Source of the DNA: Zoroaster sp. YZ-2022
Lineage: Eukaryota > Echinodermata > Asteroidea > Forcipulatida > Zoroasteridae
Assembly (NCBI GenBank): GCA_029582265.1
Contig: CM055823.1
Coordinates: 6,448,001 to 6,512,000 of the forward strand
Length of the DNA stretch: 64,000 bases
Direction: 5' to 3'
Positions 1 to 64,000 of this stretch are shown piece after piece. Under the pieces are notes generated by a model. It worked only from the letters and a program-made list of their open reading frames with translations, was not told the DNA's origin and did not search any database. Position 1 is the stretch's first letter. Each line of letters opens with the position of its first letter. A program made the position numbers and the translations under genes.

Positions 1-61
1 TGTACTAAAACAATAAAAATCCTTCAAAATCCTCCAACTGGCTTTGTTGTCTAGGGAGTTA
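1..61. mobile_element. Right end of a tiny TTAA element
   Basis: The text ACAATAAAAATCCTTC through TCTAGGGAGTTAGGGTTA matches the right part of the complete 88-bp element at 53817-53905. The left end is outside the window. Confidence 0.6.
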
Positions 62-186
62 GGGTTAGTGGGAAGTTGCTATAGAGGTCAAAACCAGTCA
101 ACTGCCTGTTTTGACTGTTGACCCAAATGTGCACACACGGGCATTTTTGAATGGTTTTTACTGTCATTTTGACCACCCTGAACAAT

Positions 187-283
187 GATGAGCAGGGGTA
201 ATAATGTAATGCGCCTTGAGCACCAGTTTGGTGGATACGTGCGCCATATAAGTCTACATTATTATTATTATTATTATTATTAC
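187..283 (+). mobile_element. SINE 3' fragment with ATT tail
   Basis: ATGATGAGCAGGGGTAATAA, GCGCCTTGAGCACC and a final run of ATT repeats match the 3' half of the SINE at 57296-57582. It interrupts AACAAT|ACAAGAC of the host element. It is 5'-truncated and has lost the tRNA-like head. Confidence 0.75.
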
Positions 284-383
284 AAGACAATGGTTTTACG
301 AGTCAAAAACGGTTGACTCATTTTGACCTGTAAATTTTGACCTTACTACACGTAAAATTTGACTTTTAAGTGCACTAGATATA

Positions 384-1208
384 CACTCCTCAAAATAAAA
401 TAAGGGTCAAAAGTATTTTTGTGAAAAATGTTGACCAAGTCAGGACATAGAAACATTTTTAGTAAGGGTAATGGGCTAAAGGTTGCTCTGCAACATTTTA
501 AGCACTTTTCACATGGTTTGCATGTCTATTGGCTTAGAAACTGACAGATCATGTGACAAGACACAAAAATGCTGATAACAGGTTCATGATGTCGCAATCA
601 AGTTTGGCACATCTGCTTTATTTCTTTTGTGGGGTGTTACTGAGATGTTGTCAACAGGATTCAACACTGGGTACACAGTACAGTCCATGAGGAGGTGTTG
701 TACGGAATGTGTGCGAGTCAGGGGTCATGCAACCTCATACTGACATTAACTTTAAGTCTCAAAACATACAGAAATAATGTTGATTTGTCAAAGTTTATGA
801 CAGGGAGAGAATATCAACTGGTGGGAAAGCCTTCAAAATAGGGAGGGGGCTCAAGGGGTCCCCTCATCCCTACAGCTTCCATGCTGGTTAACCCACTGTT
901 TAACTTTACTCTATCAAGTGCAGAATGCTATTGATTATGTGTTGGGAATCTCATTAAGTCTTGAAGAAAAATAAAGCAGATGTGCCAAACTTGATTGCGA
1001 CATCATGAACCTGTTATCAGCATTTTTGTGTCTTGTCACATGATCTGTCAGTTTCTAAGCCAATAGACATGCAACCCATGTGAAAAGTGCTTAAAATGTT
1101 GCAGAGCAACCTTTAGCCCATTACCCTTACTAAAAATGTTTCTATGTCCTGACTTGGTCAACATTTTTCACAAAAATACTTTTGACCCTTATTTTATTTT
1201 GAGGAGTG
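384..1208. mobile_element. Long inverted-repeat element with TA target duplication
   Basis: Arms 384-629 and 967-1208 are almost perfect reverse complements (about 240 bp) starting CACTCCTCAAAATAAAATAA. TA flanks both ends (382-383 and 1209-1210), and the host reads GATATACCTTGG when the insert is removed. Tc1/mariner-like by target and ends. The 340-bp centre has no ORF. Confidence 0.85.
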
Positions 1209-1365
1209 TACCTTGGCAAATATATCAACATTTTGACCGATTTTGACCGATGTTGACCCTTGTAGTAGTAGGAGGGTTAATACTCCCGAATGTATAAAAT
1301 AACCAATACGAAGACAGTTTCTCTTGTTTTATTAGAGTCACAATAAATGTGGACCTAACCCTTGT

Positions 1366-1664
1366 ATACATGTAGTCTCCAAAATGCCACAAAAACTTGT
1401 GTCTGCTAAATACACAATGCTTTTTCTATGCATGCCTTAAAATATTGCATACTGTACACAAGAGTGGTACATGGATACCCCAAAATGCCCCTGGGACAAA
1501 AACAAAGTGTTCTGACCTTCACACAAACCGAGTGTGCCCCAGTGTTGCCACATGGTATTTTGTGGATAACTCCTGCTATATGTACAGCGCATTTTGCAGT
1601 GAAACAAAGCAGGTGGCCGCTTCAGTTTACCTCATCTCTTTGAAGTGCCTTGGGGAATGCCATT
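1366..1664 (+). repeat. Half of a dispersed repeat, inverted relative to 1786-2040
   Basis: The text from CCAAAATGCCACAAAAAC to GAGATGAGG-type ends (ACCTCATCTCT) recurs in reverse in the next 400 bases with many differences. The parts around TGCCCCTGGG and CAAAGTGTTCTGACCTTCAC are clearly shared. No coding content is credible. Confidence 0.6.
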
Positions 1665-2145
1665 AACCCTCCTATTATCAGTGTAGTTCTTTACAAAGTG
1701 GACCCATACTTCAAAATGTCTCAACTGGGACATATTGTGGTACGCACTTTCTTATCTAATGATTAATGGCATAGCCCAAGGCTCTTCAGAGAGATGAGGT
1801 AAACTGAAGCAGCCACCTGCTTTGTTTCATTGCAAGGCTAACTTGAAATAAACCAGTGTAGTAACTTGGGGTATACACATACTGTGTGAAGGTCAGAACA
1901 CTTTGTTTTTGTCCCATACCCAGGGGCATTTTGGGGTATCCATGCACCATTCTTGTGTACAGTATGCAATATTTTGAGGCATGCATACAACAAGCATTGT
2001 GTACTTACCAGTTTTTTTTGCAGCATTTTGGAGACTGTATGTATACAACCTTCAGATAAGAAAGTGTGCCTCAAAATGTCACGGTTGTGACATTTGGAAG
2101 TATGGGTCCACTTTGTAAAGAACAACACTGATAATAGGAGGGTTA
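1665..2145. mobile_element. TTAA element with long terminal inverted repeats
   Basis: TTAACCCTCCTATTATCAGT at the left and its inverse ACTGATAATAGGAGGGTTAA at the right bound the unit. The inverted match extends inward through CTTTACAAAGTGGACCCATACTTC. It contains one half of the inverted repeat described for 1366-1664. Confidence 0.85.
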
Positions 2146-2379
2146 ATGTAATAATTTGCCCACACACAAGAATCCCTGTGTCCCACATTAATCCAATAAC
2201 TGTGAACAATAGGCACAAATACCAACCTGTGAGACTGGCAGGACGGCGGTCAACTCGAAACAAACTAGATACATCAAACAAAAGCTGGCAAGGCTGTTGG
2301 CAAATGTTACTTCTAAAGCCTTTATCCCAGTTTCCTTCATTTATTTAAAAAAAAAAAATCGGAGACTTCCATTTGTGTC

Positions 2380-2592
2380 GCTTAAATTGTTCAGTTGGAA
2401 TTTTAAAAGGCGTTTACGGGTAATTGGAACCGAAAAATGGAACTGGGTAATGACAGTTTCGGTCAGGGTACCATTTGTGACGTTTAAATGTTCAGTTGGA
2501 ATTTTAAAAGGCGTTTACGGGTAATTGGAACCGAAAAATGGAACTGGGTAATGACAGTTTCGGTCGGGGTACCCGGATACCCGGCACAGCCT
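2380..2592 (+). mobile_element. Right part of the GGATACCCGGCACAGCC family, end duplicated
   Basis: Two tandem copies of a roughly 112-bp block (TTCAGTTGGAATTTTAAAAG, GGGTAATTGGAACCG, GACAGTTTCGGTC) precede the family end ACCCGGCACAGCCTTA. The same end occurs at 14745-14830, 13955-14320 and 57640-57762. Confidence 0.7.
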
Positions 2593-2717
2593 TATGAGCA
2601 AGGCAACAAAATAAAGGGCTTTGATCTTGGCGTGAGTCATGTACAGACCCCTGCTTGACCTGTTTCAGTGCTTATTTTCATGGGCTTAAATTTCATTTTC
2701 CTTTTTCAGAATTCTGT

Positions 2718-3062
2718 TTAACCCTCCTACTGTTTGACCATTTGAAACCATTCAAAATTTCCACTTTCAAAAATGGCCATTGGTTTTGTACACACATGGT
2801 GATACCATTTGAAAAGTGTTGGTAGCAAGCTTTACTACCATTCAAATCCATTCAAATGGTTTTTGAATTTGATACACTACACCTTGGTGTGTTTCCATAG
2901 CCGAATGGTTTCAAATGGTGAATGTACTACACAGTGGCTTATAAATCATTCAAATGGTTTTTGAATGGTGGATACACTACACCTTGGTGTGTTTCACAAA
3001 ATGAATGGTTTCAAATGGTGCATCAACTTGTCTGAAAAAGGCACCAGAAGTAGGAGGGTTAA
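2718..3062 (+). mobile_element. TTAA element, CCATTTGAA family (copy 1)
   Basis: Bounded by TTAACCCTCCTACTGTTTG and GAAGTAGGAGGGTTAA. The interior is saturated with CCATTCAAA/TTTGAATGG motifs in both directions. This complete copy supplies the empty site for the retrotransposon at 44733. Confidence 0.88.
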
Positions 3063-3172
3063 TCGCGATTTGCTGATATCTCGTTAACTTCAAAAGGTTC
3101 TCGATATCGTAATCGAATAAAAAAAAGGCATTGTGATATTCGATATTATCATGTTATCGCCTAAGCTTACTG
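3063..3172 (+). mobile_element. Partial element of the AAGCTTGGGCGAT family
   Basis: AATCGCGATTTGCTGATATC, GAGATATCG-like text and the end TATCGCCTAAGCTTA match one half of the complete copies at 10983-11390 and 52586-52987. Confidence 0.6.
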
Positions 3173-3367
3173 GCTAGTACCCAAGGCTGTGCTAGACATG
3201 AATCAGTTGCAGCAAACAGTGGCCTACAGCTATTATTACAAGCACAACATGAATTACTGAAGATTGAGTGTAGACCAATAACCATTCTTCAGTGACAGTA
3301 TTTTGTTGTACAAAATTACCATCTCATACCAAATGATACAGGTGTAGTGCATTGAGGCCTCTAATCA

Positions 3368-3687
3368 TTAAGCCTAACCACCCCAAACCATTCAACAGCA
3401 GGGTTTGTTGGATTTTGATGGACTCAGTACTGTATAGCCCAGACAGGGATACTTTACATGGGGTCAGGTGTCTCAGTTCCAGCCAAGTCCAACAGTTGGG
3501 TGGTAGTGTTACTGCATGGTGTTGTATTTTGATGGACTCAGTACTGTATAGCCCAGACAGGGATACTTTACATGGGGCCCGGTGTCTCAGTTCCAGCCAA
3601 GTCCAACAGTTGGGTGGTAGTGTTACTCATGGTGTTTGATTTTGGCGGATTGAGGAATGTTCTCAGCCAAAATAACTAGGGAGTTAA
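3368..3687 (+). mobile_element. TTAA element with two internal 114-bp units
   Basis: TTAAGCCTAACCACCCCAAA starts it and TAACTAGGGAGTTAA ends it. Inside are two copies of a unit beginning TTTTGATGGACTCAGTACTG and ending GGTGGTAGTGTTACT. The sister copy at 4154-4585 has three. Confidence 0.8.
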
Positions 3688-3729
3688 AGGTTTGTTTAAT
3701 AATTTGTTTTTTTTGTGCTTTGTTTACAG

Positions 3730-3811
3730 CCATTGGTTTTAATGTAGAAACAGTGAAATACGGCAATATTAAATTCCAAGTATGGGACCTTGGTGGACAG
3801 ACGAGTATCAG
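3730..3811 (+). CDS. ARL1: ARL1 internal exon (switch I to G3)
   Basis: A pyrimidine-rich acceptor ending TTTACAG precedes CC-ATT-GGT-TTT, and the donor is AG|GTAAAA. The exon starts with two bases of the Thr codon and ends after two bases of an Arg codon. It encodes [19 protein letters not shown] and then the G3 motif LGGQTSI. Confidence 0.93.
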
Positions 3812-6800
3812 GTAAAAGCGTGTGACTTAGCCCTAACCCTCCAGGGTATTTTGGCTAGAAACCCTGCCAGACGCAACAGAGTGCATCGTTTATCAAAGTG
3901 ACTTGGCTGCCAAGTGCAACAAGATCCATCTGTTAACAAATCTCAAGGCCGAACTGCCTCAGAGTCTGTGGTCACCAAACGCAGCAGAATACAACTCTGG
4001 CATTGTTTAATGGGACCAGCTCTCAATAGAAACAGGCTTGGCTGCTTATGCACTGGTGTTGACAGCTGAATCCATCAAAGTGCATCAGACTTTTCCAGCT
4101 GATGCACTTTGCTGCGTCTGGCAGGGTTAGGGTTAGTGTAGGGATTCGTAGTGTTAACCATAACTACCCCAAACCATGTTGTATTTTGATGGACTCAGTA
4201 CTGTATAGCCCAGACAGGGATACTTTACATTGGGCCGGGTGTCCCAATTCCAGCCAAGTCCAACAGTTGGGTGGTAGTGTTACTGCATGGTGTTGGATTT
4301 TGATGGACTCAGTACTGTATAGCCCAGACAGGGATACTTTACATTGGGCCGGGTGTCCCAATTCCAGCCAAGTCCAACAGTTGGGTGGTAGTGTTACTGC
4401 ATGGTGTTGGATTTTGATGGACTCAGTACTGTATAGCCCAGACAGGGATACTTTACATGGGGCAGGGTGACCCAGTTCCAGCTGCATGTAAGTCCAGCAG
4501 TTGGGTGGTAGTTTTTGTGCATGGTGTTGGAATTTGGCAGATTCAGGAAGGTTCTTAGCCAAAACAGCTAGGGGGTTAGGGTCAAAGGAAGTGTACACTT
4601 TGTACCATTGGTAAAATGTCTATAAACGCAACCATACTTTTAGAAGTCTCTTACCTACATGAAGTAGGTACTTGCCAAATTTTCATTTGTATGTTGTTTA
4701 CTATTTATTAACCCTCCTACTTCTGGTACCTTTTTCATACAAGTTGATCCACCATTTGAAACCATTCGCTTTTGTGGTTTTGAATGGTGAAATAACTGTA
4801 CAGTATTGATTTCCCCAAATGGTTTTGAATGGTAGGTCAGCTAATACAAAGCCTTGTTTGGATCTTTCCAAATGGTAGTACAGCTAATACAAAACCTTGT
4901 TTGGATACTTCTAAGTGGTGAATCAATGGACCCTCTATGCATTTGAATGGATTTGAATGGTAGTAAAGCTTGCTACCAACACTGTTCAAATGGTATCACC
5001 ATGTGTGTACAAAACCAATGGGCATTTTGATAAGTGGAAATTTTGAATGGTTTCAAATGGTCAAACAGTAGGAGGGTTAATGTCTTCTTAACCTGTTCGC
5101 GTCGGGAATAAAAAAGTTTTTCTGGGCCCCTGTGCGGGTTTATTTTTCCCACACACACCGTGAATGGAAGCTTCCACAGCGGGTGGCCACGTCTTCCGTA
5201 CATGTCACTGTACACGGGTGGCTCAACCGAGCATGCATACCAATATTCCGGAGTTTCCTTTGGCGTGTTTAGACGCTCTCCGGTCCACGGTGCAAAATAA
5301 AAATTGCGTGTATACACGGCCTCCGATGCGAACTGGTTAACCATAACCTTCCCAAATCCTCCAAAAGCCTCTTTGCTAAAGTGAAGGATTTTACATGGTG
5401 AAGGAGGTTACAATGCTACATCCTCTTTGCTAAAGTGAAGGATTTTGAAGGATTGAGGTTACATGCTACATGCTCTTTGCTAAAGTGAAGGATTTTGAAG
5501 GATTGAGGTTACATGCTACATGCTCTTTGCTAAAGTGAAGGATTTTGAAGGATTGAGGTTACATGCTACATCCTCTTTGCTAAAGTGAAGGATTTTGAAG
5601 TTTTGAGGTTACATGCTACGTGCTCTTTGCTAAAGTGAAGGATTTTGGAGGATTGAGGTTATTAGGCATACTTGCCTTTCCATGGTACATGTACACTCAC
5701 TGGCCAAAAGTATTGCAACATGCTCAAAATAGCACTTTACAAGTAACAGGTGAGATGATCATTTAATCCGATTTCATCGATCGTGTATTACATAATTTCC
5801 GAGCAAGAACAGTAAAAAAGAACATTGACTTCAAAACACAGGCACTTTCAAGAAGTCTTAAGTAGTGTAAATAAAATAAAATAAATTATTGTGACACAGT
5901 TCTCCAAACTGAACTTTGGGGATGTTGCAATACTTATGGCCAGTGAGTGTACATCCATGTTTGTTGTAGTGATTGCAAGGTCAGTGCTTGGGTCAGTGGA
6001 CACTGTTTATTGCTCCATGCACGCAGGGAGGGTCCCTGGCCATGTACATGTATCACAGATTAGAAACACATGTGTGCATACATGTCATGTGCTTGCTTTA
6101 CTACTGAAGGATTTTAGAGGATTCAGGTTATGTGTAAGCAAATGGGCCTACGGAGTTCGGAAGGATTCAGGTTATGTGTAAGCAAATGGGCCTTGGGAGT
6201 TAGGAAGGATTCAGGTTATGTGTAAGCAAATGGGCCTAGGGAGTTAGGGTTAATAAACGATGACAGCATTATAGGTTGATGAAATTCTTGCGTTGGGTGA
6301 TGAACAATTGATTTAATTTTGCCCTACATCTACGTGTGTATAGCACTGCATACTCAGTGCTTTCCGAGTGTCTGTGAAAAAACTTCACTGGCGACTCGGG
6401 CGGGATTCGAATCCACAAATGACAGCATTATTAATTTGTCTTTATTTTTATTTCACAGACCTTACTGGAGATGTTACTACTCAAATACAGACGCCATCAT
6501 TTATGTTGTAGATAGCACTGATAAAGAACGAATGGGCATCTCAAAATCAGAACTTGTTGCCATGTTAGAAGTAAGTAACTCCATTCAACCATTGTACTAA
6601 GGCCAAAGTATGACGCCATGTTAGAAGTAAGTAACTCCATTCAACCATTGTACTAAGGCCAAAGTATGACGCCATGTTAGAAGTAAGTAACTCCATTCAA
6701 CCATTGTACTAAGGCCAAAGTATGACGCCATGTTAGAAGTAAGTAACTCCATTCAACCATTGTACTAAGGCCAAAGTATGACGCCATGTTACAAGTAAGT

Positions 6801-9800
6801 AACTCCATTCAACCATTGTACTAAGGCCAAAGTATGACGCCATGTTAGAAGTAAGTAACTCCATTCAACCATTGTACTAAGGCCAAAGTATGACGCCATG
6901 TTACAAGTAAGTAACTCCATTCAACCATTGTACTAAGGCCAAAGTATGACGCCATGTTACAAGTAAGTAACTCCATTCAACCATTGTACTAAGGCCAAAG
7001 TATGACGGCATGTTAGAAGTAAGTAACTCCATTCAACCATTGTACTAAGGCCAAAGTATCATGCCATGTTAGAAGTAACTCCATTCAACCATTGTACTAA
7101 GGCCAAAGTATGATGCCATGTTAGAAGTAAGTAACTCCATTCAACCATTGTACTAAGGCCAAAGTATGATGCCATGTTAGAAGTAACTCCATTCAACCAT
7201 TGTACTAAGGCCAAAGTATGACGCCATGTTAGAAGTAACTCCATTCAACCATTGTACTAAGGCCAAAGTATGACGCCATGTTAGAAGTAAGTAACTCCAT
7301 TCAACCATTGTACTAAGGCCAAAGTATGACGCCATGTTAGAAGTAAGTAACTCCATTCAACCATTGTACTAAGGCCAAAGTATGATGCCATGTTAGAAGT
7401 AAGTAACTCCATTCAACCATTGTACTAAGGCCAAAGTATGACGCCATGTTAGAAGTGGCAACTCCATTCAACCATTGTACTAAGGCCAAAGTATGACGCC
7501 ATGTTAGAAGTAACTCCATTCAACCATTGTACTAAGGCCAAAGTATGACGCCATGTTAGAAGTAAGTAACTCCATTCAACCATTGTGCTAAGGCCAAAGT
7601 ATGACGCCATGTTACAAGTAAGTAACTCCATTCAACCATTGTGCTAAGGCCAAAGTATGACGCCATGTTACAAGTAAGTAACTCCATTCAACCATTGTGC
7701 TAAGGCCAAAGTATGACGCCATGTTACAAGTAAGTAACTCCATTCAACCATTGTGCTAAGGCCAAAGTATGACGCCATGTTAGAAGTAAGTAACTCCATT
7801 CAACCATTGTACTAAGGCCAAAGTATGACGCCATGTTACAAGTAAGTAACTCCATTCAACCATTGTACTAAGGCCAAAGTATGACGCCATGTTACAAGTA
7901 AGTAACTCCATTCAACCATTGTACTAAGGCCAAAGTATGACGCCATGTTACAAGTAAGTAACTCCATTCAACCATTGTACTAAGGCCAAAGTATCATGCC
8001 ATGTTACAAGTAAGTAACTCCATTCAACCATTGTACTAAGGCCAAAGTATGACGCCATGTTACAAGTAAGTAACTCCATTCAACCATTGTACTAAGGCCA
8101 AAGTATCATGCCATGTTAGAAGTAACTCCATTCAACCATTGTACTAAGGCCAAAGTATGACGCCATGTTACAAGTAAGTAACTCCATTCAACCATTGTAC
8201 TAAGGCCAAAGTATGACGCCATGTTACAAGTAAGTAACTCCATTCAACCATTGTGCTAAGGCCAAAGTATGATGCTATGTTACAAGTAAGTAACTCCATT
8301 CAACCATTGTACTAAGGCCAAAGTATGACGCCATGTTAGAAGTAAGTAACTCCATTCAACCATTGTACTAAGGCCAAAGTATCATGCCATGTTAGAAGTA
8401 ACTCCATTCAACCATTGTACTAAGGCCAAAGTATGACGCCATGTTACAAGTAAGTAACTCCATTCAACCATTGTACTAAGGCCAAAGTATGACGCCATGT
8501 TACAAGTAAGTAACTCCATTCAACCATTGTACTAAGGCCAAAGTATCATGCCATGTTAGAAGTAACTCCATTCAACCATTGTGCTAAGGCCAAAGTATGA
8601 CGCCATGTTACAAGTAAGTAACTCCATTCAACCATTGTACTAAGGCCAAAGTATGACGCCATGTTACAAGTAAGTAACTCCATTCAACCATTGTACTAAG
8701 GCCAAAGTATGACGCCATGTTACAAGTAAGTAACTCCATTCAACCATTGTACTAAGGCCAAAAAATAAATCTCCGGTTTCTGGTCATAGGTCAGCTTCAA
8801 AATCTGTGATGCATTTTTTATTTATTTATTTATTTTTTTGTCATCCAGTGAAATACGTGATACGGTTATTGGAACCAGACCAAATTTTCCATACACAAAC
8901 TGTGATAGGTATATAGAGAGGCATCACAAATCTGGCAAACGTTCATATCCCTATGTGAAAAAGTCATTTAAAACACAGAATTCCAATCGATTTTTGCTGC
9001 AATTGGACATCATAGTGGAAAAAAATAAATAAATAAAAATGCCGACTGTAAATCCTCCAAAATTAAACATCCAGGAGGTTCAGGGGGCTTTGTCCTCTAG
9101 ACCAAAGGGAGACCCAGGCCCGCTACCCATTTTTCAGGATTTTTTACTTTTGTCCAGTGACACCCCTGAAAACCATGGTTCTCTTGATTATTTTAACCCT
9201 TCTACAATCAGTGCAATTTTTGAAACAACCCATTCAGGCCACTCCAAGCCATTAGCTGTTGCCAGTGGCCTCCTATGGTTTACCCTTCTGTGCACTGCCA
9301 CACCACTGAGATTGCAGGGTAAAGTGGTCTCCCATTGATGTAGTGTAGGCCATACTAATATGTTCAAACATTTACAGTGTCCTTGGGTGGCTGGCACACA
9401 GTTGATTTTGTAAGATTACTTGGAAAGGACAGCAGTCTCTTGTACATGTATGTACTGAAGGTTGCTCAAGAGCAGAATTTTGTGGATCGGAGTGGCCTCC
9501 ATGTGTAGGAGGGTTATAGCATTCGTTTTCCTTCCCTCAAGTGAAATAGCAGTGTTCCGATGAAAACAAAAATCAGAAAATTGCTGTTAAAATAGCCCAA
9601 AAAAATATGGACGATTATTAATTGTGACCTCTGACCCCAACAGGAAGAAGAACTAAAGAATGCCATGTTACTGGTCATGGCTAACAAACAGGACATGGAG
9701 AATGCCCTCACACAATTACAAGTAGCCAATGAACTCGGCCTCTCAGCACTCAGGCACCGCAAGTACCAAATCTTCAAGACGTCCGCGATCAAAGGGGAGG

Positions 9801-10326
9801 GACTCGAGGAGGCGATGCAATGGTAAGGAGGAATCCCCAGCTAATACGCTTTTCAAATATTACCCTTGAGGGCGCTCTACACGCCTGCAAAGCTCGTATA
9901 CGGTTTCGGGTTATTTAAGATGAAATAGCGAAAATGCATTCAGATGGAAATTCCTTCTTGGTTTCAGGGATGCCAGTTTTCCGGCTATTGCCAGGAATTC
10001 CGGCTTTTTCATATTTTTCCCAAAGAAATCCGGCGCTCTGTCTTTCGTCCGGCCGGAAGAAAATCGCCTTTACAGAGCATGCTCAGTTAGTCTTGGTTAT
10101 CAAGACGTTCTTGCCTTTTCTTTTTTTTATGCCATTGCATAATACCTGAAACTTTTGTGTTTGTCATTTGGAGTACAATGCCAGGATGGCACAGATAATT
10201 AAAGACTTCTGGTAATATTGAAGCGCATTTAGTACGGTACGAGACAAAAACGTTACTGAATAAAAAAAATTCAATTTTATTTTATTTTTAAACAGGCTTG
10301 TGAGTGAACTCAAAACATCGCAGTAA
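3730..10326 (+). CDS. ARL1: ADP-ribosylation factor-like protein 1 (ARL1), 3' four coding exons
   Basis: Small GTPase of the Arf family that sits on the trans-Golgi and recruits GRIP-domain golgins (family knowledge). Four exons, 3730-3811, 6459-6570, 9644-9822 and 10296-10326, join in phase and encode about 134 residues, roughly positions 48 to 181 of a usual 181-residue ARL1. Visible motifs are switch I (TIGFNVET), the G3 motif (WDLGGQTS), the G4 motif (NKQD) and the G5-like TSA. The Phe, Trp and Tyr of the effector patch (GFN, VWD, RCYY) are present. All introns are GT-AG. The first exons, with the myristoylated N-terminus and P-loop, are not in this window; I looked for them in 1-3730 without success. 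The middle intron (6571-9643) begins inside a large tandem array that copies the exon end and splice donor. Identity as ARL1 rather than another ARL rests on the [12 protein letters not shown] and [15 protein letters not shown] stretches. Confidence 0.95.
3820..4135. mobile_element. Inverted-repeat remnant with GCCAGACGCA ends
   Basis: AACCCTGCCAGACGCAACAG near 3866 and its inverse TGCTGCGTCTGGCAGGGTT near 4110 bound about 260 bases in the ARL1 intron. The outer text carries CCCTAACCCT and AGGGTTAGGGTTA tips like the other TTAA elements. Confidence 0.55.
4154..4585 (+). mobile_element. TTAA element with three internal 114-bp units
   Basis: Same family as 3368-3687: it starts TTAACCATAACTACCCCAAA and ends AGCTAGGGGGTTAGGG. 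Three units of 114 bp are nearly identical, which shows recent expansion inside the element. Confidence 0.82.
4708..5080 (-). mobile_element. TTAA element, CCATTTGAA family (copy 2)
   Basis: Complete copy in the opposite orientation to 2718-3062, bounded by TTAACCCTCCTACTTCTGG and CAGTAGGAGGGTTAA. Its right TTAA is followed within 10 bases by the next TTAA element. Confidence 0.86.
5089..5340 (-). mobile_element. TTAA element, CCAGTTCGC family (copy 1)
   Basis: Begins TTAACCTGTTCGCGTCGGG and ends CGATGCGAACTGGTTAA. The interior has GAAGCTTCCA and GTGTATACACGG inverted motifs. Copies are at 13380-13632 and, partly, 54530-55160. Confidence 0.78.
5337..6254 (-). mobile_element. TTAA element with short minisatellites, sister of 50268-52177
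   Basis: Starts at the TTAA shared with the previous element and ends CCTAGGGAGTTAGGGTTAA. The left part has six copies of a 55-60-bp unit (CTCTTTGCTAAAGTGAAGGA). The right end has three copies of a 44-bp unit (GTTATGTGTAAGCAAATGGG). A Tc1-like MITE (5694-5949) is inserted. Confidence 0.85.
5694..5949. mobile_element. Tc1/mariner-like MITE with TA duplication
   Basis: 256 bp with 28-bp inverted ends (CACTCACTGGCCAAAAGTAT at the left; one mismatch at the right) flanked by TA. The sister element at 52018-52040 shows the uninterrupted site CATGTACATCC. Confidence 0.9.
6273..6418 (-). mobile_element. SINE fragment with 13-bp target duplication beside an ARL1 exon
   Basis: ATGACAGCATTAT occurs at 6260-6272 and again at 6419-6431, bounding text of the second SINE family (GATGAAATTCTTGCGT, ACTCGGGCGGGATTCGAA). 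The duplication lies only 28 bases from the acceptor of the exon at 6459. Confidence 0.82.
6459..6570 (+). CDS. ARL1: ARL1 internal exon ([10 protein letters not shown] to AMLE)
   Basis: The acceptor is TTTCACAG, and the exon completes the Arg codon and reads [20 protein letters not shown] and onward to SELVAMLE. The donor is GAA|GTAAGT. The last 12 coding bases (GCCATGTTAGAA) and the donor form the first unit of the tandem array that follows, so this is the authentic donor and the founder of the repeat. Confidence 0.94.
6559..8760 (+). repeat. Minisatellite of about 40 units carrying the ARL1 exon end and splice donor
   Basis: A 56-bp unit begins with GCCATGTTAGAA (the last four codons of the preceding exon) and GTAAGT (its donor), and ends with CTAAGGCCAAAGTATGAC. 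About 40 copies fill 2.2 kb. Variants are simple: GTTACAAG for GTTAGAAG, GTGCTAAG for GTACTAAG, CATGCC or GATGCC for GACGCC, and about eight 52-bp units that lost one GTAA and so have a weaker GTAACT donor. Variants recur in blocks, as expected from unequal exchange. Each unit read in the ARL1 frame meets TAA 14 codons after GCC, so use of a later donor would truncate the protein. Confidence 0.97.
8771..9010 (-). mobile_element. Dispersed MITE with GGTTTCTGGTCA end
   Basis: CCGGTTTCTGGTCATAGGTC, AACCAGACCAAATTTTCC and CAAACGTTCATATCCCTATG recur in reverse at 39313-39560 and 20836-21110 and in part at 30905-31010. The (ATTT) run inside is local. Confidence 0.7.
9048..9175. repeat. Dispersed repeat around ATCCAGGAGGTTCAGGGGGC
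   Basis: The core (GTCCTCTAGACCAAAGGGAG, then TACCCATTTTTCAGGATTTT) recurs at 12050-12160, three times in tandem at 58238-58440, and at 59565-59640. No ends are clear. Confidence 0.6.
9193..9518. mobile_element. TTAA-type element with CCCTTCTAC and GTAGGAGGG ends
   Basis: TTTTAACCCTTCTACAATC begins and GTGTAGGAGGGTTA ends this 325-bp unit. A diverged copy in reverse lies at 55970-56152 (CTCCCATTGATG against its inverse, GTGCACTGCCACACC). Confidence 0.65.
9644..9822 (+). CDS. ARL1: ARL1 internal exon (G4 and G5)
   Basis: The acceptor is CCCCAACAG and the donor is TG|GTAAGG. The exon reads [20 protein letters not shown], continues through [17 protein letters not shown] and ends in [15 protein letters not shown] plus two bases of a Trp codon. 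The NKQD guanine-specificity motif is intact. Confidence 0.94.
10296..10326 (+). CDS. ARL1: ARL1 terminal coding exon
   Basis: This short terminal exon follows acceptor TTTAAACAG. It completes the Trp codon and encodes LVSELKTSQ followed by TAA, matching the usual C-terminal helix of ARL1 (W-L-V-x-x-L-K-x-x-Q). It is too short to be found by ORF length alone; the phase fit and the C-terminal match support it. Confidence 0.9.
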
Positions 10327-10501
10327 AAAAGGACTTTTATATATTCTTCCTTCATTTTCCTACGAGTAATGGACAATTCATCAATCTGTGGAGGGCTGAC
10401 TTTTTCTTGACAGTAGAGGGCGCTGCATAAACCCCAAAGTACAGACCCACCAGAAATGTGTGTCGCCAACAATGAACCCGACTTAGACTGAACCAGTAAC
10501 A

Positions 10502-10740
10502 CAAGGGCCCAATTTCATAGCACTGCTTACCGGTAAGCATATTTTCGTGCTAACTACAAGAAGACAAATTTGCTTAAGCATAAGCGTATTTCACAGGTTA
10601 GCAAGACAATTCAGAGCGGCGCGTACTCGTCCACCATGGATTTGTACTGTTGCGTCACTCATTTGCTGACAATAACTGCCGGCAAGTTAGCGTGCCTTTC
10701 CTGATGCTAACGGTTAGCAGCGCTATGAAATGAAAAACGT
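10502..10740. mobile_element. hAT-like MITE with GGGCCCAATTTCATAGC ends
   Basis: AGGGCCCAATTTCATAGCAC and the inverse GCGCTATGAAATGAAA bound a region rich in GCTTA/TAAGC. Weaker relatives are at 16030-16140 and 17488-17670. Confidence 0.6.
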
Positions 10741-10982
10741 ACAGTAAGCAAAAAATCAGCTGCTAAGCGGCTCTAATCAGTTGGATTATCTCCGATTATC
10801 TTCGGGAACTCTTGTTACATTGATGAAAAACATGGTAGGACGGCCTACTTTCCAAGGTGAAAAACAGACTTGTATTTGAGAATTTTTTCATGAGTACGAG
10901 TACGAGTACAGAAAATTGTATTCGAGTACGAGTATGCATTCTCTGTAGTTGTAGTCGAGTACTTTTTCATGAGTACGAGTAC

Positions 10983-11390
10983 TAAGCTTGGGCGATAACA
11001 CGATAATATCGATTACGATATTGAGAACCTTTTTAAGTTATCGAGATATCGGCAAATCGCGATTAAAAATATATCGCGATTAAAAAATATATATCGCGAT
11101 TAAAAAAATCGCCATTGTGAGTCAAGTCAGAAATTCCATGGAAACAAAATTAGAACAGTCGTTTCAGCTTTTGGAAGTGAGAAACAAAAGTGAACTACTT
11201 CATAAGTACATACATGCTCTGCAAACGAATTGCGATTTATTGTGATGCTTGTAGAGGGGTACATACATGTGGTTATCGACTCTAAAGCAATCATGCATGA
11301 ATGAAAAAATAATCGCGATATTATCGAAAATCGCAATATATGTTTGCCGATATATCGTGGATGAAAAAAAATCAATATTGCCCAAGCTTA
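10983..11390. mobile_element. MITE with TAAGCTTGGGCGAT ends (complete copy)
   Basis: TAAGCTTGGGCGATAACACG and the inverse ATTGCCCAAGCTTA bound 408 bp with many ATCGCGAT/ATATCG motifs. It is inserted in a GAGTACGAGTAC-rich sequence that continues on both sides (10890-10982 and 11391-11430). Confidence 0.82.
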
Positions 11391-11514
11391 ACGAGTACAA
11401 CCACATTTACTCGAGTACGAGTATGAGTTGTACAAATCTGGTGAAAAATAACAACATACTTGAATATCTCTAAGGCTGTGTTTTTTTTATTTTGGGAACT
11501 GGATACCCGAAATT

Positions 11515-11610
11515 GGAAATCTTCGGATACAGGACCCCCCTGTACCCATCCCTACCCCCCTGTACCCATCCCTACCCCCCTGTACCCATCCCTCCCCCCC
11601 CCCCCCCCTG
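11515..11610. repeat. C-rich tandem repeat and poly-C
   Basis: Three copies of CCCCCTGTACCCATCCCTA end in a run of about 14 C. Preceding text is a fragment of the GGATACCCG family. Confidence 0.75.
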
Positions 11611-12499
11611 CTGGATATGGCCCCGCCTACCATATTGGTCTGTCCGTGCATGATGCTTTGTCCTAAGCCTGATGACTTGAATTATATCAGGCCTGGATTT
11701 TTCCTGATTTCAGGATTTTTTTTACAAATTCCCCTTTGCCTCAAAATTTTCTTGAAAGAAGAGAAGTAGCCACCAAGGAAAGAAGTAGCCACCAAGGAAA
11801 GAAGTAGCCTGTATTCTATCCAAACTTCTTGTTTCTTGTTTGTGGGGATGTGGAGAGTCTGTCAACAAGGTGTTAGCCAAGATTTAGAAATAGGGTGTTC
11901 AAATTTGCTGGAAATTTCAAAACAGGGTGTCCAAATTGTTCACCTACAATACTTTTACATGTAAATGACAGATGAAATAGCGTGTCCAAAATTGAAACGG
12001 GGTGTCCAGAAAGACACCCAGACACCCCTCTGGCTAATACTATGTCTGGAAATCCTCCAAAAGTAAAAATCCAGGAGGTTGTGGGGGCTTTGTCCTGTAG
12101 ACTAAAGGGAGACCCGGACATGCTACCCATTCTGGGGGGATTTTTTACTTTTGTCAAATAGATACAAGCGAGTATTCCAGGCCGTTTTCACCTGCGTCAG
12201 GCTACTAGGATGTCATGCCGCTTCTAAGAATCCAAAAGAAACAGTCGGCAAATCAGCTCGACCAATAATGGCATGAATTGGGAAAACAGAGGCAACCTCC
12301 CTGTTTAATGAGTATTGTTCAATTACCAAGCTACATTCCAGCAGCTTAACATGCATTGCATCTGCAAACAATTTTTATTTGTACTAGCTGGGTGGTCTTT
12401 TCTCCTCATTGTGGAAATTCATTTTACGCCACTGTCCACAGATAGTTTTTACTCGACCATGCAAAATCAGCCATCCTAATGGGAAATAACTAACCATTT

Positions 12500-13383
12500 T
12501 TAACCCTCCTACTACTACAAGGGTCAAAATCAGTCAGTTGTACTTCCCAAGGTATATCTAGTGCACTTAAAAGTCAAACACGGTCAAACATTATGTGTAG
12601 TAAGTAGATTAACAGGTCAAAATGAGTCGACCGTGTTTGACTGGTAAAAGCATTGTCTTGTATTGTTGAGGGTGGTCAAAATGACAGTAAAAACCAGCCA
12701 AAAATGACCCTGTGTGCACATATGTGACGCAGTATGTCAAAACCAGGCAGAATTGGGCAGAGCTACGAACGGAGGAACAGCTGCAAAATGCCTTGGGGGT
12801 GATTTGTTGCGATTTTGAGATTTTTGGAAATTTATGATGCTACAAATGTTTAAAATGTTCTGTAAAAGTTTCTAACTGAAATTTCATCGACAAATTGTTT
12901 TTTAAATACTTTTAGAGAGGCATTATAATTTCACAAAATGATGCCTTGTTCGAGATTTTGCTTGGAAATGATGCCAAATTTAGCGTAACTTCGAGCTCAC
13001 TTGCGAACGTAAAATCGCATCGCCCCTATACAAATTTGGTATTGCCGGAAACGTCAGACCTTTCGCTAATAAAGGAACTGAATAATTCATTAGGTATTTC
13101 CCCAGGAAAATGACATCATCTCACTGTTTCGGACAGTCCGATTTCAAATCTTAATAACTTCGCTGTGGAATATCCGATTTGAAAAAAGAAAGCGGCATTG
13201 TAAAGTGCAAGGCCTATATTTTACTAATATTTCAATAACTCAAAATTGACCTCTTGCCCAATTGTGCCTGGTTTTGACATACGGCGTCACATATTGGGTA
13301 AACAGTCAAAACAGGCAGTTGACTGGTTTTGACCACTATAGCTACTTGCCACTCAAAGTTTAGATATATAGTAGGATGCTTAA
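12500..13383 (+). mobile_element. TTAA element, GTCAAA-rich family, split by a nested element
   Basis: TTAACCCTCCTACTACTACA begins and TATAGTAGGATGCTTAA ends it. A TA-flanked insert of 569 bp occupies 12723-13291. The flanks join to give the usual family text (GTGCACA...TTGGGT, AACAGTCAAAACAGG). Confidence 0.78.
12723..13291. mobile_element. Nested TA-target element with TGTGACGC ends
   Basis: TGTGACGCAGTATGTCAAAA at the left and the inverse TTTTGACATACGGCGTCACA at the right, with TA on both sides. The inverted match continues through CCAGGCAGAATTGGGCA. No ORF inside. Confidence 0.78.
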
Positions 13384-13632
13384 ACCAGTTCGCGTTGGAG
13401 GCCGTGTATACACGCAATTTTTTTTTGCACCACGGATCAGAGAGCGTCTAAACACGCTATAGGAAACTCCGATATATTTGTAAGCATGCTCGGTTGAGCC
13501 ACGCGTGTACGGTGAGATGCTCAAAAGACGTGGCCATGCGCTGTAGAAGCTTCCATTAACGTGTGTGTGGGAAAAAGAAACCCGCACAGAGGCCCAGAAA
13601 AACGTTTTTATTCCCGACGCGAACTGGTTAAC
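13380..13632 (+). mobile_element. TTAA element, CCAGTTCGC family (copy 2)
   Basis: Abuts the previous element at its TTAA. It runs from CTTAAACCAGTTCGCGTTGG to GACGCGAACTGGTTAA and shares AGAGCGTCTAAACACGC with 5089-5340 and 54585. Confidence 0.75.
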
Positions 13633-13949
13633 AAAAGGTTACCATCTGCCAGCTGTTAAAATTTGACACAGCAATTCCTTTCTCTAAAAATGAAAGCACT
13701 TCAGGTTAAATCATTATTCAGGATGATAAATACCTGTACGAACTTGACACCAAGTAAGTTTTGAGATAAGTTCATTTGCTAATCTGGTAAATACCAATAT
13801 TGTACCTTTCCGTCGTGAGATAAATCTCTTCCTTTGACTGAGTATTCATTTATTTGTCGTTGTTTTATATAATTATTGGACGTGTCAAAAAAATAGTTTG
13901 GCATTTTTTCTGTTACTGTTGGGACGGTTTACCAGTAAGGCGGTGCCGG

Positions 13950-14322
13950 GTATCCGGATACCCGACCGAAACTGTCATTACCTGGTTCCATTTTTTGGTT
14001 CCAATTACCCGTAAATGACTTTCGACTGCACATTTGATTTAAGCCACACAAAATAATGGAAATCTCCGATTTTTGTTTGTTAACAAAATGTTTGTGGGGA
14101 ATGGGGATGCTTAAGTCGTTTTTAATATAGAGGCGGGAAATTATAAGTCCACATTTATTATGACTCGAATAAAACAAGAGGATCTTGTATTCATATTGGT
14201 TATTTTGTACATTCGGCATTATTTGTGTTTTTACCAAATTGTTTACGGATACCCGGGTATCCGAAGATTTCCAATTTCAGGCATCCAGTTCCCGTAATAA
14301 CCAAAAACGCACAGCCTTATCA
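13950..14322 (-). mobile_element. GGATACCCGGCACAGCC family (complete copy)
   Basis: GGTGCCGGGTATCCGGATAC at one end and CACAGCCTTA at the other, with GGTTCCAATTACCCGTAAAT inside. This uninterrupted copy shows the empty site for the Harbinger-like insert at 56563 (GTACAAAATAACCAATATGA). Confidence 0.75.
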
Positions 14323-15429
14323 ACCAGTTAACCGGTTAACGGACTGAAACTGCACTAAACGGTTTAGAAATTTGCTAACTGGCTAACCAATACCAATATT
14401 TAAAAAAAATACGACCAAGAATTTGCCACCCATTTTGTTTCTTTTTTGCCACATTGGTTATTAATGTGGCCGTTCCCTATAATAATATCCCCTCTATTAA
14501 CAGCTCATGGCACACACGCCCAGTGCAGACATAAAGCATGCACTAATCCAATAACTACAAACAATAGGCAAACATTGTATCACACTGAATCGGTTGGAGG
14601 AAAGTGTGTGGAAACTGTCCATAAAATACTACAAAGGCGTTATCTAGTGTAATCTCTTGAATCTCTTCTTGACAAATAAAATTGCCTGCAAAAGTGTAAA
14701 CTTTACATTATTCAAGATTCACAGATTTATGTTGGCACTGCTCAAATGTTAAGTCCGAATTTTAAAAAGTCGTTTACGGGTAATTGGAACCAAAATATGG
14801 AACCGGGTTATCCGGATACCCGGCACAGCCATAGTTTTGCCACCATGGTTGGCAAAAGAAAGGTTGTTGCAGGTGTGAGTCCGGGAGCAACTTGTATTAT
14901 TCATAACACGGTGCTCTGTGGTTTATTGGATTAAGTTACATGTAGCTAGATGGGACAGAGTTTTTTTTTGTGATTTGGGACAGGATTGTAGCTTTTCATA
15001 TTAAATCCGAGGTATTAAACAGTACGATGCATGTACACTTTTTTCCCATAAATTGTATCATCGTAAATACAGGATAACGTAGATCTTTTCAGATTTTTGT
15101 TGTAAAGGTTTTTTTGTTTTCTCAAATACTTGAGCACCTTTTGTAATGAAATTTTCAAAGGGTTAATTTTATGATATATTTCTTACAAGCTACATGTAAA
15201 GGGTTGAAACGTAAACGGACTTTACCAAAAACCAATGATGGACCTTCCCTCCAAATAACAAAAAAAAATTGGGGAAAAACCTGTATACTATCAGAATTTA
15301 TTAATAATATGGAATATAATGACCACCTTGTTAAAAACAATTGCAGGGTTTTTGATTTATTTGGTATGAAAAATGTATGTAATTTTAATGCTTTTTGGTG
15401 TTAATGTGGTCGAATTGAGTGTAGAGTTG

Positions 15430-15790
15430 TTTATAATAATAATAATAATGTTCCATTCTTATATAGCGCATTTCACATAATGTCCCAATGCGCTTTACAT
15501 GATTACCCCTGGTCACTGGGCCAATATCATTCCTATAATCTTTCTCAGCTCCCTGGGGAGTATACAGCCAATGTGCAACCTTTTGGCACTACAGGGCTAA
15601 TCAAACACAATAACCATCTCTACCCTCACAGGTACCCATTTATACACCTGGGTGAAGAGAAGCAATTACAGTAAAGTGTCTTGCTCAAGGACACAAGTAC
15701 CACGGTCGCCGCCAGGTTTCGAACCCACATTCTGATGACACAACCATCAGAACTTGAGTCCAATGCACTTAACCGCTCGGCCATGGCACA
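15430..15790 (-). mobile_element. tRNA-derived SINE, family I
   Basis: On the minus strand a tRNA-like head (CCGAGCGGTTAAGTGCATTG, GGGTTCGAAACCTGG) is followed by CTTGTGTCCTTGAGCAAGAC and CAGGGAGCTGAG, and ends in ATT repeats. Full-length or nearly so. Confidence 0.85.
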
Positions 15791-16275
15791 TAAAAGTGAC
15801 CATCGACCTTATGATGAAGCTACAGTGCATTGAAGCCAAGAGTAAAGAGATTGGAGCTACTGTTAAACCTGTGTTGAGTATGAGTGATACATAGGTTGAC
15901 ACAATGGCCAGAATGTGTAATTACATGTATGTATGTACATTTATTTTGGTCAAGACGATAAAAATCTCTGAACATCAAAATAAGAATGTTGCTAAGCAAC
16001 TGTTTTTGCGAAGCAATATAAAACAGACTACCAGCCAAAATACATACACTTTGTATGAAAGTTTTGGCTGGTAACCAAAGAAATGCGCTAAGTAATTTCT
16101 TCTAGTAAGCAATTTCATTGGCTAAGCAGCTCTATAAAATTGACGCCTGCTTCATAGTTCTTTTAATTAAGCCCTCCATACCAGGAGCATGACTCGGTTA
16201 CTGATCTTTTTAATACTGACTGGACACCTGGTCAGGTGAATATTGAAGCCACTGTCCAGCCATGTTGCTTGTCTC

Positions 16276-16590
16276 TTAACCCTCCTACTATTGCTGCACT
16301 CTAGTGGGAAGTTGCTACAGAGGTCAAAACCAGTCAACTGCCTGTTTTGACTGTTGACCCAAATGTGCACACAGGGGCATTTTTGACTGGTTTTTCCTGT
16401 CATTTTGACCACCCTGAACAATACCAGGCAATGCTTTTACAAGTCAAAAACGTTCGGCTCATTTTGACCTGTAAATGTACTTACTACACGTAAGGTTTGA
16501 CAGTGTTTGACTTTTAAGTGCACTAGATATACCTTGGCAAGTATATCAACATTTTGACTGATTTTGATCCTTGTAGTAGTAGGAGGGTTA
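16276..16590 (-). mobile_element. TTAA element, GTCAAA-rich family (complete copy)
   Basis: A 315-bp uninterrupted copy from TTAACCCTCCTACTATTGC to TAGTAGTAGGAGGGTTA. It is used here as the reference for the split copies at 62, 12500, 43795, 48740 and 54118. Confidence 0.85.
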
Positions 16591-16629
16591 CAACATTATT
16601 GCAACCACAGTACTGATCTCTATAGTAGA

Positions 16630-17385
16630 CTGGATAGAGGGTCAGGTATGTACATTGAAGCCATTAGCTGGCCATATTGCTAGTCTATAAAACCACACAT
16701 TGCACTCGAATGCTAACATCAAGAATGAACAAAGAGGCAAATATATTGAAGTCACTGAGCTGCCATGTTACTAGTCTTTGAAAACATACAATCGGACGCT
16801 TGGACAAAGAGTTAGGCACATATGTGACTGACTCTGGCAAAACCCTAAACTTGGACCCAATTTTCAAAAGTGACCTTCCAAATTTATTGTGAAAATTAAC
16901 AATGTTCCCAACGTTTCAATATTTTTCTTTTTCCATCAAAATCTAGAGAAAATGCTCTATATGGTGACATGAAAACTGGTCCCTGGGGTCAGTTTTTGAC
17001 CTTTTCATGGCTGTTATGCATTATGGTAAATGCCAAGAAGTTTTGGGTTTTGCCAGAGCAGGTCACATAATTATATTGAAGCCACTGAGCTGCCATGTTA
17101 CTAGTCTCTGAAAACAGTCGAATGCTTACATGAAGAATGAAGAAAGAGTTAGGCACATATATTGAAGCCACTGAGCTGCCATGTTACTAGTCTCTGAAAA
17201 CAGTCGAATGCTAACATGAAGAATGAAGAAAGAGTTAGGCACATATATTGAAGCCACTGAGCTGCCATGTTACTAGTCTCTGAAAACAGTCAAATGCTAA
17301 CATGAAGAATGAAGAAAGAGTTAGGCACATATATTGAAGTCACTGTGCTGCCATGTTACTAGTCTCTGAAATCATACATTGCCAT
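16630..17385 (+). repeat. 86-bp tandem repeat, interrupted
   Basis: Units start ATTGAAGCCACTGAGCTGCC and include GTTACTAGTCTCTGAAAAC and AAGAATGAAGAAAGAGTTAG. Spacing is 86 bases at 17075, 17161, 17247 and 17333. Older units lie at 16655 and 16746, separated by unrelated text, and a single diverged unit is at 16240. Confidence 0.85.
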
Positions 17386-17721
17386 CCATCCAGTCAGATC
17401 AGTGGGCACAAAATGTCTGCCAACCATCTAATGATTAATCTTGAAAGAGAATATTACATTTGTCATAATTTACTAATAAAACTAGAGCACCGGGAACCAA
17501 TTTTATAGAGATGATTCGCAGAAGATGTGGCTAAGTAAATATTTTTGCTAAGAAATATGAAACAGACAACCAGTCAAATTGTACACGATTAACATGACAA
17601 CTTTGCTGTTCACCAACAATTTCTGCTTGGCAGATTTGCTTGTAAGCATTTCTATCAAATCGGCCCAGTCTGCCCTACTTATAAGAAATATCTAAGAAGA
17701 AAAAAAACCCACGTTTAAAAC

Positions 17722-18240
17722 TTAAAGAGGGGCTCTAAGGTCAAATTTAGTTTTGTGATTTTCCAATAACTAGAGTCCTTATTAAAGTGTGAAAAAATTA
17801 CAAAAAAATTTAGTCTCTAACCTCACGTTAAAGTGATGTAAAATGTCATTTTATTCGATAACCTTCCTGTGTGAAATTTGTTAACATCCAAAGACAACAG
17901 TGATGTCACATTTCAAATAAATGGGTCTCTACATTTTTGTACGGTGAATTTGCAGTTCATTCCTGAATCTCCACAATATTTGATCAAATCGGCGTTGAAA
18001 TTGACTTTTTGACAAACAACAAATTCCTGTATGGAATGTTACAGACTCATTTACCGTAACAAAATAGTGACGTCATGTTTCAAATATCGCTCTGAAAGGG
18101 TATCAAATAAAATTATATGTTACACCACTTTAAAGTGAAGTTAGAGACTTGTAATTTTGTTCACACTTTAATAAGGACTCTATCTATTGGAAAATGAGTG
18201 CATCACAAAACTGAATTTGACCTTAGAGTGCCTCTTTAAC
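17722..18240. mobile_element. Inverted-repeat element with TTAAAGAGG ends
   Basis: TTAAAGAGGGGCTCTAAGGT and the inverse ACCTTAGAGTGCCTCTTTAA bound 519 bp. Arms match for over 100 bases through TTATTAAAGTGTGAA and CTAACCTCAC. Harbinger-like by the short flank, but this is not certain. Confidence 0.75.
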
Positions 18241-18404
18241 AATGTTTTTGTTTGATTCAAGTTTTTATTTAATGTAATATAGGCTTACATAGAAATGGAT
18301 GACAAAATAAATCATTTTTTGTAGTTTGAAACCAATACTTGGTTTGCTATGTTGTTTTTACAAAGTGCAATGCGTCTCATATCAAATTGTATCCGTTAAT
18401 TCTG

Positions 18405-18690
18405 ATGCCCCGATATCTGGGGCGCGTTTTCGCGACCCTAACCAGAAACTTGTTTCTGACGTCATATTCTTGACCAGAAACAAGACGGCATAGCTACGCG
18501 AAAACGCGAACGTGACCAGAAAATTGTTTTCAGTTTGCGACGTGTTCAATCATCAACGTTTCTCAAAATATACGGTGTAATTAAAATTTTTGCAAAATAG
18601 AACTTACTCGTGACTGCTAGTAATAAACGCTTAACCAATGACCAAAGCCCAAATATGTTTCTGGTTACAGTCGCGAAAACACGCCCCTGC
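18405..18690. mobile_element. Element with GGGGCG(C/T)GTTTTCGCGAC ends
   Basis: GGGGCGCGTTTTCGCGACC and the inverse GTCGCGAAAACACGCCCC bound about 270 bases with several CCAGAAAC motifs. A truncated copy in reverse is at 63660-63825. Confidence 0.7.
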
Positions 18691-19260
18691 CTTTAGAATT
18701 TGCCTTTTTAGTAAGAGGCCATAGAGGGCGCTGTTTATGCAAAACACCGTTTGCCGCAAAAGGGCGCCATTTTGTTGTCAGCAGACAAGAACTTTAACAT
18801 TGTACATTATGCTAATAACGGGTTTTTGACCTTTCTTTACAAAACAGAAATACTCCCCTATTAAATTTGCAATAGAAAGTCATACCGTCCCTAAGTTTCC
18901 ATAGTGACCAATCCGACTTTTTTCAATTTTAAGTGTTCCCGCCCATTAGTACATTCAGGAAGAGACCTACCATTATATCTAATCCACATGCATGTATTCC
19001 TTATAGTTTTGGAGATAGAGCATGCATTCAAATGACGAATGCTCTAACTGGCTATTTTTGTAATTTGGCAAAGTGACCAATACCGCATTGGTCACTATGC
19101 CAACTTAATTCGGGATCGGGTCACCATGATGGCAAATTAGGGACGATACAATAAAATCTAACAAAAAGAAAAAAATAGCCAGAGGCCGGCCAATCGAACT
19201 CGACATTTTAGTTTTTACTAAAAGTGTAAACGAGAGGATTGCTGGCCTTTTTGGGGGGCT
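18691..19260. other. No gene seen
   Basis: Between the element above and the last exon of the minus-strand gene. It would hold that gene's 3' untranslated region on the minus strand. I see no other credible feature. Confidence 0.5.
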
Positions 19261-22437
<3,177 letters not shown>

Positions 22438-22439
22438 AC

Positions 22440-23660
22440 GTGCGAACGGTGAAATCGTTTTGGTGTTATCTTAATTATTAATCAGAGACAACGAAACTTG
22501 CCCTTGAAAAGCAAGCATGGCTATCAAAAGCTAGTCCTCAGACGTCCAAACCAAGATGTGCTCGATCCATAAAATGTTACCAAAAATACCCGTAGTTCTG
22601 TCAGGTTAATTATTAGCGTGTCAACAGCGCGCGTACATTTTTCGCCTGATGAGGTCTAGAAGTGCATGGTCGAAGTCACCCCGCAGTGAAAGCTAATTAC
22701 AGGTGAATCCGCTTCCCAATGGCACGTCATCATCTCATAGTCCATACGATCTAACGAGTCATTATAAACTCTGTCAATAATTATAATGAAAGAGCTGCGT
22801 GTGTTCTTTCAGTGATATGGATTAAATTTCAGTAAAACTATTGGAGATTTAATAATGAAAACTAATGATCGAGTTTGCAATCGAGTTCGGAATGTTTTTA
22901 TCAATATTTATATGGGACACAGATCGATGCAGTCAGGCGACAGCAACCTGATGTCTCCTATCACAGAACTTTAAAGGGAATTATAGGTACAACATTGATA
23001 CTGTGAGTATAATGCTTACTTTCTTTGAATCAAGATATGCCTATACATTACAGGGAAGGTACGACATTGGTAATGTTGGCCAAACTGCTTCTGTGAGTAT
23101 AATGCTTACTTTCTGTGAATCGAAATATACATTAAAGGGAAGGTACAACATTGGTCACGCTTGGCCATGGCACTCCATTGTACGGTTAAGTGTTTACAAA
23201 TGTGTTTAAATTCTAAACACCATTTTTTTTTATACAGTGTACCTTTAATAAGATTGAGTTGACTGGATGATGATGACGATTAGACTGACGTAAGAAGGCT
23301 AAGGATGGCGATGAAAATGACGGTGATGGTGAAATTCTTTTTCATCGGAACAGATTACAATTTTACTTTTAGAAAAGGATCTCAAAATAAAGTAAATATG
23401 CCCCAAAATTCAATAATGGTAGGCCAGTCTTAAATTCACATGGCATCTGCTCAGGGCAGTAAGGACTTATACGCACTTGATGACAATTTTATTTGTTTAA
23501 TGACAAAAGGTCTTATAAGATTAATCAAGTGTAATTAAATAATTAAGTACAAGATAATGGGTCTTGAATGCTAAATATAAATTGTGAGTACTCCCATTGT
23601 TAAATAAAATATAAATCCAAATAATTAAATTTTCTTAACATAATGGAATTGTACATAATT
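22440..23660. other. Upstream region of the minus-strand secreted-protein gene; no gene seen
   Basis: This should contain its promoter, but I see no clear TATA box. At 23007-23140 a block of about 90 bases (GTGAGTATAATGCTTACTTT) is duplicated with differences. The rest is AT-rich and unassigned. Confidence 0.4.
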
Positions 23661-23668
23661 TATATAGG

Positions 23669-23850
23669 TCTTATAAGTCCTTTCTGCTCACACATTGCAT
23701 GTATAGATCTTATAAGTCATTTCTGCTCACACATTGCATGTATAGATCTTATAAGTCCTTTCTGCTCACACATTGCATGTATAGATCTTATAAGTCCTTT
23801 CTGCTCACACATTGCATGTATAGATCTTATAAGTCCTTTCTGCTCTGACC
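23669..23850 (+). repeat. 39-bp tandem repeat
   Basis: Unit TATAGATCTTATAAGTCCTT followed by TCTGCTCACACATTGCATG; four nearly identical copies plus a partial one. Confidence 0.93.
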
Positions 23851-23889
23851 CGACGATAGACACTACCGTTAAATTAAGCTTCTGATAAT

Positions 23890-24770
23890 TATTTATAGAA
23901 ATGTTTAATTTAAATGTAATTTCTCCTGCTCTATGAGGAAATTATCGATCGATGTTCCGATGAAAAAAATAAAGAAGATAGCCCTTAAAATACGGGTAAA
24001 CACGGGCGATATATCTTAAGGCCTTCTCGATGCTCGATAAAAATTAAACATCAGATGTGTGACAATACAAAAAAGCCACGATTGTACATGAATGAAATAA
24101 GTCTATATATTTATTTCATTTAATTAATATTATAACTGGTTTTTGCATCGGAACCTATACGTTGCAGCAACTCACTTTTCCCACCAGGGTAGGTCTGGTA
24201 TAGTGACTGGACTCGATCACTAGTGAGTATGAGAACAACGTACGGACCATGGTCTTGGGACAAGGTTGGACTTGAGTCGTTTTCCAAAAGTCTAATTCAA
24301 CCTCCATGGTTTTAGTGAGTATTGTAATGACCCATGATTTTCCTCTACCAGAGTTCACCCTGCAATATTTATCACGTTTTATACAATGGAACATTCCGAT
24401 CTAGTCACCTATGTTACATCATGCATTAGGGGTCACTCACAAGAGTGATTGGTCAATTACTTACTGTATTTATAATGTTTTGTACATGACTTGGTTTTTA
24501 CATGCGTATGTGGATAGGAGTTGAGATCCTACATAAGGAGAAGTTGTTCCGAACAACGCATGATCTGATATGATATATTGTAATGTAATCACCATAGAAA
24601 CCGTTTCTGGTGTCCAGTTACTTTCATCCTCACTGTTATCGGTGTAGGATCCTCACTGTGTAAGATCTGCATGCGATCCTCACTATGATCTGCATGGGAT
24701 CCTCACTGTGAACAACTCAGAGCTGCATTCACCGACTTGAAAGCTGCGATCCACCACCGATCGAGGGGCC
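23890..24770. other. No gene seen
   Basis: AT-rich sequence without a convincing ORF. Four copies of GATCCTCACTGTG or close variants lie at 24628-24715, just outside the left end of the transposon-like unit. Confidence 0.4.
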
Positions 24771-26255
24771 TCCCAGCCGGCACACGACGTCGATATGACG
24801 TCGAAAACAGGTTGATATGACGTTGTGACGTTGATCAACATAAACACGACGTTGATTCAACGTCATTTTTGTGACGTTGCTTTTATGTCGAAAACAGACG
24901 TTGATTCAACGTTGATTTTCTGACAAATAATTAAGCCCAAATTAATTTGATTTCTTTTTCTTTAATTAACTTTTTGTCCAAAATATTCCTTGATTTAGCA
25001 TCGTTTTTGTGACAAATTAATTATCACGGTACTGTCGATCATGATAATTCGTTCTTTCAATATTTTTTTGTGTCAAAATAAGACGTACTTGCCGCTATAA
25101 TATTTTTTCGTATGATTTATAACGTCATTGACACGATCCACGATCGAGCTGACCGTGCGGCGCGTACGGGACTTTCACTAGGAAGTTCGCCCTCTGTTGG
25201 TGAAAAATGGAAATGATGCATGCTCGCGCAGCGCGGTTCTCGTTTGGCACTCGGCAAGTCGGATCACTGTGAAACCAACGTATCGGGGCAAGCTCTCTTC
25301 ATTCATTTGTTATTATTCCACTTCATTAAGTAACAGTTACAGAAAACAACTAACCAGGTAATTTCCATAAATAATGTAGATATAATTTAGGCATGCATGG
25401 TCTGATGGTAGGTTAGAATGTATTTGAAGATGGCATGAAATGACCGAGCGCTTACGCTTACTGCAGATTTCGCACAATGATGGAAAGCACACTGCATATT
25501 GTACATGTGTACATTGACTTGTACTGTCGAAGACTGGAAACCAGACCGCTTTCGAGTCAGATTTTTTTTAAAATAGGTTTTATTTTGTAGGGCCAATATA
25601 TTCCATTTCCCTGAACATGTTAAGCAAACACTCACCCAGCATGATGGAGTAATCATTCATGCAGCAAATAATCCCCTCAAAATGAGAATACGATAAAGTT
25701 GAACCCGAAAAAAGAGGTATTTTTTGTGCAACTCGATCGGAGCATGAAATAGGCGATTGTTGTGTAGTTTAGGACCCTGTTCCTATAAGAGAACGAAAAT
25801 ACACTTTTTGGACTCACCTCAGTAGATGGCGATGACACCAAGTTGAATAGGCATATCTACAGGATTAATTTTGTGGAAAGAGGGCAGGGTTTTGATTTGA
25901 GGTAAATTATGGGGTAAAATGACAGTGAAAAACACAAACTGAAACGAAACATGGCGACAGTGCCCGAGTTGGTTTGTTAGATAGTCGCTGATTGGTTGGT
26001 TGAAAGTTTGTATTAAGAACCCACTCTCTGATTGGTCCAGAATAATACGGTACTTCGTAGCCCCATAAATAGGGCCAATCCTTGGCCCTAGCGAATGCTC
26101 TCTTGAACCTGATACATTAACACTTAGTCTGTATATACAACAGGCCAGTTGAATCATAAAATATTCAAACATTTACATTCTGTCCTCATCAATGTTCTTA
26201 GTTTCTACATGCAGTAGTATTAATAAAATAAATCTGTATAACATTGATTCTGCAG

Positions 26256-26350
26256 AATAATGACAAACGAGGTCATGTCAGCAATGAACATGAAGGGGAA
26301 TGGAGGCAAGATTGCCTTCTGTGAGAGTGTCCTCTTCAGAGTTGTAAAAG
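26256..26350 (+). CDS. DUF4806 exon a
   Basis: The acceptor is GATTCTGCAG. The exon encodes MTNEVMSAMNMKGNGGKIAF followed by CESVLFRVVK. The donor is AAAG|GTAGGC, leaving one base for the next codon. Confidence 0.6.
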
Positions 26351-27425
26351 GTAGGCTTGCATACAAATCTTAAACATAAGATGAACAAAATCCTTGATAC
26401 ATTGTTGGATTAGCTAATGGGTGATTCTGTAAATCAGGGGCCCAAACTTTGACATCCCCCCGTTACTTGTGGAACCATTGCATGTAATAATATAACAACT
26501 TAATGAAACATTTTGTAGATTGAACAGTATATATACTGTTCATGTATAATTTACTGTTCAATCTACAAAATGTTTCATGAACTTGTTATAATATTACGAG
26601 CAAAAAACTGAATGGTTGCACGAGTAACAGGGGACACCAAAATGCCACAAGTTTGGACCCCTGATTTATAGAATCACCCCTAATACACGTACAGTTGTAG
26701 TCGAAAGTTTACATACACTTGGAAATTGTGGACTTGTTCTTAGAGTTGGTCTGTTTCTTGCAATTTTTCTATTGTAAATTATCAGCATATCAATAAAATC
26801 ATGTTTCAAAAGTCCTTCCTCATGCATGTATAATCATTTGGATTTGGTGCACAGCTTTGGGATGACCTGGGAATTGTTTTGTAAAACTGCGGTGTATGTA
26901 AACTTTCACTACAACTGTATGTGTACCCAGATTAAATTATATCCCCATCATTGAAGGAAAAACCACTTCTCAACGTTGCAAATATACTTTTCACAATTAC
27001 AATTGAGTTGAAACTGTACAGGTAAAGTAATCATGATATGTATGCATGAATTGTGGCCTTCGCAATGAACAGAAAACTAATTGATGATAATTGCTTTCAT
27101 AATGCATAATATCTAAATGTTATCAACAGGAATAAATAAATACATTTGGGGACACAAAATTAATCACAACTTGTTGTGATTAATTTTGTGTCCCCAAATG
27201 TATTTATTTATTCCTGTTGATAACATTTACATATTGACAGAACCACTCTTTGCATACATTTTTTTTTTCCTACCCATATTTATTGAGAAAGCTCAAAGAA
27301 ATTAAAATTTTTCAGAGAGTGCACTCAAGAATCAGCCAGGCACAGAGACGGAGGTGTGTGGAATTATCTCCAGATGTCTGAAGTATGCCCCTGACAGATG
27401 TGGAGGCGGTGGGCGGAAAAATTAA
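26256..27425 (+). CDS. Small spliced DUF4806-domain reading frame inside a transposon-like unit
   Basis: Exons 26256-26350 and 27316-27425 are joined by GT-AG (AAAG|GTAGGC and TTTTTCAG|AGAG) and stay in frame to TAA. The product resembles the DUF4806 family known from invertebrate transposon-associated proteins: a Met-rich segment, G-N-G-G-K-I-A-F-C, and a final ISRCLKYAPDRCGGGG. If translation starts at the first ATG (26260) the protein has 66 residues and holds only this domain; otherwise an upstream exon supplies an N-terminus I did not find. A possible non-coding first exon ends near 25357 (AACCAG|GTAATT). The intron holds a Sleeping Beauty-like MITE and a perfect palindrome. Function is unknown. 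Confidence 0.6.
26405..26690. mobile_element. Palindromic MITE (copy 1) with TGATTTATAGAATCACCC ends
   Basis: GGGTGATTCTGTAAATCAGG opens and CCTGATTTATAGAATCACCC closes the unit. The whole unit is foldback-like, with GTGGAACCATT near one side and GAATGGTTGCAC at the other. Copy 2 is at 27890-28132. Confidence 0.82.
26692..26917. mobile_element. Tc1-type MITE with Sleeping Beauty-like ends
   Basis: 226 bp flanked by TA (26690-26691, 26918-26919). Left end CAGTTGTAGTCGAAAGTTTA and right end (reverse) CAGTTGTAGTGAAAGTTTAC, both continuing to ACATACAC-type text. This is very close to the terminal sequence of fish Tc1/Sleeping Beauty elements. No transposase inside. Confidence 0.85.
27115..27228. 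repeat. Perfect 56-bp inverted repeat with a 2-base centre
   Basis: Arm 27115-27170 and arm 27173-27228 are exact reverse complements, separated only by TT. The match goes on outward for about 5 more bases after one mismatch. It lies in the DUF4806 intron. Confidence 0.95.
27316..27425 (+). CDS. DUF4806 exon b and stop
   Basis: The acceptor is AATTTTTCAG. The exon encodes ESALKNQPGTETEVCGIISR and then CLKYAPDRCGGGGRKN, followed by TAA. The APDR motif close to the end is typical of the family. Confidence 0.62.
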
Positions 27426-27889
27426 TCACATTCTTCCTGGATGTATTTGGACATTTTACTTGTAATTGTGATGCGATCTGGAAAACCCGTTGGATGTGAT
27501 TTTAAAAATTGACAAAATAGTACCAAAACATTTCTTTTGGTGAAAGTGCTTTTCAGGTTGTAATAAAGTACGATCAAAAGTCTGATCAAAAGTCCGATCA
27601 AAAGTCCGATCACAAGCTACATGGGATGAACGGTGAATAAGGAATGCTTTTGTTATATAGTGTTTGAATAGTTTGCTACAAGGCCTTAGACCAGAATTGT
27701 AAAGTGACTTGTGATGACTTTACTAACAATTGTGTTTTTTTGCTTGAATTTTGCTGAAAAATACTTTAGTTCAGTTAAACCTACAAAACTACAAAATTAT
27801 AAAGCTTGGGAATTGTTTGACAAATTATAAAGCTATATCCTGCAGTAATTTAAAATACCCATGTGCAATGTGATTTTCCATATTAAATA

Positions 27890-28132
27890 TGGGTAATTCT
27901 ATAAATCAGGGGTCCAAACTTGTGACATTTGGTGTCCCCGTTAATCGTGCAACCATTCAGTTTTGCATGTAATAGTATAACAACTTAATTAAACATTTAC
28001 ATGTATAACACACTGTACAACATACAAAATGTTTCATTAAGTTTTTATAATATCACTTGCAAAAATCTGAATGGTTGCACGGTAACGGAGGACACCAAAA
28101 TGTCACAAGTTTGGACCCCTGATTTATAGAAA
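27890..28132. mobile_element. Palindromic MITE (copy 2)
   Basis: Starts GGGTAATTCTATAAATCAGG and ends CCTGATTTATAGAAACACCC. It differs from copy 1 by scattered changes, so the two are old relatives and not a recent duplication. Confidence 0.8.
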
Positions 28133-28984
28133 CACCCATATCCCTGTGCAACTTATTTCTGGGTTCATGGTGCAATTTTGAGTTCTTATAGCTTTCGTCG
28201 TATTTTACCATCATTATTTCCAATCAATCTGAATAATTAACTGAGTAATCTTTAAGTTAGTACATGTAATTGTTTTTGCTATGTTTTCAACATTTTGTAT
28301 GAATGACATGTTTACTTGTTTTATCTGAAAATAATTCTGGCATACAATTAATGCTTTGTAAAATTTGGCATACCTCCAAACTTATTCCAAATTAAAGATA
28401 ATGCTCTTTCTAGCCACATATAAAGTTCAAGTTCCAAAATGTGGTCCATGTCACTCATTTTCACAGAGTGGGTCACACAGGGTGGGTCACACAGAGTGAG
28501 CTGTAATATGTGGGATCATTATACATGAATACGTTCAAATACGGTTGGCACCTTTGTCTTAAACAGCATTTAATACATGGCACATGATCATGATCATCTC
28601 TGAACGGTTCAGAATGGCTAAACACTCCCGAGGTATTTATATTAACCATACCCCCTTATAGGGTGAATTGGAGGATTCCGGACTGTAATTAGCTAGTGTT
28701 GGGGTTAATTGTAAATGTTATCCTGGATATGTTATCCTTTTTTCTTTCAATAAAATTGTCATGGCCTGCATTCGAGTGCTTTCCTTTGTGCATTTTTTCC
28801 TTTATTTCCACCTCCTTAAAAATGTAATGGACATCTCAACAATTTTGTTGCAGGGATTCTGTGTGCAATTGGATTGTCAATAAAATGGCTGATACAGCGC
28901 GGTCCAAACACACAGGCCATGATCTGCATGGTTTAATACACACAGAACCTCCACAACAGAGGAAATTAATGTGACTGCAACCCC

Positions 28985-29112
28985 GATTAATCCTGACGTT
29001 GATCCAACGTGGAAATCCTGACGTTGATCCAACGTGGAAATCCTGACGTTGATCCAACGTGGAAATCCTGACGTTGATCCAACGTGGAAATCCTGACGTT
29101 GATCCAACTTTC
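28985..29112 (+). repeat. 25-bp tandem repeat at the right end of the DUF4806 unit
   Basis: CCTGACGTTGATCCAACGTG followed by GAAAT, repeated about five times. Each unit contains a CGTTGATCCAACG palindrome like those at the left end near 24860. Confidence 0.9.
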
Positions 29113-29599
29113 AAATCCAATGTATTTTCAACGTTGATCCAATGTTGGTACATGACGTTGTATCAACGTTGATACAACGGTGTTGTGCCCGCTGGGCTAT
29201 TGCTTTAGAAGCCTATCACGCTACCCGTGCGCTTAAGGATAAGACAAACATCTATCCTATTTTAAAATTACACAAACCATGCACTCCTGCGCGACATTCT
29301 TAATCTCCCCACTTTTGGATGTACTACAAACAACGTACGCCGCCGTTGTGACAACAATGTGAAGGGCCAGGGAATAAAAAGCATACATACAAAATTATTA
29401 TAATTGCATTTCAGTTTAAGTTTTTTTTAACTGTCCTGTGTACATATTTGTTTATTTCTTCCCTTTTTTAATTATATTTTTAAATAATTATTTTGAGCGG
29501 ATTTAATGCGCTGCATGCCACATTAAAAGTGTATTCGCCACTGGCCCTCCCCCACCCTCGTCCCTCAATTCCCGGTCCCCGGACGTACCCAATCACTGT

Positions 29600-29661
29600 A
29601 AAGCCAATAGAGGGCGTTATCACGCGAAACTGAAACACTTCAACTTGAAGTTGAAATCAAG
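29600..29661 (+). other. Possible non-coding first exon of a + strand gene
   Basis: ACTTGAAGTTGAAATCAAG|GTAAGAAC is a strong donor context after a GAGGGCGTTATCACG stretch. It could be a 5' exon for the zinc-finger gene downstream, but nothing else links them. Weak support. Confidence 0.2.
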
Positions 29662-29892
29662 GTAAGAACGACTCGAAAACTGAGCTGAGGGTGAACTATT
29701 GTAATCATTTACATATAATATTGCGAGGTTATATTAACGAAAGTGGGCACGTGAGTTATGAACAGTTTTGGTCAGAAAACGACTAAAAAATGACTTCTGT
29801 CGTGTAACTTGGTTTCAGTACCGGACGGAAACAAACTAAACGAAATGTATGTAACGCGTTACTTACACTACAGCCTGTACAGGCAATGCCGG

Positions 29893-30898
29893 GGTTAAGA
29901 CAACTCGACCCTTGTGACAACTCGAGCCACGAGACAACTCGACTCACGAGACAACTCGACCCTTGTGACAACTCGAGCCACGAGACAACTCGTGACAACT
30001 CGACCTACAATACATGACAAGTCGACACGCGGACAACTCGACCCAATTTATCGTAAGCGGATCATCGTTTTCCCTCAAAAAAAGTTTGATCACTATTATA
30101 GGCTTATTCTAGCTGACCAAGTATGGCTCAAATTGTAGCACAAATTCAATCATTTCCCCCATAAACACGCGCTGGTGAAATTAGTTTTTAGGACTTGAAG
30201 TTTAACGTTCATGCGACAATGCTTGCTTTACGGACCCATTGTTACAGTAAATATACCTAATCCCCAGGGAAAATATAATATGAAATAAATATATAAAAAT
30301 TTTAAATATTATATTTTATTGAATGCCATTCAAATAATAAACCATAAAAGGGCTATAAAATCAACGATAATAGGCATATAATTAGGCCCTACATATTTTT
30401 AACATGTATTTATGCTTTTCTCCCTCTCCCCTGTGGATGAATGCGAGATATAAAATTATAGTTTTTTATTTGAAAAATTATTACAAAACGTGTTTTACCG
30501 ATAACATCCTTGATTTCATTATAGAAAGGAAAACAAATTCTTTGAAAAGTGAATATAATTGTGTCATAGGCTTGGTTTAACGTTAACAGTAAAACCATGC
30601 TTCTTATTTTGAAAAATGATCCGATGAAAAAAAGAAAAGAAAATGCGTTGTCAATAAGGGGTTGAGTTGTCACATAAAGGGTCAAGTTGTCACATAAAGG
30701 GTCAAGTTGTCACAAGGTCGAGTTGTCTTGTGGGTCGAGTTGTCACAAGGGTCGAGTTTGTCTCGTGGGTCGAGTTGTCACAAGGTCGAGTTGTCTCGTG
30801 GGTCGAGTTGTCACAAGGGTCGAGTTGTCTCGTGGGTCGAGTTGTCACAAGGTCGAGTTGTCCGTGTCAAGTTGTCACATGGGTCAAGTTGTCTTATG
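29893..30898. mobile_element. Foldback element with arms made of GACAACTCGAC repeats
   Basis: The left arm (29895-30045) repeats GACAACTCGACCCTTGTGAC-type units. The right arm (30662-30897) repeats the inverse (GGGTCGAGTTGTCACAAGG). Both outer tips read TAAGACAACT when oriented alike. The roughly 600-bp centre is AT-rich without a credible ORF. Confidence 0.82.
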
Positions 30899-31157
30899 AC
30901 CGCAATGCCACTGGAGCCAGACCAAATTTTCCAGACACAAAGTATGGTGGCTAAGAGAGGCCGCACAAATTGGTCAAACGTTCATACCCCTATGTGAAAA
31001 AGTTAATGAGTTGGCCATCTTATGTCTTACTCCCTGTATACAAGAGGCTATGTACCTGTAAATGCTCTCAAGTAACCTGCCCAATTTTGTCTGTTTGCAG
31101 GGGCAACCTCACTTTCAAATGTCATTGAATTTTAAGTAATTAATGGAGATAGATATC

Positions 31158-31440
31158 CATTTAAGTAAGACTAATTGCGGTGACACCATGTGAAATTCTC
31201 AATTGAGTAGCGATTAGTTCTGAAGAGAACTGGAGGTACAACTCGACGTTTCGATCAGTGTGCTCTGATCGTCATCAGAGCACACAGGCAAAACAAAATG
31301 TCTCTCCTGAGGACGATCAGAGCACACTGATCGAAATGTTGAGTTGTACCTCCAGTTCTCTTCAGAACTAATCACTGCTCACTTGAGAATTTCACATGGT
31401 GTCACCGCAATTAGTATTACTTATCCTCCTCACCATGCAA
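31158..31440. mobile_element. Inverted pair of the GATCGAAACGT element
   Basis: GTAAGACTAATTGCGGTGAC through TTTCGATCAGTGTGCTCTGA is followed by its inverse. Single copies or fragments are at 42840-42962, 52437-52558, 58755-58882 and 59358-59480. Confidence 0.85.
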
Positions 31441-31622
31441 AGCTACAAGTCTTAGATATCCATTTATTTATTCCATATGTCAGGAATGAACTTTTCTTTG
31501 GGACTATCTGATTATTGGGTCTTCTCGCTGGTGCATGCATCATGTAAACGAGAGAGTTTGGTTGTGAAAATTACAGCCTTTTGCATTATCACAAATAAAT
31601 TGAATAGGTACATATATAATGG

Positions 31623-32462
31623 GTGATTTCATTTCATTTATTATTTCACAGGGCAGAAACAATCACAAACACAATGGTAAAAAAACAATTAGAGAAAAAT
31701 ATAAAATACATATACATGATGAAAATAAGGTAAACATGACAAAATGTTGACAGCACCCCTGTAGGATTACCAAAATGCGAACCAAATCACAATCTAGTGG
31801 CTCTCCATAATGCTGCCAAACATAATCAAACAATATAATAAAATATAATATAATATAAAAAGCCAAATAAAAATCAATCCAAGAGATTAAAAACAAGTAC
31901 AAACAAAATAAAACGACAAAAAGGAACATAAAGCATTAGTACAAAGTGTTATGTTGGCAAGTCCAAATTTGTACCTGGGGACAGGATATGTTTACGCAGT
32001 TCAGTTATGAAAGGTGATAAACCAGATATGATTAACTCCTTAACATTTAAAGGCAGACCTTCCCACAATCTAGGAAATCTGGAGAAGAGTGAATGATTGT
32101 AAAGCATTTGTTCTTGATCTCTGGTGATGAAATTTAATAGTTTCGACATGTCTAGTGTTAACTTTAATAAACCTGTGAACATCAATATCAATGCAATTAT
32201 ACAAACACTTTATAACAAATGAAATAGAAAGAAAATGAATTCTGTTAAGTAAAAACGGTAATCCTAATTGAATACATCTAGCTGGATAACTTATTTCATT
32301 ATCAGGGTTAATAGTGGTTCTTCTTGGAAGTCCAAGACAAGACCGAGTAAAACGCCTTTGAACTCTTTCTAAAGTTTCCTGGTGGGTGCGAAGGCACGGA
32401 CACCAAACAGGGGCTGCATACTCAATAATTGGCCGACAAAGAGAACAATGTAATTTAACAAG
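31623..32462 (-). mobile_element. 3' fragment of a related non-LTR retrotransposon
   Basis: Read on the minus strand, it encodes pieces of the RT C-terminal region (LCRPIIEYAAPVWCPCLRTH) that match 47840-47890 of the full element, and ends in the same CACCCCTGTAGG... TGAAATAATAAATGAAATG tail at low coordinates. It is 5'-truncated, as is usual for target-primed insertions. Confidence 0.8.
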
Positions 32463-32559
32463 TATTCAGCTGACTTAAGCTTAATTGTCTGTGTTTTCTT
32501 TTATTCACAGTGTAGGTGTATATTTACATATTGAGGTGAATAAACTACATGTACGCCCC

Positions 32560-33835
32560 TATGAGATTCAAGTTGAATGTGACATATATATTCTTCACAA
32601 TATGGCTTTCTTAGGACTCGCCAGACATCAACACCAATGAGAAACCATTTTTTTTGTGCTGTTATTTGTGGTAAATAATGTACATCTCTCATGGATGAGT
32701 CGAAGAATGCGTTTGCAGGAAAAATACTCTTACAAGTCATCGAAAGGTCCACACCAATGATAAACGATTCGATTGTGTAATTTGTAGTAAGTCTTTCTGT
32801 GATAGAAACAGTCTAAGAGGCCATGAGGTCATCCACACCGATAAGAGACCATTCGTTTGTAACATCTGTGGAAAATCCTTCAAAGGAGAAACACATGTTA
32901 GACAGCACCAAGCAGTCCACACCACCGAGAAACCATTTGTGAAATTTGTGGCAAATGTTTCTCTGATGGAAGCGGTCTAAGAAGGCATCAGACAGTCCAC
33001 ACAATGAGAAACCATTTGAGTGTGATTTGTGTGGAAAATGCGTTGCACGAAGCGCCTATCTTAAAAGAGCATCATCACAGGCTCCATATCGATGAGAAAC
33101 CATTTTATTGTGGCAGTTGTAGTAAATCTTTCTCTGATAAAAGAAGTTTAAAGTGACCATGAGATAATCCACTCCGATAAGAAACCATTGGTTTGGGACA
33201 TGTGGCGAATATTTCTCTGATAGAACCATACATAAGATAGTCCACACCAAAGAGAAAAAATTCGTTTGTGATATTTGCAGCAAAGCATTCTCACCAGGTT
33301 CCCACCTGAGAGGTCATCAGAAGGTCCACACAAAAGAGAAACCATTCCTAGATGACATTTGCGGTCAATCTTATTCATCAGCAAGCAATTTAAAGTCACA
33401 TCTAAGGGCCCACACTAATGAGAAATTATTCATTTGTAATATTTGCGGCAAACCCTTTCACTGATAAAAACAAAACAAATTATAGGGTCCACACTAAAGA
33501 GAAACCATTCGTGTCTAATTTGTGTGGAAAGTCCTTCTCACGACAAGATTTTCTAAAAGTGCATCAGAGAGTCCACAACAAATATAGATAATTTGATTGT
33601 GTCGATCATTTTGGAAACACATTCTCACCACCTGACTCTCTAATCGTGCATCAGACAGTCCACACTAGAGGGGAAAAAACAATTATTTGAGATTTGTGTG
33701 AAAACTCATTTGCAAGACCTGACTTGCCTACAATTGAATCAGATAGTCCACATGTAGGGGGAAAAAAACATTTGTTTGCGACAATTAATGGCAAATCATT
33801 CTCACAAGAAGACGATCTGAAGTCACATCTGATCT
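32560..33835 (+). pseudogene. Decayed C2H2 zinc-finger array
   Basis: At least ten finger remnants follow one another at about 84-bp spacing, broken by frameshifts and stops. Recognisable pieces read FDCVICSKSFCDRNSLRGH, FVCNICGKSFKGETHVRQH, CEICGKCFSDGSGLRRH and FECDLCGKCVARSAYL. Linkers are the same HTNEKPF/HTDKRPF type as in the intact ORF downstream, and several helices are nearly identical to it (RSAYLK, DRNSLRGHEVIH). This is a sister copy made by segmental duplication and now non-functional as a single ORF. Confidence 0.8.
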
Positions 33836-34224
33836 AAGCGTCCACAACCGTTTGTGATATTGTTTGTGAAACCAACTTTTTGTGATATTTTTGGTGGCAA
33901 AGTATTGTCATGAGTGTATTTCTCGGGCGGCAGATATTATGTTCTAAATCGCTTTTATTATAAATTATTTTATTATAAATAAATGCAATACACGTCTAAC
34001 TGAGATAGTCAAAATCACAACTAAAATATAATCTCATATGGGAGCTATTCTATCAAATGTAGGCATTCCTTTTCACGCACCAACAAGAAACCATTTGCGT
34101 TATTTACTGTCAATTATTCTGAATAATCAGTAGTTGCATACACAACTGGTAATTACTGTTCCATATTACTAATCTAATACATTAAAGCTAGCCTTTTTTA
34201 TTTGATGTGTGACAAAGCTTTTTT

Positions 34225-34421
34225 ATAAAGGGAGTGTCCCCATGGCATCAAGAGAAATAAACTGCACATAATATGTGAGATATCAGTTAAATGTGGCATA
34301 GAAACCCCTTCTCACGAGAGAGCATTCTAACCACCTGTCGGACGTCTGCACCAGCGAGAATCCATTTTTGGGTGTGCTATTTGTGGACAAATACATACGT
34401 CTGATAGATTAACGTCTAAGC
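34225..34421 (+). pseudogene. Degenerate finger remnants just upstream of the intact array
   Basis: Short pieces such as FLGCAICGQ and the codons for SSHERAF lie out of frame with the downstream ORF and contain stops. They suggest that the intact array was once longer at its N-terminal end. Confidence 0.5.
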
Positions 34422-35723
34422 ATGATTCAGATAGCCCACATCAATGAGAAACAACACTCGTGTGGAAAATCCTTCTCACGACACAAGAATCTAAAACGGC
34501 GTCAGAGCGTCCACACAAAAGAGAAACTATTTCTTTGTGAGATTTGTGGCAAAACATTCGTTGATAACAGTAGTTTAAAAGGCCATGCTAGAATCCACAC
34601 CGAAAAGGGAAAATTTTTCTGTAACATCTGTGATGGAAAATCTTTCACAAGAGAATCCACACTGAAACGGCATCATCAAGCAATCCACGCCATCGAGAAG
34701 CCATTTGTTTGTGACATCTGCGGCAAATCCAGCTCCAGTGGAAGCAGTCTAAGAAATCACAAGCTAGTCCACACCAAAGAGAAACCATTCGTCTGTGATT
34801 TGTGTGGGAACGCATTCTCACGAATTGACACTCTAAAAGAGCACCAGAACATCCACACAAAAGAGAAAACATTCGTTTGTAACACTTGCGGCAAGTTTTT
34901 CGCGAATGTACGCACGCTGGGAGGCCATCAGAGGATCCATACCAAAGAGAAACCATATGTTTGTGACATTTGTGGCAGATCCTTCCTTGATGCAAGCAGT
35001 CGTAGAAGGCATAGGACGGTTCACACCTCTGAAAAACCATTCAAATGTGATACGTGTGGAAAATGTTTCGCAAGAAGTGCCTATCTTAAAGGGCATCAAC
35101 GAATCACCCATTCCAATGAGAAACGTTTTGAGTGTGGCACTTGTGGAAAACGCTTCTCTGATAGCGGCACTCTAAGAATTCATAAGGTAGTCCACACCAA
35201 AGAGAAACCATTCCTTTGTGATATTTGTGACAAAGCTTTCTCAAGAAAAAGCGATCTTAGACGGCATCAGAAGTTCCATTCAAAAGTAAAACCATTCTGT
35301 TGTGAATTTTGCGATAAATCTTTCTCACTTGGAAGCAACTTAAAGTCACACCTCAGGGTCCACACCAATGAGAAACCATTTGTTTGTGACATTTGTGGCA
35401 GAGCATTCTCACATACATGCACTTTAAAAATTCATCACCGATCTGTCCACACCAACGAGAAACCATTTTGTTGTGGCGTTTGTAGTAAACCGTTCTCTGA
35501 TAGAAGCGGTCTCAGAGGCCATGAGGTCATCCACTCCGATAAGAGACCATTCGTTTGTGATATTTGTGGCAAAGCATTCTCACGAGGATACAGCCTTAAA
35601 GAGCATCGAATAGTCCACACAAATGAAAAACCATTCGTTTGTGACATTTGTGGTAAAGCCTTCGCACGTAGAAGCAATTTACGGAAACATTTAAAGGTTC
35701 ATTACAAGACTAAAAGTGTATAG
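34422..35723 (+). CDS. C2H2 zinc-finger protein with 14 tandem fingers
   Basis: An intact 433-codon ORF encodes an almost pure finger array: one ruined finger (residues 12-31, first Cys and first His lost) and 14 complete C2H2 fingers to the C-terminus. Helix contact residues (-1,2,3,6) read DSSG, RSTR, SSSN, RDTE, NRTG, DSSR, RAYG, DGTI, RSDR, LSNS, HCTI, DSGG, RYSE and RSNK. Linkers are mostly HTKEKPF or HTNEKPF instead of the canonical TGEKP. Finger 2 has one inserted residue between the second Cys and the Phe, and finger 3 lacks the usual Phe. A stop lies in frame at 34410-34412, so the ATG at 34422 is the first possible start unless an upstream exon is spliced in. No KRAB, BTB or other effector domain is visible. 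It probably binds DNA in the nucleus; the target is unknown. Confidence 0.85.
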   Translation: MIQIAHINEKQHSCGKSFSRHKNLKRRQSVHTKEKLFLCEICGKTFVDNSSLKGHARIHTEKGKFFCNICDGKSFTRESTLKRHHQAIHAIEKPFVCDICGKSSSSGSSLRNHKLVHTKEKPFVCDLCGNAFSRIDTLKEHQNIHTKEKTFVCNTCGKFFANVRTLGGHQRIHTKEKPYVCDICGRSFLDASSRRRHRTVHTSEKPFKCDTCGKCFARSAYLKGHQRITHSNEKRFECGTCGKRFSDSGTLRIHKVVHTKEKPFLCDICDKAFSRKSDLRRHQKFHSKVKPFCCEFCDKSFSLGSNLKSHLRVHTNEKPFVCDICGRAFSHTCTLKIHHRSVHTNEKPFCCGVCSKPFSDRSGLRGHEVIHSDKRPFVCDICGKAFSRGYSLKEHRIVHTNEKPFVCDICGKAFARRSNLRKHLKVHYKTKSV

Positions 35724-35870
35724 TCCGCACCAGAGAGACACAATATTTTGACGGTGACATCATGGCAAATCGATCTCTTTTGGAACAGTCCAAGAAAACA
35801 TCAGATAGTCCACACCGAAGAAAAATCATTTGAATGTAATTCAAGAAGGCATTTTATCCGCTCTGTGAAT
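35724..35870 (+). pseudogene. Degenerate finger remnants downstream of the intact array
   Basis: After the stop of the zinc-finger ORF the text still resembles linker and finger codons (AGTCCGCACCAGAGAGAC, then CATCAGATAGTCCACACC) for about 150 bases but is not open. The array was truncated at its C-terminal side by mutation. Confidence 0.5.
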
Positions 35871-36129
35871 ATCGTTACACTGTAGCGGTGAATATACACC
35901 CAGTGTCTTGATCTGAGGAAGGGCAATTTGACGTTAAGAGAGCGTTGTGCGTACACTTTTTGCGCGTTTGTAATAGTACTACGCCAATGTCAGCCAATGA
36001 ACACTGGAGAAATTGTTCGAGTACACACACCAACTTCAAAATATGCTACATGCTATGCACTCTGTAACCCTATCAATCAGGTGAAGTAATACACGCGCCC
36101 TCAACAGCTCATGGACAGAGCGGATAGAG

Positions 36130-36420
36130 TATCCACTGTAATGAGAACCAAAGCATGCACTTTGTACAATCCAATACTAGTTCTCTCATACTTACAGGTA
36201 TTCTTGCAGATGGGAAACGTTACATTACAGAGTTTCGTAAACTTGAAATTCTGCCAAAAAGGACTGTTCGTAATAATTACCAAGGCAAAGTATTTTATAG
36301 ATCACACCTTTCTTCTGTTTCATGTAGTCTTGGAATTGTTAAACTAAATGACCTCCATAACTTGAGCATCGGAAAATTCATTTGCAGATACAAGCACCAA
36401 CTTGCCTAAAAATCTCCACT
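36130..36420 (+). pseudogene. Possible C-terminal remnant of another retrotransposon RT
   Basis: An open stretch reads ILADGKRYITEFRKLEILPK and later SLGIVKLNDLHNLSIGKFIC. The last part resembles the end of LINE RT proteins (I-x-K-L-N-D-L-x-x-L-x-x-G-K-F). No catalytic motif is present and I cannot assign the family. Confidence 0.35.
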
Positions 36421-36464
36421 CTCTATTCACATTGGTCTTGTAGGGTCATTCTTATCTGTCTCGT

Positions 36465-36760
36465 AGTACTGTAAAATTGGCAATTGATTTAATTTTGCCC
36501 TACACCGACGTGGTATAGCACTGTATGCTCAGTGCTTTCCGAGTGTCTGTGAAAAAACTACACAGGCGACTCGGGTGGGATTCGAACCCACGACTTCCTG
36601 CTTACTAGTGCAGACGTCTTAACCTCTCGACCACCGAGCTTGCCCGATGACGATTGGCCAGCTAGAATCCTATATAGCAGCGGGTTCCGCGATATATATA
36701 GATTGGTGAAATTCTTGCGTCGGGAGATAAACAATTGATTTAATTTTGCCCTACAAAATT
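36465..36760 (-). mobile_element. tRNA-derived SINE, family II
   Basis: On the minus strand: GGTCGAGAGGTTAAGACGTC (A-box-like region), then GTGGGTTCGAATCCCACC (B box) and a body with GACACTCGGAAAGCACTGAG and ATTTTGCC. Fragments at 6273, 41265 and 62640. It is a repeat and not a functional tRNA gene. Confidence 0.83.
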
Positions 36761-37144
36761 GGCAATCTTCACATAAAGCTACAAAAACATTATTTATAAA
36801 TAGTCTTGTGCACAGAGGTTTGATTTACTGAATTCTCTTACTATACAAAATAAGAATTCCCATCTTTGTCAGTTTTTGCTAGAAAACTTAAGTCCTTCGT
36901 TGCTCCAGATCCAGGAAGTATAAGTCTGTAACGTGTCAGTGTCAGGTGCTTTAAATAGCTTGAAATTACTTTAACTTAATTGAATTCTTATACTTTTTGT
37001 TGCTGTAAACATCTTCCTTTGTGTTTGTACACAATTAAGGATCGACGAACTTCAAAACCTCCCTCAGCTTCTTTGGGACCAACCCAAATGTACTTTATCT
37101 AATAACATTATTCTTTAAGTACAATTTAATGTTTTTTTTACGTA

Positions 37145-37410
37145 ATACTGTAACCCTAACCACCCCAAGTCCTGCAAAATCCTCCAAGGGGCACTTTTTG
37201 GGGAAATTCAGCACTGTTGGAAACTGGTACGTTCACGTCCTCAAATGGGGCAAAATTACTACCTGGCAAGAAGTACAGGCCGTAAGTGCTGAAGATGAAA
37301 GATGCACGGTGCATTTTGAAGATAAGGGCATGTTTCCAAATCTGCACTGATGGATTTTGGAGGATTCAGGAAGGTTCCTAGTCAGTATACCTAGGGGGTT
37401 AGGGTTAATT
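37145..37410 (+). mobile_element. TTAA-type element with GGGGCACTTTT core (copy 1)
   Basis: GTAACCCTAACCACCCCAAG starts and CCTAGGGGGTTAGGGTTAA ends it. Shared interior: AAATTCAGCACTGTTGGAAA and GCAAGAAGTACAGGCCGTAA. Copies at 38222-38480 and 54292-54535. Confidence 0.82.
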
Positions 37411-37436
37411 ATTGTGTACGTATTATATACGTGGCT

Positions 37437-37642
37437 TAAAGGGATAATATTGTCACGATCAGAGTACACTTTCAACAGGGCATGGAATCGGTGTCCTATT
37501 TTAAGATGAACACAGTGACTGAAAATTACTATGCAGCAACAACTGTAAATAATATAATATGGGGTATTGTTTTCAGTGACTGAGTCTAAAACTAGCACTC
37601 TGATTCCATGCCCTGTTGATCGTGACGATTATTGTCTCTTTA
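37437..37642. mobile_element. MITE with TTAAAG(G/A)GA ends
   Basis: TTAAAGGGATAATATTGTCA and the inverse TGACGATTATTGTCTCTTTA bound 205 bp. The arms share GCATGGAATC and the CGATCA segment. Confidence 0.72.
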
Positions 37643-37867
37643 ACAAGTATAATTTATTTAATGTTTTACGTATAATACTTCACTGAACAATAATTCAGTA
37701 ATATTTGTAGCGTTTTGCATGAGGAGACGCTGTTGCTTAAGTAGACAGCTGCATGGAATTAATTTGTGCTAACACTGGCTGCTGGAGGATTAGTGCGTTA
37801 TGGCGTGCATGCGGGAGTCAGTGGAACTGGGATCTTTTGAGTGGGGGAGAGGAGTGTGTGCTCAGTG

Positions 37868-37988
37868 AAGCCCGGTTCATACTTGAAGCGAATGCGAAGC
37901 GAATTTTACGTCATCAAATTCGCGGCGAATGATTCGCGCAAGTTGAAATGAACCTTCGCGGCGAATATTTGCCATGAACCGGCCTTTA
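37868..37988. mobile_element. Short MITE with CCGGTTCAT ends
   Basis: AAGCCCGGTTCATACTTGAA and the inverse CATGAACCGGCCTTTAA, with a TTCGCGGCGAA-rich interior. About 120 bp. Confidence 0.7.
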
Positions 37989-38221
37989 ATGAGTTGGTAA
38001 CAAGCGCAGGGAGAGGGGTGTGGATGACTTGGGATGTAGGAGATCCCTCGCTCTGGGGTGGGATGTTGACTTTGGATATAGTAAGATCCTTCAGTCCGCA
38101 GTACGGGGGTCGCCAAATATCGCTGAGGTAGAAGCCGATGTCTTGGGGGAACGGTGTTATGCTTGAACAATAATGGTAAATTAAGTACAGTATCTTGTAT
38201 GTTACTGAGATTGAGTTGGAC

Positions 38222-38480
38222 ACTTGACCCTAACCACTTTAAATCCTTCAAAATCCTCCAAGGGGCATTTTTGGGGAAAAATTCAGCACTGTTGGAAACT
38301 GGTACTTTCACCTCTTCAAATGGGACAAAATTACTACCTGGCAAGAAGTACAGGCCGTAAGTACTGAATATGAAAGACCAACAAAAATGCATGGTGCATT
38401 TTGAAGATAAGGGCATGTTTCCAAAAGTGCACTTGAGGATTTTGGAGGATTCAGGAAGGTTGCTAGCCAGAGTGCCTATA
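38222..38480 (+). mobile_element. TTAA-type element with GGGGCACTTTT core (copy 2)
   Basis: Begins TTGACCCTAACCACTTTAAA and carries the same interior as 37145-37410. The right tip has decayed (GAGTGCCTATAGGAGG). Confidence 0.75.
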
Positions 38481-39312
38481 GGAGGTATTATTAATAAATT
38501 TTTCAGATCTCATCGACTCTTGGCCCAGCCTATACGCATTATTATGGTGTTACGCATGTGTCCTTTTTTGTTTTTATTGGGGAGGGGCTCCACAATGTGT
38601 TTTATCTCCCCCCCTCCCCCCCCTCCCCGGCCGCACACCGTTTGCGTAAACAAAGCCCGCCCACGCGGGCTGAGAATTTGGATTCCTGAAAACAAGTCAC
38701 TTTACTTAGTCACTTTACAAAAAAGTGCCTTATTATATTATGCTCAGGCTCACAATTACATAAATAAATAAATAAATAAATACAAAATGGGAAAAGGACG
38801 AATAAATCTGCTTCCACCAGCGCGCTGCAGGGGATCAATAACTGACGGCGCACGAATGCATAATGGTGCAGGCCTGGTAAGATAGATCCTTCATACCGCT
38901 TGGTGGCGCTTTGTATCTCCATGTATTCCTTGTTTTGGAAGTTTTGTCTCGGTATTCATGTCCACATGTCCTGCCTTTAAGAACGGTTATAGCACGCCTA
39001 CATTGTATAAACTGATCATCAATCAGTCAATGGATGTACAGCTCATAAAATGTCAGCACAAGGTAACATTCCTTTTGAAGTATCTGGAAATTTAGAACCA
39101 TCAATGGACGAGTGCCCAGTTTCCGGTCAGACCCCTTTGTTTTGTCATTCGCACTGCCACTGTCATTCATCCTAGGGACAATGGGTCTGTTTGTTTTGAA
39201 AGCATTTGTTTGGATGTTCAAATGAACAAAAAGTTCAGGAAATTGCCACTTAGTTAGGTCCTTCTGGTCTTCATGCACATTGCTATGCCTATGATTTTTG
39301 TATGAAAATGCC

Positions 39313-39560
39313 TACAACCAAAATTGCTGGATCGATTGGAATTCTGCCGTGCTGTGTTTTAAATGACTTGTTCACATCTATAGCCTAGGGGTATGAATAT
39401 TTGCCCGATTTGTGAGGTCTCTCTTACTCTTAGTCACCATACTGTATGGGAAATTTAGTCTGGTTCCAATAACTGCGTATATCACTGTGTCACCGCCACC
39501 GATTTTGAAGCTGACCTATGTCTCTGACCAGAAACCAGAGACTTTCTTTTTTGCCTTGTT
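39313..39560 (+). mobile_element. Dispersed MITE with CCAGAAACCAGAG end
   Basis: Same family as 20836-21110 and 8771-9010: AATTCTGCCGTGCTGTGTTT at the left, TCTGACCAGAAACC at the right. Confidence 0.72.
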
Positions 39561-39934
39561 AAACACGGACGATGCATCTTTTAAGTAGGGTTTTCAGGTG
39601 AAAAATTATTCCTAAACCAATATGCTCAATATTTATATCAAATTAAAGGTCTTGATGAAAGAAATACAATGGTTTTTAAATCAAGAAAATCGGACGAGTA
39701 GTTTTTGAGGAATCCTGTTTTATTTAATCAAGTATACAGCATTCGATGAAGCCCGACTGTCCATACACTGTGTACATCCCTAATGGCAACAAAACCGTTG
39801 AATCAGCCTACACACACCGTGATACACACGCACAGTGTTCGTGCTCATTTCCCTCATAAGAGCTTTTGAAAGGGTGTAAAAAATACACTCTCCGCTCAAA
39901 ACTAAACACAATTACGGCTCAAAACTTTCACATA

Positions 39935-40478
39935 TAATAATAATAATAATAATGTATAGATTTATATAGCGCACGTATCCACCAACTAAGTGGCGCTCAA
40001 GGCGCATTATATTATTATCCCTGCTCATAAGGCTCATAAGGCTCATAAATCATTCCTGAAACCATCTCAGCTCCCTGGGGAGTATACAGCTCAATTGCTG
40101 CCATTTCTAGCGCATATAGAGCAAACCATCTCTGCCTTCACAGGTACCCATTTAACCCCTGGGTGGAGAGAAGCAATTATGGTTAAGTGTCTTGCTCAAG
40201 GACACAGGTGTCACGGCCGGGGCTCGAACCCACACTCTGCTGCTGGCAACACCAGAACTTGAGTTCAGTGCGCTAGACCGCACGACAAACCACTTTACGT
40301 GCATTATACAACACACGGGACCCTACGGCTTTACGTCCCATCCGAAGGACGAAGCAATTATGGTTAAGTACCTTGCTCAAGGACACAAGTGTCACGACCG
40401 GGGCTCGAACCCACACCCTGCTGCTGGCAACACCAGAACTTGAGTTCGGTGCGCTAGACCGCTCGGCCACGACACTCC
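39935..40478 (-). mobile_element. tRNA-derived SINE, family I, with two tRNA-like heads
   Basis: The ATT tail is at 39938-39953, and one head is at 40205-40290. A second block from GCTTTACGTCCCATCC to a second head at 40395-40475 follows. It is either two insertions side by side or a dimer. Confidence 0.82.
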
Positions 40479-41121
40479 ACATATGATAGAAAAGAGGTGT
40501 AAAATTCATTCAGACAACGCTCTTACCTTTCAACTTGAAAATTTCACCTCGAAAAACGGTGTTTAATTTTTTATCTCTTCATAACTTCGGTTGTAGAGTA
40601 GCTGTGGAGATCGAGCAAGCATGGGAATGTAAAGGAGCCCTTTGACTTAATATGGAAACTCGTTTTCTTGTCAATCACAATGTACTCGGGCGCGGAGACA
40701 GCTCCGAAGTGGATGCCCTCAGCAGAGCGCGGCAAATTGTACGGGCCGAATGCGCCCGATCTCGGAACACTTTGCGAAAGGCTGGGCGGGACGAGAGTGG
40801 TTCATTCATAAAAACCTAGCCTTTCGCACGTACTTCCGATTGCTATTTTATGTACATTGTTGGATAGCTGAGACTATATAGTATAAGCTTTCCAATGAGC
40901 TATTACATGTAAGATTTCGACAGGTAAAAGTAATAGAATTTTTTTATTTCAAATTTTGATGTTTTTTGTTGCGGACGATACGCTGTGCGTGTGGAGGGCT
41001 TCGGTCAAGCACGTACAAACTGAAAACCCTACTTTAAGTCCTGGTTTCATTGTCATTGCCCTTGTGTAATTGCCCATGTAACCATATTCATTTGGTTGTT
41101 TGTGTCTGTATTTAATAGCAG

Positions 41122-41249
41122 ATCGTAATCCGTCACCTCCGACTGGGACACTTTTAGATATTGAAGAGAAGATTCTTAAAGTAGACAGCATCGGGGACAC
41201 TTTATTCAGCAAACGATGGGTTTTCAGTACACTTATGAAACTACTTAAG
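41122..41249 (+). CDS. SAAL1: SAAL1 exon with DRNPSPP start region
   Basis: The acceptor is either ATAGCAG (exon from 41122) or three bases earlier (TAG|CAG). The exon encodes RNPSPPTGTLLDIEEKILKV and then DSIGDTLFSKRWVFSTLMKL, ending LK. The donor is AAG|GTAAGT. One base of the Asp codon comes from the missing previous exon, which likely ends ATGG. Confidence 0.88.
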
Positions 41250-44200
41250 GTAAGTGTACAGTCTATAGTTTGATGAAATTCTTGCGTCGGGTGATAAACA
41301 ATTGATTTGATTTTGCCCTGACGTATGTATGAATTACTGTATGCTCAGTGCTTTTTTACAGACACCCGGAGGGTAGAATGTCGTATCTGGCCGCCACTAT
41401 TTTTCATTAAATATAACCAATAATGTAATCTTACCTACCTGGTAAGGTGGAGAACATATGGATGATGATGGACATATACTTCAAATTATTCCAGGATATT
41501 TATTTCATGAAAAATCAGGCATTTTTGGTATACGATGACTTTCTCAGTCATGTCAGTCTGATCTTGTAAACTCCACATTTAGTGACCAACACAGTCATTG
41601 TACATGCGTAGTGGCAACTATAATTGGATCCTTCTATTTTCTGAAGGGGAGGATTTTTTTAGAAGGGAAATCAAGTCCGAAAACCATCATAAAAGTGGAT
41701 TTTAAATATAGTTTTCGCTTTCTGTACCACCAAAAATCGATAGAATGATTTTTTAACTGGTTAGTGGTTGCAAAAATAATTTTAAAAAAGCCCTTAAAAA
41801 GTGGCGGCCGGATACGACATTCTTTCCCACCCGGAAAGCACTGAGCATGCAGTTGCTTCATAGTCATACAATACTAAGCTTGGGCGATATCGGTTTTTTA
41901 TTAATTAAACAATTTTTTTTTTTTATCCATGGTATAATTTGAAGTATATGTCCATCATCACCCATACGTTCTCCACCTTACTAGGTAGGTAAGATTACAT
42001 TATTGGTTATATTGAATGATAAAAAGTGGCGGTCGGATATGACCTTCTACCCGCTATATCTATAAGTGCTTTTATCTTAGAGAAAACAGACATTTTAAAT
42101 TCTATTATCAAATTTACAAAATTTTACTGGTTAGTTACTGATATGTTTCTATATGGTAGAAATCATAAAGAAACGACATGTAGCCTGTAACATTTGAGTT
42201 TCATTATTTTCAAAATACATGTAAGCTGGGTTTAACAGTTATTTAACCCTAACTCCCTCGCCTTAATTACCAGGTACCTTCCTCAATCCTTCATAATCCT
42301 CCGAAATGTGTTTGTGCATGAAACTCACTGCCTCAATCCTTCATAATCCTCCACTATCAAATGCACGACCCTCCTCAATCCTCCATAATCCTCCAGTTGG
42401 TGATTTTCGAACGTGCCTCATTCCTCCAAAATCCTCCAAATCCTCCGGAGGATACAAGATTATGTTTCTGTCAATCCTTCACAATCCTCCATAATCCTCC
42501 ATAATCCTCCACAATCCTCCACAATCCTCCACATTCATCCAAAGTAAATTTCCATTATGCCCTCAATCCTCCACAATCCTCCAGGATCCTCCAGGATCTC
42601 TTTGATCCATGCTTCCTCAATCCTCCACAATCCTCCACTATCAAATGCACGACCCTCCTCAATCCTCCATAATCCTCCAATTGGTGATTTTCGAACGTGC
42701 CTCATTCCTCCAAAATCCTCCAAATCCTCCGGAGGATTATAGAGGATTTAGGAGGGTTAGGGTTAATCTTCAATGAATATATTTCAGGACAAATAATTAT
42801 GTTTTTAGGTAAAACCTGTAGCTTTGCATGGTGAAGAGGATAAGTAAGACTAATTGCGGTGACACCATGTGAAATTCTCTATTGAGTAGTAATTAGTTCT
42901 GAAAAGAACTGGAGGTACAACTGGACGTTTCGATCAGTATGCTCTGATTGTCTTCAGGAGAATGTTGGGACTCTGGGAAATGCTGCCGCTTTTTTTTTTT
43001 TTTTTTTTTTTTTACTGTAAAACCATTTTTTTATTTTAAATATGTGATTTAAAAACATTTATTAGTACAACTTTATTAGTATAAATAGCTCATAGCAATG
43101 TTGTGATGAAAAGTTCAGGAAATTACTGGTAAAATAACGGGATGAAACACAGGCGATGCAACTTTCAAATTCTTTTCCTAAAGGAAGTTGAAAAGGAGGC
43201 TGCTGGGAAGTCGGCGGAAGAACTGCAGGCAGCCGAGGCTCATGGGATAGATATAGACGAAGAACTTGAGAATGACATTTGCAGGCTTTGGGACATGACA
43301 GCCAACCAGGTAACGCTGTTACAATTTTAACCATCCTACTCTATTGCCAGCTTTTTCTGTAAACATTGTTAATCCGTCTGTGACTGATGATATGTAGCCA
43401 ACGGACCATGGGCAAATTCAAACTGAAATGTGAACACTTGTATTTCCATTAACCCATATCCGCCGATCTACGTGATAACCCGTAGTATATGTAAAACGCT
43501 ACAAACGCTGACCTACATGATTTTCCGTACCGTGTTTTTGTCCAATTCCAATTTACTACGTTTTTCTGATGACTGTATTTCATGATTATAGATATGAAAT
43601 TAGACAAGTCTGACAACATAATAAAGTGCATGTTCTCCTCTTTCCATCAGTATATAATGTGTCTGTGTCAGTGATTGTAATATTCTCTAAATAAGGAATC
43701 TTTCTGATTGTGTGCAAAAACAATTTATCTCTGTGCGGGGGCTTAGGCACATACAGTCTTTTGTGTGTTTACATGGTTAGGCGGATATGGGTTAACCCTT
43801 CTGTGACTACTGAGTCAAAATCAGTCAAAATGTTGATATACTTGCCAAGGTATATCTAGTGCACTTAACCCTTCTGTGACTGCAAGGGTCAAAATCAGTC
43901 AAAATGTTGATATACTTGCCAAGGTATATCTAGTGCACTTAACCCTTCTGTGACTGCAAGGGTCAAAATCAGTCAAAATGTTGATATACTTGCCAAGGTA
44001 TATCTAGTGCACCTAACCCTCCTGTGACTGCAAGGGTCAAAATCAGTCAAAATGTTGATATACTTGCCAAAGGTATATCTAGTGCACTTAAAAGTCAAAC
44101 ACTGTCAAACCTTACATGTAGTAAGTACATTTACAGGTCAAAATGAGTCGACCGTTTTTGACTGGTAAAAGCATCTTCTGGTATTGGTTCAGGGTGGTCA

Positions 44201-47200
44201 AAATGACAGTAAAAACCAGTCATAAATGCCCCTGTGTGCACATTTGGGTCAACAGTCAAAACAGGCAGTTGACTAATTTTGACCCCTTTAGTTACTAAAA
44301 GTTCAGCTACATTGTAAAGTAGGAGAGCTAATACTTTTTCACGCTTTCCTCATGACCATGAGCTTTGTGTGACACAAACACACTCATTATTTGGTGTCAC
44401 AACCAAGTACAAACGCTTAAAAAAAGTCTTCTATTGTAACAAAAACAAATGCTCATTAATTAAATTTTGAAAGCAAACAATATGTAAGCATTTATTAACC
44501 CTCCTACTGTTTAACCATTTGAAACCATTCAAAATTTCCACTTACCAAAATGGCCATTGGCTTTGTATACACATGGTGATACCATTTGAAAAGTGTTGGT
44601 AGCAAGCTTTACCACCATTCAAATCCATTCAAATGGTTTTTGAATGGTGGATACACTACACCTTGGTGTGTTTCCATAGCCGAATGGTTTCAAATGGTGA
44701 TTGTATTACACAGTGGCTTATAAATCATTCAAGTCCCAGAAAACGCAGTAAGTTTGGAAATGCCCCAGCCAAGTACTATCCCAATTCTACTTCAACATGA
44801 CATACGTACATAATGGCGACGTGCACACATGCATTTAGCAATGCTCCCATATTTCTCCTATTTGTTGCTGTTTTCGTTCTGCAAGGCAACACATATTGTA
44901 TATCACAAGAAAGAGTTCAGTTTGCTGATTCCACTGATGTGCTCTGTCCAGGATTTCCTGATGTGACAGACGAGCTTTTGAGTGATTTGTGTTTCAATTT
45001 TCTGCATCTTCTTGGAGTTTCTGAAGCCAAATGTCTGCACACACATGAGCTATTCTACACACCCGAGCGACTCCTTTGTGTCACTCTCCAGTGTCCTGTG
45101 AGAGTAGTGACCACCACCACCACCACCAGTCTGTGTGGCCATGGACGGTTGAAAGGGTGCTATTCACTATCCATGATTCATCATGATTCATCATACAACA
45201 CAAAGCACCATGCAGCTTTTCCAATATGGTGGAGCATCTTCAATCCAGCTAGTCTTCCCTGTATTTGTATCCTGCCAACAGTCAAACACTGTATACTTCA
45301 CCATGATCGTCGTAAATTTGGTAATAATCACCACAACTACTATTCCAATTCTACTGCTACCTTCCAAATAGAACTTGGTGGAGATGTTCATCCCAATCCA
45401 GGTCCAGATGATAGGAGTAACCTGCTCCGATCAGCAGTTGCGGCAGAAATTTCTTCATCAGCTAATTTGTCAAGACCAGCACTTTCTTCAAGCATTAACT
45501 GTGTTCTCTTCAACGCCAGAAGCATCGTAAATAAACTTGTCTGTTTTCAATCTGAACTTTTGGTGAACAGCTATGACATAGCATTTATTACAGAATCTTG
45601 GCTGGATAGTACAGTTCATGATGGTGAACTGATTCCAAACTCGAATTATTGTATTTTTAGAAAGGATCGGAACCGCCATGGTGGTGGAGTGTTCATTGCA
45701 GTGTCTAATCACTTGAAACCTGTGCATATTCATAAATTTGATCATCCTGATATTGAATTAATTTGGGTTGAAATTTCGTGTAACCATGGTATCTTTCTTC
45801 TAGGTTGTTTATACAGGCCTCCAAATCTTGGTTCAAAATTTTTTGGAGATTATCAAAGTGTGTTAGAATCAATTTTACCTTTTTCACATCATTACTCTGG
45901 TATTGCTATTTTAGGTGACTTTAATATTGATCCTGTTTCAAATTCTCTACTTTTGTCTGTGCAACGCCTGAATGATGTTTCTGACACTCTTAATCTCCAG
46001 CAGATGGTGAATTTTATCACACATCCTAATTCCTCTTCTGAAACAAATGGTTCTGTAATAGATTTGCTTTTACCAATAGACCCGACATGTTTACAAATAT
46101 CCGTGTTCAACCCTGTTTAGGATCAAGTGATCATTATGGTGTATCTTGCAATATTTTGACCAGCTGTGATGTTAAATCTATCACTCGCTTGTTTTACCAG
46201 TACAACAAAGCTGATTTAACCACTCTTTGCGAAACACTGTGTAGAGTTCCGTGGGGTACATGTTTTCACCTGAATCTGATATTAATGAAGTGTGGGATAA
46301 ATTTAAAGATCTTTTATTTGCAACTGTTAGTGATATTGTTCCTGTGGCTAAACAAAAGGTAAAAGAGACATCCTTGGATTTCAGCGGAAATTATCACTCT
46401 TAGTAAGAAAAAACACCGTGCTTTTAGAGCAGCTAAACGTAATCCTGCAAACATTAATTTATGGACCAAATATAAAACACTACGTAATAAGGTAAAGTAT
46501 ATCACTACACAATCATATTTTTCTTATGTTCAACAATTGGCTCAGAATTCGCATCTAATCCAAAACAGTTTTGGTCATTTGTTAGTAGTCAACGCAAGAA
46601 AAACACTATCTCCAATTTTCGGACAGCCTCTGGCACTATACTAAGTGACCATCTTGACATTGCCAATAATTTCAACTCTGTTTTTCAAAGTAATTTCACT
46701 GTTGACACAACTGATTTTAATAGTACTTTATGTAGCCACTCTTCCTCAGAAATTAGATTATGTGATATTACTACTAGTGCTAACGGTTAAGAAATTATTA
46801 AAGGATATTAATATGTATAAATCTGCCGGCCCTGACAATGTATCTCCAATGCTGCTTAACTTAGCCAGTAATAGCTTAGCTGAACCATTATCTAAGCTAT
46901 TTAACCTTTCACTTTCATCTGGCACTGTGCCTACTGAGTGGAAACGTGCTAATGTTGTACCTTTGCTGAAATCTGTGACCCCATGACATCTCAAATTACA
47001 GACCGATTTCGCTTTGTTCAGCGGTTGGCAAAATTCTTGAGAAGATTGTTAGCAGACACATTGTCAATCATATGTACAGAGGCGGCATTATATCCCATGT
47101 TGAACATGGGTTCTTTCCAAACGCTCATGTGTAACTCAATTGTCAACATTATACCATCATTGGTCAGAAATACTAGATAAAACTAAACCACCTCGAATTG

Positions 47201-50200
47201 ATGTCATTTTTTAGATTGGTCGAAGCATTTGATCGTGTGAGTCATCAGATACTGTTAAACAAGTTACATAAGTATGGCATTTGTGGATCTATTCTTGACT
47301 GGTTTAATTCTTATTTAAACAACAGATCTCAAAGGGTACTTTTTCAGGGGTCTCAATCTAACTGGGCAGCAGTTCACTCTGGTGTACCTCAAGGGTCAGT
47401 TCTTGCACCTTTGTTATTTAACATCTTTGCTTTTGACCTTCCATTTTGTGTTCAATCCAGTCTGAGACAATATGCTGACGATACTGTTCTGTTTAGGGCT
47501 ATTAGACACGATACTGATTCCGTTGTACTCCAGAGTGACCTGCATAATATAATAACATGGTGTAATCTAAATCGTATGTCTCTAAATATAAACAAATGTA
47601 AACTTATGACAATAACACGTTCTAAATCTCCTCCTCGCCCCCTTTATACAATTGGTTCTGACACTCTAGAAATTGTCAATAATTATAAATATCTTGGTGT
47701 TACTATTACTAGTGACCTTAGCTGGAAACAACATATAAACAATATTGTGTCAAAACAACTAAATTGTTAGGTTTCATTAGAAGAATTGTAAAGTGTCGGG
47801 ATCCAGGTACCATTGTTAAACTTTACTGTTCACTTTGTAGACCCATTTTAGAGTATGCTTCCACTGTTTGGTGTCCTTGCCTCGTAACCCAACAAGACAC
47901 ATTAGAGAAAGTTCAGAGAACTCACCCGCTCTTGCCTTGGACTCCCAAGAAGAGCTAGTTTAAATTCTGTAAATGAAATTGACTATTTCACTAGGTGCGC
48001 TCAATTAGGATTGCCATTGTTAATTAATAGACTTCACTTTCTTTCAATATCATTTGTTGTTAAATGTTTGTATAATAGTTTTGATGTTAACATAAGTAAT
48101 TACATTCAAATTAATACTAGACATACTGACACTGTCAAATTTCATCATCAGAGTTCAAGGACAAATGCTTTTCATCACTCACTTTTATTAGGTTTCCTAG
48201 AATATGGGATAGTTTACCTGTAGATGTCAAGGAACAGATTATTGTTGGTTTTAAACCGTTCATAAATGCTTTAAGAAAGCATCTTCTAACTCCTGGAGTA
48301 AGTATTGTTTTGCCAAAATAGCGTCAAATTTATATGTTTAACACTGTCTTACAATTTTTTATATATACAGATTTATCTTCAATGTTTAATTTGGTTCTGC
48401 TGGCAGTACTTTAAGGAGATCCACTTGATTGTGATTCAGTTCGCATTTGGTAATCCTACAGGGTGTACTGTCAACTGGTTTTAATTTGTATTATTTTGTC
48501 TTGTGTAATCATTGTATCATTTGATCATATTTGTTTTTTTAATGTCTTTTTTGTACCCTGTGAAATAATAAATGAATGAATGAAAATGAAAATGGTTTTT
48601 GAATGGTGGATACACTACACCTTGGTGTGTTTCACAAAACGAATGATTTCAAATGAATGATTTCAAATGGTGCATCAACTTGTCTGAAAAAGGCACCAGA
48701 AAAAGGCACCAGCTGGACATCAGTGGCAAAGTAGCTGTACTGGTCAAAATCAGACTGTTTTGACAGTTGACCCAATATGTGCACACAGGGGCATTGTTGA
48801 CTGGTTTTCACTGTCATTTTGAACATCCTCAACAATACAAGATAATGCTTTTACCAGTGTCAAAAACGGTAGACTCATTTTGACCTGTAAAATGTACTTA
48901 ATACACGTAAGGTTTGATAGTGTTTGACTTTTAAGCGCACTAGATATACCTTGGGAAGTATATCAACATTTTGACTGATTTTGACCCATGCAGTCCAGTG
49001 GGTTTGTCAAAATTACAAAGACTGCATGAATCCTAGTGATTTTTATTTTATATTTACACATTTCAGTGTTCACATTTCAGTGTTCACATTTCACTTTGAT
49101 TTTGCCCATGGTCCGTTGGCCACATGTCAGTTAAAATGGCGGCAGACTACTCAAAATCTCTCTCCTAGTAGTCCAGTGGGTTTGTCAAAATTACAAAGAC
49201 TGCATGAATCCTAGTGATTTTTATTTTATATTTACACATTTTATTCCACTGGGCCATGATTTCATCATTTTCAAATATGCTACAGTGCAACAGGCCATAA
49301 ACACTCCATGCTACCCATTCCCATAACTCCTGATGCATGCAAGCTACATAGCAAGGATTTTCACAGTTTGTCCAATAGGAAATAGAAAATACATATTAAA
49401 TTTCTGTTTTGTAGATTTTATGCCTTGTCTTGTCTACTTTGATTCAGTGTAATGACTGTTTATTTTGTATTTGAAATAAAGATATCATGGGCCTTCAACA
49501 TCAGTCATCAAATTTGCATATTTTGCCTTAAAATCAGTACAAACAAGTACAAATTCTGAATTTGATTCTGTACAAAATGCACGTCATATATTTAGCCCCA
49601 TTTCTAGAAAAGAAATGGGGTAAAAACTGTTAAGATGAGGAAATCATAGGCTTTTCATCATATTTTGATATTTAAACTTTGAATGATATGCAAATTAGAT
49701 GCAAATGAGATATTTCTTAAATATATTGGGGAAAGGTGGGCCTAACCTATGTGCATATACTGTGAAAGTTCCAAGTTCACCGGAATAACCCATTTTGAAT
49801 TACAGCCTAAAAACCAAAAATGTGCATTTGGAGTGTTTATGGCCTGTTGCACTGTACCATCATGAAATTCAAAGAAATATTCGCTCATAGTCTTTGTCCA
49901 AAAATACTGACAATTGTGGACCATCTTTCAGAACTTTATAAAAAAAGTACTTAAAAACATGCAGACCAGTGAAAATGCATGCGGAATAGCTAACAGTCAA
50001 ACTTTATGGACTGGCCGGCTAGTGAAAAAAAAAAGAAGACAACCCCTGGTCTATATTCGCACTATTATTTTTGTTATTTTCAGGATGTGTCAAGTTTCCT
50101 TCATGAGTGGAAGTCTTTGGACATTCTTATCAGTGTCATTGAACAAACAACTGCACCAAGATTAACTGTAAGTATTTACTTTGCCCACTTTAAAGCCTTT

Positions 50201-53200
50201 GAGAAGCCTGGCCAAGAAATTTTAGTGGATTGGGGTGGCCTCTATGTGAAGCACTTAATCCTCCTTCTTAACCCTAACTCCCTCGACCCATTTGCTTACA
50301 CATAACCTGAATCCTTCCTAACTCCCTAGGCCCATTTGCTTACACATAACCTGAATCCTTCCTAACTCCCTAGGCCTATTTGCTTACACATAACCTGAAT
50401 CCTCCCTAACTCCCTAGGCCCATTTGCTTACACATAACCTGAATCCTTCCTAACTCCCTAGGCCCATTTGCTTACACATAACCTGAATCCTTCCTAACTC
50501 CCTAGGCCCATTTGCTTACACATAACCTGAATCCTTCCTAACTCCCTAGGCCCATTTGCTTACACATAACCTGAATCCTTCCTAACTCCCTAGGCCCATT
50601 TGCTTACACATAACCTGAATCCTCCCTAACTCCCTAGGCCCATTTGCTTACACATAACCTGAATCCTTCCTAACTCCCTAGGCCCATTTGCTTACACATA
50701 ACCTGAATCCTTCCTAACTCCCTAGGCCCATTTGCTTACACATAACCTGAATCCTTCCTAACTCCCTAGGCCCATTTGCTTACACATAACCTGAATCCTT
50801 CCTAACTCCCTAGGCCCATTTGCTTACACATAACCTGAATCCTTCCTAACTCCCTAGGCCCATTTGCTTACACATAACCTGAATCCTTCCTAATTAACTC
50901 CCTAGGCCTATTTGCTTACACATAACCTGAATCCTCCCTAACTCCCTAGGCCCATTTGCTTACACATAACCTGAATCCTTCCTAACTCCCTAGGCCCATT
51001 TGCTTACACATAACCTGAATCCTTCCTAACTCCCTAGGCCCATTTGCTTACACATAACCTGAATCCTTCCTAACTCCCTAGGCCCATTTGCTTACACATA
51101 ACCTGAATCCTTCCTAACTCCCTAGGCCCATTTGCTTACACATAACCTGAATCCTTCCTAACTCCCTAGGCCCATTTGCTTACACATAACCTGAATCCTC
51201 CCTAACTCCCTAGGCCCATTTGCTTACACATAACCTGAATCCTTCCTAACTCCCTAGGCCCATTTGCTTACACATAACCTGAATCCTTCCTAACTCCCTA
51301 GGCCCATTTGCTTACACATAACCTGAATCCTTCCTAACTCCCTAGGCCCATTTGCTTACACATAACCTGAATCCTTCCTAACTCCCTAGGCCCATTTGCT
51401 TACACATAACCTGAGTCCTTCCTAACTCCCTAGGCCCATTTGCTTACACATAACCTGAATCCTTCCTAACTCCCTAGGCCCATTTGCTTACACATAACCT
51501 GAATCCTTCCTAACTCCCTAGGCCCATTTGCTTACACATAACCTGAATCCTTCCTAACTCCCTAGGCCCATTTGCTTACACATAACCTGAATCCTTCCTA
51601 ACTCCCTAGGCCCATTTGCTTACACATAACCTGAATCCTTCCTAACTCCCTAGGCCCATTTGCTTACACATAACCTGAATCCTTCCTAACTCCCTAGGCC
51701 CATTTGCTTACACATAACTTGAATCCTTCCTAACTCCCTAGGCCCATTTGCTTACACATAACCTGAATCCTTCCTAATTCCCTAGGCCCATTTGCTTACA
51801 CATAACCTGAATCCTTCCTAACTCCCTAGGCCCATATGCTTACACATAACCTGAATCCTCCAAAATCCTTCAGTAGTAAAGCAAGCACATGACATGTATG
51901 CACACATGTTTCTAATCTGTGATACATGTACATGACCAGGGACCCTATCTGCATGCATGGAACAATAAACAGTGTCCACTGACCCAAAGCACTGACCTTG
52001 CAATCAATACAACAAACATGGATGTACATGTACCATGGAAAGGCAAGTATGCCTAATAACGTCAATCCTCCAAAATCCTTCACTTTAGCAAAGAGCATGT
52101 AGCATGTAACCTCAATCCTTCGAAATCCTTCACTTCAGCAAAGAGGATTTTGGAGGATTTGGAAAGGTTAGGATTAATCCTCCTTCTTAATCATCCTCCT
52201 TAATCATCCTCCTTAATCCTCTTTCTTAATCATCCTCCTTAATCCTCTTTCTTAATCCTCATATCAACCCCTTGATCATCTTGTATGTTTATTTACACAG
52301 GAGATCTGTATGGGAATCCTCGCTAATATGGCCTGCAGTAAGGAGATCACAGCTCATATCAGCAGCAACGAAAAAATCAGGTAATTTACCTTGACCCTGT
52401 TGAACCACAAGAGGGGGTACTACTGTGATTTACCATTCTCCTGAGGACGATCAGAGCACACTGATCGAAACGTGGAGTTGTAACCTCCAGTTCTTTTCAG
52501 AACTAATTACTACTCAATTGAGAATTTCACATGGTGTCACCACAGTTAGTCTTACTTACTGTGACTTTGTTGAACCACAAGAGGGTAAGCTTGGGCGATA
52601 ACACGATAATATCGAATATCACGATACCTTTTTTTTTATTCGATTACGATATCGAGAACCTTTTAAAATTATCAAGATATCGGCAAATCGCGATTAAAAA
52701 AACAAAACAATGCGAGTCAATTCAAAAATTCCACAGAACAACAAAATTAGAATAGTCTTTTCAGCTTTTGGAAGTGAGAAACAAAAACGAACTACTTCAG
52801 AAGTACATACACGCTCTGCAAATGAATTTGCGATTTATTGTGACGCTTGTAGAGGGGTATATACCTGTGGTTATCGGCTCTCAAGCAGTCCTGCATGAAT
52901 GAAAAAATCATCGCGATATTATCGAAAATCGCAATATATGTTTGCCGATATATCGTGGATGAAAAAAATCGATATCGCCCAAGCTTACAAGAGGGGGTAC
53001 TACTTTGACTTTATTGAACCATAAGACGGGGTACTACCGCTGTGTTAGTATTGAGGGGCGCCATGGCTGAGTGGTTTAGCACAACGGTCCAGTGCATCAG
53101 ACTTGTGTTCTGACAGACAAGTCATCAGAATGTGGGTTTGAATCCTGGCTGCGGCCATGGTGCTTGTGTCCTTGAGGAAGGAGACGATGGGCAGGCCTAC

Positions 53201-56200
53201 TGGCAATTAGCCTTGACCAAGGCGCATCGGAACGGTTTGGCTGCATAATTTTGCCCCATTTAGCTATCCAAACTCCAGCGCACATTCTCATGTATAGTAA
53301 TAATAATAATAATAATAATAATGTGTGGACTTATATAGCGCACGTATCCACCAACTAAGTGGTGCTCAAGGCGCATTATATCATTACCCCTGCTCATAAG
53401 GCTCATAAGGCTCATAAATCATTCCTGAAACCATCTCAGCTCCCTGGGGAGTATACAGCTCAATTGCTGCCATTACAGCGCATATAGGGCTAATCAACCA
53501 ACTCTGCCCTCACAGGTACCCATTTAACCCCTGGGTGGAGAGAAGCAATTATGGTTAAGTGTCTTGCTCAAGGACACAAGTGTCACGGCCGGGATTCGAA
53601 CCCACATTCTGCTGCTAACACCAGAACTTGAGTCCGGTAAGGTAGACCGCTCGGCCATGACACTCAATGTATGGAGTACACTGTACATTACTGTACATTA
53701 CTGTACATGTACTGTACATGTACTGTACATGTACTGTACATCACTGTACATACAGTGACCATTCGTCGTCGCGCTTTGATGCTTCTGCACATGCCAACAT
53801 TTAATTTAAAGCTCATTAACCCCAACTCCCTAAGCATTGTTACTGAACAATAAAAATCCTTCAAAATCCTCCAACTGCCTTTGTTGTCTAGGGAGTTAGG
53901 GTTAATGCTAATATACCAAATTAAAAAACCAAAGACGTATTCTCATTGGTTACTGGTTGGCCCTGCAACTGTATGCTTGCTGTCTGCGATACATGATTGT
54001 ACTGTACATGTACAACTAGCCCAGGTTGGCCTTTGACCTTCGTGTACTCCGTTTCACACGTATACAGAGACGGGGTCCATATTTGGGCTCATGTACGACG
54101 TGTGTTATGCATTGTGCTGTTAAAAGCATTGTCTTGTATTGTTCAGGGTGGTCAAAATGACGGTAAAAACCAGTCAAAAATGCCCCTGTGTGCACATTTG
54201 CGTCAACAGTCAAAACAGGCAGTTGACTGATTTTGACCTCTATAACTACTTGCCACGAAAGTGCATCTATAGTAGGAGGGTTAACCCTAACCATCCCAAA
54301 TCCATCAAAATCCTTCAAGGGGCACTTTTTTGAAAAATTCAGCACTTTCAGAAACTGGTACTTGCACCTCTCCAAATGGGGCAGAATTACTTCCTGGCAA
54401 GAAGTACAGGCCGTAAGTGCTGAATATGAAAGATCAACGAAAATGCATGGTGCATTTTGAAGATAAGGGCATGTTTCCAAAAGTGCACTGATGGATTTTG
54501 GAGGGTTCAGGAAGATTCCTGTTCAGGGATAACCAGTTCGCTTCGGAGGTCGTGTATACACACAATTTTTTTTCGTACAGCGGATCGGAGAGCGTCTAAA
54601 CACGCATTCCGATTTTTGTGTGTGTTACCGGGAGACTTGTCAACACGCCACACGTGGCGTGCTTTCGTGGCGGCTGACTTGTATACACGCAATCGTTTCT
54701 CGGAGTCCATGGGGTCACGGTTCGGTGGCCCTGGACAAAAGGCACTGCAAACACTGAACGAGTTCACTCTTTTTGTTGATTTTTGCATAATCCCTTTATC
54801 CAAGACCTGTTCCTTTGACGTACCAGCCAAGAATTTGTAAAGACGGATTTATATCCATTGTTTACGGGGCCTTTGATCTCTCTCCGGGTATGCCGTCTTT
54901 TCGACCGGGCGCTGGTCGCTAATAGGCCGTTGCATCGGAGCTTGCCAACGGTCTAATTGTGCTGAACAAACACAACCGTAATTAAAAAACTAGCCATTTA
55001 ATTCTCGAAATGTCAATGAGTAAAGGTGTTTATTTGGGTGTCAGAACTTCATTGACAAACAAAATTATTAATGGCTAGAAATTTTTTCTGATTTTTCACT
55101 GAAAATAAACCCGCACGGGGGACCGGAAAAAAATAAATATTCCCGACGTCAACTGGTTAATAGGACTACATGACTCATTGCTTGAAACACCGAGTTGGTA
55201 TTCAGTAAGGTTTATATGATTTTATTTTGTGTGGTGAAACTCTCAGATTATTGACGTTAGAATTACTCGGAAGCAGTGACACTCAAACACTCATCCAGAC
55301 AACCAGGCTGCTACTGACGTGTCTGTCGTCCAAGCAAGATGACGTCGTAGCCTCGTGGCTGCAACAGATAAAAGGAGAGTTCTGCCAGAGGATTGCATTC
55401 ATCTTACAAAGCTCAACAAATCGTAAGTCAATCACGAAACAGATTTCCCAAACAATTATTATTGTACATTTCTGGTAATGAAACCAAAGATTCCTCAAAA
55501 GCACACTTAAGCACTGTAGCTCAGAAGCCTGAGGAAACCTATAAACAATGCTTGTGTCCTTCAGCAAGACACTTTACCATAATTGCTTTTCTCCACCCAG
55601 GGGTAAATGGGTACCTGTGAGGGCAGAGTTGATTGTTGTGTTTGATTAGCCCTATATGCGCTGTAATGGCAGCAATTGAGCTGTATACTCCCCAGGGAGC
55701 TGAGATGGTTTCAGGAATGATTTATGAGCCTTATGAGCAGGGGTAATAATATAATGCGCCTTGGGCACCAGTTTGGTGGATACGTGAGCTATATAAGTCC
55801 ACATTAAAAAAAAGAAAAAAAGGACACTTGCTATGTGAACCAGAAACACCAGGGTGAACCCCTACTCTTCTACGATAAGTGTTCTGGGTTCTTTTACGTC
55901 CCATCCAAAGGACGGAGCAATTATATGGTTAGGTGTATTGTTAAGTGTTAAGTACACAAGCGCTGAGGGGTGATTTGTGAACATATCAGTATGGTCTGCA
56001 ATGTATCAATGGGAGACCACCTTACCCAGCAATGTTAAGTGGTGTGACAGTGCACAGAAGGGTAACCATATGAGGCCATTGGTAACAACTGCAGTAGCTT
56101 GGAGTGGCCTCAGACGATTGTTTAAAATATGGTTTTGATCGAAGGAGGGTTTAATGTACATGAATATCTTGATTCATAGAGAATAAAATTATTCCTAGGA

Positions 56201-59200
56201 GTTCTGCCAACCTTTGAAAATGCATGCCTATTTCTCCAGGGGAACTCTTGTATAATGTTGGCTTCATCATGAGGACTCTACTGGGATTGGACGAGGCTCT
56301 GGTTCAGGACTGGACAGACACCGACCAGATAGTGAGTCTCATTGAAGCACTCAAACAAGTCAGGTTAGTTGGAATAATGCATTTCCTAAGGATCACCGCG
56401 TACTGGGAACTGGCGGAAGGAGAGGGCCACAGAGATTATTCCGGGCGCACTAAGGCCGTGCGTTTTCAGGTATTTCGAGAACCGGATACCCGAAATTGAA
56501 AATCTTCGGATACCCTGGTTACCCATAAACAGCACATAAATATTCCTGAACGTATAAAATAAGGCACCTTCTCAAAACTGTTCCGGGATAACTTGCGGGG
56601 ATATTTCCCCGCAGTTGATTTTTCAACCCGCAAAGTATCCCCAAGCAGTCCAGATATATTGCAGATAAGTTTGCGGGGAAAGTATTGAAACTAGACCAGG
56701 CAGTTTGTTTACATGAAGACTAAACCGCAGACATTGAGATCGTTATCTACTGAAAGGCAACGCGTGGCCCCTTGCTGTGCGGATTTGCGGTTTAGTCACT
56801 GGCCGAGTGATTGTGCTGTTACTATTGCCGAAGAACATTTCATTCTTAAAATCTTCATGGAATTGAAGAATTTCGGATTTATATTAATTATTATTTAAAA
56901 GTAAACCTATGTGTTCTGTTGCTAAAGATCGGGCTCTTTCATTGACGTCAAGTAAGACTAAATTGTCCTTGATCAACACTCTCACAAAATAAATCAGGCA
57001 TGTCACATTTCGTAAACATTGCTCGGCATCTCAAAACTGCAAATGGCTGTCAGATCATATCAGTTGGCCCAACCGCAGACTGCTCAGTGGGGAGTCTATA
57101 AACATATTGCGGGTAAATGTGTGCTTTGTATCGGGGAAAAATCTATCTAGAAAAAGAATCCACCCACAACGTTTCCGCAATGATATACCCTTTGCGGGAA
57201 AAACTTTCCCGCAACTTATCCCGGAATAGTTTTGAGAAGGTGCCTTACCAATATGAACACGAGTTTCTCTTGTCATAATAAATTACTTACTGTAATAATC
57301 ACGGCCGTGACACTTGTGTCCTTGAGCAAGACACTTAATCATAATTGCTTCTCTCCACCCAGGTGTTAAATGGGTACCTGTGAAGGCAGAGTTGGTTTGC
57401 TCTATATGCGCTAGAAATGGCAGCAATTGAGCTGTATACTCCCCAGGGAGCTGAGATGGTTTCAGGAATGATTTATGAGCCTTATGAGCAGGGATAATAA
57501 TATAATGCGCCTTGAGCACCACTTAGTTGGTGGATACGTGCGCTATATAAATCCACACATTATTATTATTATTATTATTATCCCCATTCCTCACACAAAA
57601 AATGTTTAAACAGGATCGGAGACTTCCATTGTGTGGCTTAAATTAAGTTCAGTCAAAATTTTCAAAAGTCATTAACGGGTAATTGGAACCGGAAAAAATG
57701 GAACCAGGTGATGACAGTTTCGGTGAGGAACCTGGATACCCGGATACCCGGCACAGCCATAGGGGGCACTTTTGTTAATTCTTAGATGGAGACAATAGCA
57801 CACGCAAACTATTGATATGCTTATTCCCCTAGCAACTGCCCCATGGCAGCCAATGTTGGAGCGTAAAGCGCCCTCATTAGGCAGTGACCTCGGCCGATAT
57901 GCAGTAAATCTGTCCAACAAATCAATTATTTCCTTATATTATTATCTGTAACATGTAGCTCTGGTAAAATAGAATGAACTATAGCGCCCTCATTAGGTGG
58001 TAAACACAAATGATTATATGCAGTAAAACTGTGCAACTAACTGTTAGCAGACCTGTGATTTCTCGGGATTTTTCCTGATTTTAGGATTTTTTTTTTTTTA
58101 CAAATCTCTCGTTGCCTCAAATTTTTTTTGAAAGAAAAGACACAGCCACCAAGGAAAGAAAGAAGTAGCCAGTATTGTGTCCACACCGCTAGTTTCTTGT
58201 TTGTGGGGATGTGGAGAGTCTGTAAATCTTCCACAATTCAACATCCAGGAGGTTTAGGGGGTTTTGCCCTCTAGACCAAAGGGAGACCCAGGCCCGCTAC
58301 CCACAGGAGGTTCAGGGAGCTTTGTCCTTTAGACCAAAGGGAGACCCAGGCCAGCTACCCACAGGAGGTTCAGGGGGGCTTTGTCCTCTAGACCAAAGGG
58401 AGACCCAGGCCAGCCACCCATTTGTCAGGATTTTTAACTTTTGTTTAATCACATCCCTGTATTAATTCCTTCTTGTATCTTACATACAGCTCTGGTGGTA
58501 AGTCAGCCAGATACCAATCACGCACTATTTCACTGCTATTGAGCTGCTTAGAAATCATCATAGCAGATGACGACGGCATGGAGAACCTCGGTAATTCATC
58601 CAGTTATTTCCGGGTCACGGTTTCAGTGATTTTTGAACTGGGCTTTAAGATGTATCACTGCCAAGTCCCAATGACCCACTGTCATACCCATATGAGGGCC
58701 ACATTTAAAAAGTTTAAAAAAAATCTTTAGGTAAGACTTGTAGCTTTGCATGGTGAGGAGGATAAGTAAGACTAATTGCGGTGACACCAACCATGTGAAA
58801 TTCTCAATTGAGTAGTAATTAGTTCTGAAAAGAACTGGAGGTACAACTCGACGTTTCGATCAGTGTGCTCTGATCGTCCTCAGTGAACCCACTTTAGGGA
58901 AACCACTTGAGGGAAACCACTTTAGGGAGGAGTGCCAAAGTCATGGTACAGCCAAGCCTTGTTTGTTTGTTTATTTCTTCTTTAACCTGGGTAACTCATA
59001 CAAGTAATCATCTGTTCTTCCATGAGGCCCAGGGATCAATACGTACCAGAGACACCGGGGTAAACCCCTACTCTTGCACGATAAGTGTCAGTATGGGTTC
59101 TTTAACGTGCACTGATGTTTTTTTTATAGTAGAGAAGCCGAGGCTACCTGGCCTCCTAATCTATATTTTGTGAGTCCTAATCCTGTAACAATACAGTACC

Positions 59201-62200
59201 TACCGATCAACATAACCTGGACTTCTGGAGGGCCTAGCCCAGCCAAGTAGAGCTCATTATAACGGCTGCAGTTGTGAACAAAAGACAGCTGAGGTGTCAG
59301 TCAAGTCTGTGTTAACAATAAGAGCTGTTTGATAAAAACCTGTAGCTTTGCATGTTGAAGAGGATAAGTAAGACTAATTGCGGTGACACCATGTGAAATT
59401 CTCTATTGAATAATAATTAGTTCTGAAAAGAACTGGAGGTTACAACTTGATGTTTCGATCAGTATGCTCTGATCATCCTCAAGAGCTATTTGAGATCTCT
59501 TCATTAGTAAAGGGTCTTTTGTGCTCAGCTAGGGGATTATATAGGCCCATAGTCTATTAAACATCCAGGAGGTTCAGGGGACTTTGTCTTCTAGACCAAT
59601 GGGAGACCATACCTGTTTTCAGGATTTTTTTTACTTTGGTCAAATCACACTCCTGACAGTTATTTTATGGTCTTGATCAACACAATAATAACTAGAGATT
59701 GGTGTTTGTATTGACAAACATTAGGTGTTCGGGACGACGTAAAGGTCAAATTGGGGTCACCTTTGTGTAAAATTGTTTTGACAATTAACGATCTGTACAA
59801 TGGTGCAAAGATTGTGAATTTACCTCTGGTGGATGATTGTTTTTATTATTAAACTTTGACTTCCGGTTTGGACAGGAAGTAAAGGTCAAATTGGGGTCAC
59901 CTTTGTGTAAATATTTTTGACAATTAACAATCTATACAATGGTGCAAAAAATGTCAATTTACCTCTTGTGGTTGTTGAGATATGATTTTTTTAAATATTA
60001 AACTTTGACTTCCGGTTTGGACAGGAAGTAAGGTCAAATTGGGGTCACCTTTTTGTAAATATTTTTTGACAATTTACGATCTGTACAATGGTGAAAAAAT
60101 TGTGAATTTAACTCTTGTGGTTGTTGAGATATATGATATTTTTTAATATTAAACTTTGACTTCCGGTTTGGACAGGAAGTAAGGTCAAATTGGGGTCACT
60201 CACAACTCGTGTTTCATCTTCTTGTTAAGTTCTAACTACATGCCAAGTTTCAAGTTCGTGTGAAGTTTGCAAGTATGTGTTTGTTACCGGACAGTCGCGG
60301 GGGAGAAGCAGAAGAAGAAGTAAAAAAAAAACGAACAAAAACAATAGGTGTTTCGGGCACATACCCGAACACCTAATAAGTAATTGTGAAGTCCCCATGG
60401 ATCTCCCTGAACCACATTTTCACTTAGCGATACTTGAGAAACCAGTTGCCCGATATTGGTTCTCCCCTGAACCATAATCTCACTTAGCGACAGTCGAGAT
60501 ATGAGTTGTGCGATAAGGTTCTTCTAAGTGTACCTCACTTAGCGATGGTGTTACCACAAACAGAATTGATACTCATTTGTATGTTTCTCTGTTAGTGTCA
60601 GCGAGTGATACCGTATTGCCCTTGTTAGCCGAATTTTTATGGAGTTTCTGCGAGGATGAGGTTGTCAGCGTATACGGCAGCGAGGGCAGCCTTGCATCTG
60701 CGATATACATCATCGAGGTTGCCATGGCGAATATGGAAGGAGCCAATGATATCGTGGATACCCTCTTAAAATGTAAGTGTCTTGGTTTAAATCAGCTGTC
60801 AATCGGGATCTCTTATTGACCAATCAGATGTTTTGATCAGATTTGAAGGATTACACATATGTCATAAAACGAAGTTTGAAGCATTTCTCGAGTTCCTTTC
60901 AATACGGCTGTAGTGATCATATGAAAGCGCACGTGTGAAGTGAACATGTTACTAATTGTGTATAGGGGGTGGCGTATTGCTCATTTACTCCAACCTCCAA
61001 ACTCAGGAGAAGAAAAAAACATGTGCGAAGCTAAAAAAAAATTTAAAAATGGGCGGTTGTTGCATGTTTTCCATTTTGGGGATTTCCCCCATAACAAGTT
61101 ACTGTAAAACTGGTAATTTTCGCGCTCAGCCACCCTACCGACACATTCGCGGGTTGTTGCTTTGGCGCACGGTAAATATTTGACTTGTAGTACAATGCAC
61201 ACGATGCGGTTGACACGTATTTACCACTTCAAAAGGTGACATAATTATAGTGCCGAAGTCGTGCACCGGCGCTATGCACAATGCTTATATACATGTATGT
61301 ACATGTAGGTACGTCTTCATTACGGGGGTATGAGGTAAACAAAGAAAATATTAGTAACTTACCAATCCACCGGGCGGGTAATAAATTCGCGTGTTTTTAA
61401 ATTCGCCCTGTCTAATCGTTACGCGAAAAGCGCCAGTTTTATTACCAGTTTTAATTTCATTAGCAGAAAAATATTGCATGGGCATTGGGGTGAAAATCCT
61501 TATGGATTGTTGTAAAATAAAGTTGCATGTACGGCGTGCACATAGGTAAAACCAGTGCACGCGTTCACCGGTGCATCAACACCGTCGCGTCGTGAAGTCA
61601 TCATTGACCACGTACATCGGACGTACCTCTGGTGCGGTCTGGACATACGGAAACAAACCCAGTCGGGATGGAACCCTTGATATGTTTTGTTCGGAAATAT
61701 ACATGTAAACATTATTTCGGGAAAGGTTTTTGAATCTGATTTCAGAAATGTTTATTATTAAACCACAATAGTGAAAATATCCGTCGCAATTTGTATCGCA
61801 ACATCTGCGATGTATTGTTTGAAATTCCGTCGCAGATTGTCCAAAGTACGTCGCATTTTGCGATGCGATACAGGGGAAATCGTTCACTGCCGTGTGTAAG
61901 ACAGACTAGACGGTATCTGATACCCAGGTTTTCAGTGAACCTGAAGTCGTGAGACTTGCATGCTTCGTTGGAAGGCCTATGTTTACATTTCACTCCTATT
62001 TCCTAAACAGATCCTAAACTATTAAAAGGCGCTGTTGAAATATTTGCCTCAATCTACTCGCAAAAGCCGTCATCCGAGAGTAATGTATCTGCAACCCCAA
62101 CCGAAGACACAACTGCCAAAAGCACGTCAGAATTAAACACAGGAAAATCTGATGACGGACAACCGGCATCATCATCGACGACAACGAGTGGGCGATGCAA

Positions 62201-64000
62201 CGATTCCAAGAGCAGAACTGAGAATTTAACGTCATTGCTGTCAGACGGCGATGAAAAAAGTGGTACTGTACCGGGAACGAACCCCGAGCCCAACTCGGAC
62301 AGTAAAAACAAAGACTCGGACAATCTCGTCTCGTCGTCAGTGCTGAGTGCGAATTCCCACAATGCACCAGCTTGGAGTTGCGAGCGGAATGTCGCCATTG
62401 ATGATGACGGTGAGGATCGCGAAGAGGAGTGTAAGGAGTTATCTGAGAATCTCTCGTCGTTTTTCATCTTCTTACTGAGAGAAGCAGGGGTGAGCTGTGC
62501 AAGTTTGATTTATTTTATCATCAGATAAATACCAATGTTATACACTACATTTTAAGTTCATCAGTAGAAACAAATAACATTTTCAAAGAGTTTTTGAAAT
62601 CAAGGGATTTATTTTCTGAAATAACTGTAAAACTAAAATTCTTTAGATTTTTGCCCTACACCGACAAATGTATGAATCATTGTATACTCGGTACTTTCCG
62701 AGTGTCTGATGAAAAACTCCACTGGCCACTCGGGCTGGAATCGAACCCATGAATTCCTGCTTACTAGTGCAGATATCTTAAACTCTCGACGACCGAGCTT
62801 GCAGAATGATGCGGGTTCCATTCCTGCCTGAGTCGCCTGTAGAAATTATTTTTCACAGACACTCGGAGAGCACAGAATTCAGTGCTTCATGCATACATAG
62901 ATGTAGGTCAAATCAGTTGTTTATCACCCGACACAAGAATGTCATCAATAAAAAAAAAGATATTTTAACTCGGAAAGCACCGAGTACGCAGTGCTATACA
63001 CATGTCGGTGCAAGGCAAATTAAATTAAAAGATTTCAACCGGGGCACGTTTTTCGTGAGTTCGGTTGCGATGACGTCCTTGTTCTGACCAAACATGAACC
63101 GAAGTTTGTGATCGGTTACGCTTGGTTTCAAGATGGCGGATTGTAAAAAGTAACAAATGTTTTGTAAATTATTTGTTAAAACATGATGAATTCGTCGTGT
63201 CAGTGCAAAAATGTCGTATGTAACCAGTTCCTGGATGAATGCACAAAACAAATTGCTGAGATACGACGTTGTTGCACAAACATTTTTTAATGTATGTAAA
63301 TTTATGCAGATTGACGACGCGCTGTACATACGACCTTATTGCATTGTGAACATACAACGTTTTTGCACTGACACGACGAATTGATTGTTCGTATACTAGC
63401 ACTCGGTTAATTCCAGCGTGACAGACGGGACAGATTTACACTACCTGTTTTTCAAAGGCCTGCCAAAAACAATCTGTGAGGTGTAACCTTCTAAGTTAAA
63501 ATTAAAAACCAATACATGAAACTAGAGGATTCAGTGGCTGTATATTGACAAAGTAAATTCAGCATGACAGACAGGACGGAAATTACACTCAATTTTTTAG
63601 TAGAATATGCACTTTGAAAATTCATAGATGTGGAACTCTTATCCGAAATTAACCACTCACGAGTAAGCTCTATTTTGCCAAAATTTGAATTACACCGTAT
63701 ATTTTGAGAAACGTTGATGATTGAACACGTCGCAAACTGAAAACAATTTTCTGGTTACGTTAGCGTTTTTGCGTAGCTATGCTGTCTTGTTTCTGGTCAA
63801 GGTCGCAAAAACGTGCCCCCGTTTCTTGATATACAGAGGTGAAATGTTTATTGACGATCTTTTGTGTTATTCTTTGTTTTTTTTCCGCTGAACACAGGGC
63901 AGCCAGTCACAGTCACAGGTTGCTAGGTTACTGATTAATGCTTGCGGCGACAAGCATCTGGTTATTCTACGAGAAGGGATGGCTAAGGCCAAAGCGAGTC
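41122..64000 (+). CDS. SAAL1: SAAL1 (serum amyloid A-like 1 / SPACIA1), ten coding exons, 3' end beyond window
   Basis: Ten exons (41122-41249, 43184-43309, 50084-50167, 52301-52380, 55247-55422, 56240-56363, 58490-58590, 60596-60772, 62011-62489, 63898 to the end) have GT-AG borders and join in phase, giving at least 526 residues. The start region reads DRNPSPP, as in vertebrate SAAL1 after Met. Then come ELENDICRLWDMTANQDVSS, RLTEICMGILANMACSKEI and TTRLLLTCLSSKQDDVVASW, the ARM/HEAT-like helices of the family. SAAL1 is a cytosolic/nuclear helical-repeat protein linked to cell proliferation in vertebrates (family knowledge). The initiator Met must lie in an upstream exon: a stop is in frame at 41079-41081 and no ATG intervenes. 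Exon 9 is unusually long, with an acidic Ser/Thr/Asp-rich insert. Human SAAL1 has 474 residues, so this protein is longer. Confidence 0.93.
41400..42060. mobile_element. Inverted-repeat region in SAAL1 intron 1 with GGCGG(C/T)CGGATA motifs
   Basis: GTATCTGGCCGCCACTATTT at 41383 and its inverse near 42020 (AAAGTGGCGGTCGGATATG), with a third at 41800, bound AT-rich text. ACCTTACC(T/A)GGTAGG and CCATCATC motifs are mirrored. A fragment of the AAGCTTGGGCGAT family is at 41874. Confidence 0.6.
42242..42767. mobile_element. TTAA-type element saturated with AATCCTCC
   Basis: TTTAACCCTAACTCCCTCGC begins and GGAGGGTTAGGGTTAA ends it. The interior has some 30 copies of AATCCTCC or ATAATCCTCC, in part as two longer direct repeats (42316-42450 and 42612-42735). 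Confidence 0.82.
43184..43309 (+). CDS. SAAL1: SAAL1 exon 2
   Basis: The acceptor is TTTTCCTAAAG and the donor is CAG|GTAACG, phase 0 at both ends. The exon reads EVEKEAAGKSAEELQAAEAH, then GIDIDEELENDICRLWDMTA and NQ, where ELENDICRLWDM is the most conserved stretch of the N-terminal half. Confidence 0.92.
43796..44330 (+). mobile_element. TTAA element, GTCAAA-rich family, with its end repeated four times
   Basis: TTAACCCTTCTGTGACTGC plus 54 more bases repeats every 73 bases (43792, 43865, 43938, 44011), each unit including the TTAA tip. The family body then follows to GTAGGAGAGCTAA. Confidence 0.85.
44495..44732 (+). mobile_element. TTAA element, CCATTTGAA family (copy 3, left part)
   Basis: Starts TTAACCCTCCTACTGTTTA and is cut by the retrotransposon. 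The right part resumes at 48591 and runs to about 48710, where the terminal GTAGGAGGG is lost. Confidence 0.85.
44813..46120 (+). pseudogene. Retrotransposon ORF: hydrophobic N-terminus, 2A-like motif, endonuclease
   Basis: The 435-codon frame begins with a signal-peptide-like stretch (APIFLLFVAVFVLQG) and a Cys-containing region of unknown role. It carries GDVHPNPGP at about residue 190 (45383-45406) and then the endonuclease with NARSIVNK, FITESWLDS, GGGVFIAV, LGCLYRPPN, LGDFNID and SVIDLLL. It ends early at a frameshift near 46115, after which the continuation SSDHYGV is in another frame. The H-P-N-P-G-P ending resembles 2A ribosome-skipping peptides known from non-LTR elements of sea urchin and amphioxus, though the usual Glu is replaced by His. 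Confidence 0.8.
46115..48320 (+). pseudogene. Reverse transcriptase remnant of the same element
   Basis: Blocks in different frames show the RT order: KSAGPDNVSPMLLNLAS (46817-), the NYRPISL-like region near 46985-47030, AFDRVSHQILLNKLHKYGI (47225-), GVPQGSVLAPLLFNIF (47380-), the YADD catalytic motif and the C-terminal KYLGVTITSDLSWKQHI. Frameshifts near 46260, 46985, 47180 and 47765 break the frame. No enzyme can be made from this copy. Confidence 0.82.
48591..48990. mobile_element. Right part of the split element followed by a GTCAAA-family fragment
   Basis: ATGGTTTTTGAATGGTGGAT to GGCACCAG continues the element at 44495. From about 48735 the text is the GTCAAA family (CAAAATGACAGT inverse, GTGCACACAGGGGCA). 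Confidence 0.75.
48990..50080. other. SAAL1 intron 2 sequence without gene
   Basis: A 60-base block (AGTCCAGTGGGTTTGTCAAA, then TTACAAAGACTGCATGAATC) is duplicated at 48990 and 49170. CAGTGCAACAGGCCATAAAC at 49283 has its inverse at 49838, which suggests an old inverted-repeat element (49283-49860). Confidence 0.5.
50084..50167 (+). CDS. SAAL1: SAAL1 exon 3
   Basis: The acceptor is TTATTTTCAG and the donor is ACT|GTAAGT, phase 0. The exon reads DVSSFLHEWKSLDILISVIE followed by QTTAPRLT. The large intron before it contains a non-LTR retrotransposon. Confidence 0.92.
50268..52177 (+). mobile_element. TTAA element with expanded 44-bp minisatellite, sister of 5337-6254
   Basis: Starts TTAACCCTAACTCCCTCGAC and ends AAAGGTTAGGATTAA. 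The part from 51860 to 52177 is the reverse of 5337-6100 (without the Tc1-like insert). It sits in SAAL1 intron 3. Confidence 0.88.
50273..51860 (+). repeat. 44-bp minisatellite, about 36 copies
   Basis: Unit: CCTAACTCCCTAGGCCCATT then TGCTTACACATAACCTGAATCCTT in part. Copies are nearly identical; a few have CCTCCC for CCTTCC, and one has an inserted TTAA (50893-50896). The CTAACTCCCTAGG part of each unit is the tip of the element itself. Confidence 0.96.
52178..52262 (+). repeat. 13-bp CTTAATCATCCTC repeat
   Basis: About six copies of TTAATCATCCTCC or TTAATCCTCTTTC directly follow the previous element and precede SAAL1 exon 4. Confidence 0.75.
52301..52380 (+). CDS. SAAL1: SAAL1 exon 4
   Basis: The acceptor is TTTACACAG and the donor is AG|GTAATT. 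The exon reads EICMGILANMACSKEITAHI followed by SSNEKI and two bases of Arg. Confidence 0.92.
52586..52987. mobile_element. MITE with TAAGCTTGGGCGAT ends (second complete copy)
   Basis: TAAGCTTGGGCGATAACACG to ATCGATATCGCCCAAGCTTA. It is collinear with 10983-11390 and is flanked by CACAAGAGGG-type text on both sides. Confidence 0.85.
53048..53230 (+). mobile_element. tRNA-derived SINE head with short body
   Basis: GCCATGGCTGAGTGGTTTAG (A-box-like) and GTGGGTTTGAATCCTGGC (B-box-like) are followed by GGTGCTTGTGTCCTTGAGG. The head is of the same type as SINE family I, but the body is different. Confidence 0.75.
53297..53668 (-). mobile_element. tRNA-derived SINE, family I
   Basis: ATT tail at 53297-53320, body with CAGCTCCCTGGGGAGTATAC, and head at 53585-53665 (GGGATTCGAACCCACATTCT). 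Nearly full length. Confidence 0.86.
53678..53757. repeat. TGTACAT-rich low-complexity tract
   Basis: Runs of ACTGTACATTACTGTACAT and TGTACATGTAC, self-complementary. No gene. Confidence 0.8.
53817..53905. mobile_element. Complete 88-bp TTAA element
   Basis: TTAACCCCAACTCCCTAAGC to GTCTAGGGAGTTAGGGTTAA. This is the smallest complete member of the TTAA set here; a second copy lies at the window start. Confidence 0.85.
54118..54296. mobile_element. Fragment of the GTCAAA-rich TTAA family
   Basis: AAAGCATTGTCTTGTATTGT to CTATAGTAGGAGGGTTAA, about the right half. It is directly followed at its TTAA by the next element (54293-54535). Confidence 0.8.
54293..54535 (+). mobile_element. TTAA-type element with GGGGCACTTTT core (copy 3)
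   Basis: TTAACCCTAACCATCCCAAA opens it; the interior is as in 37145-37410. The right tip is cut by a CCAGTTCGC-family element. Confidence 0.8.
54530..55162 (+). mobile_element. CCAGTTCGC-family TTAA element, longer version
   Basis: AACCAGTTCGCTTCGGAGG at the left and CCCGACGTCAACTGGTTAA at the right. The interior is about 380 bp longer than in the 252-bp copies and includes GTGTATACAC inverted motifs. No credible ORF. Confidence 0.72.
55247..55422 (+). CDS. SAAL1: SAAL1 exon 5
   Basis: The acceptor is AACTCTCAG and the donor is C|GTAAGT. The exon reads LLTLELLGSSDTQTLIQTTR, LLLTCLSSKQDDVVASWLQQ and IKGEFCQRIAFILQSSTN, matching the TSRLLLTCLS block of vertebrate SAAL1. Confidence 0.93.
55500..55815 (+). 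mobile_element. tRNA-derived SINE, family I, head truncated
   Basis: TGCTTGTGTCCTTCAGCAAG, GGGTAAATGGGTACCTGTGA and CTATATAAGTCCACATTAAA define it. The tail is A-rich instead of ATT. Confidence 0.78.
55970..56157 (-). mobile_element. TTAA-type element, relative of 9193-9518
   Basis: GGAGACCACCTTACCC, GTGTGACAGTGCACAGAAGG and a final GAAGGAGGGTTTAA match the 9.2-kb element in reverse. The left tip is lost. Confidence 0.6.
56240..56363 (+). CDS. SAAL1: SAAL1 exon 6
   Basis: The acceptor is TATTTCTCCAG and the donor is AG|GTTAGT. The exon reads ELLYNVGFIMRTLLGLDEAL and then VQDWTDTDQIVSLIEALKQV. Confidence 0.9.
56563..57244. mobile_element. Harbinger-like element with GGCACCTTCTC ends
   Basis: GGCACCTTCTCAAAACTGTT and its inverse GTTTTGAGAAGGTGCC bound 682 bp. 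The arms go on through CCGGGATAA and TTGCGGG. Flanking TAA/TTA fits a 3-bp TWA target. No transposase ORF remains. Confidence 0.8.
57296..57582 (+). mobile_element. tRNA-derived SINE, family I, head truncated
   Basis: From CACGGCCGTGACACTTGTGT to CGCTATATAAATCCACACAT plus eight ATT units. The head is mostly lost. Confidence 0.85.
58238..58440. repeat. Triplicated ACCAAAGGGAGACCCAGGCC block
   Basis: Three tandem copies of about 61 bases (CAGGAGGTTCAGGG, CTAGACCAAAGGGAGACCCA). They belong to the dispersed repeat also seen at 9048 and 12050. Confidence 0.82.
58490..58590 (+). CDS. SAAL1: SAAL1 exon 7
   Basis: The acceptor is TACATACAG and the donor is CTCG|GTAATT. The exon reads SGGKSARYQSRTISLLLSCL followed by EIIIADDDGMENL. 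Confidence 0.9.
58728..59490. mobile_element. Two GATCGAAACGT elements around another repeat
   Basis: 58728-58885 and 59334-59483 are same-direction copies (GTAGCTTTGCATGGTGAGGA, AACTGGAGGTACAAC). Between them is a block with AACACCGGGG-type text (GAGACACCGGGGTAAACCCC) also found near 55840. Confidence 0.72.
59721..60377. mobile_element. Element with TTAGGTGTTCGGG ends and three internal repeats
   Basis: TTAGGTGTTCGGGACGACG and the inverse CATACCCGAACACCTAA bound 657 bp. Inside, a block of about 130 bases (ACTTCCGGTTTGGACAGGAA, then GTCAAATTGGGGTCACC) is repeated three to four times. Confidence 0.82.
60596..60772 (+). CDS. SAAL1: SAAL1 exon 8
   Basis: The acceptor is TTTCTCTGTTAG and the donor is T|GTAAGT. 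The exon reads SASDTVLPLLAEFLWSFCED, then VYGSEGSLASAIYIIEVAMA and NMEGANDIVDTLLK. Confidence 0.9.
60780..62010. other. SAAL1 intron 8; no gene seen
   Basis: About 1.2 kb without recognised repeats shared in this window. TGTACATGTA-rich text is at 61290-61315. ORFs on the minus strand at 61576-61993 are not supported by any domain. Confidence 0.45.
62011..62489 (+). CDS. SAAL1: SAAL1 exon 9 with long acidic Ser/Thr-rich insert
   Basis: The acceptor is TCCTAAACAG and the donor is GGG|GTGAGC, with 479 bases in phase with its neighbours. It starts PKLLKGAVEIFASIYSQKPS, a conserved helix, and then runs for about 110 residues of Ser, Thr, Asp, Asn and Glu. It then resumes an ordered segment CKELSENLSSFFIFLLREAG. 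The middle is predicted disordered by composition. Confidence 0.88.
62635..62950. mobile_element. Two family II SINE copies head to head
   Basis: 62640-62805 is in minus orientation (ACTCGGGCTGGAATCGAACC, CGACCGAGCTTGC) and 62810-62950 in plus orientation (GATGCGGGTTCCATTCCTGC, GACACTCGGAGAGCAC). The heads meet at about 62805. Confidence 0.75.
63187..63384. mobile_element. MITE with ATTCGTCGTGTCAGTGCAAAAA ends
   Basis: AATTCGTCGTGTCAGTGCAA and its inverse TTGCACTGACACGACGAATT bound 198 bp. The arms continue to GTCGTATGT with one change. No ORF. Confidence 0.85.
63655..63830. mobile_element. Truncated copy of the GTCGCGAAAACACGCCCC family
   Basis: ACACCGTATATTTTGAGAAA, GAACACGTCGCAAACTGAAA and GGTCGCAAAAACGTGCCCCC are the reverse of 18420-18590. 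It ends 70 bases before SAAL1 exon 10. Confidence 0.7.
63898..64000 (+). CDS. SAAL1: SAAL1 exon 10, cut by the window end
   Basis: The acceptor is GCTGAACACAG in phase 0. The frame is open to the window end and reads GSQSQSQVARLLINACGDKH then LVILREGMAKAKAS. The remaining C-terminus lies outside. Confidence 0.8.

Follow-up and report, generated by a model that had tools for sequence, protein, structure and literature searches.

How is one splice donor chosen when the end of a coding exon, together with its donor, stands about forty times in tandem? The question arises from an ARL1 gene in the 64,000-nt stretch of sea star DNA analysed here (the window), where the first-pass annotation had read the end of an ARL1 exon and its splice donor as amplified some 40-fold. 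This reading was correct: 40 units begin at the end of exon 4, and both the exon border and the AMLE|GTAAGT assignment were right. We consider it likely that the array is an exon-intron-border minisatellite carried mainly as a tolerated passenger, with the first donor used and perhaps a small cost to ARL1.

The host gene was identified with ARL1 as the tblastn query. Within the window, exon 4 matched ARL1 at 86.8% identity (E 1.3e-19), and its peptide found ARL1 proteins as its best four matches in the PDB. When the four ARL1 exons were joined, the reading frame was open up to the stop codon. The joined 133 residues gave 3366 protein matches, and the figures that follow come from the best 120 of these 3366. 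The best among the matches listed was a JGI protein (90%), the closest named relative among them was ARL1 of Acanthaster planci (89%), and further ARL1 matches in the same list came from Lytechinus pictus (81%) and Antedon mediterranea (80%). For exons 1 and 2, tblastn gave no match within the window; they presumably sit past its left end. The end of exon 4 (GCC ATG TTA GAA) and the start of exon 5 (GAA GAA GAA CTA; the exon opens with GAAGAAGAACTA) join to give AMLE|EEEL. In an alignment of 20 ARL1 proteins, made up of the window's own protein and 19 chosen by hand among the 120 matches listed, the M, L and E of AMLE were invariant in 20 of 20 and the A was not. Positions are collected in Table 1.

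Table 1. ARL1 exons, intron 4 and parts of the tandem array, in window coordinates.
Feature	Positions	Strand	Remarks
ARL1 exon 3	3730..3811	+	Ends ...TSI plus two bases of R; tblastn with ARL1
ARL1 exon 4	6459..6570	+	112 nt; ends ...SELVAMLE; acceptor tttcacag, donor GAA|GTAAGT; tblastn with ARL1
56-bp tandem array, 40 units	6559..8762	+	32 GTAAGT donors, 8 weakened
Repeat-initiating coding exon end GCCATGTTAGAA, AMLE	6559..6570	+	Flank match stops at 6558; MLE invariant
ARL1 intron 4	6571..9643	+	3073 nt; array makes up 2192 nt of the intron (71%)
Native first donor GTAAGT of exon 4, unit 1	6571..6576	+	
GTATGAC in unit 1, variants in other units	6608..6614	+	7 nt closing each full unit
ARL1 exon 5	9644..9822	+	EEEL...EAMQ plus two bases of W
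ARL1 last coding exon	10296..10326	+	LVSELKTSQ; stop 10324-10326

Tandem Repeats Finder reports the array with a period of 56, 39.9 copies and 95% matches, and its limits replace the earlier 6553..8760 by 6559-8762. The unit is of minisatellite size and is arranged head-to-tail. Cut at each unit start, the array yields 31 units of 56 bp, seven of 52 bp and one of 55 bp before it ends in a truncated unit of 49 bp; among the 39 full units there are 14 distinct forms. A 27-nt unit core occurs 40 times in the window (up to three mismatches allowed, both strands), always within the array, and 0 times in 100 shuffles of the sequence. Assemblies often err in tandem arrays, and units 1-4 are identical, as might be seen if the true genome held only a few units and the rest were an artefact. 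We regard this as extremely unlikely, because the full units come in so many distinct forms, identical blocks recur over at most three units and the window contains no N; the copy number itself may be in error, but several real variant units would remain.

Where did the repeat start? The left edge of the array lies not mid-intron but inside exon 4, 12 nt short of the exon end, and the sequence to its left does not match the end of the unit. Unit 1 consists of the 12 coding nt that close exon 4 and of 44 nt of intron 4. Because the left edge falls inside the exon and the flank is unlike the unit end, the 12 coding nt appear to belong to the founder and not to be a later arrival. This agrees with the earlier proposal that a coding exon end founded the repeat. 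The repeated block runs from GCCATGTTAGAAGTAAGTAACTCC to GGCCAAA and is followed in each full unit by GTATGAC or a variant of it. Unit 40 lacks this heptamer, its GGCCAAA passing directly into AAATAAATC, and the right flank is also without it; the 7 nt are possibly filler laid down in the founding duplication.

We propose that a chance tandem duplication spanned the exon 4 border, copying the final 12 coding nt together with 37-44 nt from the start of intron 4, and that unequal exchange or slippage would then have expanded the block to 40 units. Adjacent units differ less than in shuffled order (1.31 versus 1.58 differences; 59 of 5000 shuffles as low). For the identical units at the start of the array, the chance for that class is 0.0008, a post hoc figure for a class chosen after looking. 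A mobile origin of the unit was rejected: within the window its 27-nt core is confined to the array, unlike a 44-bp unit that forms a dispersed minisatellite, with three copies in ARL1 intron 3 (6118-6248) and 36 in an array 44 kb away on the opposite strand (50273-51859). One and the same 114-bp tandem repeat flanks exon 3, at 3406-3644 in intron 2 and at 4177-4536 in intron 3. Because other minisatellites surround exon 3 and occupy intron 3, the region seems prone to tandem duplication. Intron 3 also holds a 40-nt inverted repeat (5689-5954; 93% complementary, 186 nt apart) that resembles a small DNA-transposon remnant, and a 58-nt block starting CAGGAGGTTCAGGGGGCTTTGTCC is found in intron 4 (9072-9129) and in about three tandem copies at 58246-58420.

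To grade the donors, we used an approximate splice-site matrix and pairing to the U1 5' end. The 40 units carry 19 CAA|GTAAGT donors (matrix score 9.27, U1 pairing energy -7.2 kcal/mol), 13 GAA|GTAAGT (8.23, -7.2 kcal/mol), seven GAA|GTAACT, in which four bases are lost (4.16, -3.3 kcal/mol), and one GAA|GTGGCA (-0.15, -2.8 kcal/mol); the last two classes are the eight of 40 that had been described as about eight weakened donors. Inside the array 32 of 191 plus-strand GT sites match or exceed the score of the first donor, versus 30 of 3650 outside it. Elsewhere in ARL1, the donors of exons 3 and 5 score 7.18 and 9.24. The founder donor is good yet short of the best possible because position -1 is A instead of G.

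What would follow from the use of a later donor? Any donor from 2 to 40 leads to an identical product end: nine added codons (VSNSIQPLY) and then a stop. Only the first donor gives a normal ARL1, as the first-pass annotation had stated; its stop after 14 codons seems to have been counted from GCC with the stop included. An mRNA that keeps splice junctions downstream of its stop codon is expected to decay. Because such junctions still lie downstream of the stop created by donors 2-40, mRNA from later donors is probably truncated and degraded. The CAA form, present in 19 of the 40 units, would place Gln at the invariant Glu position, and the first unit is probably kept at GAA (Glu) by purifying selection.

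Is it unusual for a conserved exon border to found a minisatellite, as had been claimed? A minisatellite with a 12-bp unit is found in human IFI6 (6-16/G1P3). Described by Turri et al. 1995, as cited in PMC4526556, PMC2572611, PMC2915984 and PMC3618361, it also supplies multiple donors at an exon end, and two downstream repeat units are said to serve as donors, giving three mRNAs (PMC4526556). IFI6 is a different gene, and its downstream units are said to yield mRNAs, whereas the later ARL1 donors lead to a stop. The human CBS 31-bp VNTR is written c.1444_1467+7(16_21) (PMC2630376); by this notation each unit combines a coding exon's end with the first 7 intron nt, donor included, and it is repeated many times in tandem within a conserved metabolic gene. 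It is placed at exon 13-intron 13 and listed with reduced activity in PMC1395315. The CBS repeat is 31 bp long, has 16-21 copies and varies among people, whereas the ARL1 array has 40 copies of 56 bp and sits in another gene and another animal. Like these two, the ARL1 array has a minisatellite unit that contains the host's exon end and donor, and it starts at the exon border. Because CBS and IFI6 precede it, it is a new, extreme example of a known design: the design is not categorically new, but its presence as forty units of 56 bp in a gene so deeply conserved is an extreme new case. Such a founding border is less unusual than had been claimed. Among the papers listed, none deals with a minisatellite in ARL1, as judged by titles and the starts of abstracts; PMC3618361 names yeast ARL1 among minisatellite-stability genes, a separate matter.

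Which donor does the cell choose? The exon 4 acceptor is strong, the fraction of plus-strand AG sites in the window that score at least as high being 0.000 to three decimals by the approximate matrix, and the first donor lies 112 nt from it. By the same matrix, the exon 5 acceptor is weak (0.96; 9.7% of AG sites score as high). Because introns 3 (2647 nt) and 4 are long, exon definition should govern exon 4, and both introns far exceed the 365-nt introns used for exon definition in the minigenes of PMC9225289. As reported there, in five minigenes with 365-nt introns, each carrying two identical CAG/guaagu donors, splicing went exclusively to the upstream one, and natural near-equal donor pairs in long introns also favour the upstream donor. 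The same source gives about 60% of natural competing pairs as favouring the downstream donor when uncorrected for strength, the stronger donor as dominating in 86% of pairs, and larger exons as mainly skipped when both donors are very weak (PMC9225289). The choice of the first donor, raised earlier as a question, has a published answer in principle, namely that with long introns the upstream of identical strong donors was used (PMC9225289). By this comparison, the cell probably uses the first donor in most transcripts. Against this, the CAA donors slightly outscore the first GAA donor (9.27 versus 8.23, approximate matrix). Leakage to later donors may be considerable, because in IFI6 two downstream repeat units reportedly serve in splicing (PMC4526556).

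If leakage were substantial, the 39 extra donors might divert a copy-number-dependent share of transcripts to decayed mRNA, so that array length would set the ARL1 level and might itself be selected. Three points fit such a throttle: donors 2-40 all reach the same early stop, PMC1395315 lists lowered activity for the CBS 31-bp VNTR, and splicing at downstream repeat donors is ascribed to IFI6 (PMC4526556). However, identical-donor minigenes under exon definition used the upstream donor exclusively (PMC9225289), and we judge length-dependent control of this kind unlikely.

We favour a passive role for the array. Exon definition would couple the strong exon 4 acceptor to the nearest donor, that of unit 1, in most transcripts. 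With the first donor used, the whole rest of the array would be intronic, and presumably for this reason the cell tolerates it. Occasional use of a later donor would bring in the stop nine codons on, and the mRNA would be expected to be degraded. On this view the array would be for the most part a passenger that the cell tolerates, perhaps at a slight cost in ARL1 output.

Does RNA folding set the first donor apart? In 19 units a G-to-C change completes a 5-bp hairpin (GTTAC/GTAAC) that encloses the donor, with a predicted energy of -3.9 kcal/mol versus -1.2 kcal/mol without the change at 37 C. Predicted donor accessibility is 1.6- to 4.4-fold lower in the G-to-C units at 37 C, and their median is lower in 8 of 8 settings; the difference between GAA and CAA units has p values from 2.3e-6 to 2.1e-3, computed over units that share ancestry and are not independent. 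A special openness of the first donor was unsupported: its accessibility ranks from 1st to 21st of 40 over the eight settings, and unit 1 does not stand out among the GAA units. We also folded 12 background GTRAGT sites (9.7-30 kb), and most of them were no more open than the array donors. The hairpin is therefore unremarkable against this background, and the passenger reading does not rest on it, because unit 1 is not distinct and the background is as closed.

Unspliced donors could also act by binding. U1 suppresses intronic polyadenylation, and an array of donors might recruit U1 particles that strengthen the definition of exon 4 or block premature polyadenylation at AATAAA beyond the array. 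Within 2.2 kb, 32 sites can form seven contiguous base pairs with the U1 5' end, and AATAAA-type motifs occur at the right edge of the array (8764) and at 9024, 9028, 9032 and 9062. Yet introns 3 and 5 also hold AATAAA-type motifs and have no such array, and we give a U1-binding platform very little credence. A wider proposal makes the array a length-tunable ARL1 regulator, whose 39 spare donors jointly serve as decay decoys or as a U1 platform, with unit variants doing the tuning; this, too, we find improbable. Because the G-to-C hairpin reduces predicted donor accessibility, a regulatory array might be on its way to concealing its decoys, with the first unit remaining more open.

Could parts of the array be spliced in as exons? 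A weak AG lies 18 nt ahead of the next donor, and its use would insert 18-nt in-frame pieces (YDAMLE or variants); 39 of 39 unit junctions yield an open piece of this kind. However, (i) chance alone would probably leave an 18-nt stretch open; (ii) the intervening intron would measure 34-38 nt; and (iii) 59% of the window's plus-strand AG sites equal or exceed the AAAG acceptor in score by the approximate matrix. That matrix gives the array's highest-scoring AG -1.82 and AAAG -5.75; the four ARL1 acceptors of the window range from 0.96 to 9.76. We rejected micro-exons, and likewise new introns, on account of the weak acceptors and tiny introns, and attach practically no probability to such micro-exon splicing. 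Recursive splicing was also rejected, the array containing 0 AGGT, a count unaffected by where the units are cut. In intron gain by tandem genomic duplication (PMC4974935, PMC3443670), splice-site sequence is likewise copied by duplication, but a new intron arises there. None is expected in the ARL1 array because no good acceptor was copied: a usable acceptor and a donor do not occur together in the duplicated block.

Forty near-equal donors on one exon make a natural test of the nearest-donor rule in exon definition, far past two-donor constructs. The locus also indicates that, even in a deeply conserved gene, the end of a coding exon can give rise to a minisatellite and still survive. The array exposes that coding end to the risk of conversion by variant units, with Gln replacing Glu at an invariant site. 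Should the array differ in length between individuals, a ready allelic series would be at hand.

Several other elements were recorded in the window. An 86-bp array at 17072-17371 has a unit with GCCATGTTAC, a 10-nt match to the CAA-form ARL1 unit that is probably due to chance. The 9-mer GCCATGTTA was also taken as a chance match: exon 5 contains it at 9662, it recurs at 16762, and the 86-bp array holds four copies (17092-17350). On the minus strand, a tRNA-like sequence with an Rfam tRNA match and an unclear anticodon lies at 36567-36640, and ARAGORN calls a tRNA-Leu (caa) at 53580-53661 that is absent from the Rfam list. An open frame of 436 aa with C2H2 zinc fingers spans 34413-35723, and a LINE-like element at 44801-47770 contains endonuclease (PF03372) and reverse transcriptase (PF00078) reading frames.
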